From positions 2,170,001 through 2,234,000 of the forward strand of contig OZ024847.1 in the NCBI GenBank assembly GCA_964017145.1: a stretch of 64,000 nucleotides of DNA, read 5' to 3'. Shown piece after piece: positions 1-64,000 of the stretch; position 1 is the first letter of the stretch; the number at the start of each line of letters is the position of its first letter. The stretch comes from Agrocybe praecox (taxonomy: Eukaryota > Basidiomycota > Agaricomycetes > Agaricales > Agrocybaceae). Both the position numbers and the translations under genes were made by a program. The notes beneath the pieces were generated by a model. That model searched no databases and had not been told where the DNA came from. It saw only the letters and a program-made list of their open reading frames with translations.

Positions 1-1243
1 TTAGGCGGGTATTAAGCTTTATGTCACTTAAGACAGAGGAAACTTTATCCCAATACGTTTATTTAGGTTCCTCGAGAACTCTGCAAGTTAACTCAAGTCG
101 CTCAACTAACGCCAAGATGCTCAAATGACACGGTAGGTAGTCTGTTCAATAAAACCAGCTCTCGCGGAGATTTATTAGGTACCAAAGGTCGATCCTAGGA
201 GTTTGCAACTCAATGCGCGTTCCTCGAATGTGGACAACTGGGTTCTAGTTTATCTGGGGTGCTACGGTAATTTACAGGCTGCTTATATACTGCTAGGTTT
301 CGGAAAATACAGGAATACTTGGAGCGGATCGGAAATGCTCGGAAAATACAGGAAATAATATTATTGGTTAACGCTAGGTAGCTCCACTCGATGCATAAGC
401 AACCAGTAGGTACCATGCGTGTTTTTGTATACCCTCGGAAGGGTTCGTATGGTTGGGCAAGTCGCTGACTCGAGCATGACGCTCCGAGGGCGCTTATTCG
501 CATTAGCCGACGATCATTGATCGACGTCGTAGGGTCCGAAGCATCGGAGTACCGTGGTATCGTATGGATCTATAATCCTCGGCTCCACAACTGCCGTTTA
601 AGGTAACTGCGCATATCCGAGGGTCTTAAGACCATGTGTAAGCGTTCCTAGGAACTTCTCCTTTTAGGTTTATCAGCGATCTGACTCGAGCAGACGTCGG
701 CAAGTCCTAATTGACATTACTAGTGCTTGTCTCGTCGTTTGCATAGTGCCCACTATGTTCCTAGGGACCAGTAATGTACTTTGTTAATGCTAGGATCAGT
801 CCTACCGCCTTGAGTTAGCGTTCCTAGGAACGTTGGCAGTAGTTTACATGTACTTTCATATGGTGGGAACTTTTCGTTTCCATATTAGGTAGATGTGGAC
901 GCATCGCGCACTGCGTAATAATAAGTGGCTATAGCGCCGTTTAAGCTTATTATCAGCAGGCTCTAGCTTACATTCCTGATGGTTGAATATTATCCTAGGA
1001 GCCTTCGATCCTGCTGCATCGCTGTTAAAGCGTTCCACGCATTTCCGAGGAACTACTATAACTAACTCTAGCATTCGTAAGGTTCGTCCTAGGGTTCGTA
1101 GAATGGTTTCCCCTAGCCAAACATGTAGCTATCCTCGCTCTGTACTTATGTAGACTTAATAATAAACGTGTTTATTATGCCGAAAATTAAGTAGGATAGA
1201 TACTTGGTTAAAGTTCAGTCACAGCCGAACACCAGTCGTATCA
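1..1243 (-). repeat. 3' LTR of the giant Ty3 element (truncated by window edge)
   Basis: Direct repeat of 14147-15389. In element sense it starts TGATACGACTGG. Its other end is outside the window. It contains several perfect palindromes of the dispersed TTCCTAGGAA family (644-655 and 819-832) and a hairpin with AATAAA on both strands at 1159-1178. Short ORFs inside the repeat are duplicated exactly in the other LTR but look non-coding. Confidence 0.93.
1159..1178. other. LTR hairpin with AATAAA on both strands
   Basis: A 9-bp inverted repeat around a 2-nt loop (ATAATAAAC / GTTTATTAT) puts the poly(A)-type hexamer AATAAA on each strand. The second LTR has it at 15305-15324. It could give bidirectional 3'-end formation, which would suit an element transcribed on both strands; this use is inferred. 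Confidence 0.4.
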
Positions 1244-1258
1244 TCTCCCCCCAACTTA
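1244..1258 (-). other. Polypurine tract of the giant Ty3 element
   Basis: In element sense this reads TAAGTTGGGGGGAGA and touches the TG start of the 3' LTR, the expected position of the plus-strand primer. The same 14-mer recurs at 3939-3952. Confidence 0.75.
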
Positions 1259-1530
1259 TAATTCGGACTGTCCTCAGTCATACTTCGAGTTAGGCCTCTG
1301 CCGTTTTCTGGTTTTTGCTTGCCTATCAGATAAAAACTCTCGTCTTATCTTTCTCTTTGACAGGTCTTTTACTATCGGACTTAGCCATATTACTTGTAAG
1401 CTTTTCTTTATTAATTACAAGCTCATGCTATTTTTAGTTTCGAGTTCTCCGCGCCTTAAGGCCTTTGCGAATAACGAAATAAACTCTTGAGAAGTTTGAT
1501 ACGAGTCACGTCGTAATCGCTTCTGGTTCA

Positions 1531-1557
1531 GGGTCGATTTTCCCCTAGGATATAAGG
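1531..1557 (+). promoter_or_regulatory. Probable core promoter of antisense gene A
   Basis: TATAAGG at 1551-1557 lies 57 bp before the ATG at 1614. Just upstream is GGGTCGATTTT (1531-1541), which recurs exactly beside the TATA box of gene C (5201-5211), followed in both by a CCTAGGA motif. A shared regulator of the two genes is inferred. Confidence 0.5.
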
Positions 1558-1613
1558 AGGTCTGGTAGGGTTTATTCGCTAAGTCCCCCTTTTCTTTCCT
1601 TCCCTTTATCCCT

Positions 1614-3645
1614 ATGTCTACCTTTGGTAAGGCCTCGTACCCGGCCGGCTTTATCGAGTACGACGTTGACTCCTTGTCTTCTCTCGACGCCGAGAAGGCC
1701 TACTTGCTTCTCAAATCCGAGTTTGATACTCTGAACGACCTTGTGAAGCCTTTCCTTGCCTCGGTCCGTTCAAAACAAAGGGCTTTGACCATCGCCGGGT
1801 ATGCGGTCCCTGTGCTAGAGGCCATGCAACCCCACATCGTACGTCCCTTCCATTCTTTTTCTTATGTTACCATGTCCTTACACCGCCCTCATCCTTAGAG
1901 CGGTTCTTGGACTCGTCCCGAAGCTCATAAGCTCCTATGCCGGTTTCGCCTTCGATGGGCTACTGTGGCGACTCTTTGTCTCATGTTTTGTCCTCCATCG
2001 GAACCAGTAGTGGAGGTTTTCGACGAATTCTACGTTAACGGTACCCCCTCTCTGGCCACGACTGCCGAATTATGGAACCAGTGCGACGTTGGATCCGACG
2101 CCGATGAATTCTTGAACCAGTATGCCAAGATTCAAAAGCAGATTGCAACAAGGAACGCGAAGAACACGAAGAACACGAAGAACACGAAGAACGCGAAGGG
2201 TGCGAAGAAAACCTCGTCCAAAAACCCGCGCCCTAAGCCCGAGCGTCCATCCTCTTCGAAAGCTGCAACGCACGTCGTCGATTCCAGTTCCGAGGACGAA
2301 GACGCACCTCTAGTCCAGCCGGACATCGACGAGCTCGAGGGGGTATCGGAGGACGGCGCGACGCCTGTCCCTGCTCCCAGCTCCGATGGTGTCGAAGTTA
2401 GTGGCTCTCTTCTCCCTTCTATCGCGACTCTCACGCCCGTTCATTCCACTCGCTCTTCTACTCGAAAGCTCGTCTCGGAAGTCTTGCTTCCACCACCTTC
2501 TCGTATTGGCACTCTTCGCAACAAACGCGTCCACACTTCCTCGGAAGTGGCCGACGACGACCCCTCCGCGAAGCGTCCCAAACGAGGTAGTATCAAGGCT
2601 ACTCAGGACTTCGTCAAGACTGAGCCCCATACGACTCATAAGGTATGTTTTCTATTTTATTTTATTTTTCCAGTCCTTGCTCCTTATGAGCTGACTTTTT
2701 ATTTCTTAGTCGGGCAAGAAGGCAGCCGCTGAGCAGCGTGCCGCCAACCTTTCCGCCTATTCTGCTCCCCTGTCGTCCGTCATTCGATGGGACGACGTCC
2801 TAGGGTTCACTCCGCACGTCGAACCTGTAAGTCTCTGCTTCCGCAATCTTTTTCCTTTATGCTAAACGTTTCTTTTCATAGCATGCAACGGAATGCAGCG
2901 TGTGCGTTGGTCAACTCCTCGAATGTACCCCTGCCGTCTTCGGACAACTCTGCGGTACTTGTGACACCCGCCACATTACGTGCTGTGATCACAAGGCGGA
3001 GGACACAGTCCGACTCGCTCACCGCAACGCTGCCTACGAGCGCGGTACTTTTTCCATTCATCGTAAGTCCCATATTTCTTTGTCTTTCTCAAAAATCTAT
3101 TACTAAACGTCTTCTTTTTAGATCTCAAGGACCTTGTCGAGCGTGCCCGCGAATCTCGCGAACAGGAACGTCGCCTCTTGGACCTCTTTAGGTCCCAGCA
3201 GGCCATATCCATCGATCTCGAGATCCAAATGCAGCAGTTCATTCGTGACACGGTCGTTCTTTTCCCAGAAGGTCCCGGCGCTATCATCCGCTCCGCTTTC
3301 GAGGACGTGCACGTCTTTCAGGCGTTCTGCCGTCAACTCTCTGCACTGAACTTTCCTCCTTCCGACGCGGACGACCGTATCCAAACGCTCGAACTTCTTC
3401 TTCGCCGCATGCCTGATGCGATCAAGGCTCGCTTTCCACCTCGTCTTCGCACCCTGCTCGACTCGTCTCTCCCCTTCTTCCACATCCCCGTTGACGCACC
3501 TTCTACCATCGTCAATACCTCTGCTAGCACCGCCGGGTTGCCTCCGGATCAGGATGACTTGGTTATAGAGGTTCCTCGGGCGGAAGAGGACGTGGTCATG
3601 GAGCCAGTCGTTGCGAATGATGACGCAAGCGCCCCCCCTGCTTAA
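1614..3645 (+). CDS. Antisense passenger gene A: 596-aa protein with acidic/basic linker, Cys-rich motif and coiled coil
   Basis: Five exons fit with intact phase: 1614-1838, 1899-2642, 2710-2826, 2882-3062 and 3122-3645. All four introns are GT-AG and 55-67 nt. The product starts with a helical region (residues 1-75). A low-complexity part follows, with an Asn-Lys repeat from a 9-bp microsatellite near 2155-2205, an acidic serine stretch and a KRPKRG nuclear-signal-like motif. Exon 4 (residues about 363-422) has cysteines spaced C-x2-C-x6-C-x8-C-x2-C-x6-CC-x-H, suggesting zinc binding. A charged coiled coil follows. I do not recognise the family. The gene lies opposite to the retrotransposon. 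Introns on this strand cannot be spliced from element-sense RNA, so they survive retrotransposition. Nuclear and nucleic-acid-binding roles are inferred. Confidence 0.75.
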
Positions 3646-4174
3646 CTCTCCTAGAAAATCTTTTCGGTTCTATTAAATTAGAACACTATGTCTTATTCAT
3701 TTTCTAGAGTAGCGTTTTCGTAGGTCGGGGTTCTTTATATTTTTGTACAACGTATATCCCTTTTTGCGGGTTCTTTGCCCGAACGAAATTTATAATCTTT
3801 TTTCTTGTTCGTTTACTTTGCACAACATTTCTAAGAATCTCCCTTAAGTATTTCAAGAAAACTTATAAGCCCTTGAGAAACTTAAAAGAAGACGGCTCTT
3901 CCAAGTTGCTAGGATATCTCTGTTGGCTGGTAGGCCGGCTCCCCCCAACTTAAAGAAGCGACCTCCCGGTCGACCTAGGAAAATCTGATATGCCGGAGAT
4001 GCCCGTGTTTCGCTTAGCAGCACAACCAAAAACGGCTAATCATCTTCCCAGATTGGAAAAAAATGATGGCCTAATTCCGTGTGGCCGCGTGCAACAAAAG
4101 TATCCAGCGCGATCTTCCAGGGGCCCATAAAAGGTGCGACAAACGAAAGGCTGAACCTCGACGGCTCCTTGGCT
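3646..4174. other. Spacer between genes A and B with a second PPT-like tract
   Basis: No convincing ORF. At 3939-3952 it repeats the 14-mer of the true polypurine tract (CTCCCCCCAACTTA on this strand). The stretch could be a secondary plus-strand primer, or the scar of an older 3' end onto which more sequence was added. A TATA-like CATAAAAGG for gene B is at 4126-4134. Confidence 0.5.
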
Positions 4175-4897
4175 ATGTCCGTCTACCCACCCCTAGGAGT
4201 CATCTTCAACCCCCAAGCATTGTCAGATACCATGGACCAGTATCAAACTGAGGCTATGTTGTATCTGGACATACTTGACGATTTGCTAGAGACGCCTATC
4301 CAGGCTAATCCTGCTCGAGTAACGTTCCTAGGAACTGATCAACGATGGTTCGCACTTGTCAGCGCCAAACAACGCCTGGACGAAGCACTTTCCAATCCTG
4401 CCAACGGTACCGAGGAACCCCAAAAGGAGCGTAACTTGCCTCCCCTGGAGCTCATACTCAAGGTAACCGCTGCCTTGGTAAGACCAACTCGTCGTCCTTA
4501 TGTTGTATGCGAGGAGAACTCACTCCTCTTAGATGCAATTCCATCCCGACGACATCAAGTACGGCACAGAGCTTGGACACATATTCATTGACATTAGCTT
4601 TCACTGGGTGGTCATATGGTACATGAATTTCACTGCCTCGCCGATGAACGCCTGGATATGTTGTGTTTTATTCGACCACACACTTCCTAGGTGTTCCGAG
4701 CGTACTGTAATGGTACGTTATGATCGCAAGAACTGTCCTCGGATTAAATTATTAATGCAACTGGGTTTCAGTCGCGCGGCGGTTCGTGGGGGGATCGCCT
4801 TGAATCGTTCCTCGCATCCAACGCTCCACTCGCACTAACCAGCAAACTTCAGCGCATTTTCAAGTTTCGCATGTGGCACCAAGGCCAAATATCTTAG
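4175..4897 (+). CDS. Antisense passenger gene B: 197-aa protein of unknown function
   Basis: Three exons fit in phase: 4175-4462, 4533-4712 and 4772-4897, with GT-AG introns of 70 and 59 nt. The ATG at 4175 lies about 41 bp after CATAAAAGG. The product starts MSVYPPLGVIFNPQ; residues 1-96 look helical and the middle exon is aromatic and Trp-rich. No known domain is recognised. The 12-bp palindrome GTTCCTAGGAAC (4324-4335) sits in its first exon, showing that the element-wide motif also enters passenger coding sequence. An alternative is that B is an upstream part of gene C, but B has its own stop and C its own TATA box. Confidence 0.6.
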
Positions 4898-5190
4898 AAG
4901 AGTTTTTCCAGAGCGGGCTTCATTCCTAGGGTTCCAAATGCGCTTCACCGGAATGGTGAAGTTTTCATTCGATCAGTAGAGTAGTATTTGTACTGTACCC
5001 CTTTTTTTGATCGATCCACCGTTGCCCATATGCAGCCATTATGCTCCAACTCGATCCTCAATACAATTTGCACTTCCGCTCTCGTAGTCCGAGTAAAATT
5101 TTCATTGTTGTGTCTCCTCGCGCACATGTCCTCCCGAGCGGGGCCACATGGTTCCTCGGAATGACGACTCTGTTAAATTTTACCACAGCA

Positions 5191-5211
5191 CTATAAAGGC
5201 GGGTCGATTTT
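5191..5211 (+). promoter_or_regulatory. Probable core promoter of antisense gene C
   Basis: CTATAAAGG at 5191-5199 is followed at 5201-5211 by GGGTCGATTTT, the 11-mer also found at the gene A promoter. The ATG of gene C is at 5269, about 70 bp downstream. Confidence 0.55.
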
Positions 5212-5268
5212 CGAGGTCCTAGGATTCAACACCAAGGTGCTATCTTCCCGGTACACGCTTTTTCTTGC

Positions 5269-6649
5269 ATGCCCGACCTTTCTCCCAGCGTCCTCGAGGT
5301 AAAAGCTGCGGTAGGTGTGCAATACCACCTTGCCAAAGCCGAAACCATTTCCTCGGAGAAAAATGGCGAGTCAGCCTCCGCTCACTTGGCTCTCATCTGC
5401 GAGAAACTTGTAAGTGACCTTCCTAGGACCGCTCTTCTCTGCTTAACACGCTTCCCCCGACATCGCTCAGGCTCCCTGGTTCGAACAGTCAGACAATGTC
5501 TGGCTCGCTGGACAAGAGGCGTTTGACTTGGTGTTCAATCTCCGAGATTCTCTTGCAGCACTCGTACGCTTAGGCAGCGAGTATTCCAGGAGGTTCTCCA
5601 AGGAGGCCCAGTCCGTTAGCCTTCTCATCAAGTTCATCTATGCCAAGCGCACTTCTACTGGTCTCTACTGCCCCGGCGGTCCTCCATTCATGAATCTGAA
5701 GAAGAAGACTTCGTCCGAAACTGTCGAAAAAGCCACAACTGCGGACCCTGAGGTTGCAGATAATGGAGCACACACCGCGGTATGTCCATTCCTTTTACTT
5801 CCTCGGATCGTTTTGACTGACGCTTTTCGTTAGAACAAACAACGCTCTGGTCGTTTGTATAAAGAGAAGGTTGACTCGGAAGAGGTAGAGGTCGTATCTT
5901 CTACTACCTCTAATTTTGAGCTGACTTCTGACGAGGTAATGAAAACCCTATCCCCTTTCCTTATGAACCTTATTCACGCGGTGCAGGCTATGCAAGTCGA
6001 CGACGACATGGTGGAGGTGGCTTCTATTGTCAGCGCTCCCCCCGCGTCGCAGAGACGCAAAGGTAAAGGAACCAAAAGAGAGGTCCTCTCTCCCAAGGCA
6101 AGTACCTTATTTCACTTCCTAGGAAATTGGGACTGATTCATTACTCGTACCAGCCGGAGGCTTCCTCTTCCTCGAAACCTTCCAAGGCCGAGAAACGTGC
6201 TGAAACTCGCATGCTCGAGTTCGAGGACGTTCCTGGAATTGCTACAGACTCTGGATCTTACAAGAAAGCGTCCAAGTCGGTCAAGAAGAGCAAAACCAAG
6301 GATACTGTGGACAGTACGTTTTGATTTTCTCTTATGTTTTTTTTTTTTTTTTTTTTTTTTTTTTCCTCGGATACTAAATCGTCTTGCTTTAGTTACCCTC
6401 GAGAACACTATTCTTCCAAACACCTTCTCGCCTCAATCTACAGCCGTCGCTATGAACATTGCTGAGAGCATCGCTGCGAAGTTCCCTCAAAACCGCGATG
6501 TCGCTGCACTTGAGCGTCACCTTAGGTGTCTCCGGGACAGTGCTCAGGATGTTGACTACCAGATCTGGCAGTCTGTTGGGCAGCGTCAATTCATTCAGCG
6601 CCAAATCGTCTCCCTCGAGAAAGCTCAGGTTGACGCTAAAAAGGACTAG
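5269..6649 (+). CDS. Antisense passenger gene C: 376-aa protein with C-terminal coiled coil
   Basis: Five exons fit in phase: 5269-5409, 5471-5779, 5834-6097, 6154-6313 and 6393-6649. Introns 1, 2 and 4 are GT-AG. Intron 3 (6098-6153) would use a GC donor (GCAAGT), the usual non-canonical class. Intron 4 holds a run of 28 T at 6337-6364. The product has a helical N-terminal third, a middle acidic region followed by basic KGKGTKRE, a lysine-rich stretch near residue 230, and a C-terminal coiled coil ending DAKKD. No family is recognised. The stop lies 58 bp from the end of pol on the other strand, so C and pol converge tail to tail. C shares a promoter 11-mer with gene A. Confidence 0.72.
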
Positions 6650-6707
6650 TCTTATCCTTCCTAGGGTACAAGCTATATTCGAGTAGACTCATAATATATT
6701 TGTCTTT

Positions 6708-9700
6708 TTACTCATTTTCATTTTTGTTTTCTGAAGTCGATCCTCGGAGAGTCACTTCTCCTAGTATCGGGTCGTACACATCCTCGGGTCCATTCTCAAT
6801 CAAATCTAGTGCCGAAGTTGGCATATCTATCAGAGTCTGAATCGACTCAGGTAGTTCTAGATGTTCTCTAGCATAGTATGGTACTACTCTGAAGGCTCCA
6901 ATTTTATTTTGCAAGACCGCTCCATTCATTTCAGCGACTATATAGGACCCTCCCCGAGTTCGTCGTATGACAATCATCGGTCCTAGGTACCTAGGTTTCA
7001 TTTTCTTATCCAAGGATTTTTCTATGGTAGTATTCCGTACCAAAACCAAATCTCCTGGTTTAAAAACGTAGTCCTTGATGACAGCTTTGTGGTCTTGCTC
7101 ATATTTCAATAGACGCTCGTATTTATCTTGGTCTACCCTTTTGCGCATCTCATCCACATGAAGTTTATGTTTGGCGAGCGCTTTTGCTCGGAATCCAATT
7201 AACTCTTCATCTGATAAAATTCGCTCAGGAGGTTTAACCAACCAAGTAGCTTCTTGGGCGTCTAAAGGTAGAATTGGTGATGCCCCTGTTACCATGAAGA
7301 AAGGTGAACATCCTAGACGTTTCCTGACCGTTACTCTATCTGCCCACTTAATGTAAGGAAAGAACCAGAACCACTTGTTCACATCGTCTTTTCCTAGCAT
7401 TTTGTACAGCATTTGTCTGACATCCCAATGTGGTCTTTCTATAGCGCCATTGGCCTTCGAGTTATAGGGTGAAATACGAATTCCCTTAATCCCATATTTT
7501 TCCTCGAGCCATCGTGCAGCAGCTAAAAATGGTCCCCCATTGTCTGTTATGAACTCCACCATACAAGCCCATCTACAAATGATGTCTTCCCAGATCCATT
7601 GACCGATTGACTTGCCATTTTCCTTTTTCAAGGGTCTCCCTTCCATATAAGAAGATAGAGCGCACCTCCCATGGACAATATACGAGCAACCGTTCGATGG
7701 AGGAGTCATGTTGATACAGTCCGCATGCATACTTTGAAATATAGAAGGAGTATGTGTAATAGATGGTTTTATTCTTATTAATGTCTTTTGTCTTTCCTGA
7801 CAATTATGACATGTCTTAACGAACCAGTTCACATCTTTCTCCATTTCTGGCCACCAAAATCGTTCCACTAGCAACTGATTAGTCGCATAGAATCCTCGGT
7901 GCCCCACATGATCATGCGCAGCCGTCAACATGTACATCCTTTTATCTTTGGAGACCACTAATCGGTGCTTGGTTCCATCTCCCCTTCGATACAAACGTTC
8001 CTCGAATAGTATGAATCGTTTTGCTAATGTTATAAAACGTTTATACTGTTTCTCGGACATCCCTATCGGCCTGAAGGATCGATCCTTGTGCCATTCCATC
8101 ACCCAATCTAACTTGTGGTCTTGTGCTTTAGCTGTGTCCGACCTATGTTCCTCGGGATATCGTATTTTCTTAAATTCGTTTTCCTCGGGTAACATAAGTG
8201 TAGATACTAGCTGTTGCACATAAGCACATCTCTCTTCTCCTAGAGCCTCTTTATTTCGACTGATGTGTTCTTCTAGGAAAGCTTTTTCCGACATACGAAA
8301 CTCATCTGCTTTAGCAAGCTCTTCTGAAAAGTCTTCGACGTCTCTAGCAATGCCCTCGTACTCATCGTCTTTTTCTATTAGACTAATGAAAGATTCTAAT
8401 GGTAATGGTTCAGAAACCTCCTGTAGATATCCTCCTCGGGAATCTATCTTATCTTTGAAGGTCTCGGTTTCCAACGGCATAGGCCCATTAGGATCCGCAA
8501 ACTCTATTTTGATGGGCGCTTCTGGCTCCATTTCCTCGGAACCAGCCTCCCTTAAGGGTGGATCATTGGGCTGCCTTGGCCTCCTAGAGAGTCCATCAGG
8601 CCCGAATGTCTTTCCTGGTACATGCCTTAGAGTAAAATGATACATCCCAATTTGATCGATCCAGCGATTGATTGTAGCATTAGGCATAAGATCGGGATTG
8701 CGAAGCATTCCAGCGATATACTTAGCATCCGTCTCGACAATCAACTTTCGGACTCCAATTAAATGTTTTCTATTTTTCTCAAGTGCTAATTTGAGTCCGT
8801 AGAGTTCTCGCTTAGGCTGAGAGTATCTAGCTTCGTGTTCTTCCAAGGACTGAGATCCAAAGGTAACATAGTAGCGTTTCCTAGGATCTTGACTATCCTC
8901 TTGGTAGATGTACCAGCCTGCTGCAATATAAGAAGTGTCCACTGCTAGTACTATATCTCCCTGACCATGATAGTCTATAGGCTTTAAGCACTGAGCATCT
9001 CGGACCCCTTCCTTCATTAACTGCATACTCTTTTCTTGATCAGGACCCCATTCGAAAGGTACTCCTGCTCGCATTAGCTTGTGGATGTGTTTTGCACGAT
9101 CTGCAAACCTAGGAATATATGCTCTCAATACTCCGCAAGTTCCATAGAAGGAGCGCACATCCGACACATTTTTCAAAGGTCCCCAATCGAGGATAACCTT
9201 AACTCGACTCTCAGTAGGCTTACGTCCATCCGAGGAACATAAGTGTCCTACTACTTCTACAGCATCTGCGCATATGACGGTTTTATACCCGGAGAAAGTT
9301 CCTCCAGAGTATTTCATCCGTTGTATAATTCGATTTACATTTTGCAAGTGTTCCCAAACGAATTTCCTAATGCCAGGATTCTCGGGTAACACTTCATAGG
9401 TCCCATCCTCATTTTGGTAACGAGAGGCCGGTCCTCGGAAACCTACGTCGTCGATATATGGACTTGTGTACTCAGGAATTTCATCCTGTAAGATATGGGT
9501 TACATCGTCATGGAATATAGGTACTGAGTTTGTCCAACCCATTGGTAAGGTGGTTAACCTAAGCGCTCCAAAGGGTGATTGGAAAGTGGTAAGATCCCTA
9601 GAGCTTTCAGCTAAAGTTCTCTCATCATATCCAACGTACAAATCTCCCATCCCAACACAAGCACGTCCACAAAAGTGAATAGCAAGTTCTTCCGCAGCTG

Positions 9701-10526
9701 GTGGGACTCCTGAGTGCGCTATAGTAACCGCGTTCAAAGGTTCCAAGCTTTGGACTATTCGAAGACTTTTCCCATCTTTCTTTAATACAGCAAACCACCT
9801 CGAACGATAGGACGAACACGAAGGTTCCATTACTCCACTTTTCAACTTGGATCGGATTAATTCGCAAAGTGGCTCGTATAACCCTGGTGAAATCGGAATA
9901 TTTTTAAATACCCAAGGAGTGTGTTCTACCGTAGGCATAATGACTGGTGGAAAGAACTCTTCCTTGAATTTTCCTCTTTCCGAATCATCCCAAGCGAAAG
10001 CTTCGTTCTGGTTCATAAGTAGCTCGTGTATTGATTTCCGTTCCTCGGACCACAGAAAGTCCCCTTCGTGCTTAGCGTCAAAGGCTTTCATGCGTTCCTC
10101 GGTGTACCTTCCTGTTGGTTGGAAGTCTGGTGGATTAACACTTAAGGGTGGCATATCCTGCAATGGATCCCCTTTAATATTTCGATGGATTCTCAAGTTT
10201 TCTGGAAGTTCAGTGTAAACCGGTCGGACTTTCTTGTCTACCGGTTTGTACTTTTTTCCTAGGAAAACTGAAGCGGAAGGTTCATTCTCTTTAACCTCTG
10301 GTTTAATATCTTGTAGATAAATCTGGAACTTTCTTTTGTCCGCAGTCTCTACATGCTCGCTATCTACTGCTCTTGACAAGAAAACATTTCTTAGGCCATC
10401 CTTGGAAAATGCTTTCTTATCCACCTGTGTCGTATACGATTCTATTTTTATTTCTCCGGTTTTATGATCATATTCAAAAACAACTGCCGCCTCTCCCTGG
10501 TCTTCCAGTTCATTAAGGCAATTTAA
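6708..10526 (-). CDS. pol: Pol polyprotein (reverse transcriptase, RNase H, integrase) of the giant Ty3 element
   Basis: One open frame of about 1270 codons. RT has the polymerase motif YIDDV preceded by the TLPMGWTNS region. RNase H follows (LAVDTSYIAAGW), then an H-H-C-C zinc motif ending CHNCQERQ. The integrase core has its D, D and E in ADC, TDNGGPF and ANGAIERPH. The tail is a basic GPY/F-like region; I see no chromodomain, unlike the other two LTR elements here. The frame has no ATG near its start; its first possible start at 10424 is GTG. It is open back to the slippery site at 10526-10532, so it is probably made only as a Gag-Pro-Pol fusion through a -1 frameshift. It makes and inserts element cDNA. 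Confidence 0.95.
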   Translation of the reverse strand, partial: LNCLNELEDQGEAAVVFEYDHKTGEIKIESYTTQVDKKAFSKDGLRNVFLSRAVDSEHVETADKRKFQIYLQDIKPEVKENEPSASVFLGKKYKPVDKKVRPVYTELPENLRIHRNIKGDPLQDMPPLSVNPPDFQPTGRYTEERMKAFDAKHEGDFLWSEERKSIHELLMNQNEAFAWDDSERGKFKEEFFPPVIMPTVEHTPWVFKNIPISPGLYEPLCELIRSKLKSGVMEPSCSSYRSRWFAVLKKDGKSLRIVQSLEPLNAVTIAHSGVPPAAEELAIHFCGRACVGMGDLYVGYDERTLAESSRDLTTFQSPFGALRLTTLPMGWTNSVPIFHDDVTHILQDEIPEYTSPYIDDVGFRGPASRYQNEDGTYEVLPENPGIRKFVWEHLQNVNRIIQRMKYSGGTFSGYKTVICADAVEVVGHLCSSDGRKPTESRVKVILDWGPLKNVSDVRSFYGTCGVLRAYIPRFADRAKHIHKLMRAGVPFEWGPDQEKSMQLMKEGVRDAQCLKPIDYHGQGDIVLAVDTSYIAAGWYIYQEDSQDPRKRYYVTFGSQSLEEHEARYSQPKRELYGLKLALEKNRKHLIGVRKLIVETDAKYIAGMLRNPDLMPNATINRWIDQIGMYHFTLRHVPGKTFGPDGLSRRPRQPNDPPLREAGSEEMEPEAPIKIEFADPNGPMPLETETFKDKIDSRGGYLQEVSEPLPLESFISLIEKDDEYEGIARDVEDFSEELAKADEFRMSEKAFLEEHISRNKEALGEERCAYVQQLVSTLMLPEENEFKKIRYPEEHRSDTAKAQDHKLDWVMEWHKDRSFRPIGMSEKQYKRFITLAKRFILFEERLYRRGDGTKHRLVVSKDKRMYMLTAAHDHVGHRGFYATNQLLVERFWWPEMEKDVNWFVKTCHNCQERQKTLIRIKPSITHTPSIFQSMHADCINMTPPSNGCSYIVHGRCALSSYMEGRPLKKENGKSIGQWIWEDIICRWACMVEFITDNGGPFLAAARWLEEKYGIKGIRISPYNSKANGAIERPHWDVRQMLYKMLGKDDVNKWFWFFPYIKWADRVTVRKRLGCSPFFMVTGASPILPLDAQEATWLVKPPERILSDEELIGFRAKALAKHKLHVDEMRKRVDQDKYERLLKYEQDHKAVIKDYVFKPGDLVLVRNTTIEKSLDKKMKPRYLGPMIVIRRTRGGSYIVAEMNGAVLQNKIGAFRVVPYYAREHLELPESIQTLIDMPTSALDLIENGPEDVYDPILGEVTLRGSTSENKNENE

Positions 10527-11629
10527 AAAGGGTCGTCTGGAGACTTAGGCGGTAGTTCCACCACTTTCTCGTCAAACTTTTCTTTTTGCAGCTCAATCGG
10601 TCCCTTTCCTCGAGCATAAGTAGGAATTACTACTCGCCTCTTGGAGTTAGGATCAGTCAAGAGAACCTCCACATATCCGTCCGTCATAGTCTTTACTACA
10701 CTCGTCGTAACCGTGTCAAAAGGCTTTCCTAGGAGCACCCTGTAAGGCGGGTTCCTGACGATATGTATCTGTAGATAGACCACTATCCCTCCAACCATTA
10801 TTTTTACGTTCTCTGCGATTCCTAGAGTCCGTTCTAACTGGTTGTTGGCACTTTGCATATTTATGCTAAGGGAAGGGTTCCAGGATAATCCCATCTCTAC
10901 AGCGACTTGTTGTGACATAGATACAATCTGAGATCCACTGTCTAAGATAGCATTTTCGAATCCTACATTATTAATTTGCACTTGAATCTCCCGAAGACTT
11001 TCAGCGTTCCTAGCACGGTCCCTATAAGGTTCCTTGGGTACGGCTCCGTTATGTTCGAGCGCAAACTGATAATAAGGGTCACTGGCTACAATGGCGTCTG
11101 CAGGAAGGTTACTCAAGCTTGAACAATCTTTTGCTAGGAGGAATTGAGAAACCGGCAACTGTTCTACAGCTAAGCCTGTCTCGATTTCATGATACAGGGG
11201 AAGTTCCTCGTGTCCCTTGGAACACATCTCTGTTTCATGATCATCTTCTAGGATCTCCTCCATGAGCACTGCTTGTCTAGTTTTCGTAAAATTCTTTCTT
11301 AACGCCTCTCGTATGTGTGGCGCACTTCCCACTAAGTGTTTTAATGGTACTGATATGGACATATCCAATATGTCGTCCACCATTTTATTTCCGTCCGTGC
11401 TATCTTCCACAGGTGCCCTAGTACGGTACGCAGGCACGGGTCTTTCCTCTTTCTTCTCGTCCGAGGAAGTATTCGTAGGCCTCGATACTCTAGACATAGG
11501 CGGTACATCTATGTAAGGTAACAACGGTCTTTTGGGCTCGCTCTTTTTATTATTTTCTGGTTGTGTCTCTTCTCTAGGAACTTCTGGTTCCTTATCGAAT
11601 CTGACACTTTTCTTTTCTTTACTAAACAT
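10523..11629 (-). CDS. pro: Retroviral-type aspartic protease ORF of the giant Ty3 element
   Basis: A 368-residue ORF from ATG 11629. Its frame is open further back, into the end of gag, as expected for a frameshift product. The aspartic protease active site ILDSGSQIVSMSQ lies at about residue 230, followed by the flap region and a hydrophobic segment ending VLLGKPFD. The N-terminal 200 residues are charged linker. It lies -1 relative to gag and +1 relative to pol. It cleaves the Gag-Pro-Pol polyprotein during particle maturation. A separate protease frame is rare in Ty3/gypsy elements. Confidence 0.88.
   Translation of the reverse strand: MFSKEKKSVRFDKEPEVPREETQPENNKKSEPKRPLLPYIDVPPMSRVSRPTNTSSDEKKEERPVPAYRTRAPVEDSTDGNKMVDDILDMSISVPLKHLVGSAPHIREALRKNFTKTRQAVLMEEILEDDHETEMCSKGHEELPLYHEIETGLAVEQLPVSQFLLAKDCSSLSNLPADAIVASDPYYQFALEHNGAVPKEPYRDRARNAESLREIQVQINNVGFENAILDSGSQIVSMSQQVAVEMGLSWNPSLSINMQSANNQLERTLGIAENVKIMVGGIVVYLQIHIVRNPPYRVLLGKPFDTVTTSVVKTMTDGYVEVLLTDPNSKRRVVIPTYARGKGPIELQKEKFDEKVVELPPKSPDDPF
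10526..10532 (-). promoter_or_regulatory. -1 ribosomal frameshift site, protease to Pol
   Basis: On the coding strand the heptamer is C CCT TTT in the protease frame, directly followed by that frame's TAA stop (10523-10525). Slipping -1 enters the Pol frame (TTA AAT TGC...), which is open to 6708. Downstream, CTGG-AAGA-CCAG can form a small hairpin enclosed by TGCC/GGCA. Confidence 0.75.
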
Positions 11630-11721
11630 CCCTTTACTCCTGCTGTTATTGTTCTCAAGGTTCGTAGCTGTTCTCGGACTTATTCTCTTAGCCCCAGCTG
11701 CAGGTGGTCCTATCCTTGAAC

Positions 11722-13452
11722 TTAAGGAAAATTTTCGAAAGCATCTACCGCACCTTCGCCAAAGAGTACTCGTTCGAGAGCTTCTTTTCCATGCTCTCTT
11801 ACTAAGTCGTCTAAGCGCCTAGAGATGTCTTCCGCGGGAGGGCAAACTTCCTCGGATTGAACGAACATCTCACAATCTTCTTCATACTCAGGATAATACC
11901 CTTGCATGGCTTGGATTTTGGCGTTGGGAATAATCCCTGGTTTATTACGGTACATGTTTTCTACTGCTTCTCTCATAGACCTGAATCCTTGGAGAGGTAT
12001 GGGCTGTCCAGACGCTAGCGCATACTTTCCCTCGGAATTCCTTTTGATCCAATTCGACTTTACATGTTTATCTGCTGCCGCACAGTCAGCTAGACGATGT
12101 CCAGGCTCTCTACAATAATAGCAGTGACTGGGTTGGAACCCATTTGAATTATTGTAGGAAGACCTATCATAAGGCCTAGGGTACATAGAAGACGGTTGCG
12201 TTGGTTGAGGGGCCACAGCTGATTGCTTCCAACTTACTAGGGTAGATTGTAGGCTTTCAAACTTCCTCTCCGCAGCTTCTGCTCGCTTTTCCTGTACCTC
12301 TGACTTCTTTAATAGAAGATTTAAGCCATTCGAGAGCCTAGCCACGGTCTCCTCCATTTTAGGGAAGAACTCAGGAGTTTCCTCGGGTTGAGTTTCCATC
12401 GTTCTCCTTCTCGAGGAAGGTTTTTCAGAACGAGTTTCTTTATCCCCTTCGTTCAAAATAGATTGTGACCTTCTCAAAGCCATGTTTACAACAATTTCCA
12501 TGACTTTGGCGACTTTGAAATCGGTTCCTAGACCTAGACTATCTTTATTTTGCGCCATGTCGATGACATGTAGTGCCTGCGAGATTTCGTCTCTGAAACC
12601 TCTTTCTAAACAGCTCAAGAATCGTTGTATTAGATCCCTTTCAGACACTTGACCCGCTAGCTTTCGAGATAGAGTGGTAAACTTGAGTTTCAACGCCATG
12701 ATTTCCTCTAGGTCTGTTTTCATCAAGCTATTCCTGTCTACATATCTCGAGCATAGTTTATCAAGGTCGTGTAGAGATCCTTTTTGTAGGCGCATTGCCG
12801 CTGGATACGAAGCGATCAATTCGTCTTTAAACTTTGACCAGTCTTTCCCGGTATATGCGTTAAAAGACTTCCAATCATCCTCGCATACTGGCGAAGCATA
12901 TTTCCCTAACATAATAATTTTCTTTTCATCCGTATCAGCTTCAGTAGGATATTGAACCCAGAGATCTTCCATTCGCTGTATGAAGCGGAGGAGTTCCTCG
13001 GGACTCTTTTCATCGAACTTCGGCGCATCTCTGCTCATAGGAGAAGGGAAACCCATCTTTGGTGATACCGGAGTAGTTGGTCTACTTGTAGTAGGTTGTG
13101 TTGGTGAATTAGGAGCTAGATTCAACTTGTCTAATAGACTAGCGATGACTTCTAAGCTATCTGATTCTGAAGTTGTCTCCCTAGGATCTTCGAGAGAACT
13201 TGTATCGATAGTAGGTCGATTAACCGGTCTCTGAGGCGCACTCGGAGGTCTGATTAACTGCCTATTTTCTGGAGTTGTAGGTCGCTCTCTGCTTGGTTCA
13301 GCTGGAAAGTCTCCTGGAACTCTTTGGGAGGGCGTACTCGCTCTGGTTTGTCTTTTCCTAGGAACCCTAGTAGGTAATTCCGCGAAACCTGCTTGTCTCG
13401 AGTTATTCGTTTGCCTAACTCGTTTAGCTTGTCCTGCCGGTTGATTATCCAC
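11722..13452 (-). CDS. gag: Gag of the giant Ty3 element
   Basis: A 576-residue ORF. The N-terminal third is Pro/Ser/Thr-rich. A helical capsid-like region follows (about 150-330), containing LRFIQRMEDLWVQYP and a segment near RDLIQRFLSCLERG. A coiled coil near 385 and a CCHC zinc knuckle (CYYCREPGHRLADC, about 465) precede a helical C-terminal tail. It would form the virus-like particle and bind element RNA. The start at 13452 is the first ATG after the leader. Dispersed TTCCTAGGAA-type motifs occur in its coding sequence in different frames. Confidence 0.93.
   Translation of the reverse strand: MDNQPAGQAKRVRQTNNSRQAGFAELPTRVPRKRQTRASTPSQRVPGDFPAEPSRERPTTPENRQLIRPPSAPQRPVNRPTIDTSSLEDPRETTSESDSLEVIASLLDKLNLAPNSPTQPTTSRPTTPVSPKMGFPSPMSRDAPKFDEKSPEELLRFIQRMEDLWVQYPTEADTDEKKIIMLGKYASPVCEDDWKSFNAYTGKDWSKFKDELIASYPAAMRLQKGSLHDLDKLCSRYVDRNSLMKTDLEEIMALKLKFTTLSRKLAGQVSERDLIQRFLSCLERGFRDEISQALHVIDMAQNKDSLGLGTDFKVAKVMEIVVNMALRRSQSILNEGDKETRSEKPSSRRRTMETQPEETPEFFPKMEETVARLSNGLNLLLKKSEVQEKRAEAAERKFESLQSTLVSWKQSAVAPQPTQPSSMYPRPYDRSSYNNSNGFQPSHCYYCREPGHRLADCAAADKHVKSNWIKRNSEGKYALASGQPIPLQGFRSMREAVENMYRNKPGIIPNAKIQAMQGYYPEYEEDCEMFVQSEEVCPPAEDISRRLDDLVREHGKEALERVLFGEGAVDAFENFP
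11728..11734 (-). promoter_or_regulatory. -1 ribosomal frameshift site, Gag to protease
   Basis: On the coding strand A AAT TTT (XXXYYYZ with X=A, Y=T) sits in the gag frame a codon before its TAA stop (11722-11724). A -1 slip continues into the protease frame without stops. A CCTT/AAGG hairpin lies just downstream. Confidence 0.72.
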
Positions 13453-13523
13453 TTTAGCTTCCTCGGAACTTTAGAACCGATTTAATTGAGCTTCAGCCAA
13501 ATATTTTTGTGTTTTTTGTTTTT

Positions 13524-13546
13524 AATAAACCTCGTCAAGGTTTATT
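13524..13546. other. Leader hairpin upstream of gag
   Basis: Perfect 8-bp stem AATAAACC / GGTTTATT around a 7-nt loop, 72-94 nt before the gag ATG. It is either a structural signal of the leader RNA or a 3'-end signal; the sequence does not decide. Confidence 0.35.
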
Positions 13547-13571
13547 CACTCGTTTAATCTGGACACCAAGA

Positions 13572-15389
13572 TGCAATCTCTCACTTCGAGACTCGTAACT
13601 TTAGTGAAAGAAAACACCCTCCCTCGCGGTGGGCTCCAGATAAGGTGCTTGCTGCGGGGTTGAGTGTGTATGTACGATTTGTACTTTGTATATACTCCGA
13701 AACAAAACCCAATCAATGTGATTAGTTCTTTCGTGGGAGGGATACGCGATACGCGTCGTTGATTATGTTTTCTCTCTAAAGATACGCTCTCTAATGCAAC
13801 AGAACGTTTCCTAGGATCGAAGATCACAAGTGCTTGAGTAGCTTACGCACAAAGCGAAGTTCCTCGGAAAGTGTAAACGTAGATTTAATGTGTTTCCACA
13901 AGATGTAGTGTGTAGGTAGTTCGCCACTTAGGCTGGATACTTAATCCCAAGTCTTTTAATCACTTAGAAAGGGGACTCAATCCTAAACGGGCCACTTAGG
14001 CGTCACTTAGACTATTTGCCACTTAGGCAGGGAACTTATCCCTTGGAACGGGCCACTTAGGCGTCACTTAGACAATTTGCCACTTAGGCAGGGAACTTAT
14101 CCCTAGGAACGGGCCACTTAGGCGTCACTTAGACAATTCTTGCCACTTAGGCGGGTATTAAGCTTTATGTCACTTAAGACAGAGGAAACTTTATCCCAAT
14201 ACGTTTATTTAGGTTCCTCGAGAACTCTGCAAGTTAACTCAAGTCGCTCAACTAACGCCAAGATGCTCAAATGACACGGTAGGTAGTCTGTTCAATAAAA
14301 CCAGCTCTCGCGGAGATTTATTAGGTACCAAAGGTCGATCCTAGGAGTTTGCAACTCAATGCGCGTTCCTCGAATGTGGACAACTGGGTTCTAGTTTATC
14401 TGGGGTGCTACGGTAATTTACAGGCTGCTTATATACTGCTAGGTTTCGGAAAATACAGGAATACTTGGAGCGGATCGGAAATGCTCGGAAAATACAGGAA
14501 ATAATATTATTGGTTAACGCTAGGTAGCTCCACTCGATGCATAAGCAACCAGTAGGTACCATGCGTGTTTTTGTATACCCTCGGAAGGGTTCGTATGGTT
14601 GGGCAAGTCGCTGACTCGAGCATGACGCTCCGAGGGCGCTTATTCGCATTAGCCGACGATCATTGATCGACGTCGTAGGGTCCGAAGCATCGGAGTACCG
14701 TGGTATCGTATGGATCTATAATCCTCGGCTCCACAACTGCCGTTTAAGGTAACTGCGCATATCCGAGGGTCTTAAGACCATGTGTAAGCGTTCCTAGGAA
14801 CTTCTCCTTTTAGGTTTATCAGCGATCTGACTCGAGCAGACGTCGGCAAGTCCTAATTGACATTACTAGTGCTTGTCTCGTCGTTTGCATAGTGCCCACT
14901 ATGTTCCTAGGGACCAGTAATGTACTTTGTTAATGCTAGGATCAGTCCTACCGCCTTGAGTTAGCGTTCCTAGGAACGTTGGCAGTAGTTTACATGTACT
15001 TTCATATGGTGGGAACTTTTCGTTTCCATATTAGGTAGATGTGGACGCATCGCGCACTGCGTAATAATAAGTGGCTATAGCGCCGTTTAAGCTTATTATC
15101 AGCAGGCTCTAGCTTACATTCCTGATGGTTGAATATTATCCTAGGAGCCTTCGATCCTGCTGCATCGCTGTTAAAGCGTTCCACGCATTTCCGAGGAACT
15201 ACTATAACTAACTCTAGCATTCGTAAGGTTCGTCCTAGGGTTCGTAGAATGGTTTCCCCTAGCCAAACATGTAGCTATCCTCGCTCTGTACTTATGTAGA
15301 CTTAATAATAAACGTGTTTATTATGCCGAAAATTAAGTAGGATAGATACTTGGTTAAAGTTCAGTCACAGCCGAACACCAGTCGTATCA
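13572..15389 (-). repeat. 5' LTR of the giant Ty3 element
   Basis: 14147-15389 is certain, as it matches 1-1243. The gag-side end is inferred at about 13572: there the LTR would end GATTGCA in element sense, followed after 3 nt by TGGTGTCCAG, which has the TGG start expected of a tRNA primer site. That would make the LTR about 1.8 kb. I could not match the primer site to a specific tRNA, so this inner boundary is provisional. Confidence 0.75.
13988..14150. repeat. CACTTAG tandem repeats in the 5' LTR
   Basis: About two and a half copies of a 61-bp unit (GGGCCACTTAGGCGTCACTT...). Each unit carries three CACTTAG cores, flanked by more single cores up to 14180. Such arrays in LTRs often act as enhancer or protein-binding arrays; that role is inferred. 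Confidence 0.7.
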
Positions 15390-16267
15390 GCGCGAGGGGG
15401 ATGGAAGGTGCCGGAGGTGCACCATACACAGTCGACAAGGACAAAGACATCGACGCAGAGTGGTAGTGCAATGATGGTGTCGGTGTCTGAGAGCGCAGAG
15501 AGGGTGTATGGGAGCGCATGGAGGATGCATGGGACAAACCAGACCCAGGTGTATGCGAGCGCGGTATAGAAGGTGGAAGTGCAGCAGCAGCAGCAGCTGA
15601 TGCCGAGGAAAGTCCTGGGCCGGGAGTGTGGGATCTCAAGATCTCAGGGACGATACGCCAGGTGTGTGAGATCTTGGGATTGTAGGCGAGGGCGTATGGG
15701 AGCGAGTGGGTGATACGGGTGTGGAATGGGAGTGGGTCATGGAGGGAGTCATTGGGCAGGAAGACATGGATGCGGAATGGATGTGCATGCCATTGAGTCT
15801 GGACAGCGGCGAGGTGGTGCTTGAGCTCGTTGACGACGGGAACTCTCTCTGGGCCGTGCTGAACGGTGCTGGCGATGGAGTTGGCGATGTTGGAGGGTAT
15901 AATCCGAGCGGCACTGATGCATGCTGTGTATGTATGTACGCTGGCGACAACGTGGGTAGGTGCGTACGAGTGTCTTACTGAATCTGATGACGACGTTGAA
16001 CTATAGAGTAGGGTACAGGAGTAAAAATCTAAACTTACCAACATGGCCTTTAACAAGCTTGACTTCCCGTCGACCCTGTCCTCTAAATGAAATATCGACT
16101 GCACCCAAGGACAACCATGATGCCAATGACCCTCTGCGCACTGTGACGAACAAACAGAAAGAGATTAGAGGGTGTCTCCAAGAGTCGGAAGGTAGACTTA
16201 CGAAATTATCCATCTCTTTATGCTCTTTTCCTTTTTTGCGCAGCCCGAAATGTCCATCGTGCCCCAT
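15390..16267 (-). pseudogene. Host gene truncated by the giant Ty3 insertion
   Basis: A coding stretch reads leftwards into the LTR. The main exon 15390-15977 follows an intron at 15978-16038 (GTAAGT...CAG), and upstream coding lies at about 16039-16150 with a first exon ending near 16204. The main exon encodes a conserved-looking segment (YAPTHVVASVHTYTACISA, later WHAHPFRIHVFLPNDSL) and then RSHTPG-rich low complexity. At 15390 it runs into the LTR and gains a stop six residues later. I do not recognise the family. A diverged relative lies at 24205-24540. The intact 3' end should lie left of the window. Confidence 0.6.
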
Positions 16268-16750
16268 ACCGCGATAATGAAAATGATCGAACTACGAACG
16301 AAAATGAATCTGAAGGAATGATAATAAGCGTTTATACGCATTCAAACCAAATGTTTCTTACAGTTGTGATACCTAGATGGCATAACTTCACGGACATCGA
16401 TACTCGTTCGTTGAGATAAGGAAAGGAAAAGGGAGTCTGGAAGGGCGGGTGGATATGAGTGGGGTAGCATAGCAAGGAGGAAAAAAGCCACTTGCTGGTT
16501 GAGAAGTGTTCACAAGTAGAGGGTGGCAGCAGTTTCAGGTGGCTCATGAAGCGACCTTGAACGCGTTCTGATCAAGTACGGTGTTCCTGGAGCTGGTACG
16601 AAACACGCAGAGGTTGATGATGGGGAAAAGAGAGTAAATGCAAACATAGGACTCAGACAGCTCCACTGATTCGAGTTTTGGTACCAAGTGAACAAGCGCA
16701 AGCGGTGAGCGGAGAAATTGACGGAAGACGGACTAATTTAGACTAATTTC

Positions 16751-16835
16751 GGAATTGATCGCTTCAACGCCGAACGATCACGCGACTTGATTCGGATTTT
16801 TCCGTTACGCGTCGCGTAGCCAAGGTCGAGCCTTA
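16751..16835 (+). repeat. Shared intergenic block with ACGCGTCGCGT, copy 1
   Basis: Contains GATCGCTTCAACGCCGAACG followed by CACGCGACTT and TTACGCGTCGCGTAGCC. Diverged copies lie at 25067-25155 (same strand) and 28686-28752 (opposite strand). ACGCGT is the MCB-type box known from fungal cell-cycle promoters, but a repeat relict is equally possible. Confidence 0.55.
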
Positions 16836-18365
16836 TCTTAGACAATTTTCATCTTTCTTTCCCTCCCCCCACCACCCACTTCTGCCCACTTGCTTCGTCA
16901 CTGGTTCTATATACTGTACCGCAGGTGTCCTGATGTTTTAGCCTATCTGGTCCAAATTTTTGAACTCGATAGCACCGCTCGACGGAAAATCACTATGTAT
17001 CCTCGGCCTGCAATCTTTATCTGCCTCCCCGCGCTTCCGCTGGAGCAGTCCAGGATGCGGCTGGAAGGCATAGCTGGGCTCGGAAGCGCGTCGAGCAGCC
17101 TTGCACGATGGCGGTAGTGGGCAAAGGATGATGTTATTGATTCGGCTATGGACGCGTCGTTGGCATACAGGTAATGGATCTAATCTAATCTAGAGTACGA
17201 ATCGGGCAGTAGGTCAGACTGCACTGCCACACCGCTCTTTCTTCTTTTTCTAGCAGTCATAAAATCGAGTACGTCAAAGATAGAGTAGGCCTAGGTAGGC
17301 TCTCGGAGTCGGCTGTATATTTTACATTGACGTTCAAGCGACCAATGCCATCAGCGTACTCGTATGTCCAAACATGTCTCCATCCCGCTCTGAACCCTCT
17401 TAACTCGAAACACCCTCCAACCATTTCCATTCATCCATAGCATCGTTCGTCTCTTCATGTCTCTTGAACTTTCCGACCCCCTAGTATTGGGTCAGTCCAA
17501 ATTGCTCGTCTTCACAGCATCACGCTGCTGGTGAAAGCATGGACGTCTGTTTCATTGCGTATTCTGTATGGCAATACAAATTATGTGAGAAAATCATGTT
17601 TTTATGAAAGTCTTGGATTCAGAATAATGTATATTCCACATTCAGTCCCTTTCTTCGCCGCCACTTCCTACCCTCTCTCATTTCAACCAGTGTTGATCAC
17701 CCTTGTTAACGCCCAACCGTTTCGCCCACTCAGTAAACAACGCACCGTAGTCGATCCACCTATCGCCACCTCGTTGTGGAAGAACGACATCTTGTATGCT
17801 GTTCTCTCAACCCAAAATAAAGTAGAGAACTATTTTGAATACGTCAATGCTAAAGATGACACCAAGTAAGTAGCATATTTCACACGGCGAGCTGGATCTT
17901 TGAAACTTGATTGCATTAACACTTACTGGGAACATTTCCGAAAGGACGAATGCAATACTGCGTTGCCGGGTGCATCAAAGTAACGTGTTTTTATTTATTT
18001 AGTTTTGAAGTATGTAGGACATCTTTGAGTTTGGTGCCGAGAAGTGTATGAGTGGGGTGCTCAAAATGTTCTCAATATTACTGGTAATTCTTGTGAAGGT
18101 GAAAATAGCCCAATGACTTTCAGCTCACAATCGAAAAGCTGCAGAGTAGGCGCTAACGAGCTCTGATGTGCCATGCTGCCAGTGTTAATATGACGTTCAC
18201 AGCCTTCAGGTTAATTTTGGAGCATCGTAAGTATCCGCTCTTGTCTCTTGTTTATAACAAACACATGGACGGTATAGAACCTCAGTGATTATATTGTGGA
18301 CCATACAGTCTCAAGCTGCTTTTGACTTACCAACAAGCTCCCTCCTTTTCTTCGATTCGTGTGCA
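16836..18365. other. Intergenic stretch before the first TPR gene
   Basis: Holds a decayed coding fragment (17040-17202, listed separately). An open stretch of about 110 codons at 17531-17869 is without recognisable motifs, and 17960-18280 resembles the regions upstream of the other two TPR genes (31921-32300, 42410-42790). No other gene is supported. Confidence 0.4.
17040..17202 (+). pseudogene. Decayed coding fragment, copy 1 of an inverted pair
   Basis: Similar over about 160 bp to the reverse complement of 42251-42402. The 42-kb copy reads as an uninterrupted frame on the minus strand (WRSWARKRIEQPRTMVVVGK... to a TAG), whereas this copy has lost the frame. The protein is not recognised. 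Confidence 0.5.
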
Positions 18366-21300
18366 ATGACAGATCCGCTATCTATTGCTCTCGCTGTGAT
18401 CTCCCTTGCAACAGCGCTCAAGGACATTATCAAACTCGCACACACGCTCAATGACTCGTTCAAGAAGGTGTGAAGGCAAATTCACAGCTTGGAGAAGCCC
18501 TGAAAGTTGATTATCTCATTCTTAGCCTGGTCGGAATATGCAAAGGGTAGAATCTCTGGCTGCAGAGACGCTCGGGATTGTAAAGGATCTCCAGAAGTTC
18601 TATGACGGGCACAAGGATATTCTTGACAGTGCGCCGGATATGCAAGACGGCGTAATAAGGCTATTGCAGTGCGTGTTTAATCTCACTAATTGGGCATTTT
18701 TATTCACATACTGTAGGGAGATGGAAAGGGCACACGAGGAGTGTAAACCTATACTACAAATTCACTCTGCCTCGGACAGAAAACTACGTACCTGGATAAG
18801 GCGGAAAGTTGGACTTTGGTGGAAGCGGAATAGCCTGGAGGAATCTATTCGAAATCTGCGAGATGGAGCGAATAAATGTCGTAGTGATTTTATGGTGCGA
18901 GAATATGGAACACGCCATCCGACATGTGCTGACAAGAAATTTGAAGATGTTTTCATTACTGCGCATTGAAGGCGCCACTGCTCAGAGTCAAGCTACTGCG
19001 GTTCAAATCCAGGCCACCACGATGGAAATCCGAGCTGCTGTTGCTCACGGGATCGCTCGCCCGTATTTCCAATCGTCACCTCAAGTTTCAGATGTCAATA
19101 TCCTAACCATCCTTGGTTCCACTCCCGTTATATTATCGCAACTTCCCCCACATGTCAAATTGGCCGAACACCTTGTGTATAAGGAGGCTATCACCTTTCA
19201 AGTGGGCAAGATCGAGGTTATATTTAAAATGATGGCTTCTGGTGGATTCTATCCTGTAGAAGAACCAGATCGTTCACATTTACCGTCTTACACCCCTCCC
19301 ATTTTCCTAACGCCTTCCACAAAAGAAGAAATCGAAGATCTACAATATGATGTGTTCGCTCAGATTGCGACAATACGCGAAACCTTAAACGACAGACATA
19401 ATGGACGATCAGTCCAGGATGGCGCATGGGCATTGTCAAGATTATCTGTCTGGCTTACCAACCTCGAGATGTATCACGAATCTTCAGCAATGTTGCGCTG
19501 TGCTGTATACCTTTGCAGGATACTTACCAAGACAAACGAAGATGTTTATAAGCGCCACCTTGCACATGAACTTTACCTCATGTCGCACATGCTTGTGAAG
19601 ACTGGTGAGCTTGTACAGGCCTACAAAATAAGCACAGAGGCTGTGGCCATTGGGCGTGGTTTCGTGGCTGCCAATCCAACCTTCGATGCCCAAATCCAGC
19701 TTGCTGATTTGCTCTGCTGCTCCTCCTACGTTGCACGTAGGAATGGGGACTTGGAAAATGCCACACGCGATGCAGAAGAAGCGGTACAAACCTACGAGCG
19801 CCTAATTGGACAACCTACATCCATGGAACAAATGAAAGTAAACATCATTGACAAAATGCGCGGATCAACCGTTATGACGTTGGAAGCCACGCGTGTTTAC
19901 AACTTTGCTACTGCATTGGAAGAGCAGCTTGATAATCTTCAAACCAGTAGAAAGGATGAATCAGTAAGTGCGGGAATCAAGGCACTCAAACTATACAGTG
20001 CACTGGAGCAGAGAACCAAGCACGCCCATTTCAATGCTTCGATAGGATATCTGTGCTACTCTCTCGCCTCCACTGAGTATCGGGACGTAATATCCGTCGA
20101 TGAGGCTCTTTCCTACGCACAAAAAGCAGTGTCTCGATATGAGAAAGTCCTTCAACACACCGGAAATGTCCCACACGACCTTCCCTTTTCCTTGGCAAGG
20201 CAAGCTGAGATCTTATCAGATTTGGATCGCGTTGAGGAGGCATATGTGGTATGCCAGAGACTTCAGCAAATAGTGCATAGGCATATTGAAGATAATCAGC
20301 TCCGTGCAGAATCACTTCTGCAACTAACAGAAAGTCTTTACCGTTGCAAGCGTTACGTGGAGGCAGCGTTAGTCGGGGAACAATTGGTTGCAACCCGCCG
20401 AGCATCGCTTTTAAATTGGGATCTCTACTACGCCTACACCTACACTTCTTGGTCCTTTGAAAAGTCAGGAAACACTCTCAAGGCAGTACAAATTGCGCAG
20501 TCAGCAGTCAGCTATTTTCGCATTCTAGCATTTCATGATTCTAAAAACGTCGAATTTCTTGCTGCCAGCGTTCACAATATGGCACGCCAACTTCTACCAG
20601 CGACTGAGCACGAACAAGCGCTTAGCGAAGGACACGAAGCAATGAAGCTGTATAGCAGCTTGATTCAAAAAGACGCCACTCATCTAGGGAATTACATGAA
20701 TACCCTTCAACTAAATATGGATATTGCCATACAGGCAAAGATGGAAATCCAGTCTTTGGAAAGAAGCCGAAAGGTCATTCAATATTCTCGAGCACTGGTC
20801 AAGCAATTTCCCGACCAACAAATATTTTTATTCGTCTCATCTTGGATCACGCAAACTTGTTGGACAACTTTGGCCAACTTACAGAAGCCAGCACCGCCTT
20901 TGAAGAGGCTCTTGGCTGGTTTGATGTACATTCAGCTCAAGATGAAGAGTTGGCAGAACTGCACACCTACGCACTTGTATTTTCTGGCATACTTCTTTTT
21001 CATCAAGGTCATCCCGAAAAGGTGTTAAGTGCCTATGACAAGGCGATCGGAGTTGGGCAACCCTTCGCGGACAGTCATTCTGTTGCCTACAATCTTCTCT
21101 GGGCAAAGATGGGAACCCTCATGTTATTATATATTATAGGAGATATTCCCCTTGCGCTCGCCAACATCGAAGATTGTCTTACGTTTGCCGCCGACCATGA
21201 TTTGGAGGAGGAAGATGTGAATGCATTGTACTTGGGAAATGCATCGCTTATCTACCGATCCTGTGGCGACATCGGTCGCGCGGTGTCTAACATGCGACGG

Positions 21301-21867
21301 TCGATCGACATAGATCGAGATCAAGACCGATTTCCATTTTCCTGGATTTTGTCTGATCTTCTTGCCGACGCTGGGGAGGAAGAAGCCCTCACTGCTGCAA
21401 ATCAGGCCATAGAAGAACGCAAGAAATGGCACGAGAGTTCCTCAATCATCGACAAGGAACGTTATGCACAGGCGCAGTATACTCTGTCCCTACGTCTCTT
21501 CGCAAACAACGATCTTGTTCCGGCACGAAAGCTGCTTCTCAAGGTCTGCAAATTCTACCGACAACATTCACAGACGAGACATATCTGGTTTATCAGACTG
21601 GCTATAACCTTATGGGCATTGGGACACCTAGAGTGCGCATCAGGCCGACACGAAGAAGGCATCGCTGCAAGAACCGAGCTCACCGAGTTACGAAAACAAC
21701 TTCGACTCATATTTCCGCGTCTTGATAAATTTGTGGAGGTGGGATTAAAAAGAGAACGAAACTTTGCTGCATGGAAGAACCTGCTCAAAAAGATCAATCT
21801 AAAATGTGGACACCAGGACGAAGGTGATATACTCGAAAGCGCAGTTTTTGACAGTCTTGTCGGATGA
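18366..21867 (+). pseudogene. TPR-repeat protein gene, copy 1 (one-base frameshift)
   Basis: Exons 18366-18467, 18526-18668, 18717-18894 and 18947-21867, with three short GT-AG introns matching copies 2 and 3. Exon 1 encodes a hydrophobic N-terminal helix (TDPLSIALAVISLATALKD) like the N-terminal domains of fungal STAND proteins. Exons 2-3 are charged helices, exon 4 a long helical array of TPR-like units. At about 20821-20830 the sequence has one base fewer than copies 2 and 3 (ATATTTTTATTC against ATATTTCTTATTC). This shifts the frame, which then stays open to 21867. Otherwise it aligns with copy 2 throughout. It is either a recent pseudogene or a base error in the assembly. No P-loop NTPase motif is present. 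Confidence 0.8.
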
Positions 21868-22129
21868 GCCTGTAGCATTCGCAGACTAGGTTTGAATTGG
21901 CTATCTTTGATCCTTTTTCCTTTCGCTCTTACCTGTTAACAGGTTTCCTTCTGGCACTCCATCGGTTGACATGGACTCTTCTTTTTTTGTACCAGTAGTT
22001 ATAATAACGTACAAAATTGTATCTGATATTTAGTATAATTCTAGTCTCTATCATTCGAGGTAGGTACTGCGGCAGCCCATAACCCTGAGGCAGGAAACAC
22101 GGGAAGAAAGTTGGCGTTGATGAGCCATG

Positions 22130-22330
22130 CTAGAATTTGTACATGGCATCTCCGAACAACTTGGTCATATCTGCAGACAGTTAGCAGCAGGTTCACATAA
22201 ACATTCTATATCATTTAGTTACGAGGTATTGATGCTTAGATGTCGTAGTTTGTATTCCAGATACAGGATCTTCAACTAGTAAGTGTCTTGAAAAAGGAGA
22301 GGGGTACTACTATCTGTGAATAAACCGATC
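22130..22330 (-). pseudogene. Remnant of a convergent gene, copy 1
   Basis: The last exon would read ADMTKLFGDAMYKF and stop at 22130, after a CTGCAG acceptor. The same ending (ADMIKLFDDIMYKF) lies at 36151 downstream of TPR copy 2. Upstream of it, an EDPV segment and a STPL-like segment also match, but with a deletion here. The gene is unidentified. It shows that the TPR gene was duplicated together with its downstream neighbour. Confidence 0.5.
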
Positions 22331-24204
22331 AACGTTTCAACGTTCGTCTCAGGGTATAGAAAAAAACGCACATGGCCAATGGCCTAATGACATCTGATAT
22401 GTAATGGGTCCCCCTTGCCCAGAATTTCGAGATTGAGTGAATTAATTCTTCGAATGACTACAAGATAAGCAATCAATAATAATCAATGAATGAAAGAGGA
22501 GAAATAGACGCAACATAGCCCCACAGCAGCTATGGTTTGATATCAAGCCTTACAGAAGAAAGTCGTATCTGTTCGTCTGGAAGCTCTGACAGGGAGCATA
22601 CTCTATATTCATTCTATCGTGTAACTTGTCACGACCTACTAGTAGTCCTAGGATCTTCAGCGTAAACCTCGAGCATGAGCGGTGTTATACAAAAGGAAGG
22701 AGAATTTCAACGCATTGGAAAAAAGGGTCGAACACGATCGGAAACTGCGAAAATGGCGAACGAGAGAAATATTTGTTCGGGATTGAATATTGAATCTTGA
22801 CCTCTCTGAGCGATATCCGAGACACGGCATTGTTTGCTTTGAAACCATGGGCGAGATTCGATCGATGCCTATGGCCATCAGCGTGAAAGACGTTCCTTCC
22901 GAGACGAGATTCTCCATGCTCTTCGCCAATTCTTTAAAGTATAAACCTTCGAGTACGAGAAAGGGCCTTGTTCCACGTTTGATTTTGAGGCACATATACC
23001 CGATTCATCTCTGTCCAGTTGCACCAGACGCAAAATCATGATTCTGCAGTGTCAACTTTGCACGCAGTCGGCTCTTGATTTGATGAACGTCAAGCTCTGA
23101 CTTCCGTTCTGACTCCTGTAAGAAACAATCCGGCGCCGCCAGCTTGCTGGCCTCAGATGCTTCGAGATCACCACGCCAGGATAGACTGAGAACCAATTTC
23201 TTGCTGTTCTTTTCCCCCATCTCCACCTATCGTTTTCCATCCATCCACTCCACCCTCTGCGACCCTCTTAAATCCCACTCTCGATAGCTATGTCTTGCTT
23301 GAAATACAAATGGTTTGCGTGTAGAAGGAGCAATAGGAACAGATGCTAAGAGTTGCAAAGAAACCATTAGCATATGTGCTCGATAGCTTTAGGTAAAGCA
23401 CACCATACGTTATAAAATAACAGTCTTCCAACGATGCTATATACCCCAGGCCGTCGTGGACATGGAAGACAACGTTGAACAGTGAGGCATTGAAGTACCT
23501 GACGCTGCGAGTATGGAGGATCGATTGACGAAAGCCCAGACCTAGAGGGATACGTCATCGCCTGGTCGCCTTGCACCATCGGGGTACTGCAAACGATTCA
23601 GCCATAGTTGAATCCTGCGTACGTGCGTCCTCGATCGACCACTTCCTCGCAACCCGCTTTTCGCTTTTCGCTTTTCGTCCCGGCACTCATGCATCATGCT
23701 CCACTCTTCAAGACCTTCCTGAGCATCTCGCTTTTTGCAATTCATGCTAGTTCACGCACTATCACGAGACATGTTGTGGCATAAGTGGTGTACGAGTGAA
23801 CGTCGCGTCTTCCCTCCCAGCTCCTATAACCAACTCATAGTCGCTGGTCCTGTGCCCTCTTAAGCCGAGATTCAATATATTTCAACGTGTTAAAATCACA
23901 TATATCACTCACATATTTCTCGACCCCCAAACCCTAATCGTCTTCCACTGCCAAAAGAACGTCGGCGCTCGTTCCTGAAGCCCGCGAGACCCACTCGCCC
24001 AAGCACACTGCAGTAGGCTTCGACTGTCGAAAAGACGTCAGGGCTTATTCCTTTTGCCCGCGAGACTCACAGCACTTGCCCAAGTACGCTTTGCCAGTTA
24101 TGTATAGAGGCACCACGACTTGATATAGAAATTGAGCCGAGCGCGTTCAGCGTCTGTGTGCTTCAAACGAGATGCGTCAAGGCGGAATCTGTCCAAACGC
24201 TGGC
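22331..24204. other. Stretch without a supported gene
   Basis: Short overlapping ORFs on both strands near 22660-23040 (about 110 codons) have no recognisable domain or partner exons. A diverged two-copy tandem repeat of about 78 bp lies at 23944-24096 (CGTC...GCCCGCGAGAC...CACTTGCCCAAG core). Confidence 0.4.
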
Positions 24205-24540
24205 CTATGCGCAGTCGATGAGGCACGAACGACACTGAAAACGGCTGTGGGGTTTGATGGCAGGAATGTGCGCAAGTGCGTACGGCTTTCTTACTGAAGT
24301 TGAAGGCGTCAACCTACAATTCAGGCACAAGAGTAAGAATTGAAACTCACCAACACGGTGCAAAGGTACTAAATCCGCGAGTTCCCAGCAACCATACTTG
24401 TTAGAGCCTTTATACACAAGTATCGACCGCGCCCAAAGATGTTCAAAGTATCACCGTCCGCATAAGCTCTGGTGATTGATAGAAAAAGTTCAGAGGAATG
24501 GTCAACTCGGTGGAATGGATGGGTAGACTCACCGAACTAC
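24205..24540 (-). pseudogene. Diverged relative of the truncated host gene at 15390-16267
   Basis: The exon-intron-exon pattern matches the gene at 16 kb: coding ending PLHRV, a GTGAGT intron with a similar body, then VRKPYALAHIPA against VRHSYAPTHVVA. The reading frame is poorly conserved beyond that. Similarity continues to the right through 25155, covering the ACGCGTCGCGT block, so this is a diverged direct duplication of roughly 16.0-16.9 kb. Confidence 0.5.
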
Positions 24541-25066
24541 AAATTCCTCGATACTCTCTTTTCTCACTCGATGTCCGTCATAGTTGATGCTGCGATAACA
24601 AGGATGGATCGGACTGCGAAGTTAAGGTAAGCTGGAGTAAGGATAATTAATCAGTGCATACATGCATTGAAAAATGATATTTCGTACAATCTTCAAGGGG
24701 GGGGCACACCTAACGCGTCAATTCATTGGTATCCGTTGGTCAAAATGAGGAGGGGAGGGGACTCTGGAAAGAGACAGATGTGAGAGGAATTCCATTTCAG
24801 AAAGAAAGAAGGCACGTACTGGTCGAGAAGACAGAGTGGTACGGTTCATCTATCGTCGAGCTTCTCGATTATGGGATGGCAGCATTTTCGGAACACCGAA
24901 GTGCCTAATGGATGGGGAAAACCTCTCTGAGATGACGATGACTGGTGTGTAAGTTGCAAAGTCGGCGCGGAGACTAGGTTGATCGAGTATTCGAAAATCG
25001 AGATCAAATACGGGGCTCTTAAGAGAACAATCTGACATCATCAAAAGGAGGTTTAAAAAGAAGAGC

Positions 25067-25155
25067 GAACGCCGAACACGGAATAATTCCGGAAACGGTC
25101 ACGCGACTTCATTCGGCTTCTTCCGTTACGCGTCGCGTAGCCTAGGCCGAGCCTT
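25067..25155 (+). repeat. Shared intergenic block with ACGCGTCGCGT, copy 2
   Basis: Contains GAACGCCGAACACGG and TTCCGTTACGCGTCGCGTAG followed by CCGAGCCTTA, in the same order as copy 1 at 16751-16835. Confidence 0.55.
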
Positions 25156-27060
25156 ACCTGAGACAAATCTCTTCAGTCCCTTCCACCACCACTTCCACTC
25201 AAATAAACTGAGATCTGGTTGCTTACCCCCCACCGACCTGTCAAACTCGCTATCACTGGTATCGCTCTCTCGTCTCTCGTCTCTCCTCAACCCTCCGTAT
25301 CTTGACCAAGGCGATACAGTTTTCGATTCTCGTCCAATCCTCGACTCCCTATCTTTAGCCTTATCGACACATTCTATTACAAACGCGTTCCTGGCTCTAT
25401 AATGTATATTGAATCCTCTGGTGTCTCAACTGGCACCATATGTTTAAGAAGATATCAAACAAGTGCATCTATCCCTCGTGGCCCAAGTGTGATATAAATG
25501 GTGTACGCAAGCGTCAACTTCATCAATCTGGCGCTTGTTCTCGGAATGTTAAATGTCCCCCGTTCTCCATTTGCAGTCATCCACCAGCATGAATCATGCT
25601 ATGTTAAGATATAGCCACTGACATCTATGTATCTTCAGCGATTGTCCGAATTTCGCAAAGTGAACAATGTTCGTTAGGCCGGACAAAGGATACAACGCTT
25701 CGTAACCAGACCAACATTGACTTGTGAGGGCAACACGCATTCCTGGTCGTCTGCACTATGCCCTATCCCTCGGCCGGCCTGGAGATTTTTCTGATGCGCA
25801 GGATGTACGTATGTAAGGATCGCCCACATATTTTTCGGTTTACCATAGTCCATCCGGCCGTGTCAATCCAACCGATCTATACCAAAGCGAATGCTGACCT
25901 TGATTTCGCCCCCCTCCTCCCTCTATCAAAACTCCGCCGTCCTACATCCAGAATCCATATCCTCATATACTTTCAATCTGGTTTATGCATAACCTTTCGG
26001 CTTCTCAACGAGGGGTTTCGACCTTGTTACCAATTAGCAATGTAACGGTAGGTGGCTTCGATCTAGTATGCATCCAAGTGTTGATCTCAGGAATTTTATC
26101 ATCGCCGAAGGTTCTTCGTATACAGCACTGCAGCGTTTAACCCACCAGGCTGCATCCTTCAAGATTGCTTGTCGAGGTTTCAACGCAAGGCACAGATGTA
26201 TGTACCTCCAAGTTAAGTTTTAACCCAATTAATCACACACACGAATTGATTGATACATTCAAGCATACTGCCCTTCGTCTGGGCCTCTCTCATATAAATA
26301 TCATATTACCTTTAGCTGCCAGTATCCTACCATTGCGAGAGGTCATCCCACTCCCATTCATCCACATATCCTTCGTCACTTTGGATGCAAGAAAGTCCAT
26401 CCTCGGCTTATGTTTTCTGTGCTAAAGAACGTGCTATTACTTACGCGAATCGGATAGCATTACGTTGCCGTGATAACATAGTCAGCATATTGGCGAGTCG
26501 AGGGATATAAAGGGAAGGGGGTGTTTGGAGCTGAGAAAAAAAATGGTGTCCAGTTACTCATTCTATCGCAAAATGAGGTACGAATGAAGAGCTAGAATTC
26601 AGTCTTCGGCGGAGCGGCACTTCGGCACAAGTTTCAGCTCCAGTCACAAACCGTGACTGGGTCACCGCCACCTTTCCTTTCCATTCCGGCGTCTTCACCG
26701 AACGCTTCATTGCCGTCGTTCGGTTTCCCGCTACGTCTCGGTCAACAATCTTCGCGAATAGCATCCAAGGAGCAACGCTAGAGCAAACCTCAAAATTTTT
26801 ATGCCCTTAGCACAGTGAAAACCCCACGTCATCAGTCAAAAGTGCCATGATACATTCTGTTATCATCTGGCAGCTCAATCTGCTCCCACTGCGTTGGATT
26901 CATTACATGCGTCGCGAGATATCAAGGCCAAGATACCTTAGGACTACCATAGGATGGTTTTGAAATATAGGAAAATTACAAGTACGTGCCACATTATGTT
27001 CTCAAACGCTGATGCTGTGTGTCTCCTTTTATCAGGACTCCCCTCCCCACGATTGCCACA
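25156..27060. other. Stretch without a supported gene
   Basis: Only short ORFs without motifs. The minus strand of about 26570-26690 resembles the plus strand of about 42060-42165 (both include an ATTCTA.CTCTTC and GCGATAGAA-like end), a faint inverted pair of unknown nature. Confidence 0.35.
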
Positions 27061-27104
27061 CTGCGTTGCGCTCAATGTCCATCAAATACACGCCCTATGT
27101 GCCT

Positions 27105-28240
27105 CATACATCACGCCGCATCAACTTGTCGCGCTCTGCGCCGTGGTAACACACGTTAAAATATGTGCTTCATGCCTCATGCTTCATCCACCGCACCCTG
27201 CGCCGTGTTAATACACGTTAAAATATATGCCTCATGCCTTGCGCCCTGCGCCGTGTTAATACACGTTAAAATATATGCCTCATGCCTCGCGCCCCGCGCC
27301 CCGCGCCGTGTTAACACACATTAAAATATATGCCTCATGCCTTGTGCCCTGCGCCGTGTTAATACACGTTAAAAATATATGCCTCATGCCTCGCGCCCCG
27401 CGCCGTGTTAACACACGTTAAAATATATGCCTCATGCATCGCGCCCTGCGCCGTGTTGATACACGTTAAAAATATATGCCTCATGCCTCATGCCTCGCGC
27501 CCTGCGCCGTGTTAATACACATTAAAATATGTGCCTCATGCCTCGCGCCCTGCGCCGTGTTGATACACGTTAAAATATATGTCTCTTGCCTCGCGCCCTA
27601 CGCTGTGTTAATACACGCTAAAATATATGCTTCATGCCTCAGGCCTCATGATTCATCCATCGCGCCCTGCGCCGTATTATTACACGTTAAAACATATGTC
27701 CCATGCTTCATCTATCACGCTCCGTACCGTTATAATACGCGTAAAATATGTGCTTCATGCTTATGCTTCTCGCTTCGTCATTCGCACCCCGCGCCGTGGT
27801 AATACACGTTAAAATATATGCCTCATGCCTCATGCTTCACCCATCGCTCCCCGCGCCGTGTTAATACACGTTAAAATATACGCCATCACGGTTCATTTGT
27901 TGCACCCCGCCCCGTGGTAATACACGTTAAAATATGTGGTTCATGGTTCAAGCCTTATCTGTTGCGCATCGCGCCGTGCTAATACACGTTAAATATATGC
28001 TTCATCCATCGCGTCCCGTGCCGTGTTGATACTGCTGATACATGTTAAATAATATGCTCATGCCTCATCTGCCCCACCCCATCCCTTCACCATGGTAATA
28101 TACATTAACATATATGCTTCATGTTAATACATGTTAATTATATACTTCATGCTTCATTTGTCGCGCCCTGCGCCGGTTTAGTGCACGTTAAATGGTATGC
28201 TCCATGCCTAGAGCTCCTCGTTAAGTCAACACACATAAAA
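27105..28240. repeat. Minisatellite array, unit about 48 bp
   Basis: Roughly twenty units near the consensus GCCGTGTTAATACACGTTAA + AATATATGCCTCATGCCTCG + CGCCCTGC. Units are close in the centre and decay to the right, with some carrying extra CATGCCT steps. Open frames across it are only the repeat read in translation. The CATGCCTC/GCGCC words also build the small array in the gag intron of the DIRS-like element at 40785-40975. Confidence 0.88.
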
Positions 28241-28685
28241 TATGTGACCCCTGCCAGGTTCACCATGCATAAATATTATCTTCCGCCCCATGTTGGGGTA
28301 GTGTATGTCAAGCTCAATGTATAGATGTTCAAACATCTACCTTAGTAACACTGAAACTTCCTGGGGAACCTCCAGGATATTTGCCGTCACCAGGCTCCTA
28401 ACTTATGGGTATCCTCGCAAGCTGGACCCGTCGCCCGGCTCCTAAAGGCTGGGTATCACAGCGTGCTCGGACACCTGTGTCAGACGATCGGCTAGCTCAG
28501 GATGAGGGCGAAAAGTGCTTCGCACTTTTACCCAATCAGCTATCTTAGCTTGCTCTTAGCTTCACTCGTTCTACTAAATATCTAAGAGTAAATTCTTCAA
28601 ACTCGGGCTTCCATGCATCTTATCTAATCTACAGAGAAACTGCAGAAAAAGCGACAGACAAAGAGGGAAAAAATAGTTAGGCTAA

Positions 28686-28752
28686 ATTGCGACGCGACGC
28701 GTCACGGAAAGTACACGTGACCGTTCGGTAAATATTGGAGCGATCAATTCCG
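28686..28752 (-). repeat. Shared intergenic block with ACGCGTCGCGT, inverted copy 3
   Basis: The plus strand reads GCGACGCGACGCGTCACGGA, then CGTGACCGTTCGG and GGAGCGATCAATTCCG, the reverse complement order of copies 1 and 2. Confidence 0.5.
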
Positions 28753-28789
28753 AGTTTGCTTCCGTTGCCCACTTTCACTTTCTCGTTAA

Positions 28790-30162
28790 TCAGTAATTAT
28801 AAAGAAGGTATGAGTCCATGCAAATAGAAAATGCGAGATCACGTTTATCCGAAAAATATTTGTGTGCGAGTTTCTTTCCATCCACAACTACACGTGTTTG
28901 ACAGAGATTTTTGTAATGCTCGCCATCGAAAACATCGGATATTGACAGGCCGTCGGATTTATACTCATGTCGGTAAAGCAGTTCCTCCCGAGATTTTGGA
29001 TTGGAAAAGAGTTTCTGGAGTCGAGGAATGATGGGGACATAACAAAACATACGGCGAGGCTTATTCTTTGGATTCCGACGTGGTTGTGAGCAATGAGGAC
29101 ATGTTGAGTGGTTAATGTAGTCCCCAGTGTAAGCAATGCACGAATTAATGCAGCAGTCATACCACTCAGGCATGACCTCGGACAGGAGTGCAAGACGGTG
29201 AGAAATGACGTATATTGAGTCGATTTCTAGTTTCCGAGCAAAGGAGAAGCGCATTTGATTGAAGGCGGTGCGTGGAATGTTAGAAACCATAAGGAATTTG
29301 AACGCATCAATATTGTCCCTATCAGCCTCCGTAAGCTCGTTCTTTCCTAATAAAAAGTATAAATATAGCACAAGTAAAATACGACAGGAAAGCTTACTGG
29401 TGTCCCATAGCCGGCCATGCTCAGAAGAGCTCATCATCTCCTCAAATTTATCCAATTTCTCTTGGTCCGTCATGTGTTCTTCTTCTTGTTCGTTATATGT
29501 ACACCACTCTTCATATTCATTCTCGAAACCCTCCCATTCAGACTCTTGTTCACTACTTTCCGAAAACCAGCTTTCGTTTTCACTGTTCCCCTCGATTTCA
29601 TTAGGTATTTCGAGGGGCAAGGTCCCTTGTGATGATATAGGGAAGTCTGAATCATTGCCGGTGCTATCACCTAAGTTCGATACCTCCCGTTCCGGAACAT
29701 GGTTGTCTAAGCCTTGAACTTTCGGAGAGGACATGATACTGCAGATATTATTAGATCAACACTATATATAAACATAACATAGTAGTTTATTTACACATCA
29801 TTGTCACCATGGCATAAGTTTTCAGCCAATTCGCTCGACTCCGAGCCACTTTCCATACTGGACGTGTCCTCCACTGGCGGCAGTCCATGCGTATCCGTGA
29901 CTTCCGAGACAGAATCTGAAATCTCCACATCCGAAAGTGTGTCCGAAGATAGCATATCGTCTAAATCCGATTCAGTCAGCCGTTTGTAATGTTTTTTTCG
30001 TGTGCGCTGTGTCAGCGCTTTTTGACATGTAGGTGTGCAGTTACAGACCCGTTTCCGTGTGTCTGCCCGGCGGCGACGTGATCGTGTCTTGACATTGGCT
30101 TCCAATGGATCAGTACGGAGCTTTGATGATCTTCCCGTCTTGGGTTTTCTGGAACGGGCCAT
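28790..30162 (-). pseudogene. Truncated tnp2/CACTA-type transposase gene (N-terminal part)
   Basis: Exons 29795-30162, 29398-29738 and 28790-29346 join in phase (421 codons) through introns of about 56 and 51 nt. Exon 1 has a basic region and CNCTPTCQKALTQRTRKKHY, typical of the start of fungal tnp2-like transposases, then an acidic serine-rich linker. Exon 3 has YDCCINSCIAYTGDY, CPHCSQPRR and YVPIIPRLQKLF, the zinc-like and conserved blocks of Transposase_21 proteins, and SDVFDGEHY. Family members are usually about 1000 residues; this one stops soon after HKYFSDKRDLAF, before the catalytic region. No terminal inverted repeats could be placed. It is probably a dead fragment. Confidence 0.75.
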
Positions 30163-32399
30163 TTGTACGCACGGAAAGTGGTGGAAAAACAAAAACAGGA
30201 TTTAATCCAGACGCGCAAGCAGGAAAGTAAGCTGCTTACCATTTTACTGCTTCTCCGGCACGACGGCATCCTGCCTTCCCGAAACAGCTTAATTTCCCGA
30301 TCAACAGTCTGGACCTTGTCACGTTTGACAGACTGGTATTAATAGCACACCACAAAATGCTGTCGAATTGCGTCATTTTCCTGTTTTACACTATATTATC
30401 CTGCTTATGCTATCCGCAGTGCAGTATCGTTGCCCTTGGGTCATTAATCAATGATATCCGGTGTTCTCTTCAACGACATGAAACCACACTCACGCTACGA
30501 GTATCGCACTCCTTGAAGATCCATTTCACCAAGGGAAGCCTTCATCAAATCCGACGGGGATTGCATGATGGCCTCAGAACTTCAGAAGAATGAAGGCCGT
30601 CGGACCAGCTACTCATGAAACTCTTACCCGGAGAGTCATTGTTGCTGGTGAGTGCGTGTGGTTCCGCTTTTTTCTCTGTGTAGTGATGCTCACACTTATC
30701 GTAGCCCCCAGATCATTAAGCTTGACGCTAGTCTTAGCAAAGCAGTGGAAGCCTCAGTTCGATCAGTAGGAATAGGACTACACAAACGTCAAATGATACG
30801 AGTCGATGGTCATCAGTACAGATTGTTAAGCTGCGCTAAATCTGACCGATAAGTTACTCAGAGATGTTATACCGCTGCATATATATTCCTCTATCGTTTC
30901 TTTTGAACGTCACGGTTACCAAGGATTCCCTACTGCGTCTATCATCCATATGATCCGCTCCATACCTATCAGTACAGCGACCCCCTGAGCTCGAGGACGA
31001 CTACCTAGCTGGAGATGGTATGAGCAAGTCGTCGATGTCTGGATCTCGTATCGACCCATTCTCTTCCCAGAATTATTTTTTACCATTCACCTAGAGGAAC
31101 AGATGAGGGTACTTGATAGCCTTTACCGTCGTTCGAACTTGGGAAATTAGTGTATGTACCATCTATTTGTAGCGTGTATATGCGCTAAATTTTTATCAAT
31201 CTAACGGGTTATTCTACTTTCAGAGGCGTAGCAAATTCGAATGTTATCTGTCGCTGAGGCTATTGGTTGGGATGACGAACCTCAAGTATGCTGTTCATTT
31301 CATTCATCCATTTTGAAAATTCGAGCATGTAACTCATCCGCACCTCTTGTTATCACCCTAATTAGGGATGGTGATTCTGTATCGTCGATGAGTAAAGGTA
31401 TGGATCCCACAAATGAACTAGAGATAGTCTCTTTTGTTTGCTCATTGCCATCTAGCCTGCCTTCCGCGTGTACTCTAGATCTCAGTTAGTTGAAGTCAAA
31501 AAGCAACGGAGGTTGTTCATTGGTTGTACGCGTAAGCTTGGTCACCTATCCTTGTGGTTGGGGGGATCTCTAATGGACTAGATACAAGTGCTGTCTGTCT
31601 GTTTCCCAGTAGAACCTGCAATATTTGTCTCAGCTGCGCATGTCTCGATGTCGACGTCGGCGTGGTGCTACATGATTTGAACACGACTTGTATGTATCCC
31701 AACATCTCCTATTCAAGTTCGTTATCGAGGGAAGTATTAATAGAGGACTCAGCCGAACGTACTCAAGGGTAGTAACTTTGGATGAAGTGGTTGTAATTCA
31801 AGACCCTGGAAGTTCGCAATAGGATGGGAACAACCCTACGACCTTTGGTTCTCACACCGAATTGAGGAGTGAACTGGAAACCTCAGTGGTAGGCGCTCAG
31901 TGAACCGTATTGGAATGGCGGTCTTATTTAGTAACATCACAGGATATTAGCATCAGAAATAAAGACAGCGCTCTCTGCTTTTCCCTATGTACCTGACGAC
32001 ATATTTGTATGCGATGACTCCACTACGCTGTGCATGACGGGCTTTGCTGTGAAGTGCTGCCAAATAAACTTCTCACAGCCTCCGGCGGTGCATATTCGGT
32101 ACTATGCGCAGAAGACAACAACTTTCTCGCGACTTACATGTTATCATTTTAATGCCCGTCTTGCTCAAACGTGGCCAACCTCATTAATCATTTGTGGGTG
32201 TTTCAATCTCAATGGATATTGCTGCAAGGCTAATGCGCTACACACAGTGAAATCAAGTAGGTTAATTTTGTAATACCGTAACTGTCCGCTCTTGTCTTAT
32301 TTACAACAGACAGCTGGGCGGTGCTGAGCTGCACTTCTTATATTCAGGATCATATACCCTCAAGCTATTCACCTATTAGAAACCGCCCACTTGAATGAG
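30163..32399. other. Stretch between the tnp2 relict and TPR copy 2
   Basis: No supported gene; short plus-strand ORFs lack motifs. From about 31921 the sequence resembles the regions upstream of TPR copies 1 and 3 and probably holds the promoter of copy 2. Confidence 0.35.
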
Positions 32400-35300
32400 A
32401 TGGCAGATCCATTGTCTATTACTCTGGCCGTGATCTCGCTTGCAACAGCACTCAAGGACATTATCGAACTCGCACAAAAGCTCAATGACTCGTTCAAGAA
32501 GGTGCGAAGTCACAGTCGGAGCTGGGAGAATGCCTCAAAGCTGATCATCTCATTCCTAGCCTGGTCGGAATATGCAGAATGCAAGATTTCTGGCTGCAGA
32601 GACGCTCGAAATCGGACAAGAGCTCAAGAAATTCTATGATGGTCATAAGGAGATTCTAGACAATGCGCCGGATATGCAAGACGCCGTACTAAGGCTATTG
32701 AAGTGGGAATTTATGACCTTCAATGACTCAATTTTTATTCACGTCTTGTGTAGGCAAATGGAAGGGGTACATGAGAAGTGCGAACCTATACTGCAAATTC
32801 ACCCTGCCTCGAACGGGAAACTACATACCTGGATAAAGCGAAAGATTGGTTGTTGGTGGAAGCGGAATAACCTGGAGGAAACCATTCGGAATCTGCGAGA
32901 TGGGGCGAATAAGTGTCGAAGTGATTTTATGGTGCGATAATAAGGAGTACGCCATCCGATATGTGCTGACAAGAATGTCGAAGATGTTTTCTTTGTTACG
33001 CATTGAAGCCACCAACGCTCAAACCCAAGCCACTGTGGCACAAACCCACACCACTGCAGTCCAAATCCAGGCCACCACAACTGAAATCCGAGCTGCTGTA
33101 ACACACGGGCTTGCTCGTCCTCATGTACAACCACCATATCTCCGAGTTGCGGAGGACAACCTCCTGGCCTTCCTGGGTTCCACCCCCGTCGTATTATCTC
33201 AACTTCCCCCACATGTCAAATTAGCCGAACACCTTGTGTATAGGGAGGCTATCACCTGTCAAGTGGGCAAGATTGAGGTTCTACTCAAAATGATCGTATC
33301 GGGCAGATTCTATCCCATAGAAGAGCCAGATCAAACACATTTGCAGCCTTTTGATGCTGTCACTTCAACTTGGCTTAACCCTTCCACGAAAGAAGAAATA
33401 GAAGATTTACAATTTGATGTGTTCGCTCAGATTGCAAAAATATGCGAAAACTTAAAAGGCAGAAATAATGGACGAGCAATCCAGGACGGCGCATGGGCGA
33501 TGTCGGATTTATCTGTCCCGCTTACCAACCTTGATATGTACCATGAATCTTTAACAATGTCCCGGTTTTCTGTAGACCTTTATAGGATACTCAGCAAGAC
33601 AAACGAAGATGTTTATGAACCCCACCTTGCGCATGCACTTTACCGCATGGCGTACACGCTTGTGAACATAGGGGAGCTTGTACAGGCCTACAAAGTAATC
33701 ACAGAGGCTGTGACCCTTGGGCGTCGTCTCGTAGCTGCCAGTCCAACCTTCGATGCCCAAATGCAGCTTGGTGTTTTGGTTCGCTGCTCCGCCTATGTTG
33801 CGCGTTGGAATGGAGATTGGGAAAGTGCCATTCGGGACGCAGAAGAAGCGGTACATATTTATGAGTGCTTCATCGGCCAATCCACATCCGTGTTACATAT
33901 GAAAGTAAACATCATGGACAAAATGCGCGGACCAAACGTTATGACGTTGGAAGCCACGCGCGTTCACGACTTTGCTCGTGCATTGGTAGAGCTGCATTAT
34001 AATCTATCTTCAACCGGTAGAAAAAATGAAACAGTCAGTGCAGGAATCAGGGCGCTTGAACTATACAGTGCACTGGAGCAGAGGGGAAATCACGTCTATT
34101 TCAGTGGTTCAATAGCAAATCTCTGTTACTTTCTCGCATCTGACAAGTTTCAGGACGTAATCTCCGTTGAGCAGGCTCTTTCCTACGCACAAAAGGCAGT
34201 GTTTCAATATGAGAAAGTCCTTCAACACACCGGAAATGACCCATACAACCTTCCATTTTCCCTGGCAAGGCAAGGCAAGATTCTATCAGATTTGGGCCGT
34301 GTTGAGGAAGCATATGTGGTGTGCCAGAAACTCGAACAAATAGTTCAAAAGCATATTGAGGATCATCATCTCCATGCCAAATCACTTCTGCAACTAACGC
34401 AAAACCTTTACCATTGCAGGCGTTATGTGGAGGCAGCGTTGGCCGGGGAACAATTGGTTGCAACTTGTCGAGTATCGCTTTTAAATTGGAATCTCTACAA
34501 CGCGTACGCATACACTTCTTGGGCCTTTGAAGGGTCAGGAAACACTCTCAAGGCAGTACAAATTGCGGAATCAGCAGTTAGCTATTTTCGCATTCTGGCC
34601 TTTCACGATTCTAAAAACGTCAAATTTCTTGCCGCAAGTGTTCACAATCTGGCACGTCAATTTTCATCAGCGGCTGAGCACGGACGAGCCCTTAGTGAAG
34701 GGCACGAAGCAATGAAACTGTATAGCAGCTTGATTCAAAAAGACCCAACCGTCCTAGAGGCTTACATGGAAACCCTTCACCTAAATATGGCTATTGCTAT
34801 GCAGGCAAAGATGGGAATCCAGTCGTTGGAAAGAAGTCGAGAGGTCATTCAATGTTCTCGGGCACTGGTCAAGCAGTTTCCGGACCAACAAATATTTCTT
34901 ATTCGCCTCATCTTGGATCATGCCAACCTGTTGGAACACTTAGACCAACTTAAAGACGCCAGCACTGCCGTTGAAGAGGCTCTTAGCTGGTTTGACGCCC
35001 ATCCAGTACAAGATCCAGAATCAGTCAAATTGCACACCGACACACTTCTAGATTCTGGCAGACTTCTTTTTTATCAAGGTCATCTCGACAAGGCATTAAG
35101 TACCTATGACAAGGCGATCGGAGTTGGGCAACCCTTCGCCAACACTTATTCTGTCGCATCCAATATTCTCTGGGCAAAGGCTGAGACCCTCATGATATTT
35201 TATACTATAGGACAAGTTCCACTTGCGCTCGCTAACATTGAAGATTGTCTGACGTTTGCTGCCAAACATGATTTAGAGGAGGATGGGGCGTATACCTTTT

Positions 35301-35935
35301 ACTTGAGTAAAGCATCGCTTATCTACCGATCCAGTGGCGACATCGATAGAGCAGTGTCCAACATGTGGCAGTCAATAAACATTGATAGAGATCTAAACAG
35401 AACTACATTTTCCTGGACTTTGTCCGATCTCCTTGCTGATGCCGCACAAGAAGAAGCTCTTGTTGTTGCAAATGAAGCCATACAAGATTGCCAGAAGTGG
35501 AAGGATCATTCCATGATAACCATCTTGACGGAATTCTATGTACAGGCGCAGTACAGTCTGGCCCTTCGTCTTTTCACCAACAACGACTTTGTTCAGGCAC
35601 GAGAACTACTTCTAGAGGTCCGATCATTTTACCAACAACATTCACAGTCCAGAAATCTTTGGTTCATCAAGCTGGCTATAACCCTATGGGCGTTGGGACA
35701 CCTAGAGTACGCATCAGGCCGACACGAAGAAGGCATCGCTGCCCGAACAGAACTCACCGAGTTGCGAACACAACTTCGACTCATATTCCCAAGCCTCGAT
35801 GATCTTGTGGACGTAGCGCTGAAAAGAGAAAGAAATTTTGTGGCGTGGAAGAACCTTATCAAAAAAATCAATCTTATGTCTGAACACCAGGACGAAGGTG
35901 ATATACACGAAGGCGCAGTAATATCCAAAAACTAG
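32400..35935 (+). CDS. TPR-repeat protein with fungal STAND-like N-terminal helix, copy 2 (intact)
   Basis: Exons 32400-32501, 32560-32702, 32754-32931 and 32984-35935 give 1124 residues with every intron GT-AG and in phase. The start is the ATG of MADPLSI; an upstream in-frame TTG was not used. Residues 1-34 form the hydrophobic helix DPLSITLAVISLATALKDII. Residues 35-140 are charged helices with a WIKRKIGCWWKR segment. From about 250 to 1080 run TPR-like helix pairs (for example AYVVCQKLEQIVQKHIEDH and ANIEDCLTFAAKHDL). No P-loop or NACHT/NB-ARC motif is visible, so it is a TPR scaffold or receptor-like relative rather than a complete STAND NTPase. It is the only undamaged copy of the three. 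A role in self/non-self signalling is inferred only from the family. Confidence 0.88.
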
Positions 35936-36150
35936 GTTTTATTTTGCTATCCTCGATATTTTTTCTTTTCGCTCTCGCCTGCCAACGGTTTTCCTTCTGG
36001 CTCTCCATTCGTTGACATAGACTATTATTTTTTTCTATCATGCTATACAAACTTTGTATCTATTATTCACTATTATTCCAGTCTCTATTGTTCGAGGATA
36101 TGAGTAGGCAGGAAATGCTCAAAGCAAGTCGGCTTTGCCAATGGGCCATG

Positions 36151-36722
36151 CTAGAACTTGTACATGATATCATCGAACAACTTGATCATATCTGCAAGCA
36201 GCTAGCAGTTAATTCAACGACGAGGGGATACAACCCTCACATTTTCCTGGTGATATCTCCAGCCCATATGTTGGTCTCGATCCTTGGAAGGTATTCATTT
36301 CGATAATTACACCAAATAGTTACGTGGAATTGATAATTACACGTCATAGTCTGTTTGGTCGATGATTCCAAATACACGTCTTCCGAACTTAACAGGATCT
36401 TCAAAGGCGACGTTTCTTGTGGAACATTGGCATCCGTTAAAGCTGCGTTGTTCATTGGTATGCCTGGTTAGTACTTGGTGCCTAGAAAGTGTCTCGAACA
36501 AGGCGAGGGGTACTACTATTGGTATGCTGAATGACATGACCTTCTGGAGATGAGGCGGTCAACGTTCATGTCTAGACCGGTGACCGTTCTGTCTATGACA
36601 GAGGCCCGGCAAGCCGGTGTTGCAAACTGTCGATAGACAGACCGGACGATCTGGTAAGAAAATAACCGTACGGAGAGGATGAGGTCCCGTGGCATCACGT
36701 GTAGCGAGCCCACCCTAAACAC
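36151..36722 (-). pseudogene. Remnant of a convergent gene, copy 2
   Basis: Coding-like blocks on the minus strand: near 36700-36560 (YRQFATPACRASVIDRTVTG), near 36537-36340 (PIVVPLALFETLSRHQ, then FEDPVKFGRRVFGIIDQTDY), and a last exon MIKLFDDIMYKF with its stop at 36151. The blocks need at least three introns and I cannot connect them with certainty. Parts match 22130-22330. The family is not recognised. Confidence 0.45.
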
Positions 36723-37040
36723 ATTAGAAAACTTTTGTAATGAAAATAACTTGTGTCTTTGCGTTGCGACTCACGGTGCCTATGATCAGTGAACAGAGGT
36801 GACGTGATTTCAAATCAATAACAAGGTGAGTTGCTTATTGTACGACAAACGAAGCTAGGTGACATGTATGCAACTAGTGAGCAGGATGTTGGGCGAAAAC
36901 GCGCGCAGCGTGTTTCCCGAACCAACGGCACTCCACAGACTGAGACGAGATGCGTTACCCGAGAGCTAGGAGTGAGCGACGCATCGCGTGAGTCTTGATT
37001 CCCAGGCCTGTAGGAGCGAAGATTAGCTCACCTGTGTATT
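36723..37040. other. Left flank of the DIRS-like element
   Basis: No ORF. A terminal repeat would be expected here for a DIRS/Ngaro element, but I found no match to the right flank (41927-42250). Confidence 0.3.
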
Positions 37041-38312
37041 TTAGCGCACAGGCGGTATGATGTATCGTGCAAAGTCGGCTTGAGCTCTTGGAGACAACTG
37101 CATGTAGGGGGCGAGTACCTGTGCATGTTTCGTTAAGTAAAGTTGAAAGGCGTCGCTCGCCCAGCGTCCTTTGGCCTTCATAACTTCGAAAGGTACCCCC
37201 CTAAGCAGGTACTCCAACGTGGCGCCGATACGAATACCGTGACCCTGTAGGGGTTCGAGACCCGCTGCTTTAGCTGCCTGTGCTACTCTTTGTATAAACT
37301 TTGACTTTGTGAGTGGGCGGCGGCCATCTTTGAACTTATACGCAAATAGGTGCTCTGTTTCGGAGGGATTATTTAATTGCCTGATTGAATTGTATGTTAG
37401 CGTTTGGCATCAGCTTCCAATAATAGGCGGGTAGTACCTGTGATGGGCAAGGGCTGCGGTAGGATCTGTTCCCCCTTCCTGTTGTGCCCAGTTCACATCT
37501 TCTCCGGCAGCACATGTTTTCGTTCGAGGAAGGTGGAGAACGGTCATTTCATTCCCATGCCTATCCATGCTTGTGCTCAAACCCGATGGTGTGACATGCT
37601 TTTTCGCGTCAAAGGCGTCTAGCCGGGGGACTGTGAATTCACCTAGACGGGCTGCTGCGTAGAAGCAGGTTGTGAGGCATGCGTAAACCGCCACATCGAG
37701 GGGAGCGGCCATGTTTAATTGCTGTTTCACTGCCAGGATGAAGTCTAGAGTGTATGGGCGCCGTTTTTTGCGCTTGGAAGTGGGTGGTGCCAACTTTTCT
37801 GCCGCGTTTAGCATGGTCTTGACTTCACTTTCGTCTATGTTCCAGCTGATGCCATAGAGGGTGTGCCATGCCCGCAGAGCATGCACATAGTTGTGTAATG
37901 TTTTGTTGGAGTATGCACCTGCCAGGCTAGCCAGAAAAGCGGACACCAGTACGGGACTGGCAGGAGTGCGTTGCCATTCAGGAATGCTTTTTGAATCGCA
38001 ATAGCAATGAAAAGCGAGCAAACCCGATCCGTAAGTTTCTAGCGTTGAATCTGTCCAGGCATTCCCTATGACTGACTCGATCTTTTCTAGATCTTCGACT
38101 GACAGATTTATAGGTTGTCCTCCAGCATCTTTCAGCTCTCGAGAATGATATGGCTTCCACCGATATAACCTCTCTCTTGCCAGGCAGTGCGGACGACACA
38201 CGGATTCAGTTGGGGTGCGATGTGAGGGGTATGGAGCTGGGCGTGCTGCTCTTGTGCTGTCTGGAAGTCCGTTGCAGGTGGTTCTAGAATTCCGTGTGGG
38301 CAAGGTATGCAT
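37041..38312 (-). CDS. Tyrosine recombinase of the DIRS-like element
   Basis: Exons 37438-38312 and 37041-37380 join through a 57-nt GT-AG intron (37381-37437). The core-binding region (TLETYGSGLLAFHCYCDS) precedes the catalytic domain. The first catalytic Arg is in YAAARLGEFTVPRL; exon 2 carries HGIR (His and Arg of the R-H-R-Y set), GRW, and the nucleophilic Tyr in FQLYLTKHAQ. It would insert circular cDNA by site-specific recombination. The start at 38312 overlaps the end of the RNase H frame, as is usual in this order, but the exact start is uncertain. Unlike RT this frame looks undamaged. Confidence 0.78.
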
Positions 38313-40469
38313 ACTCGTTTTCTTCCTCTTGTTGTCGATTGAGCTGCTGACGCTCCTTGTCTGAATAAGGGTTTCCTTGTTTTCGTGCCGGACGGGGTGC
38401 CGGTTTGTGTGTAGTGTCCATTTGAGTCTCTGCATCATGGGCAATAATGAAGGGGCGGAGCTCATCTGGGATAGATATCGGGGGTAGGAGGAGGGCTCTG
38501 GGCGGGTAGATCCCTCTCGAGGGGTTGTCCGCTGGGTTAAATCTGCTTGCGATGTATCTGGTGTGTACGGTAACCCGCGACTTTTTTGTGTACGCAAAAA
38601 TTCTTCGAAATACTTCATTTGTAGGCTTGTTTCGGCTGCGCCCTTTCCACCATCCTTCGACGACCCCCATGTTGTCTCCAAAGACTTTGAGGTGTTTTTT
38701 GTCGGATGGGCAGATGTGCTCGCAGAGGGTTCTCGTAAGGAGTTCGAAACCGACACTTTCTGCCCACCCGATGTCACGTCCTTCGGTCTTCCATCCTGGT
38801 AGTAGTTTCCAAGCTTGCCACCTGTTGCCAATGATGATGCCGATCCCGACACCGGAGCTGGCATCTGAGAAGGCTTGAAAGTCACTGATTTCGACTGGAC
38901 CCGGGATGTCACGGAAGATGTGTGGTCGCTGTAAGGTTTTTTTCCACCACTCAAGGTCTTCTGAAGTGCCGCGAGGTGGGGTGCGTGGTACGAAAGGACG
39001 ATCGTGGAAGATGCTGAGCATGGCTTCCAGAGAGGTGAGGTAAGCCCGACCCTCTCTGATGATATGGCACGAGTGTAACAATTTTCCGTATAGACTTTGA
39101 AGTTGATTAAGAGTGTGTGTATGGCGTCCTTGCCATTCGGTAATGCCTGTAAGATATTTTTCTTTTTTGGAGTCAGGAAGAGCCACAATCTTCGCATCCA
39201 GATCCCAGTTAAAACCAAGATAGGGTACCACTGATGAAAAGGAACTGTCTTCGATGGTTCCCATGGGATGCCCAATATTTTCGAAACATGGTCAATATCA
39301 GCATCTGTGTAGCACAGGTCATTGTTGGATGTGGTTGGCAATTCACGTAAGTCAGTGCTATTATCTTCATCAAATTCTGATAAACCTCCGCCTTCCATTT
39401 CCCCACCACAGTACCATATTCTGCTTCCATCTTGCCGGCGTCCTCCATTTTCCAAAATACGTTGGTGCCATTTACGACATTTTTCATTGTATTCATGCAG
39501 GCAAGACCGTGGGATTGCGAAGAAAATATGGTTGTCAACCCATTTCGATAATGGGCCAATACCAAGTGCACGAAATATATCTGCCCCTGCATCTGCCAGT
39601 CAACCGTACAGCCCACCTGCTGAGGATAGGCCAAAGTTGTTACAGATATTGACTGCAAATCTGTTATTGCCGCGCAGGCGAATGACCAGCCCCACCCATT
39701 GCTCCGGCTTGATTGGTATTGTGCGATATGCTTCTGCCACATCTCGAATAGAGGCTTTTGATCCGGGAGGTAAGTGGAAGATGATGAAGGCGACTGTGTT
39801 AAATGTGCCCCAGGTACATGGGAAATCATCACTATTAATTTGAGAATTAATAGATGCTGTTTCTGGTAGTGGTGTGTGAGGCGACGAAAAATTGTGTACC
39901 GGTCGAAACTTGCCGGGTTTTCCTGGTTTTGGTATGATAGATAACGGGGATGTTTGAAAGGGTCCAATGAGAGATTCAAGTTCAGCCTGGGTAAAAGGTC
40001 CAATGTACCTTCCCGTCTGGAATTCTTTGCTCTCGATATCTTGATATGCTTCGGAGAAGTGTTCCAGGGATATATTATTAGGGGGTGTATATGTACGTCT
40101 TGGGGGTATAATTCCGGCATCGAAACCATGTTCGATGTCGTGGCATAATGTAGGGTAACGAGAAGTGAGATTACATAGTTCGAGCACGTCTCTCCATGCC
40201 CTAGCGATGTAGGGGGTGAGGGCATTATGCCTTCTGAGCTCGAGGGCAATCTTGGGCTCCATGGTCGGATTGTTCGCATCCGGAACAGACGTGGCGCAAG
40301 GGATGGTCTGTGCTGGAGCATCCAATAGGTCGTTGCCAATCCGAGCATAATGGTGATCCCGATGACAAGGAAATAAGTCGACCATTTTCGCTGCGTCGTG
40401 CTTTGGTCTGACCTCCGTCGAATGTTTTGGGGCTGTTGCACATTCTGACGTTGTGTGGGTTCCACCCAA
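38284..40469 (-). pseudogene. Reverse transcriptase / RNase H of the DIRS-like element (broken)
   Basis: RT begins near 40250, with PLSIIPKPGKPGKFRPVHNF. At 39600-39602 an in-frame TGA interrupts a conserved GGLYG-L segment where Arg (CGA) would be expected. The polymerase motif reads KWVDNH instead of V-D-D. Near 39230-39240 the frame shifts by one base (around CCTTTTCATC) and RNase H continues in the other frame from about 39264: VPYLGFNWDLD, FSDASSGVGIGI, FGDNMGVVEGWW. Both single-base lesions (CGA to TGA, D to N) are C-to-T-type transitions. The product cannot be functional from this copy. Confidence 0.75.
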
Positions 40470-41926
40470 GACAAACGGCGCAGACTGATGGGCTTCCTGG
40501 TGTCGCGCCGTTTCGAAAATTCGAGCCAGATGATTCTCCGTTTTTCATTTTGGCAAAGCCAGCTGTCTTTGTGGGATACGGAGCATACTGCCTACTGGCC
40601 CTTCTCGGTGTTGGTGATGCTGAGCGTGAGTGGGCTCTGTAGTGCGATGAACTTGGGGTATGTCGTCTGCTGCTGTGTCGCCCGCTCCGGTTTTGTGAGC
40701 CTTCCCGGTATGACTGATAATCCTTCTGAGCTCGTGTAGGTGTTGATACATTGTATATGGTGTTTTGTAGCTGTTCGCAAATTACCAAATTTGAGATATT
40801 TTGTGAGGCATGTAGCGTATAACGTGGCGCGTGAGGCATGTAACATAAAACGTGGCGCATGAAGCATATAGCATAAAAACATGGCGCATGAAGCATGTAG
40901 CATTATCATAGAATATGGCGCGTGAGGCATGTAGCATAAATCGTGGCGCATGAGGCATGAGGCAAAGGGTATAAGCCACGATGAAGCATGTTTGTAAGAT
41001 AATGTGTGAAAATAAGAAGGGAGAGTTATAAGTACTGATGATTTGATATGATGTCGAAGATCATTACTGACCTCGGTCATGACTTCTGCACGTTTTTGGT
41101 CATGGAATTTATCCGCTACTCCTCTAAGAGTTACCGGATTGATGTTGGCTATGTTGAAGCCTTTGTTTTGGTCCAGCGAATCATGCCACAATCTCCGCAT
41201 TTTGGCTTGGAAAATGATTAGGATTTTGTCGCCATGTGGGCTTAGGCGCATTTCGTGGTCTTCTAACTGAAAGTAAAATTGAGCAAGGGCGTGTACATGC
41301 TTCTCAGGCCATTCTAGTTGACTCATGTAATGGATCATCGAGCTTTTACCCATGCTCATCTGCCTCCAGGTGAGGTCGCAGTCCTTGACGATGTTCTTCG
41401 AAGCTTTGAATGCCGCCATGGGTTTCAGAGCCACTACTCCATTTATTTCGGAAAATCCAAATGCGTCATTCGAGGTGGATCTATCCCCCCCATGATCTTC
41501 CTGTGCTGCCTCGCATCCTTCGGGGGTAAAATAGTAAAGTTCCACCCATTCGAAATTCTTGAGTTTGTTCAGCGCGTAAGCTGATGGCCGCGGCATTATC
41601 ACATTTTCGCATGACAGATTTTCGTCGAAATCATTTATTTTCGCCTTCTTTTTGTCTTGTGGGGCCTCGTTTTCTCTTTCTACTTCGCGCTGTCTCTCCT
41701 CTTCTCGTCGTCTTGCTTCCTCTTCTTGTTGTTCCTGTTCGACCTGTAAGTTCCAGGCGTCGATGCGGGCTTGCCGTCCTTGTTGGTATGCTGCCTCTAA
41801 ATGGGCACTGGCTTGTTCGGCAGTCATCGCCGGTTGTGCTTGAATCATGATGTTAATGACGTTCTCGTAAATGGGGCCACGAAAGTTCGGAACCGGTTCG
41901 AGGTTCGGGTTTTCCAACTGCGGCAT
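40225..41926 (-). CDS. Gag-like protein of the DIRS-like element
   Basis: Exons 41072-41926 and 40225-40770 give 466 residues through a 301-nt intron (GTCAGT...ACAG). The first exon is helical with a Glu/Arg-rich coiled coil (residues about 65-95) and a capsid-like part with LTWRQMSMGKSSMIHYM. The second exon is Arg/Ser-rich (RSGRHSSRRHTPSSSHYRAH), followed by Cys-rich zinc-binding segments CAVCLGWNPHNVRMC and CSGCEQSDHGAQDC. The intron carries a minisatellite, and without splicing the frame would run through the array. It is presumably the RNA-binding structural protein. Confidence 0.72.
40785..40975. repeat. Minisatellite within the DIRS gag intron
   Basis: About six units of 26-35 bp near GTGAGGCATGTAGCATAAAA + CGTGGCGC. 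It lies wholly inside the gag intron 40771-41071. In reverse complement it shares ATGCCTCATGC/GCGCC words with the large array at 27105-28240. Confidence 0.7.
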
Positions 41927-42861
41927 TTCGTGGGGATGATGTTTGCTAGTTCTAGCACAAGGTAATTAGATTATGACTTATGCTAAATTGTAGAGAATGA
42001 AAACAAAACGAGAGTTGACGACGCTCGTTACGCAGATGGGTTTCTGTGAATGCGAGCGAGGTGGCAGAGCGAAGGAAAGAAGTGCACGTGATGCACTTCC
42101 GTCTGCTCAAAGACGATATTCTATCTCTTCGCTTGTGCCTCGCTTCGCTATAGAAACGAATTTATGTCTCGTAACTGGGACGAAAATAACCCGACGACAC
42201 TTGAGTCGAACGCTCAGCAGCAGAATCACGGTGTGGAAGTGCAACCGGTCTGATTAGATTAGATCGTGTACAGACTCTATGTGACCACGACGCGTACATA
42301 GCCGAATTCATTCCATCCTTTGCCTACTACTACCATCGTGCGAGGCTGCTCGATGCGCTTCCGAGCCCAGCTACGCCATCCAGCTGCATACTGGACTGCT
42401 CCAACGGTGTTGTTTAGTAATATCATGGGATCTTGCCATCGGAAATAACCACAATGCTCTTTTTGTTCTACTACTTCAAGTCATATCTATATGTGATGGT
42501 TGCACTACGTTGTGCATCATGGGTTCTGCAATGATGTACAGCTGATATATCTCTCATAGCCTCAAGCAGTGCGTATTTAACACTGTATGCGCAAGGCCAC
42601 AACTTGTTCACAACTTACGTTTGGACCCTTAAATTGCTCAACCATATCCACCATCGTTTACGGATACCGTATCCATAACGAATTTTGGTAGAGGGTCGAT
42701 ACGCTACATGGGATGGAAACAGGTAAGTTATTTTCGAAACATTGTGAACGACGGCTCTCATGCCTTATTTATAACGGATAGATGGGCACCGGGGAGTGCT
42801 GATATATTCAGTGAAATCGGATAATCTCAGGCGACTTTCGTCTTTCTTCGCTTTCCCTACC
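41927..42861. other. Spacer between the DIRS-like element and TPR copy 3
   Basis: Holds the inverted coding fragment at 42251-42402 (listed) and, from about 42410, sequence similar to the upstream regions of TPR copies 1 and 2. A short palindromic stretch, AAGTGCACGTGATGCACTT, lies near 42083-42101. No further gene. Confidence 0.35.
42251..42402 (-). pseudogene. Coding fragment, copy 2 of an inverted pair
   Basis: On the minus strand an open stretch reads YAAGWRSWARKRIEQPRTMV and then VVGKGWNEFGYVRVVVT before a TAG. The diverged counterpart is at 17040-17202 on the plus strand. The protein-like pattern is good, but the fragment has no start or neighbouring exons. Confidence 0.45.
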
Positions 42862-44840
42862 ATGGTAGATCCATTATCCATTACTCTGGCCGTAGTCTCG
42901 CTTGCAACAGCACTCAAGGACATTATTGAACTCGCACAAACACTCAATGACTCGTTTAAGAAGGTATGAATTGACCACCACCGCTAGGCGAAGGCTTCAA
43001 AGCAGATTACCTCATTCTTAGCCTGGTCGGAATATGCGAAGGGCAGAATCTCTGGCTGCGGAAACACTCGAAATCGTACAAGAGCTCGAGACATTCTATG
43101 ACAGACATAAAGAGATTCTAGACAGTGCGTCAGATATGCAAAAGGCTATAATAAGACTTTCGAAGTGCGTGTTTATCACCATTAATCGGGCATTTTTATT
43201 CACATCTCCTGTAGGGAAATGGAAAAGGTACACCAGGAATGCATACCTATATTACAAATTCATTCTGCCTCGGATGGAAAACTACGTACCTGGATAGAAC
43301 GGAAAGTTGGATCGTGGTGGAAGCGGAATAGCCTAGAGAAATCTATTTGGAGCCTACGAGATGGGGCGAACAAATGTCGTAGTGATTTCATGGTACGAGA
43401 ATAATCAATACTCAGCCGGATATTTGCTGATATGAATATTAAAGATATTTGCATTACTACGTATGGAAACCGCCACAGCACAGGTCCAGGCGACGACAGC
43501 TCAGGTCGAAGCCTCGATAGCTCAAACTCAAGCCTCTGCGGTCCGAATTGAGGCCACCACAATCGAAATCCGAGCTGCCGTCACACATGAGTTTGCTCGT
43601 CCTCGTGTACAACCACCACAACTCCAAGTTAGGGATGACAACCTCCTATCCTTCCTGGGTTCCACTCCTGTCATATTATCCCAACTCCCTCCACATGTCA
43701 AATTAGCCGAACACCTTGTGTATAAGGAATATATCACCCTTCAAGTGGGAAAGATTGCCACCTTATGCAAGGACCTCTCCTCAAGCGGATCCTATCCTGT
43801 GGAAGATCCAGATTCTGTGCATTTACAACCTTTCCAGTGTGTAATTTGGTTAAAGCCTTTTACCGAGGAGGAAGTGGAAGGCGTACAATCCATTATCTTT
43901 GCCCTCATGGTGAAGATACAACATAGCATTCAAGGCAGACATCATAATGGATTGTCAAACCAGCGTGGTGCACAAGCAATGGCAAACTTGTCTGTCTGGC
44001 TTGATAATCTCGACATGCATCAAGAATCTTTAACAATAGCACGGTTTACTGTGGACATTTATAGGACACTCACGAAGACAAACGAAGATGTTTATGGACC
44101 GCACCTTGTGCATGCACTTTACCTCATATCGTACAGGCTTATGGACACTGGGGAACTTGTACAGGCCTACAGAGCAATAACAGAAGCTGTGACCATTGGG
44201 CGTCGTCTCGTGGCTGCCAGTCCAACCTTTGAAGCCCAAATCCTACTTGCTGATTTGGTTCGCTACTCCTCGTGTGTTGCGCGTCAGAATGGAGATTTGG
44301 AAAATGCCATCAGCGATGCAGAAGAAGCGGTACAAACCTACGAGCGCCTAATTGGACAACCCACATCCGTGTTACAAATGGAAGTAATCGTCCTTGACAA
44401 AATGTGTGGACCAATTGTTATGACAGTGGAAGCCACGCGCGTTTACCAATTTGCTGATGCATTGAAAGAGCTGCATTACAGTCTATCTTCAACCAAGAGG
44501 AAAGATGAATCAGTAAGCGCGGGAATAAGGGCGCTCGAACTATACAGTGCACTGGAGCAGAGGGGAAATCACACCGATTTCAGTGTTTCAATAGCAGATC
44601 TTTGTTACTCTCTCGCATCCGATGACAATCAGGACGTAATCTCCGTCGAGCAGGCTCTTTTCTATGCACAAAAATCGGCGTCTCAATATGAGAAGGTCCG
44701 TCAACACACCGGAAATGTCCCGCACGACCTTGCTTTTTCCCTGGCAAGGCAAGCCAAGATTTTATCAAATTTGGGCCGTGTTGAGGAAGCATATGTGGTG
44801 TGCCAGAAACTCGAACAAGTAGTTCAAAACCATATTGAGG

Positions 44841-44846
44841 ATCATC
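44841..44846. repeat. Target-site duplication, left (ATCATC)
   Basis: ATCATC precedes the element and recurs at 47435-47440. Copies 1 and 2 of the TPR gene have a single similar stretch here. Confidence 0.7.
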
Positions 44847-47434
44847 TATGATGCGCCGTTTGCACCATAAATAGCTCCCCCCCTGATAACTCCGCTCCCC
44901 CCCCCGATAACTCACCAATGTTATTCTGACCTCTCCCGTGTACTGTAGTCCTGTTATAACTATTGTATAATAGATAGAATAGTAAATAAAGAGTTTTAGA
45001 AGAAAAATCGGCATCGAAATCACCCTGCTCAGCGAGTTATTTTAAGAACAGTCTGATCACATTGGCCAGAACTGTTTTCTCACTATAAAATGTCCAAATG
45101 AACTGTTTTCGGTGTTATTTCTCTATAATAAGGACCTATCTACATCAAATAAGCACAAAAAATACTTGTCCATCCTTTTACATGTTTTTCTGAGCAAAAA
45201 CAGTCTGTTCCGTGACATTTTTTGACTGATATGTTGATTCTATACGTCCATACTTTTTTTTTACACGCATTATACTCCTAATTGTACCCCAATAGATTAT
45301 TACAAACCATATATGATATTTTGTATCCCCAATGGCGAGTATTTCCAAATCAGTTGACCTGATAACTGACACATATCTCTGTAATGTACATATATTTCTC
45401 AATGTTGTAGACATACCGCTAATTCGTCGAACTTCTTGTTAATTTACAGTCCATAATTAAGAACGTATATCACCATGCTTGAAATGCAAAAAAATGTAGG
45501 TCTGCATCTATATAACTATATCGTATATCTCCGCGATGCGGCATAGCTGCGTGATCTAAAAATAGCGTCACTACGAAGCGGAGGGCCACTGATGATTATT
45601 TTACATCCCTCATTTTAGATATCATTTCTTACAATAATGTCTTCAGGATTACGAATTCAAATTCGGCTATATCTATGCTTAGAAAGGGTACAAAAATCCT
45701 GAGTTTTCATATAAAGGATACAGTACTAACTTATATTTTCGTAATAAATTCATCGCAACTGTAATATCTCAGCCAATACTCTAAATTCAAGGCTGAAATT
45801 TTGATATTTCATAGATATGCTATATACAAAGACTCATTCCAATTTATGGCCAAGATCGTGGGGAAATGACCTCGTCAAACAAATATCTTTCGAATTTTGG
45901 AATACATTCATGGCAACTGCAATAACCAAAGAAACACTGGGTATTACGGGCTGATATTTTGACACAATATATAATATCTATATTCTAATGTCCATGCCAA
46001 TTTATAGCTATGTTTACCTTGAAGTGATCTCGCCAGAGGTTCTCCTTCCATTTTTGGAAGAAAATCATCGTAACTACAATATCTTAAGCAATACCGAATA
46101 TTCCTGGCTGATATTGTGAGGCAGCATATGCATTTTATATACGAGTTATTAAGCCCAAGTACAGCCAAGGGTGTCTGGAAATGATGTCTCTTCGTCTATT
46201 TTTATATGTTTTCGCGAAAAAACATCGAACATAGAATAACTTAGATATCCCATATCACCCAGCCTTGTAAATCTGCCAGTTCATTATGCTACTGTACTAT
46301 AAACGACATGCATAACCGCAACAGAGTGCGACAAAAACTGAGGTGCCCAGAAGCGGACCTCTCCTCCTCCTCCCAGCCACCCACGCTGTCATATTTTTGG
46401 AACCACTTCAGGTTCCATCCTAGTTTTTTGGTGGAATTGCTCTCAAATAAAATAAATATCCTCAGTAGTTCTTGTCTCTTTTGTCTGCGCTTGCAGGTTC
46501 AATTAGATGGTAGATACATTATGTATACTCCTTTCCACATTTCGGCATTTATTCGAGTGTAGGCAGTAAGGAAAAACCAAAGTAAACTACCATGTAGCTT
46601 ACAGGGACATTTCAAAGTGTCTATTTTTTAATTTGTGCCCCCCTTTCAGCTGTCTGTGCTACCAGATGCAAAATAATGAGTTCTTCGTTGGTTTTCGAGG
46701 GTTGTTGCCATTATTCCCACGCTTCGCTTGGCGGCTGCACTTCGCGTATGAACAAAACATGACAGATTTATTGTGTATGAGGGTTGTATAACATATGAAG
46801 GGATTTTGAAACAATGGAAATGATGTTTGGATACATCCAAACATCAAGGCCTACTGCAGAGATATATGCCAGGGCGACGTGCATTGGTCTAATTTCAAGT
46901 GATTTTAAATATCCGTATACATACTCAACGGCTCAAAAATCATGACATTAATATAGTACAGACAATTGTTTGTAATATACAGTGCATAGAAACACACATT
47001 TTCCGCTCTCTGGAATGCATTAAGACTTTTAATTGAGATAATATACTAAACCAAGAGTCACTGCCTATGAGGGGTGCGTAAATTTAAGCAAAATTTACAC
47101 AAAAAAAGTCATTAAACATTTTTTACGTTTTAGGGATGAGTAAGGACTCAAATGTACCAAAATATGGGCGAAGAAGCTTGATTTTTATGGTTTACAGCGA
47201 GGAAGCTGTCCCGGCCAATGTGATCAGACTGTTCTTAAAATAACTCACGAGGCAGGGCAATTTCAAAGCCGATTTTTGCTCTAAAAGTCATTATTTTCTA
47301 ATCTACAGACTCTACAATAGTTATAATGGGACTACGGTACACGGGAGAGGTCAAACGAACATTAGTGAGTTATCGGGGGGGGGGAGCGGAGTTATCAGGG
47401 GGGGGCCTATTTTTGGTGCAAACGGCGCACCATA
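44847..47434. mobile_element. Non-autonomous terminal-inverted-repeat element, 2588 bp
   Basis: The ends read TATGATGCGCCGTTTGCACC and, reversed, TATGGTGCGCCGTTTGCACC. The inverted repeats extend about 220 bp (44847-45069 and 47212-47434) at roughly 85-90% identity by eye. Each contains two runs of 7-10 C separated by TGATAACTCCGCT. The target duplication is 6 bp. The AT-rich interior has no ORF longer than about 85 codons and no transposase motif, so it must be moved by another element. Six-base duplications with long inverted repeats are seen in a few DNA-transposon groups (for example IS3EU and Maverick/Polinton), but the terminal bases do not settle the class. Confidence 0.85.
45735..46190. 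repeat. Degenerate tandem repeats of about 150 bp inside the TIR element
   Basis: Three units start near 45735, 45889 and 46040. Each has ATCGCAACTGTAATATC-, GGCTGATATT- and CCAATTTATAGC-like blocks in the same order. No coding potential. They form most of the element's interior. Confidence 0.6.
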
Positions 47435-48399
47435 ATCATCAGCTCCATGCCGAATCACTCCTGCAACTAACGCAAAATCTTGTCCATTGCAGGCGTTATG
47501 TGGAGGCAGCGTTGGTTGGGGAACAATTGGTTGCAACCTGCCGAGTATCGCTTTTAGATTGGAGTCTTCTCAATGCTTACACCTACACTTCTTATGCCTT
47601 TGAAAGATCAGGAAACACTCTCAAGGCAGTACTAATTGCAGAATCAGCAGTCAGCTATTGGCGTGTGTTAGCATTTCACGATTCTAAAAATGTTCAATTT
47701 CTTGCTGCCAGCTTCCACAATCTGGCAGCTCGACTTTTATCAGCGGCTGAGAACGAACGAGCTCTTAGTGAAGGACAAGAAGCAATGAAGCTATATAGCA
47801 GCTTGATTCAAAAAGACCCCACCAGTCTAGGGAAATACATGGAAGTCCTTCAATTAAATATGGATATCGCCATATGGGCAAATATGGAAATCCTGTCCTT
47901 GAAAAGAAGCCGAGAGGTCATTCTGTATTCTCGGACACTGGTCAAGCAATTTCCCGACCGAAAAATATCTTTTATTCGTCTCATCAGGAAGCACACAAAC
48001 CTGTTGGAAGCCTTTGACCAACCTTCAGAAGCCAGCACCGTCATTGAAGAGGCTCTTGGCTGGTTTGACATGCATTCAGCTCATGATGAAGAGTTGGCAG
48101 AACTGCACTCTGACACACTTATGTATTCTGCCAGACTTCTTTTTCATCAAGGTCATCTCGACAAGGCATTAAGTGCCTATGACAAGGCGATCAGAGTTGG
48201 GCGGCCCTTCGCGAACAGTCATTCTGTTGCGTACAATCTTCTCTGGGCAAAGATGCAAACCCTCATGATAATATATCATATAGGAGATATCTCACTTGCG
48301 CTCGCCAACATTGAAGATTGTCCTACGTTTGCTGCCGACCATGATTTGGAGGAGGGACAGGTGTATACCTGTTACTTGGAAAATGTATCGCTTATCTAC

Positions 48400-48823
48400 T
48401 GTGACGCTAGGCCGTTCGGGACTTCGAGGCATCGAGGTGCACGATGGGAGAAGTTGAGAGGAAGTTGTGAGTGAGCGTGACGTTCGTCGGAACGTCACGG
48501 TCATGCTGTTGTGACTCATCAGCTAGAGACTCTGTCATCCTGAGCAGGGGAGCAGATGTCTGGGTGCTCAGCCGGCGAAGGTAGAGTACGACTCTCGGAT
48601 TCTTCAGGGATCACGTTGGAGTCGTCAAGAAGTAAAGATGTATTATAACTAGTGCTACCGAACGTTATAAGTACTAGTAAACATTATTATCTAATAATAC
48701 ATTAAGCGAGCACGGGCCGTGGGGATGAGATAAGATAAGAACGGCGCGTGCGAGATTCGAAAATAAAATAGTGCGACAAGAAACAAGATACCGCGGACGC
48801 TTATATGATACTATCCCGTCACA
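48400..48823 (-). repeat. 3' LTR of the outer chromovirus
   Basis: Ends are TGTGACG...CGTCACA, a 7-bp inverted terminus with the TG/CA expected of LTRs. The left end coincides with the point where TPR copy 3 stops matching its paralogues. On the element strand a G-rich tract (GGACGGGGGGCTC, at 48824-48836) precedes it as the polypurine tract. Confidence 0.8.
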
Positions 48824-51734
48824 GAGCCCCCCCGTCCGCAGAATTTTGGTACAAAGCACGTCTTCTTCGCTTAGTTCGAGGGGGTCGAGAGGGGGGAGCA
48901 ACGATTCCAAGACGTTGGGCAAGCGAAAGGGTCGGCTGACGCACCACTTCATTCGTTGACAAGGGTGAAGATCCAAGCAATCCACTCGAGTAGCCAGTAT
49001 CTGGACTCCAAGAATTAACCACTCCGGACCCTGTTGCCGCACACCATTCCTGGGTGGATACGAAGTCACAACGGATAACAGTCCCTCCTGAAGTCTGACG
49101 ATTTTCGACCAGGCCACGAAACGTAGCCGCTTGGCGAGCATGGTTGAAAGATAGCCAGAAAACTTGTTGTCCCACCTCATTGGTGCGTATCAAACGTTTG
49201 ACCTTAACGCCAGGCATCATCGCGAGCACACTAGCAACCCAATCGACTACCTGCTCCCATGTGTGATATACAGGGAGATTCCAGATGATAAGGAAGCGCG
49301 TAAAGCCTTGAACGTTGATAGTCGTAAGAACAGGGACAGTTGATTGAGCCGGTACAGGGAACAAATTCGAAAGAGATGAAGACGCGGGAACAGGGACCAG
49401 CAGAGATCCAGTCCCGGCAGCAGCGACAGCTGGATCGTAACGGACTATTATAGTGCTTGGAGGGGATTGGATAGGGGTACCGGGAGGAACAGACGCTACG
49501 ACTGGTCCAACGAGTCGCGAGAGCAAAGTAGAAGGCATAGTGACAGCAGCGGACTCCGATGAAGAGATAGTGGCAGTAGGCATGGGAGGAGATGGAGAAC
49601 GACGGGGAAGTTCCCTCGAATGGGAGCGCGAGCGAGTCCTAGCAGGCGTCGCTGATCGGGAGCGTCGTCGTGATACAGGGCGCCGAGAGGGGGGAGTAAC
49701 GTAGCGCGAATTGACCGATCGATAGTTTCTGTCGAATGATTGAGACCGAGAACGGGCTTTGAGGCGACGACTAGGGGAGCACGGGGGTAGCCTAGGGGAA
49801 CTTCGCCGAGGCGCAGAGATGACTCCTTGACTCGGGGAGTAGGCTCTTCGAGACCAATGAGGCGATCGAGAGCGAGAACGTCGAGAAAAAGGGGAACGAT
49901 CTCTCTTCGAACCCAACGAAGTCAATCCGGGAGGTCTTCTCAAGTCTGTACTGCGAAGGACCGCAGGGGCTAATTGCGTAGGCCTCCCACCCGAATCCCG
50001 AGCACCGAAACTCCTGTTCCAACGAGGTTGACGAGGCGGGGAGATTTGTCGGCGCGACGACGATGCCACAGGTACGGCATGCCCGCCTATGTTGCCTTGT
50101 ATTGTCGAGTGCCTCTCATCTAACTGCATCGGAGACTCCTTTCGCTTTTTTCCTTCAGCTGGCTGGTAGGAAGATCTTGAGCTACTACTGCCCAAGTCCA
50201 CTTCACTCTCAGCGTCGCTGTACTCCATCCTATCGTCGTAAGTCAATTCGCGATCTCCGACTGCTTCAGGATCAAAGATCCTTCCTTCGTCCTTGATCGA
50301 GGGGCGCTCATCCAAATAAATCCAGGAAGAGGCCATTCTCGGAAGCAGATCCTGATTATTAACCCGTTCGAAGAAATCCATACGCGGAGCCGGTAGGCCA
50401 AATATCTTTGGATTTGCTTTGTATCCCGCAGGAACAGAGATCCTATCCTCCACATGCAGACGTCTGGCGTTAATGCGATCATAGTATGTTCTGTAATGGG
50501 GCTCGATTGAATAATTCTTGCCACGCCGTAACAGATAGGATTTCCCTTCCGAATCAGTCTCCTCTGTCCAATTGCTCCAGGACAGATTCTTTTGTATCAT
50601 GACCACCGGCGGAGGCAATAGAGAGGTAGCAGCAGGGGGTAAATCCAGCTTGACCGGAGCGCGAGGGTCAACGTAATGGTCCTTGTCCCATCCTTGAGCG
50701 ACCGGGGAAGAGCGCAGACGATCCGTTCTCATGTAGCGTTCGATCTTGGCTTCAGTGGCCACGCCCAAATCCTGCTGTAATTTGCCTAGATTGTGCCCAG
50801 ACGAGAACACGAGATGGTCGACATGATCCGGCGCCATTACTTCCCGCAAGGCAGGAGTACCCTCGACGAAGCTACGACATCGTAGAATTCGGGGCGACAC
50901 TTTCGCTCTCGAGGTAAGAGAATCGTGTTCATGAATAATATAGCCCGGCACTCGATGTTTCAAATACCATAACCCCGTAGTTTCGTCCGTTCCGTTGAGC
51001 CATAATCCAATGAGTTGATCATCCGCGGCAACGACTTCGTGAGGGGGTCCGAGTGACGTTTCCCCATTGTTTACTACCGCTGCGGCATAACGTCCCCAAG
51101 CAGACATTCGTTTGATGCCTCGCTGAAAGTGAGCGTAACAGTCCATAGCCTCTTCAAAGCCAATAGTTCCCGATAGTCCTTTCAGGTCCGCCAGAGTGGG
51201 GCTCATCGGCCTATTCCTCCAATGATCAGGCTGTATCTGCTCCATCGCAGCCCAACTATCCATCATGTTGAAAAGGTACACGACACGCTTTTCCAGAGCC
51301 TGTATGTGTGACCATTGAATACTTCCCTTCGCCGTGTTTCCCTCCGATCTCCAAACTCTGATGAGCGGAACGTGTTCGGGTCTGTTCCCGCCCGAATCGC
51401 GCAATATGAAAGGGAGCCATGGTTCGTTCGAGTCGTAATGCTGAGGAGAGATGGTGGGGTCAAACCGTCCGAGGTGTCCATCGTATCTCCTCGAACTAAG
51501 AGGTAACCTCAATCCTAATTTGACCTCTTTGTCCCTGACACCCGGATAATATTCACTTCGCGTAGAGTTCGGGGACCATAGTTCCCACATGCTGGAGAAG
51601 GAATTCACTACGTGCGTAGTCATGAGACGGAAGGGAGGGAGAAAGAACAACATGGCGTCCTGGATCGAGGGTTTGAGCGCATATCCGGCGAAACTCTCTA
51701 AACGATCCACTGAAAACAATTTCATGGGACTCAT
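48819..51734 (-). CDS. ORF3 of the outer chromovirus: SR-rich protein with RRM-like C-terminus
   Basis: 971 residues downstream of pol, in the sense direction. Residues 1 to about 500 form a folded-looking region with SNEPWLPFILRDS, GLWYLKHRVPGYIIHEHD and many Trp. Residues about 560-720 are SR-rich (RRSRSRSPHWSRR and similar). Residues about 805-890 resemble an RRM: FLIIWNLPVYHTW as an RNP2-like strand and QQVFWLSFNHARQAA as an RNP1-like strand. The tail holds RTKRRRR. Its stop codon TGA is supplied by the first bases of the LTR (TG|TGA). Standard Ty3 elements lack this ORF. RNA binding, possibly in splicing or export of element RNA, is inferred from the SR and RRM-like parts; I do not know the family. 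Confidence 0.72.
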   Translation of the reverse strand: MSPMKLFSVDRLESFAGYALKPSIQDAMLFFLPPFRLMTTHVVNSFSSMWELWSPNSTRSEYYPGVRDKEVKLGLRLPLSSRRYDGHLGRFDPTISPQHYDSNEPWLPFILRDSGGNRPEHVPLIRVWRSEGNTAKGSIQWSHIQALEKRVVYLFNMMDSWAAMEQIQPDHWRNRPMSPTLADLKGLSGTIGFEEAMDCYAHFQRGIKRMSAWGRYAAAVVNNGETSLGPPHEVVAADDQLIGLWLNGTDETTGLWYLKHRVPGYIIHEHDSLTSRAKVSPRILRCRSFVEGTPALREVMAPDHVDHLVFSSGHNLGKLQQDLGVATEAKIERYMRTDRLRSSPVAQGWDKDHYVDPRAPVKLDLPPAATSLLPPPVVMIQKNLSWSNWTEETDSEGKSYLLRRGKNYSIEPHYRTYYDRINARRLHVEDRISVPAGYKANPKIFGLPAPRMDFFERVNNQDLLPRMASSWIYLDERPSIKDEGRIFDPEAVGDRELTYDDRMEYSDAESEVDLGSSSSRSSYQPAEGKKRKESPMQLDERHSTIQGNIGGHAVPVASSSRRQISPPRQPRWNRSFGARDSGGRPTQLAPAVLRSTDLRRPPGLTSLGSKRDRSPFSRRSRSRSPHWSRRAYSPSQGVISAPRRSSPRLPPCSPSRRLKARSRSQSFDRNYRSVNSRYVTPPSRRPVSRRRSRSATPARTRSRSHSRELPRRSPSPPMPTATISSSESAAVTMPSTLLSRLVGPVVASVPPGTPIQSPPSTIIVRYDPAVAAAGTGSLLVPVPASSSLSNLFPVPAQSTVPVLTTINVQGFTRFLIIWNLPVYHTWEQVVDWVASVLAMMPGVKVKRLIRTNEVGQQVFWLSFNHARQAATFRGLVENRQTSGGTVIRCDFVSTQEWCAATGSGVVNSWSPDTGYSSGLLGSSPLSTNEVVRQPTLSLAQRLGIVAPPSRPPRTKRRRRALYQNSADGGAL

Positions 51735-51871
51735 CCTGGAAATTGCAGTAGGATAAAGTGTTCTTCCTCTAGTTTCGCGTCCCCGGGCTTTAGCTGATGC
51801 GGCTCACGGCAAGACCTCGATATTGAATGCTGGATCACGGTAGACGACTCCACCGACTGATTCTCGAGAGT

Positions 51872-52110
51872 GATTCGCGCAGGCGCAGCTCAAGGCGCAA
51901 CCGTGTTTGAATCAGCGAGATGAGCAGGGAGGTTCGGAGTAGACGACAATTTTCTCAAGGATGATTCGCGCAGGCGCAGCTCGAGGCGCAACCAAGTCTG
52001 AATCACCAAGAGGGGAAAGAAGGAATCGGAATAGGCGGGTATCTCTCGAGGATGATTCGCGCAGGCGCAGCTCGAAGCGCAACCAAGTCTGAATCACCAA
52101 GATAAAAATG
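51872..52110. repeat. 91-bp tandem repeats between pol and ORF3
   Basis: GATTCGCGCAGGCGCAGCTC recurs at 51872, 51963 and 52054 with exactly 91-bp spacing, followed each time by GGCGCAACC or AGCGCAACC and a TGAATCA word. It lies in the 620-bp gap before ORF3 and could hold a promoter, splice or internal-initiation signal for that ORF. No coding potential. Confidence 0.75.
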
Positions 52111-52355
52111 AATGGCAGAAGATGGTATGTATCTAAAAGAAAAGGATCGGTTTCGAACATCCGATCCCGTGGAAATGATTAAGTAATACGTAGTCGACTA
52201 TCTACTTAACTAATATACTTGAAAGTTAATTTTAGAAAAGGTAGCAAAAATAGAAAGGTAAGGTTCATTAATAGTGTTTGCGGATAAGACGAAAATTGGG
52301 AATGATATCTCGTTGTTGAGGGCTGAAGATTTGCAGAGTGGTGTAGGATCCTTAT

Positions 52356-54655
52356 TTAATTGAGGTTATGGAGAGATAGATATTCTCGTCGTAGTTCTGG
52401 GGAGTTTCGTAAGTCGTATTCGGATACCCAGGAATCGTCAGCGGGGCCATATCCAGTCCATCGAACTCGATACATCCTACGATTTCCCGTCTTTCTGTTA
52501 GTGAGCTTGTGGCCAAGTATAGCTTCTACTTCGTATTCCGGTGACCCTAAGAACTCTCGAGTGGATGGCAATATTTCCCTTTCTCCTAACTCTTTGGGCG
52601 AGGGGTAGTACTTCTTCAGATGACTAACATTAAACACTGGATGCATAGGGTAAGAGTCAGGTAGCCTCAGCCGGAAAACCACAGGGTTGATCTTCTCCAG
52701 CACTTCAAAAGGCCCGATAGTTCTTTGCACCAGCTTCTTCCCAGTCCCCTTAGCGTCTACAAGTTTGAGAGTATGGGGATTCACGAGGACGAGGTCTCCT
52801 ACACGAATATCATCAACCGGTCTACGTCCCTTGTTGTACGCTTTAGCTTGCTTTTCTTGGGCCAAAACCAAAGAGTTCCTCGCCAGGGTCCGAACTTCCT
52901 CGATGGAACGAATGAATTCTTCGGCTCTCTGACTTGGGAGGAAAGGTCGGTTGGAAGGGTCCACTTCCTTTAGTATCGAGCTAGTGGATAGTCTGGGATT
53001 ATATCCCAACAGTAGAAAGTTTGGAGAATATGAGGTGGATGAATGGACCGCCGAATTATAGGAGAAAGCTAGTACGCTTAACCATTCTGCCCAGCTCTTG
53101 CGGTTTCCAGCTACGTATGCTCTAAGCATTTGTTCAATGTTAGCATTCAGGATTTCCGTTTGACCATCAGTTTGAGGGTGATGCGAAGAAGACAGAGCCA
53201 TGACTCCTCCGTAACTTGATACTACTGACTTCCAGAAATCCGTTGACCACCTTTTGTCACGATCCGCGATTATTCTTTCAGGTAGACCGAATATGTTCGC
53301 CACTCTTTCCACAAATATTTTAGCGAATCCTTCGCGATCCAGAGTATCATGCGTGGGTACAATGATGGCGAACTTGGTTAGTTTATCAACTATAACCAGA
53401 ACCGCAGTATATTTGGCTTCTCCTGAAGGTGGTAGCCCAGTGATTAGGTCCAGTGAGACAGTAGCGAATGGTCGAGCAGGAATATGAGCTGGTCGGAGAG
53501 TACCAACTCCTTTGCGGTGATCCGCTTTGATCTTTTGACACACATCGCAGGTGGAACAGAAGATAGACGCGTCTTTCATCATTGTGTTCCAGTAGAACAC
53601 CTCTAAAAGTCTGGCAGAGAAGCGTTTGTAACCCGTGTGTGCACTTTCGAATGGCGAATCGTGTATCCATTTTAAGACGAAGTTGACTTGTGAACGAGGA
53701 ACACAGAGCTTAGCATTCCAATCAGCGTCTAGAAAGTAGAGCAAGCCGTCTGCCCCTTTACGAAAATGCGAGGGAGTAAGAACCGTCTGAGGATTGGGTT
53801 GTTCGTCAACGTATCGTTTATTGAAAAATGGATCTGTCTTGTATCCTTCCACAAATGATTTAATAATCGAGGGTTTCATAGAAATGAGCAAGTGGGTACG
53901 ATTATCCCAATTCTCTTCTAGATTATCGACAACTGGCTTCGTTCCGACAGGATACGTCCAGTGATCTTCGTTTTCGAAAGGAAGATCCAAGCTCTGACTT
54001 TCCGTGGGACTCTCAGAATCGTTCTTAATATCTTGCGTAGGGTTTGAGGTTACTGCTTCCAATTCGGCTCGCTGTCTCCTAGTCATAACCGGATAGGCAG
54101 ATTTCTCTACTACTTCTTCCCACCAGCATACTGAAAACGCTGCTCTGTTGGCCGGGCTGTAAGTTCCTTTATCCTCCGCTAATTGAGCTAATTCCCGCTT
54201 TTCTTCAGTGGGAGTAATGGTGACAAGATCGTCTCTGATCGGAGAACTATGCGGCGGCACTCGAGGCATTCGGGACAACGGGTCCACGTTAGAATGTACT
54301 CGACCCGGTCGATGCACTATTCGTAGACCAGGATATGCAGCGAATACCGCCCCCCACGCCGCTAGGCGCCGGTTAGCATTCTCATAGACGCGAGCCCACT
54401 GAAGAGCAGCGTGATCGGTGACCAGGGTTATAATTTCGCCTTCAATAAAAGGTTGGAATTTAACCAAGGCTTCCTTCGCGCCAAGAGCCTCCCGTTCAGT
54501 CGCGCTGTAGTTACGTTCAGCGGGCTTAAGAGAACGACTCCAATAAGCGATGACTTGTTCGACGTGAACAGTCGTGTCATCCAGGGAATCCGCCCAATCG
54601 TCCGAGGAACGACGTTCTACTACATCCTTGATGAGGATAGGAAAGAGAGAAGGGA
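52356..54655 (-). pseudogene. pol: Pol of the outer chromovirus, C-terminal part (RNase H end, integrase, chromodomain)
   Basis: Continues the RNase H frame interrupted by the nested element (RNYSATEREALGAKEALVKF, then HRPGRVHSNVDPLSRM). Integrase has the zinc motif HTGYKRF...CSTCDVC and core residues in SLDLITGLP, IADRDKRW and QTDGQTEILN. A GPFEVLEKI segment and a C-terminal chromodomain follow (YEVEAILGHKL, RVRWTGYGPADDSW). The chromodomain would direct insertion to marked chromatin. The frame is open to the stop at 52356. It is separated from its N-terminal part by 7 kb. Confidence 0.9.
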
Positions 54656-54660
54656 CCGGG
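54656..54660. repeat. Target-site duplication of the nested element (CCGGG)
   Basis: CCGGG lies just before the 5' LTR and again just after the 3' LTR at 61646-61650, a 5-bp duplication typical of Ty3 integrases. Confidence 0.9.
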
Positions 54661-54728
54661 TGTTACGAACACACACGCTGGCCGACTCTTTTTCATTTCA
54701 TTTACTGTTTCATCGCCTCACTTTTACT

Positions 54729-54845
54729 GAACGACTACCACGCCTCCACGGTGTGTTTCTTATCGAACGATCACCGCACCGTAACGGTGCTTTTACCTCA
54801 TTTTCTATGAACGATTACCGCACCTTTACGGTGCCTTTACCTCAT
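54729..54845 (+). repeat. Hairpin-forming repeats upstream of the LTR TATA box
   Basis: Three related units start GAACGA(C/T) at 54729, 54765 and 54809. Units 2 and 3 hold the inverted repeats GCACCGTAACGGTGC and GCACCTTTACGGTGC followed by TTTACCTCA. Placed just upstream of TATA, they could be regulatory sites. The same set is in the 3' LTR. Confidence 0.6.
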
Positions 54846-54855
54846 GTCTCACTCT

Positions 54856-54863
54856 TATAAATA
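54856..54863 (+). promoter_or_regulatory. LTR TATA box of the nested chromovirus
   Basis: TATAAATA, with AACTAGTTCTT starting 34 bp downstream at the expected RNA start. Confidence 0.65.
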
Positions 54864-55021
54864 CGTAGTACGATACTCTTTTGTTCTTTAACTAGTTCTT
54901 GAGAATAATACAGTTTCACTACTCGAAACTCGAACAAAGAACCAAGAACCTACGCCTATAGCCTTCTTCGGTGTAAACTCTGGGAGTTATACACATACGA
55001 AACGGCTTGCGTCGTAACAAA

Positions 55022-55032
55022 AGAACTAGTTC
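55022..55032 (+). other. Probable self-priming primer-binding site
   Basis: AAGAACTAGTT lies 3 nt after the LTR and is exactly complementary to AACTAGTTCTT at 54890-54900, where the transcript should begin. No TGG start of a tRNA-type site is present. This is the arrangement of Tf1/sushi-type self-priming elements. Eight of the eleven bases are a palindrome, which weakens the match somewhat. Confidence 0.6.
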
Positions 55033-55207
55033 ACCAAACTCTCTCTACCAAACTTGAACGTAGAGACCATCCACCATTTCAACAACACACGAAGAACTTT
55101 GGCTGACGCCAAGGACCCAGAAAGAAGAAGAAACCCCTCCCCCCTCTGGAGAAGTATCGCCAATACTCTCCCCACTCATACGAATCACCCCCACCATTCC
55201 CATTATC

Positions 55208-56323
55208 ATGACCACTCCCACCGACGACAAAGCCTATCGGCTTAGACTCCCATTCGACTATGACGGAAACAAGAAGAAATTCATCGATTTCACTCAAATT
55301 CTCGATCTTTACATCTCTGGAAATCCCGACTCTTTCAAAACCGACAAAGCCAAAATTGTTTTCACTCTCGGATACCTCATCAAAGGAGACGCAAACGCTT
55401 GGCGAAGAGCCTTTATCACAGCCAAGAAAGAAGCCGCCCGAAAAGCCAAGACAGCAGATATCGACTACGGAAGTTGGAGCGATTTCAACGACGAGCTCAA
55501 GAAAGTCTTTTCAAGCATCAATCTCGAAAAAGACGCCATACACGAACTCCAACGTATCAAGATGAAAAACGAAACTGGAGAAGAACATGTGGCAAAATTC
55601 AAGAACCTCGTCGTCGACGCCGACATTACGGAAGAAAAAAACATCATCACGTACTTCGAAAACTCCCTTCCCGAACACATCAGAGAAAGAATCGACCTCG
55701 CCTCAGACCCTAAAGACCTCAATGAGTGGTACGATGCGGCCATCAAAGCCGACAATAAATATCGACGACTCCGCGCAGCCTTCAATAGAGGGCCACCCAA
55801 CCGAACCAAAGGCGAAACCGCCTTCAATCAGAAAGGGACTAACACGAACAGCTACCGAAACAATAACAACGATTATTCCCCGCGAGACAAGCAATACTAC
55901 TTCTCGAACAACAACTATCAACGACGGACTGAAAGAGACCCCGACACCATGGACGTGGACGCCATGAACACCGACGAACGCACCGCTCTGATGAGGAAAG
56001 GCGCGTGCTTTAATTGTAAAGAGATTGGACACCTGGCACGAGACTGCCCAAAATCACGAGGCACTCGTCCCTCCTACAACAACAATGGCAACAACCACAA
56101 CAACAATCGTCGGGAAGCCCCTAACCCAAACTATCGTGGCAACAACCCCCGCAACAACAACAACAACAACAACAATCACAAGAAGTTCTCCACAAAAGAC
56201 ATCACTTCACAAATCCGAGCCATGACCGCCGAAGAAAGGAGGCAAGTCCTCCTCTCCGCATTCGAAGCAGAAGACATGGAAGGAACTGTGGCAGAAGAAG
56301 AAGAAGAAGAAGCGGGTTTTTAA
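55208..56323 (+). CDS. gag: Gag of the nested chromovirus
   Basis: 371 residues. A capsid-like helical region lies at about 10-190 (LDLYISGNPDSF, then LPEHIRERIDLA). An Asn-rich basic region surrounds one CCHC zinc knuckle (CFNCKEIGHLARDC, about 270). The tail is Glu-rich. It ends at a TAA that directly follows the slippery heptamer GGGTTTT. It assembles the particle and packages RNA. The start at 55208 is the first ATG of the frame after the leader. Confidence 0.93.
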   Translation: MTTPTDDKAYRLRLPFDYDGNKKKFIDFTQILDLYISGNPDSFKTDKAKIVFTLGYLIKGDANAWRRAFITAKKEAARKAKTADIDYGSWSDFNDELKKVFSSINLEKDAIHELQRIKMKNETGEEHVAKFKNLVVDADITEEKNIITYFENSLPEHIRERIDLASDPKDLNEWYDAAIKADNKYRRLRAAFNRGPPNRTKGETAFNQKGTNTNSYRNNNNDYSPRDKQYYFSNNNYQRRTERDPDTMDVDAMNTDERTALMRKGACFNCKEIGHLARDCPKSRGTRPSYNNNGNNHNNNRREAPNPNYRGNNPRNNNNNNNNHKKFSTKDITSQIRAMTAEERRQVLLSAFEAEDMEGTVAEEEEEEAGF

Positions 56324-56355
56324 AAGGGAGATCTGCCCCGGCGTCAGTCTCTCCC
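56314..56355 (+). promoter_or_regulatory. -1 frameshift signal at the gag stop
   Basis: Slippery heptamer G GGT TTT (56314-56320) in the gag frame, then the TAA stop. After a 5-nt spacer a hairpin can form between GGGAGA (56326-56331) and TCTCCC (56350-56355), with a GCC...GGC pairing in the loop. The -1 frame is open from 56125 to the end of pol, so a Gag-Pol fusion results. Confidence 0.78.
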
Positions 56356-59300
56356 TCTTTCCATATTTCACACGTACTTGTTGCACGCATAGATAAAAAA
56401 TCTTTATACATCCCAATTTCTTTTACTACAAGTACATCAAAAATCGCCGAAAAAACCGAAGCACTCGCCGATACCGGAGCATCCGGCAAATTTATCGACG
56501 AAGAATACCGACGGAAATTAAAAATTCCGAAAATAGCCCTGAAAAAAGCGCTCGACGTCTATAACGTGGACGGAACCCTTAACAAGAAAGGAACAATCAC
56601 TCATTACGTCAAAATTCTGATAACTGTCGGAGGAAGAACCAAATGGGAATCTCTCTACTGCACGGGACTAGGAAGACAGAAGATCATTCTCGGACTACCC
56701 TGGTTCCGAGAAAGCAATCCAATCATCGACTGGGAAACCGGTCACGTCTCTTGGAGAGTCAAAACCCAAGAAACTCGAAGAATTTTCGTAAAAAAAATCA
56801 AACCCAGAAAGGAATTCAAGATAGAAGAAGACAACGACCTTGATCTCCTTCTCCGATTTATTGACGGAAAAGCTCCCGAACCCGAATGGATCAGAGCAAA
56901 GACCACCACCTCTCAAACCCTTGCACAGAAGCACGAAGAAGTCAAGATAAAGAAGCCAACAAAAGAGATTGTTCCAAAGCAATTCCACGAATTCCTCAAA
57001 GTATTCGACGAAGAAGCTTCAAATCGATTCCCCACTTCAAAACCCTGGGATCACAAAATCGAAATGAAGGAAGGGTTTGAACCCAAATCCTTCAAGTCAT
57101 ACAATCTCACCCCACAAGAAACTAAGGAATTAGACTCTTTCCTAGACGAACAATTAGCCAAAGGGTACATTCGGTCGTCCAAATCACCAATGGCCTCACC
57201 ATTTTTCTTCGTATCAAAGAAAGATGGAAAATTAAGACCATGCCAAGACTATCGATACCTGAACGAATGGACCGTCAAAAATGCCTACCCTTTACCTCTC
57301 ATCTCCGAACTACTAGACAAGCTCAAAGGAGCTAAATACTTCACCAAGATGGACGTTCGATGGGGATACAACAATATTCGAATCAAGAAGGGAGACGAAT
57401 GGAAAGCCACCTTCAAAACGAATCGTGGACTATTCGAACCCACCGTCATGTTCTTTGGAATGTGCAATTCTCCAGCTACTTTCCAAGCAATGATGGACCA
57501 CATCTTCAAAGACATGATCTCCGAAGGACTAATTGTAGTCTATATGGATGACATCCTCCTCTTCGCGAAAGACAAAAAGAAACTTGAAGAAATCACCCGA
57601 AAGGTACTCCAACGTCTTCAAGAAAACGATCTCTTCCTCAAACCCGAGAAATGCGAGTTCGAGAAGACCAAGATCGACTACCTGGGAATGATCATCGAAG
57701 AAGGAAAGATCTCCATGGACCCGACAAAACTGAAAGGAATCAGCGAATGGCCGGTCCCGAAAACCGTAAAACAAGTACGATCCTTTCTAGGATTCGGAAA
57801 CTTTTACAGAAAGTTCATCCGAAGATACTCGGATCTCACCAAACCTCTAAACGAACTCCTTCAGAAAGGGAAATCCTTCTTATGGAACGATAACGCTCAA
57901 AAAGCATTCGACTCCCTTAAACAGAAATTCACCGAAGAACCAGTGTTAATGATGCCCGACACCACTAAACCCTTTCAAATCGAATCCGACGCATCGAAAT
58001 ACGCATCAGGGGCAGTACTCACCCAGCTAGATAGTAATGGAAGTCGCCACCCCTGCGCCTTCATTTCGAAAACTTTTAACGAACCCGAACGAAACTACGA
58101 AATCTACGACAGAGAACTCTTAGCGATCATCCGAGCTCTACAAGAATGGAGACACTACATCCAAGGATCCCCCTTCGAAACAACCGTTTTATCCGATCAC
58201 AAGAACTTGACATATTTCAGAAGCGCCCAAAAACTGAACAGAAGACAAGCACGCTGGTCCCTATATCTCTCGGAGTTTAACATCAAACTTGTACACACCC
58301 CGGGAACAAAGATGGTGCAATCAGACGCATTATCCAGAAGACCAGACTTATGTCCCGAGGAAGACCACGACAACGAAAACAAAATTCTCCTACCAGAGAA
58401 CCTGTTTATCAACCTAATCGACACCGAACTCCAAGAAAAGATTGCGAACTCTGACAAACTCGATCTCGACGCCGCGAACGCGATTAAACTTTTGCTAGAA
58501 AACGGACCGATCGAGCTCCATGACAAACTCACTGATTGGACGGTAGAAGACTTTCAGGGAAAGAACATACTCTTCTACCAAGGAAAAAACTACATCCCCA
58601 ACGACGCAGAACTCAGAAGAACTATCGTGAAGAGCTACCACGATACTATTACCGCCGGACACCCCGGAGAAATAGAAACCTTTAACGCCATCAGAAAGCA
58701 TTATTGGTGGCCCGGAATGCGCATGTTCGTAAAGAACTACGTGAAAGGATGCGGACCTTGTCAACAGTTCAAGATTAATAGAAATCCGACGAAACCCGCC
58801 TTTCAACCCATCAAAGGAGCGAAATCAGATAGACCGTTTGCAAACTGCTCCATGGATATGATCACCGATTTACCCGAAATCGATGGGTACGACTCGATCT
58901 TATCCGTGGTGGACCACGGACTTACAAAAGGGGCAATTTTCATCCCCTGCTCGAAAACCTTGACAGAAGAAGGAGCAGGAAAACTCCTGATCGAACACCT
59001 TTACAAACGATTCGGACTGCCGGACTCAATGATCTCCGACAGAGGACCACAATTCGCCGCAAAAGCATTCAGAGAACTCCTAAAGCAACTAGGAATCGAA
59101 TCGAAATTAACAACCGCCTATCATCCGCAGGCCGACGGAACCACGGAAAGATTTAACCAAGAAATCGAAGCGTATATCGCGATATTTTGTTCCGCGAACC
59201 CCGAAACGTGGAAGGATGCCCTCCCCACGTTAGAATTCACGCATAACGACAGACGACACTCAGACAGACAAAAATCACCGTTTGCCTTGATGCTAGGAAC

Positions 59301-59916
59301 TGAACCCTTAGCCATACCAACGACCTTCGAAAACACGAAGTTTCCCTCCGTGGAAGAAAGATTAAAGAATCTCGCACGAGACCGAGAAGAAGCCCATGCG
59401 GCACACGAACTAGCACGAGCACGAATGCTTGCCAGAAGAAAAGGAAAACCAGTCACCTTCAAACTCGGACAGAAGGTCTGGCTCGATTCTAGAAACCTGA
59501 AAACACGAAGCAACAAGAAACTCTCGCCGAAGAGAGAAGGACCCTTTAAAATCACGGAAATCAAAGGACCCCTGTCCTTCAAACTTGAACTACCGAAGAA
59601 CTGGAGGATTCACGACGTATTCCACGCCTCTCTCCTCATGCCCTATACCGAAAACGAAACTTACGGACCCAATTTCCCGGAACCACCCCCAGAAATCATT
59701 AACGAAGAAGAACATTACGAAATCGAATCGATCAAATCACACCGGAAACAAGGACGACCTCAGAAAGGAAAACCCCAAAAATATAAATACCTCGTCAAAT
59801 GGGCCGGTTACTCCGTCAGTGGTAACTCGTGGGAACCCCAAGAAATATTCGGATCAACCGGACGAAAGATTTTGAACGAATACCAAAGACGAAACGGACT
59901 TCCAATCACCCGCTAA
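56320..59916 (+). CDS. pol: Pol polyprotein of the nested chromovirus (protease, RT, RNase H, integrase, chromodomain)
   Basis: The open frame continues from the frameshift site; the first ATG (56566) lies inside the protease, after its active site ALADTGASGKFID, so that ATG cannot be the true start. RT has VVYMDDILLF, RNase H has IESDASKYASGAVL, and the zinc motif ends CGPCQQFK. Integrase core residues are in CSMDMITDLP, ISDRGPQF and ADGTTERFNQE. The GPY/F region is PKREGPFKI. The chromodomain is YEIESIKSHRK to LVKWAGYSVSGNSWEP. All parts look intact. It makes cDNA and inserts it; the chromodomain probably guides it to heterochromatin. Confidence 0.95.
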   Translation, partial: LKGRSAPASVSPSFHISHVLVARIDKKSLYIPISFTTSTSKIAEKTEALADTGASGKFIDEEYRRKLKIPKIALKKALDVYNVDGTLNKKGTITHYVKILITVGGRTKWESLYCTGLGRQKIILGLPWFRESNPIIDWETGHVSWRVKTQETRRIFVKKIKPRKEFKIEEDNDLDLLLRFIDGKAPEPEWIRAKTTTSQTLAQKHEEVKIKKPTKEIVPKQFHEFLKVFDEEASNRFPTSKPWDHKIEMKEGFEPKSFKSYNLTPQETKELDSFLDEQLAKGYIRSSKSPMASPFFFVSKKDGKLRPCQDYRYLNEWTVKNAYPLPLISELLDKLKGAKYFTKMDVRWGYNNIRIKKGDEWKATFKTNRGLFEPTVMFFGMCNSPATFQAMMDHIFKDMISEGLIVVYMDDILLFAKDKKKLEEITRKVLQRLQENDLFLKPEKCEFEKTKIDYLGMIIEEGKISMDPTKLKGISEWPVPKTVKQVRSFLGFGNFYRKFIRRYSDLTKPLNELLQKGKSFLWNDNAQKAFDSLKQKFTEEPVLMMPDTTKPFQIESDASKYASGAVLTQLDSNGSRHPCAFISKTFNEPERNYEIYDRELLAIIRALQEWRHYIQGSPFETTVLSDHKNLTYFRSAQKLNRRQARWSLYLSEFNIKLVHTPGTKMVQSDALSRRPDLCPEEDHDNENKILLPENLFINLIDTELQEKIANSDKLDLDAANAIKLLLENGPIELHDKLTDWTVEDFQGKNILFYQGKNYIPNDAELRRTIVKSYHDTITAGHPGEIETFNAIRKHYWWPGMRMFVKNYVKGCGPCQQFKINRNPTKPAFQPIKGAKSDRPFANCSMDMITDLPEIDGYDSILSVVDHGLTKGAIFIPCSKTLTEEGAGKLLIEHLYKRFGLPDSMISDRGPQFAAKAFRELLKQLGIESKLTTAYHPQADGTTERFNQEIEAYIAIFCSANPETWKDALPTLEFTHNDRRHSDRQKSPFALMLGTEPLAIPTTFENTKFPSVEERLKNLARDREEAHAAHELARARMLARRKGKPVTFKLGQKVWLDSRNLKTRSNKKLSPKREGPFKITEIKGPLSFKLELPKNWRIHDVFHASLLMPYTENETYGPNFPEPPPEIINEEEHYEIESIKSHRKQGRPQKGKPQKYKYLVKWAGYSVSGNSWEPQEIFGSTGRKILNEYQRRNGLPITR

Positions 59917-59953
59917 ACGAACACCTCACCTCGAACCACAACACGCGTCTACC

Positions 59954-60283
59954 ATGCACGCTGAACTAAACCTCGAAAACCTATCATTGTTTCACGAACA
60001 GCTGAAAGACGACCCTTTTTCATTTCAACCTTCAACCCTTCTCTCCGATTGGATCAACGAAACACAGACACTCCACCGCACGTCTAAAGCAAGACAAGTC
60101 AGCTTGATGTTCGACGAAGAGTTTCCACCTCCACCTCCATGCAAACGCAGGAATCGAAGAATCCAATTCAAGAAGTTCATACCCAAACTCAAATCGATCG
60201 AAGAAGAACATATAAGCAGGATGATTCCTGTCTCTATAACCCAGAACCGAATTCACTATCGTCGATACTCGCTTTACTATTGA
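59954..60283 (+). CDS. ORF3a of the nested chromovirus, 109 aa
   Basis: Starts 38 nt after the pol stop with a good ATG context. Helical N-terminus (NLENLSLFHEQLKDDPF), a PPPPP run and a basic C-terminus (CKRRNRRIQFKKF). No known domain. The following ORF lies in the -1 frame and overlaps in open reading, so 3a and 3b might be joined by splicing or frameshift, but no clear signal is seen. Confidence 0.5.
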   Translation: MHAELNLENLSLFHEQLKDDPFSFQPSTLLSDWINETQTLHRTSKARQVSLMFDEEFPPPPPCKRRNRRIQFKKFIPKLKSIEEEHISRMIPVSITQNRIHYRRYSLYY

Positions 60284-60303
60284 ACCATCCTCTCGATCTT
60301 ACC

Positions 60304-61251
60304 ATGGCTCAACCTAACGGACAGAACAACTTCGTCATCGGATACACCGAATTTCATCATTCCTCCCAGAACTTCCTCGACCGACAAGCTCTTTTTGACT
60401 TAGTTGCCCCCCTCAACCGATACAACGACTCCCTTGCCACTCTCCTTGATATCGAAAACGAAATCCACCAACAAACGAAACATCTGAACGAACTCCGACG
60501 ACTAGCGGCCTTACGCCTCGATGCCCTTTGCTGGGAAGGCTTGGGCAACCACACCCAGAATTTCTGGGAACAACGAAGAACCTACTACGCCAACGAACAC
60601 CGACCGATCCGAGGGAACGTACCCTCTCCTTATCCATTCGGACATCCGACGAACCCCATCACATTCCCTGATACCAGGGAACCCACTCCAGACGACGACA
60701 CCGACATCTACGTACGAACCCCTCCGAAGAACGCCACAGAGGAAGAAACGCCCGACCCAAACCCTAGCCGAACCCCTTCCATTCCATTCATCATCATCGA
60801 ACAACACAACGAAGAACCTGACGAACCACGACAACAACCCAGATCAAATCCTTCCGTCCTAGACCTCGGAACTTTTCAACGACTAGCACGACTCCCAGAC
60901 GCACCTGCTTCTTCCTCGATGAACCACAGACAGTTCCTCCACACCATTTTCCCCAGCCACGTTGGCACTGACGCGTCAGGAACGCACAGCAACGAAACCC
61001 GAACAGAACCAACTCCTAGAACCAACAACGATCTCCCTCCCCCTTACTTGCCACGACGACAACAAAATCGACAACCCTCTGAACCACGACAAACTATTAT
61101 ACCACCGAACGGCCCTCGACAACTTCGAGGATTGCCTCACCCATACACCCTTCGACCCCGACCCAGAAGAAACGCGACCCCGACATGCTACAACTGCCGA
61201 CGAACTGGACACCTCAGACGAGACTGCCCCTACCAATCTCACCAATTCTAG
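60304..61251 (+). CDS. ORF3b of the nested chromovirus, 315 aa with C-terminal zinc knuckle
   Basis: The ATG at 60304 lies in ACCATGG, a strong start context; the frame is open upstream to 60139. The N-terminal 100 residues are helical (QALFDLVAPLNRYNDS, LATLLDIENEIHQQTKHL). The middle is Pro/Asp/Glu-rich and disordered, and the end is Arg-rich with CYNCRRTGHLRRDC, a second CCHC knuckle besides the one in Gag. No signal peptide or membrane segment, so it is not an envelope protein. A nucleic-acid-binding accessory role is inferred; it could have arisen by gag duplication, but the remainder does not resemble Gag. Confidence 0.7.
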   Translation: MAQPNGQNNFVIGYTEFHHSSQNFLDRQALFDLVAPLNRYNDSLATLLDIENEIHQQTKHLNELRRLAALRLDALCWEGLGNHTQNFWEQRRTYYANEHRPIRGNVPSPYPFGHPTNPITFPDTREPTPDDDTDIYVRTPPKNATEEETPDPNPSRTPSIPFIIIEQHNEEPDEPRQQPRSNPSVLDLGTFQRLARLPDAPASSSMNHRQFLHTIFPSHVGTDASGTHSNETRTEPTPRTNNDLPPPYLPRRQQNRQPSEPRQTIIPPNGPRQLRGLPHPYTLRPRPRRNATPTCYNCRRTGHLRRDCPYQSHQF

Positions 61252-61286
61252 TCGAATCTGGAATCTTCGATCTAGAACGGGGGTAA

Positions 61287-61645
61287 TGTTACGAACACAC
61301 ACGCTGGCCGACTCTTTTTCATTTCATTTACTGTTTCATCGCCTCACTTTTACTGAACGACTACCACGCCTCCACGGTGTGTTTCTTATCGAACGATCAC
61401 CGCACCGTAACGGTGCTTTTACCTCATTTTCTATGAACGATTACCGCACCTTTACGGTGCCTTTACCTCATGTCTCACTCTTATAAATACGTAGTACGAT
61501 ACTCTTTTGTTCTTTAACTAGTTCTTGAGAATAATACAGTTTCACTACTCGAAACTCGAACAAAGAACCAAGAACCTACGCCTATAGCCTTCTTCGGTGT
61601 AAACTCTGGGAGTTATACACATACGAAACGGCTTGCATCGTAACA
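61287..61645 (+). repeat. 3' LTR of the nested chromovirus
   Basis: Copy of 54661-55019 with a single visible difference near its end (GCATCG instead of GCGTCG). Followed by the target duplication CCGGG (61646-61650). Confidence 0.95.
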
Positions 61646-64000
61646 CCGGGTCTTGAGCCTCCCAAGCTTTACGCAAACGTTCATACGTTGAAGTGCCCTT
61701 CAGATCTCGAACGAGAATAGGCTGCACTTGTTGCAAACTAGCACCTAGAGCAAAATCTGATGCGTCGGTATAAAGACGATATGGAACCCCTTGAACAGGA
61801 TGACCTAGGACTGGAGCAGAAGCCAGAGCAGCCTTTGCGCTCGCCCAGGCCGTTTCATGTTCTGCACCCCAGTGCCAACGTACTCCTTTCTTCAGTAGCG
61901 CGAATAGAGGTGAGGCAATGAAGGAGTAGAAGGGAATATACTGAGAGAAATAGACGACCATGCCTAAAAATTTCTGCAAATCGTGAACATTGTGTGGACA
62001 AGCTAACTCCTGGATAGCCGCAACCTTCTCGGCGTGAGTAGAGAGACCCAAACGAGATACTTTTTGGCCGAGTAACAAGATAGAAGAATAGCCTACGAAA
62101 CATTTGGGAGGTGAGAGAGTGATTCCGGACGAAGCGATAGCACTAAGCACTTTATCCAAGTGGATCAAGTGTTCTTCCCAGTTCCTTGAGAATACTACGA
62201 TATCATCGATATAGACCAAGGCGAAAAGCCATAAGAAGGGCGAGAGAACTCCTTGCATGATGCGTTGGAAGATGGATGGGCCGTTACGCAACCCGAAAGG
62301 CATACGCTTGAATTGCCATAAGCCCAGATGACAACGAAAAGCTGTTTTTTCTTTATCCTTGTCCGCCATTTCGAGTTGAGTAAAACCTGATAACGCATCG
62401 AAAGAGGACAGTACTTGAGAGCCGGATAGAGCTTGAATGATTTCAGACTGGCGGGGAATAGGGAACTCGTCCGGTATAGTATGAGCGTTTAACTTTCGGT
62501 AATTGACTACCAAACGAGGTTTGCCGTTTCTGTAGACGACTACCACAGGAAATCCCCAAGGGCTAACGGACGGCTCAATCACCCCAGCTTCGAACCAAGC
62601 ATTAATTTGCTTATCGATTACTTCACGTTTCGCAGGCGAAGCGCCGTACATAGGAACGGAAATGGGTTGAGTACCAGGTTTCAGAGGAACTTCAACACGG
62701 GCTTCGACTTGCCCCAGTCGTCCGTTGACTCCAAACGCTCGCTCGTTCTTCTTCAGTACGGAAGCTAGTCTGGTTCGATATTCCTCGGGAATATCAGGTC
62801 CTAGGTTTACCAAGGTCGATACGTCTCCATGAACGTCGTCGATAGCCACGGTGGTGGTTTTAGGTCCCCACGATTCATCCTGCTCTAATTTGTCGTCACT
62901 TGGTTCTCGTATGGTGGTTGCAGCTCCTAGATCCTGATCTCTGAGGGTACCAGTTATAACGGCTCTGATCGCATCGGCCGCTGCGGACATCTTCGTCGCC
63001 TCAGGGCCGTCTGACTTGTTTAAGGCCATGGGATCGAGCAAGTGTCCGACTACGTCCCCCATTCGTATGTAAATCGGTCTGGGAGTGGGATTCGCAATGG
63101 GCAAGTATGGGCAAGCAGAATTAATCCACGTCGTTGGAGCAGCTAATATATCCGAAGTATCGGTTCCAATAACGACCTTTTCCACTATCCATTCACGCTC
63201 ATCTCCGAAAGGAGCTTGCACCTTAATGTTATGGACGGAACCAGCGGCAATACAGACGTCCTGAGCCGCAACTACTGGGGCATCCTTATCCGATTGTCGT
63301 GCCTTAGCTCTTGCTCGTCTAACTGCTCGAGACCTCACGAAAGATTGAGAGGTGAAGGCCTGTCGAATTTCGAAACCCAAGTCTACGCTCTGCGCGGAAG
63401 AAGCTTGTATCGTGTATAGCGCATCCCTTCCTACTAAGACTTCCCTCTGACCAGTAGCGTATCTTCGTAGGCCAAGTTCATAAGTCGTTTGAAAGTCCTC
63501 TCCTATGAGCAAGGGCACTCTCATATCCCTAACAATGTACGCCTCTAAGTCGAATTGCAGAACGGTACCATCCTCCGCTGATGTAATTAGAGAGGTGCGA
63601 ACATAGCCAAGGACTTTAGCATTACCCGTAAGATGGTAGAGTTTCATTCTTAATCCTTCTTTAATGCGAGGAAGGTCAGGAATCGATTTGTAAAATTCTT
63701 CAGACATTAGCGTGATGTCAGCCCCCGAATCTAGGCGTGTTTGCACCGACGTGTTCTCGATGGAATGTACTCGAGCTTTAATATGTAATGCTCTGGCGCC
63801 GAGAGATCCCATACCCTCAGGAAGGGCTCGACCTCTCTTAACCTTGACTATTCGTTCGGAGGAGGCACTCTCGGAACCGGAGACATCGCTAGATGATAGA
63901 TCCTTTTTCGGAATAGCTCGAGTGTTGGCTCGTCGTATCCGACGAGGTAAAAGGGTAGCTTTGACTTGAGCAGGTAATTCCTTGGTTATATTGAGAGCTT
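61646..64000 (-). pseudogene. pol: Pol of the outer chromovirus, N-terminal part (protease, RT, start of RNase H)
   Basis: The frame is open leftwards from the window edge; the first ATG at 63812 is internal. Protease active site RLDSGADITLMSEEF. RT motifs include SPWGFPVVVVYRNGKPRLV, FDALSGFTQLEM and FALVYIDDIVVFSRN. RNase H begins YRLYTDASDFALGASL and is cut at WEAQDP by the nested element. The remainder is at 52356-54655. Upstream coding (KKDLSSSDVSGSES) continues to base 64000, so Gag or a linker lies beyond. Confidence 0.9.

Follow-up and report, generated by a model that had tools for sequence, protein, structure and literature searches.

What are three intron-bearing genes doing on the strand opposite to gag-pol of an LTR retrotransposon? 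The question is raised by a locus of the basidiomycete Agrocybe praecox, contained in a window of 64,000 nucleotides (the whole stretch of DNA that was analysed; contig OZ024847.1, positions 2,170,001 to 2,234,000), for which an earlier note had described genes A, B and C between pol and the 3' LTR of a Ty3-type element. For decades it has been known that LTR elements can carry antisense accessory genes, and we know of no function for these. Here, we ask whether A, B and C are genuine genes, whether they belong to the element or are only carried by it, and what their products might do.

The element and its antisense gene models

The element has a total length of 15.9 kb, and 11 copies have been found in the A. 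praecox genome (Table 1). Its LTR pair is identical across 1,749 bp, which stands as the sole basis on which the earlier note could call it live, and a 4-bp target duplication, GCGC (AGCGC if 5 bp are counted), flanks both ends. A candidate primer binding site (TGGAGCCCACC) starts two bases past the 5' LTR. The gag, protease and pol frames occupy the minus strand from 13470 down to 6708, with Pfam matches to the protease, to RNase H and to the zinc-binding domain of integrase. The best PDB match of pol is the Ty3 Gag-Pol protein (E 1.3e-27) and its domain order is Ty3-like, with RT/RH at 228-654 followed by integrase at 857-1108; no chromodomain was reported for pol in the Pfam search. The LTR pair with its target duplication, the order PR-RT-RH-INT, and the primer binding site together with the polypurine tract place the element among those of the Ty3 type. 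The region between pol and the 3' LTR, which holds A, B and C, extends over 5.5 kb.

Table 1. Features of the element, in coordinates of the window
Feature	Position	Strand	Basis or remark
3' LTR	1-1243	-	identical to 14147-15389; remaining 506 bases (left end, last in element sense) outside the window
Polypurine tract GGGGGGAGA, adjoining the 3' LTR	1244-1252	-	letters read; name by convention
Cassette replaced by a diverged form in c10 and c11	1405-3502 (approximate limits)	+	divergence bins and alignments
Gene A, 5 exons, 596 aa	1614-1838, 1899-2642, 2710-2826, 2882-3062, 3122-3645	+	frames and splice sites kept in copies
Gene B, 3 exons, 202 aa	4175-4477, 4533-4712, 4772-4897	+	weakest of the three models
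Gene C, 6 exons, 359 aa	5269-5409, 5471-5779, 5834-5935, 5987-6097, 6154-6313, 6393-6649	+	one GC-AG intron
pol ORF (RT, RNase H, integrase), 1278 aa	6708-10544	-	Pfam and PDB matches
ORF with aspartic protease domain	10523-11818	-	Pfam match
gag ORF with CCHC zinc knuckle	11722-13470	-	Pfam 19.3 bits, below the cut-off of 20.8
5' LTR, 1,749 bp	13641-15389	-	14 motif cores; 61-bp tandem repeat at 13986-14152
Motif cores CCTMGG, either strand (58)	1-13640		against 9.5 ± 2.9 in 200 dinucleotide shuffles

The length of A agrees with the earlier note, whereas B and C, put there at 197 and 376 codons, come out at 202 and 359 in the new models; an alternative donor 15 nt upstream would give 197 aa for B, and retention of the 51-nt intron 5936-5986 would give 376 aa for C. 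All introns are GT-AG except for one GC-AG (donor 6098, in C), and TATA-like boxes are visible by eye near 1549, 4124 and 5190, both as had been claimed; the TATA-like run of A, the sole box of the three that was compared, is roughly kept in a diverged copy. Frames and splice sites persist in other copies of the element, which argues that the three models are beyond chance. By this comparison the family is a young one of roughly 11 Ty3-type LTR retrotransposons with three genuine antisense, intron-bearing genes, much as the earlier note had it. Its idea that antisense introns ride unspliced in element-sense RNA also fits this persistence of introns and splice sites.

The cysteines of protein A are spaced, by eye, as C-X2-C-X6-C-X8-C-X2-C-X6-C, a zinc-cluster-like arrangement accompanied by a basic stretch. 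We take this spacing to be that of the fungal Zn(II)2Cys6 regulators, from which protein A differs by the absence of the usual basic residues between the cysteines and of a Pfam match to that family, at E 1 for the protein and at E 10 for the Cys region, which at this threshold matches no Pfam family at all. The Pfam search returned no match to TRP28 (PF04195) for A, B or C. Structure prediction for exon 5 of A, from 5 sequences, gave a helical model of too poor a quality for a fold search (pLDDT 57.9, pTM 0.31). The possibility that A, B and C form one duplicated family was dropped after BLASTP of the pairs B-C and A-C gave nothing. No homologue outside this genome was found for A and C among 7,992 and 4,036 scored candidates, respectively; as the candidate set took in only proteins whose length was 0.55-1.75 times that of the query, and intron-split metagenome predictions would be shorter than this, the result is not read as absence. 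A control search with pol retrieved 1,145 relatives, so that fungal DNA is represented in the searched set; viral and prokaryote contigs yielded no relatives of pol.

Selection, cassette exchange and related lineages

Among the 11 copies the frames of A and C are intact in 11/11 and that of B in 9/11 (in c8 it is interrupted by a stop, in c7 an insert divides it), with pol open in 8/11; the pattern that the earlier note had named as refuting it, stops in A-C beside an intact gag-pol, is thus not seen. For most of their length the copies share 97-100% identity, and in copies so young intactness alone is weak evidence. The comparison of dN/dS across copies, which the same note had suggested, gave within-family ω of 0.40 for A (p 0.006) and 0.38 for B (p 0.009), with 0.15 for pol, while the value of 0.57 for C is not significant (p 0.10). 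Apparent indels at 9222-9300 in five copies of this comparison mark the ends of the copy sequences used and are no real changes. Within the family the introns of C vary more than its exons (18/260 vs 28/1,080 sites, p 0.0013); for A and B no such difference was detectable (p 0.34 and 0.48). Together with the comparison of two forms of A given below, these data show strong purifying selection on A and purifying selection on B, and for C a contrast of exons and introns. By position, orientation, presence in most copies and signs of selection, the element belongs to those with an antisense 3' accessory ORF (aORF-3R).

Two copies, c10 and c11, contain a form of A that differs from the usual one by 21.6-21.8% in the exons and by 38.6-41.8% in the introns, and the swapped stretches have sharp ends near 1405 and 3502. 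Between the two forms (A1 and A2) all introns are kept with GT-AG (4/4), all five exon indels are multiples of three, and the differences are distributed over codon positions as 79/59/248, with dS 0.92, dN 0.12 and a ratio of 0.133. The proposed frame alone is without stops; the reverse frame rc1 has a ratio of 0.22 but contains 28 stops. Of the changes that separate A2 from A2b, 2 are synonymous and 5 nonsynonymous, a ratio of 0.83 from numbers too small to read. Copy c7 has a swapped stretch of its own at about 3500-4250, and A-like exons occur at more distant places (46% and 38%). The A cassette has been exchanged between element lineages.

In two copies of a sister lineage with 60% pol identity (L055), the sequence 3' of pol contains an antisense open frame of 273 aa, 97% identical between the two, in a gene that is apparently multi-exon. 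Homology of A to the L055 protein is not claimed, as the match (E 0.012) covers a low-complexity stretch only. By eye, the two proteins have a Cys layout in common. A third lineage (L056; C13, 50% pol) yielded no more than an antisense open frame of 130 aa. Its counterpart in C10, which matches at 84% and has one stop, lies 4.1 kb past a pol on the minus strand, and another match has no scored pol nearby; the L056 frame is a lead, a candidate only. Sites resembling GAACGTTCG are densely spaced in one sister LTR.

The dispersed motif

Like the cassette exchange and the sister-lineage genes, the motif TTCCT[A/C]GGAA was absent from the earlier note. It was tested by dinucleotide shuffles, by synonymous-codon shuffles and by an unbiased 7-mer scan. 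Its cores exceed synonymous shuffles in pol (16 vs 2.3) and in gag (8 vs 1.2), with 0/500 shuffles reaching the count in each case, and are not above them in the exons of C (1 vs 1.3), the exons of A (5 vs 2.4; 39/500) or the protease ORF (2 vs 0.6; 58/500). The C5 relative has 27 cores where 2.7 are expected, and the A2 cassette only 4 against 1.8 (20/200 shuffles). Among the longer regions the density is highest in the LTR (8.0 per kb), in which the only longer tandem repeat, of 61 bp, contains few cores, and a core adjoins the TATA-like box of A in both A forms. Inside the element the asymmetric form of the motif is oriented 23:4, a bias which follows the element and not the coding strand (gag-pol 15:2, A-C region 8:2); in the LTR the ratio is 3:3. 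The palindromic CCTAGG is the most frequent single form in the LTR and in the A-C region.

The motif is family-specific in that it is dense in its own family as compared with the remainder of the window, where no excess was found, with three stretches of other lineages (L055, L056) and with one genome-wide 12-mer count, in which GTTCCTMGGAAC has 169 forward matches, where the control with the pattern reversed has 6 and 11; the listed places mostly repeat the same sites of the LTR. Conservation among the copies is not significantly higher at motif positions (3/264 vs 252/9,036, p 0.12), and around the distant A-like exons (L053, L054) stretches of 700 bases contain no core. Protein A is tied to the motif by co-occurrence in the element alone. 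In older copies C>T/G>A changes affect 97/1,046 CpG bases against 69/3,297 other C/G (p 4.9e-22), a decay that suggests methylation of the element copies by the host.

Possible roles and known systems

We consider it quite probable that A, B and C are genuine accessory genes which belong to the element, are under selection and act in trans. The word cargo, which suggests passengers, has to be given up for genes found in 11/11 copies, showing selection and with a counterpart in a sister lineage. They would be transcribed from their own promoters opposite to gag-pol, spliced and translated, while full-length element RNA would carry them as intact antisense templates, so that their introns would survive reverse transcription; the products would act in trans for the element family. 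In the mechanism that we favour, if only tentatively, protein A, with its zinc-cluster-like cysteines and basic stretch, may alone or with C recognise the scattered motif and so protect or activate the copies against host silencing. The broadest formulation, which we regard as rather doubtful, is that a fungal LTR clade might have evolved its own sequence-specific anti-silencing, in which exchangeable antisense spliced genes encode nuclear factors that bind to an accumulated family motif extending to synonymous sites of gag and pol, with sister families having each their own gene and their own motif. The locus is of interest in that several antisense genes are multi-exon and selected, one of them exchanged as a cassette between lineages, and in that it illustrates how a retroelement may retain introns, by placing accessory genes on the strand hidden from the spliceosome in genomic RNA. 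The genes resemble the antisense ORFs of the plant Retand/Grande and the fungal Boty elements. The dispersed family motif, new here, offers a concrete and cheap test, namely the binding of A, B or C to TTCCT[A/C]GGAA (sites TTCCTAGGAA and TTCCTCGGAA).

That the three are neutral passengers, acquired in a single capture from the host or a foreign source and multiplied by a recent burst, would agree with the youth of the copies and with the non-significant ω of C; this is very improbable in view of the low A1-A2 ratio at a high dS, the ω of B, the distant A-like exons and the antisense gene of the sister lineage, and for A it is already largely refuted. Non-coding antisense transcription, exerting control through dsRNA or siRNA with the frames open by chance, has a background in the antisense RNA regulation of LTR elements discussed in PMC7264820, but the codon-position pattern of A, its 3n indels, kept splice sites and dN/dS make it next to negligible here. 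An unlikely reading, though deserving more credit than these two, is that the motif acts in the genomic RNA, as UUCC[G/U]AGGAA, to which Gag or else an accessory protein would bind in order to package or export that RNA: the internal orientation bias, fixed to the element, is what it would predict, whereas the LTR is unbiased despite its high density and the commonest single form there and in the A-C region is a palindrome.

A-C might instead be regulators or accessory factors with which the element controls how it is transcribed, imported into the nucleus or assembled; the motif would then have nothing to do with them or serve as part of a promoter or enhancer. This is a real possibility if short of a probable one. 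Their place and orientation match those of plant antisense ORFs whose proteins have reported or predicted nuclear localisation and DNA binding (PMC7264820, PMC11963269), and such roles have been proposed for the Grande, Retand and HTLV HBZ proteins; among the longer regions the motif is densest in the LTR, and a core adjoins the TATA-like box of A, but by itself this reading does not explain why pol and gag are enriched in the motif even where codons are synonymous. Alternatively, an antisense-gene product could bind the motif and strip silent marks from the copies of its own family, as VANC does. A dense family-specific motif, internally mostly in one orientation, the CpG decay in older copies and the precedent of VANC21 with YAGTATTAY (PMC5735166) favour such an activity, which we hold to be possible without calling it probable, as the motifs of VANC lie mainly in non-coding tandem repeats, while here they occupy coding DNA too, and no homology to VANC is known.

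Anti-silencing by accessory genes would have its model in Arabidopsis, where VANC21 binds a short motif that occurs densely, keeps to a single orientation and is seldom met in other TEs (PMC5735166). VANDAL21 and the element described here share accessory proteins (predicted for the latter), a short motif that is dense and specific to the family (PMC5735166, PMC10398659) and DNA methylation, suggested here by the CpG decay; as to orientation, the motif is biased here inside the element (23:4) and balanced in the LTR (3:3). VANDAL21 is, however, a DNA transposon, and motif binding and demethylation, demonstrated for VANC21, are a mere possibility for A-C. The plant Ty3 lineage of Retand, Grande and RIRE2 likewise has its antisense ORFs in the region that separates pol from the 3' LTR (PMC11963269, PMC7264820), and resembles our element in their place, orientation, presence in most copies and candidate DNA-related proteins, as well as in the length of that region (2.9-6.6 kb in Retand). 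It differs in its plant hosts and in a TRP28 domain in most of the proteins, and our element in its three multi-exon genes and its dispersed motif; the word "intron" occurs 0 times in the main text of PMC11963269. HBZ of HTLV-1 is, as predicted for A-C, antisense, spliced and carried by a reverse-transcribing element, and is a nuclear regulator (PMC10186651), but it is a single gene with a promoter in the 3' LTR and encodes a bZIP protein, to which no homology of A-C is claimed. In fungi, the Ty3 element Boty/BcGypsy1 of Botrytis and Sclerotinia possesses an antisense gene, brtn (PMC7264820). For basidiomycetes, listings of open-licence papers showed no report of a Ty3 element whose antisense genes have several exons. 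Boty and the element of A. praecox are thus alike as fungal Ty3 elements that carry antisense coding sequence close to the 3' LTR, the former with one such gene in ascomycetes and the latter with three.

Anatomy of the element and of its antisense genes

The 1,749 bp LTRs of the element do not differ at a single position, which bears out the identity claimed in the earlier note, and GCGC is present at both flanks. In the element sense the order is TG-LTR, PBS (TGGAGCCCACC), gag, protease, RT-RNase H-integrase, an interval of 5.5 kb, PPT (GGGGGGAGA) and LTR. The frames of gag, protease and pol are open and overlap; a CCHC knuckle in gag scores slightly under the Pfam cut-off, and DUF4100, whose distribution together with the gene style makes an Agaricomycete the probable host, gives a weak Pfam match. 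The LTR also contains a 61-bp tandem repeat in 2.7 copies (13986-14152). The earlier proposal of three spliceable antisense genes holds as far as A, B and C can all be reconstructed with introns of 51-79 nt, GT-AG throughout except for one GC-AG, while the lengths of B and C differ from those first given by three-base-step alternatives.

Coordinates of the features (bare numbers are window positions; k, thousands of bases on the contig)
Feature	Position	Description
Window	C8:2170001-2234000	genome of 59.2 Mb
Whole element	506 bases left of window to 15389	~15.9 kb
A	1614-3645	reconstructed model, 5 exons, 596 aa; strand opposite gag-pol, between pol and 3' LTR
B	4175-4897	reconstructed model, 3 exons, 202 aa; strand and interval as A
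C	5269-6649	reconstructed model, 6 exons, 359 aa; strand and interval as A
Second Ty3 element	54661-61645	359-bp LTRs, 99.7% identical; chromodomain pol
Its third ORF	60088-61251	sense, after pol; 387 aa
Distant A-like exons	C2:2361.8-2363.2k	46%
Distant A-like exons	C8:2459.0k and C4:377.5k	38%
Distant A-like exons	C5	46%, with stops

Elsewhere in the window, the third ORF of the second Ty3 element ends in a CCHC knuckle resembling that of the gag of the same element. Three stretches (18208-22187, 32259-36208 and 42405-48399) are related at 75-85% identity, and the first two, which the Pfam scan covered, encode TPR-repeat proteins. A direct-repeat array with a unit of roughly 48-55 bp occupies 27124-28255.

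Copies, selection and decay

DNA searches of the same genome found 13 places with A and 12 with C as the query; 11 places per query span the whole or nearly whole gene, and the others are short or damaged. The 11 copies comprise the window, c2 (L023), c3 (L024), c4 (L025), c5 (L026), c6 (L027), c7 (L028/L029), c8 (L030), c9 (L031), c10 (L032) and c11 (L033). A and C are intact in all 11 and B in nine, the exceptions being c8, with a stop at codon 131, and c7, where B is split by an insert of ~29.8 kb (C8:2937095-2966880), analysed in its outer parts. In a search scoring 36 of 322 candidates, pol is open across the full match in eight copies and carries TGA stops in c8, c9 and c11. The antisense genes are therefore not decaying faster than pol, and the picture of stops in A, B and C beside an intact gag-pol, named in the earlier note, along with missing plus-strand spliced transcripts, as fatal to the idea, is not what the copies present. 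Small inserts were also seen in c8 pol (L030 ~7663-8139, ~0.48 kb, apparent 8-base target duplication) and between B and C of c9 (L031 ~5240-6102, ~0.86 kb, apparent 4-base target duplication).

The diverged A genes of c10 and c11 (A2 and A2b) differ from the window-type A1 by 21.6-21.8% in exons and 38.6-41.8% in introns, next to B and C exons that differ by 0.6-1.5%. They keep GT-AG at all four introns and the same six Cys positions, and their exon indels (36, 6, 12, 6 and 6) are all multiples of three. The A1-A2 comparison gives dN 0.12 and dS 0.92, a ratio of 0.133 (0.134 for c11); the other five frames contain 15, 36, 15, 28 and 42 stop codons, with ratios of 1.6-2.5 in four of them and 0.22 in rc1. 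The ratio is 0.25 for c7 A against the window and 0.83 for A2-A2b (7 changes). Within the family, using a transition bias derived from 141 changes in non-coding DNA, synonymous/nonsynonymous/stop changes number 18/16/0 in A (omega 0.40, p 0.006), 15/12/2 in B (0.38, p 0.009), 12/16/0 in C (0.57, p 0.10) and 55/19/0 in pol (0.15, p 2.5e-15), and the exon-intron contrast is significant for C only. Taken together, these dN/dS, omega and exon-intron data argue firmly that A is a selected spliced gene and indicate that B and C probably are, each under less constraint than pol.

The foreign stretch in c10 and c11 extends from ~1405 to 3502, and c7 carries another, unlike it, at ~3500-4250; beyond these stretches the three copies diverge mostly by 0-5%. 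Such cassette exchanges could have occurred by template switching between co-packaged RNAs or by gene conversion.

Relative to the window copy, C>T/G>A changes affect 97 of 1,046 CpG bases and 69 of the 3,297 C/G bases outside CpG (p 4.9e-22). The contrast is clearest for c8 (39/64) and c9 (44/71); c2-c6 exhibit no evident CpG excess of these changes, and in c10 T>C changes are as numerous as C>T. CpG observed/expected is 0.97 in the window copy and 0.99 in its surroundings. The pattern would fit CpG methylation of resident copies, with a replicating lineage that escapes decay.

Relatives of the element

The A-like exons at the C8 and C4 places are 91% identical in DNA to each other. A relative on contig C6, with 60% pol identity over RT, carries on the opposite strand, within the 2.1 kb that follow pol, a 193-aa two-exon model and a 273-aa open frame (joining provisional); the latter contains C-X2-C-X6-C two times and ends in a stretch resembling a coiled coil. 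In the second copy of this relative, on C8, the 273-aa frame is retained at 97%, next to a pol match with a stop. These frames indicate that antisense genes recur across the element clade; homology to A is not claimed, as comparison of A with the C6 protein gave no demonstrable homology. In L056, of the sister lineage with 50% pol identity, an antisense 130-aa open frame (171-560) lies directly 3' of pol, and an 84% match to it lies past a different pol, on C10; the frame is possibly a third antisense gene type. L035 (C5:3016000-3025999) holds short relatives in head-to-tail series with common LTRs and without most of pol (LTR ~90%, gag 73% against the window), which display a decayed A exon-5 piece and a high density of the motif TTCCT[A/C]GGAA.

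A dispersed motif and known systems

This motif (core CCTMGG) was first spotted as repeated TTCCTAGGAA/TTCCTCGGAA while reading the sequence, and the tests were done afterwards. On either strand, 1-13640 contains 58 cores against 9.5 expected (sd 2.9; maximum 17 among 200 shuffles), and the remaining 48.6 kb of the window 22 against 25 (60 shuffles). Across the internal region, the two top-ranking words of an unbiased 7-mer scan were CCTAGGA (26 vs 1.6) and CCGAGGA (25 vs 2.0). Against 500 synonymous-codon shuffles per gene (bracketed, shuffles out of 500), cores number 16 vs 2.3 in pol (0), 8 vs 1.2 in gag (0), 4 vs 1.0 in B (1), 5 vs 2.4 in A (39), 2 vs 0.6 in protease (58) and 1 vs 1.3 in C (374); three control frames of the window have 1, 0 and 0, none above expectation. 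The C5 relative is motif-rich (27 cores vs 2.7; 0/200 shuffles), and enrichment is absent from three stretches of the sister lineages L055 (60% pol identity) and L056 (1, 2 and 0 cores) and from the chromodomain element of the window (3 vs 4.3).

Internally, the asymmetric core reads CCTCGG more often than CCGAGG, at 8:2 for the A-C region, 10:1 for pol and 5:1 for gag/protease, a total of 23:4 (two-sided binomial p ~3e-4); the LTR ratio is 3:3. A1 and A2 have two of five motif columns each in common, and the gags of the window and L035 three, of eight and six; across the copies, motif positions do not differ significantly from other positions in conservation (3/264 vs 252/9,036, p 0.12). Genome-wide counts are 169 for GTTCCTMGGAAC and 6 and 11 for its reversed pattern. 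The matches listed, a part of the total, mostly form pairs with a spacing of 176-177 bases; they represent LTR copies and so are not independent sites. The LTR region of the L055 lineage (L055:2250-3700), partly made of imperfect duplications, abounds in sites resembling GAACGTTCG/ACGAACGT (ACGTTC 15 vs 2.1 expected), possibly that lineage's own family motif.

The bold case, argued by analogy, is that the accessory genes may counteract silencing via the motif, with motif binding, expression and demethylation as putative properties of the A, B and C products. Plant antisense-ORF elements and Boty have an anatomy similar to that of the element, and its accessory genes combined with a dense family-specific motif would, on paper, work in the way VANC21 acts on VANDAL21.
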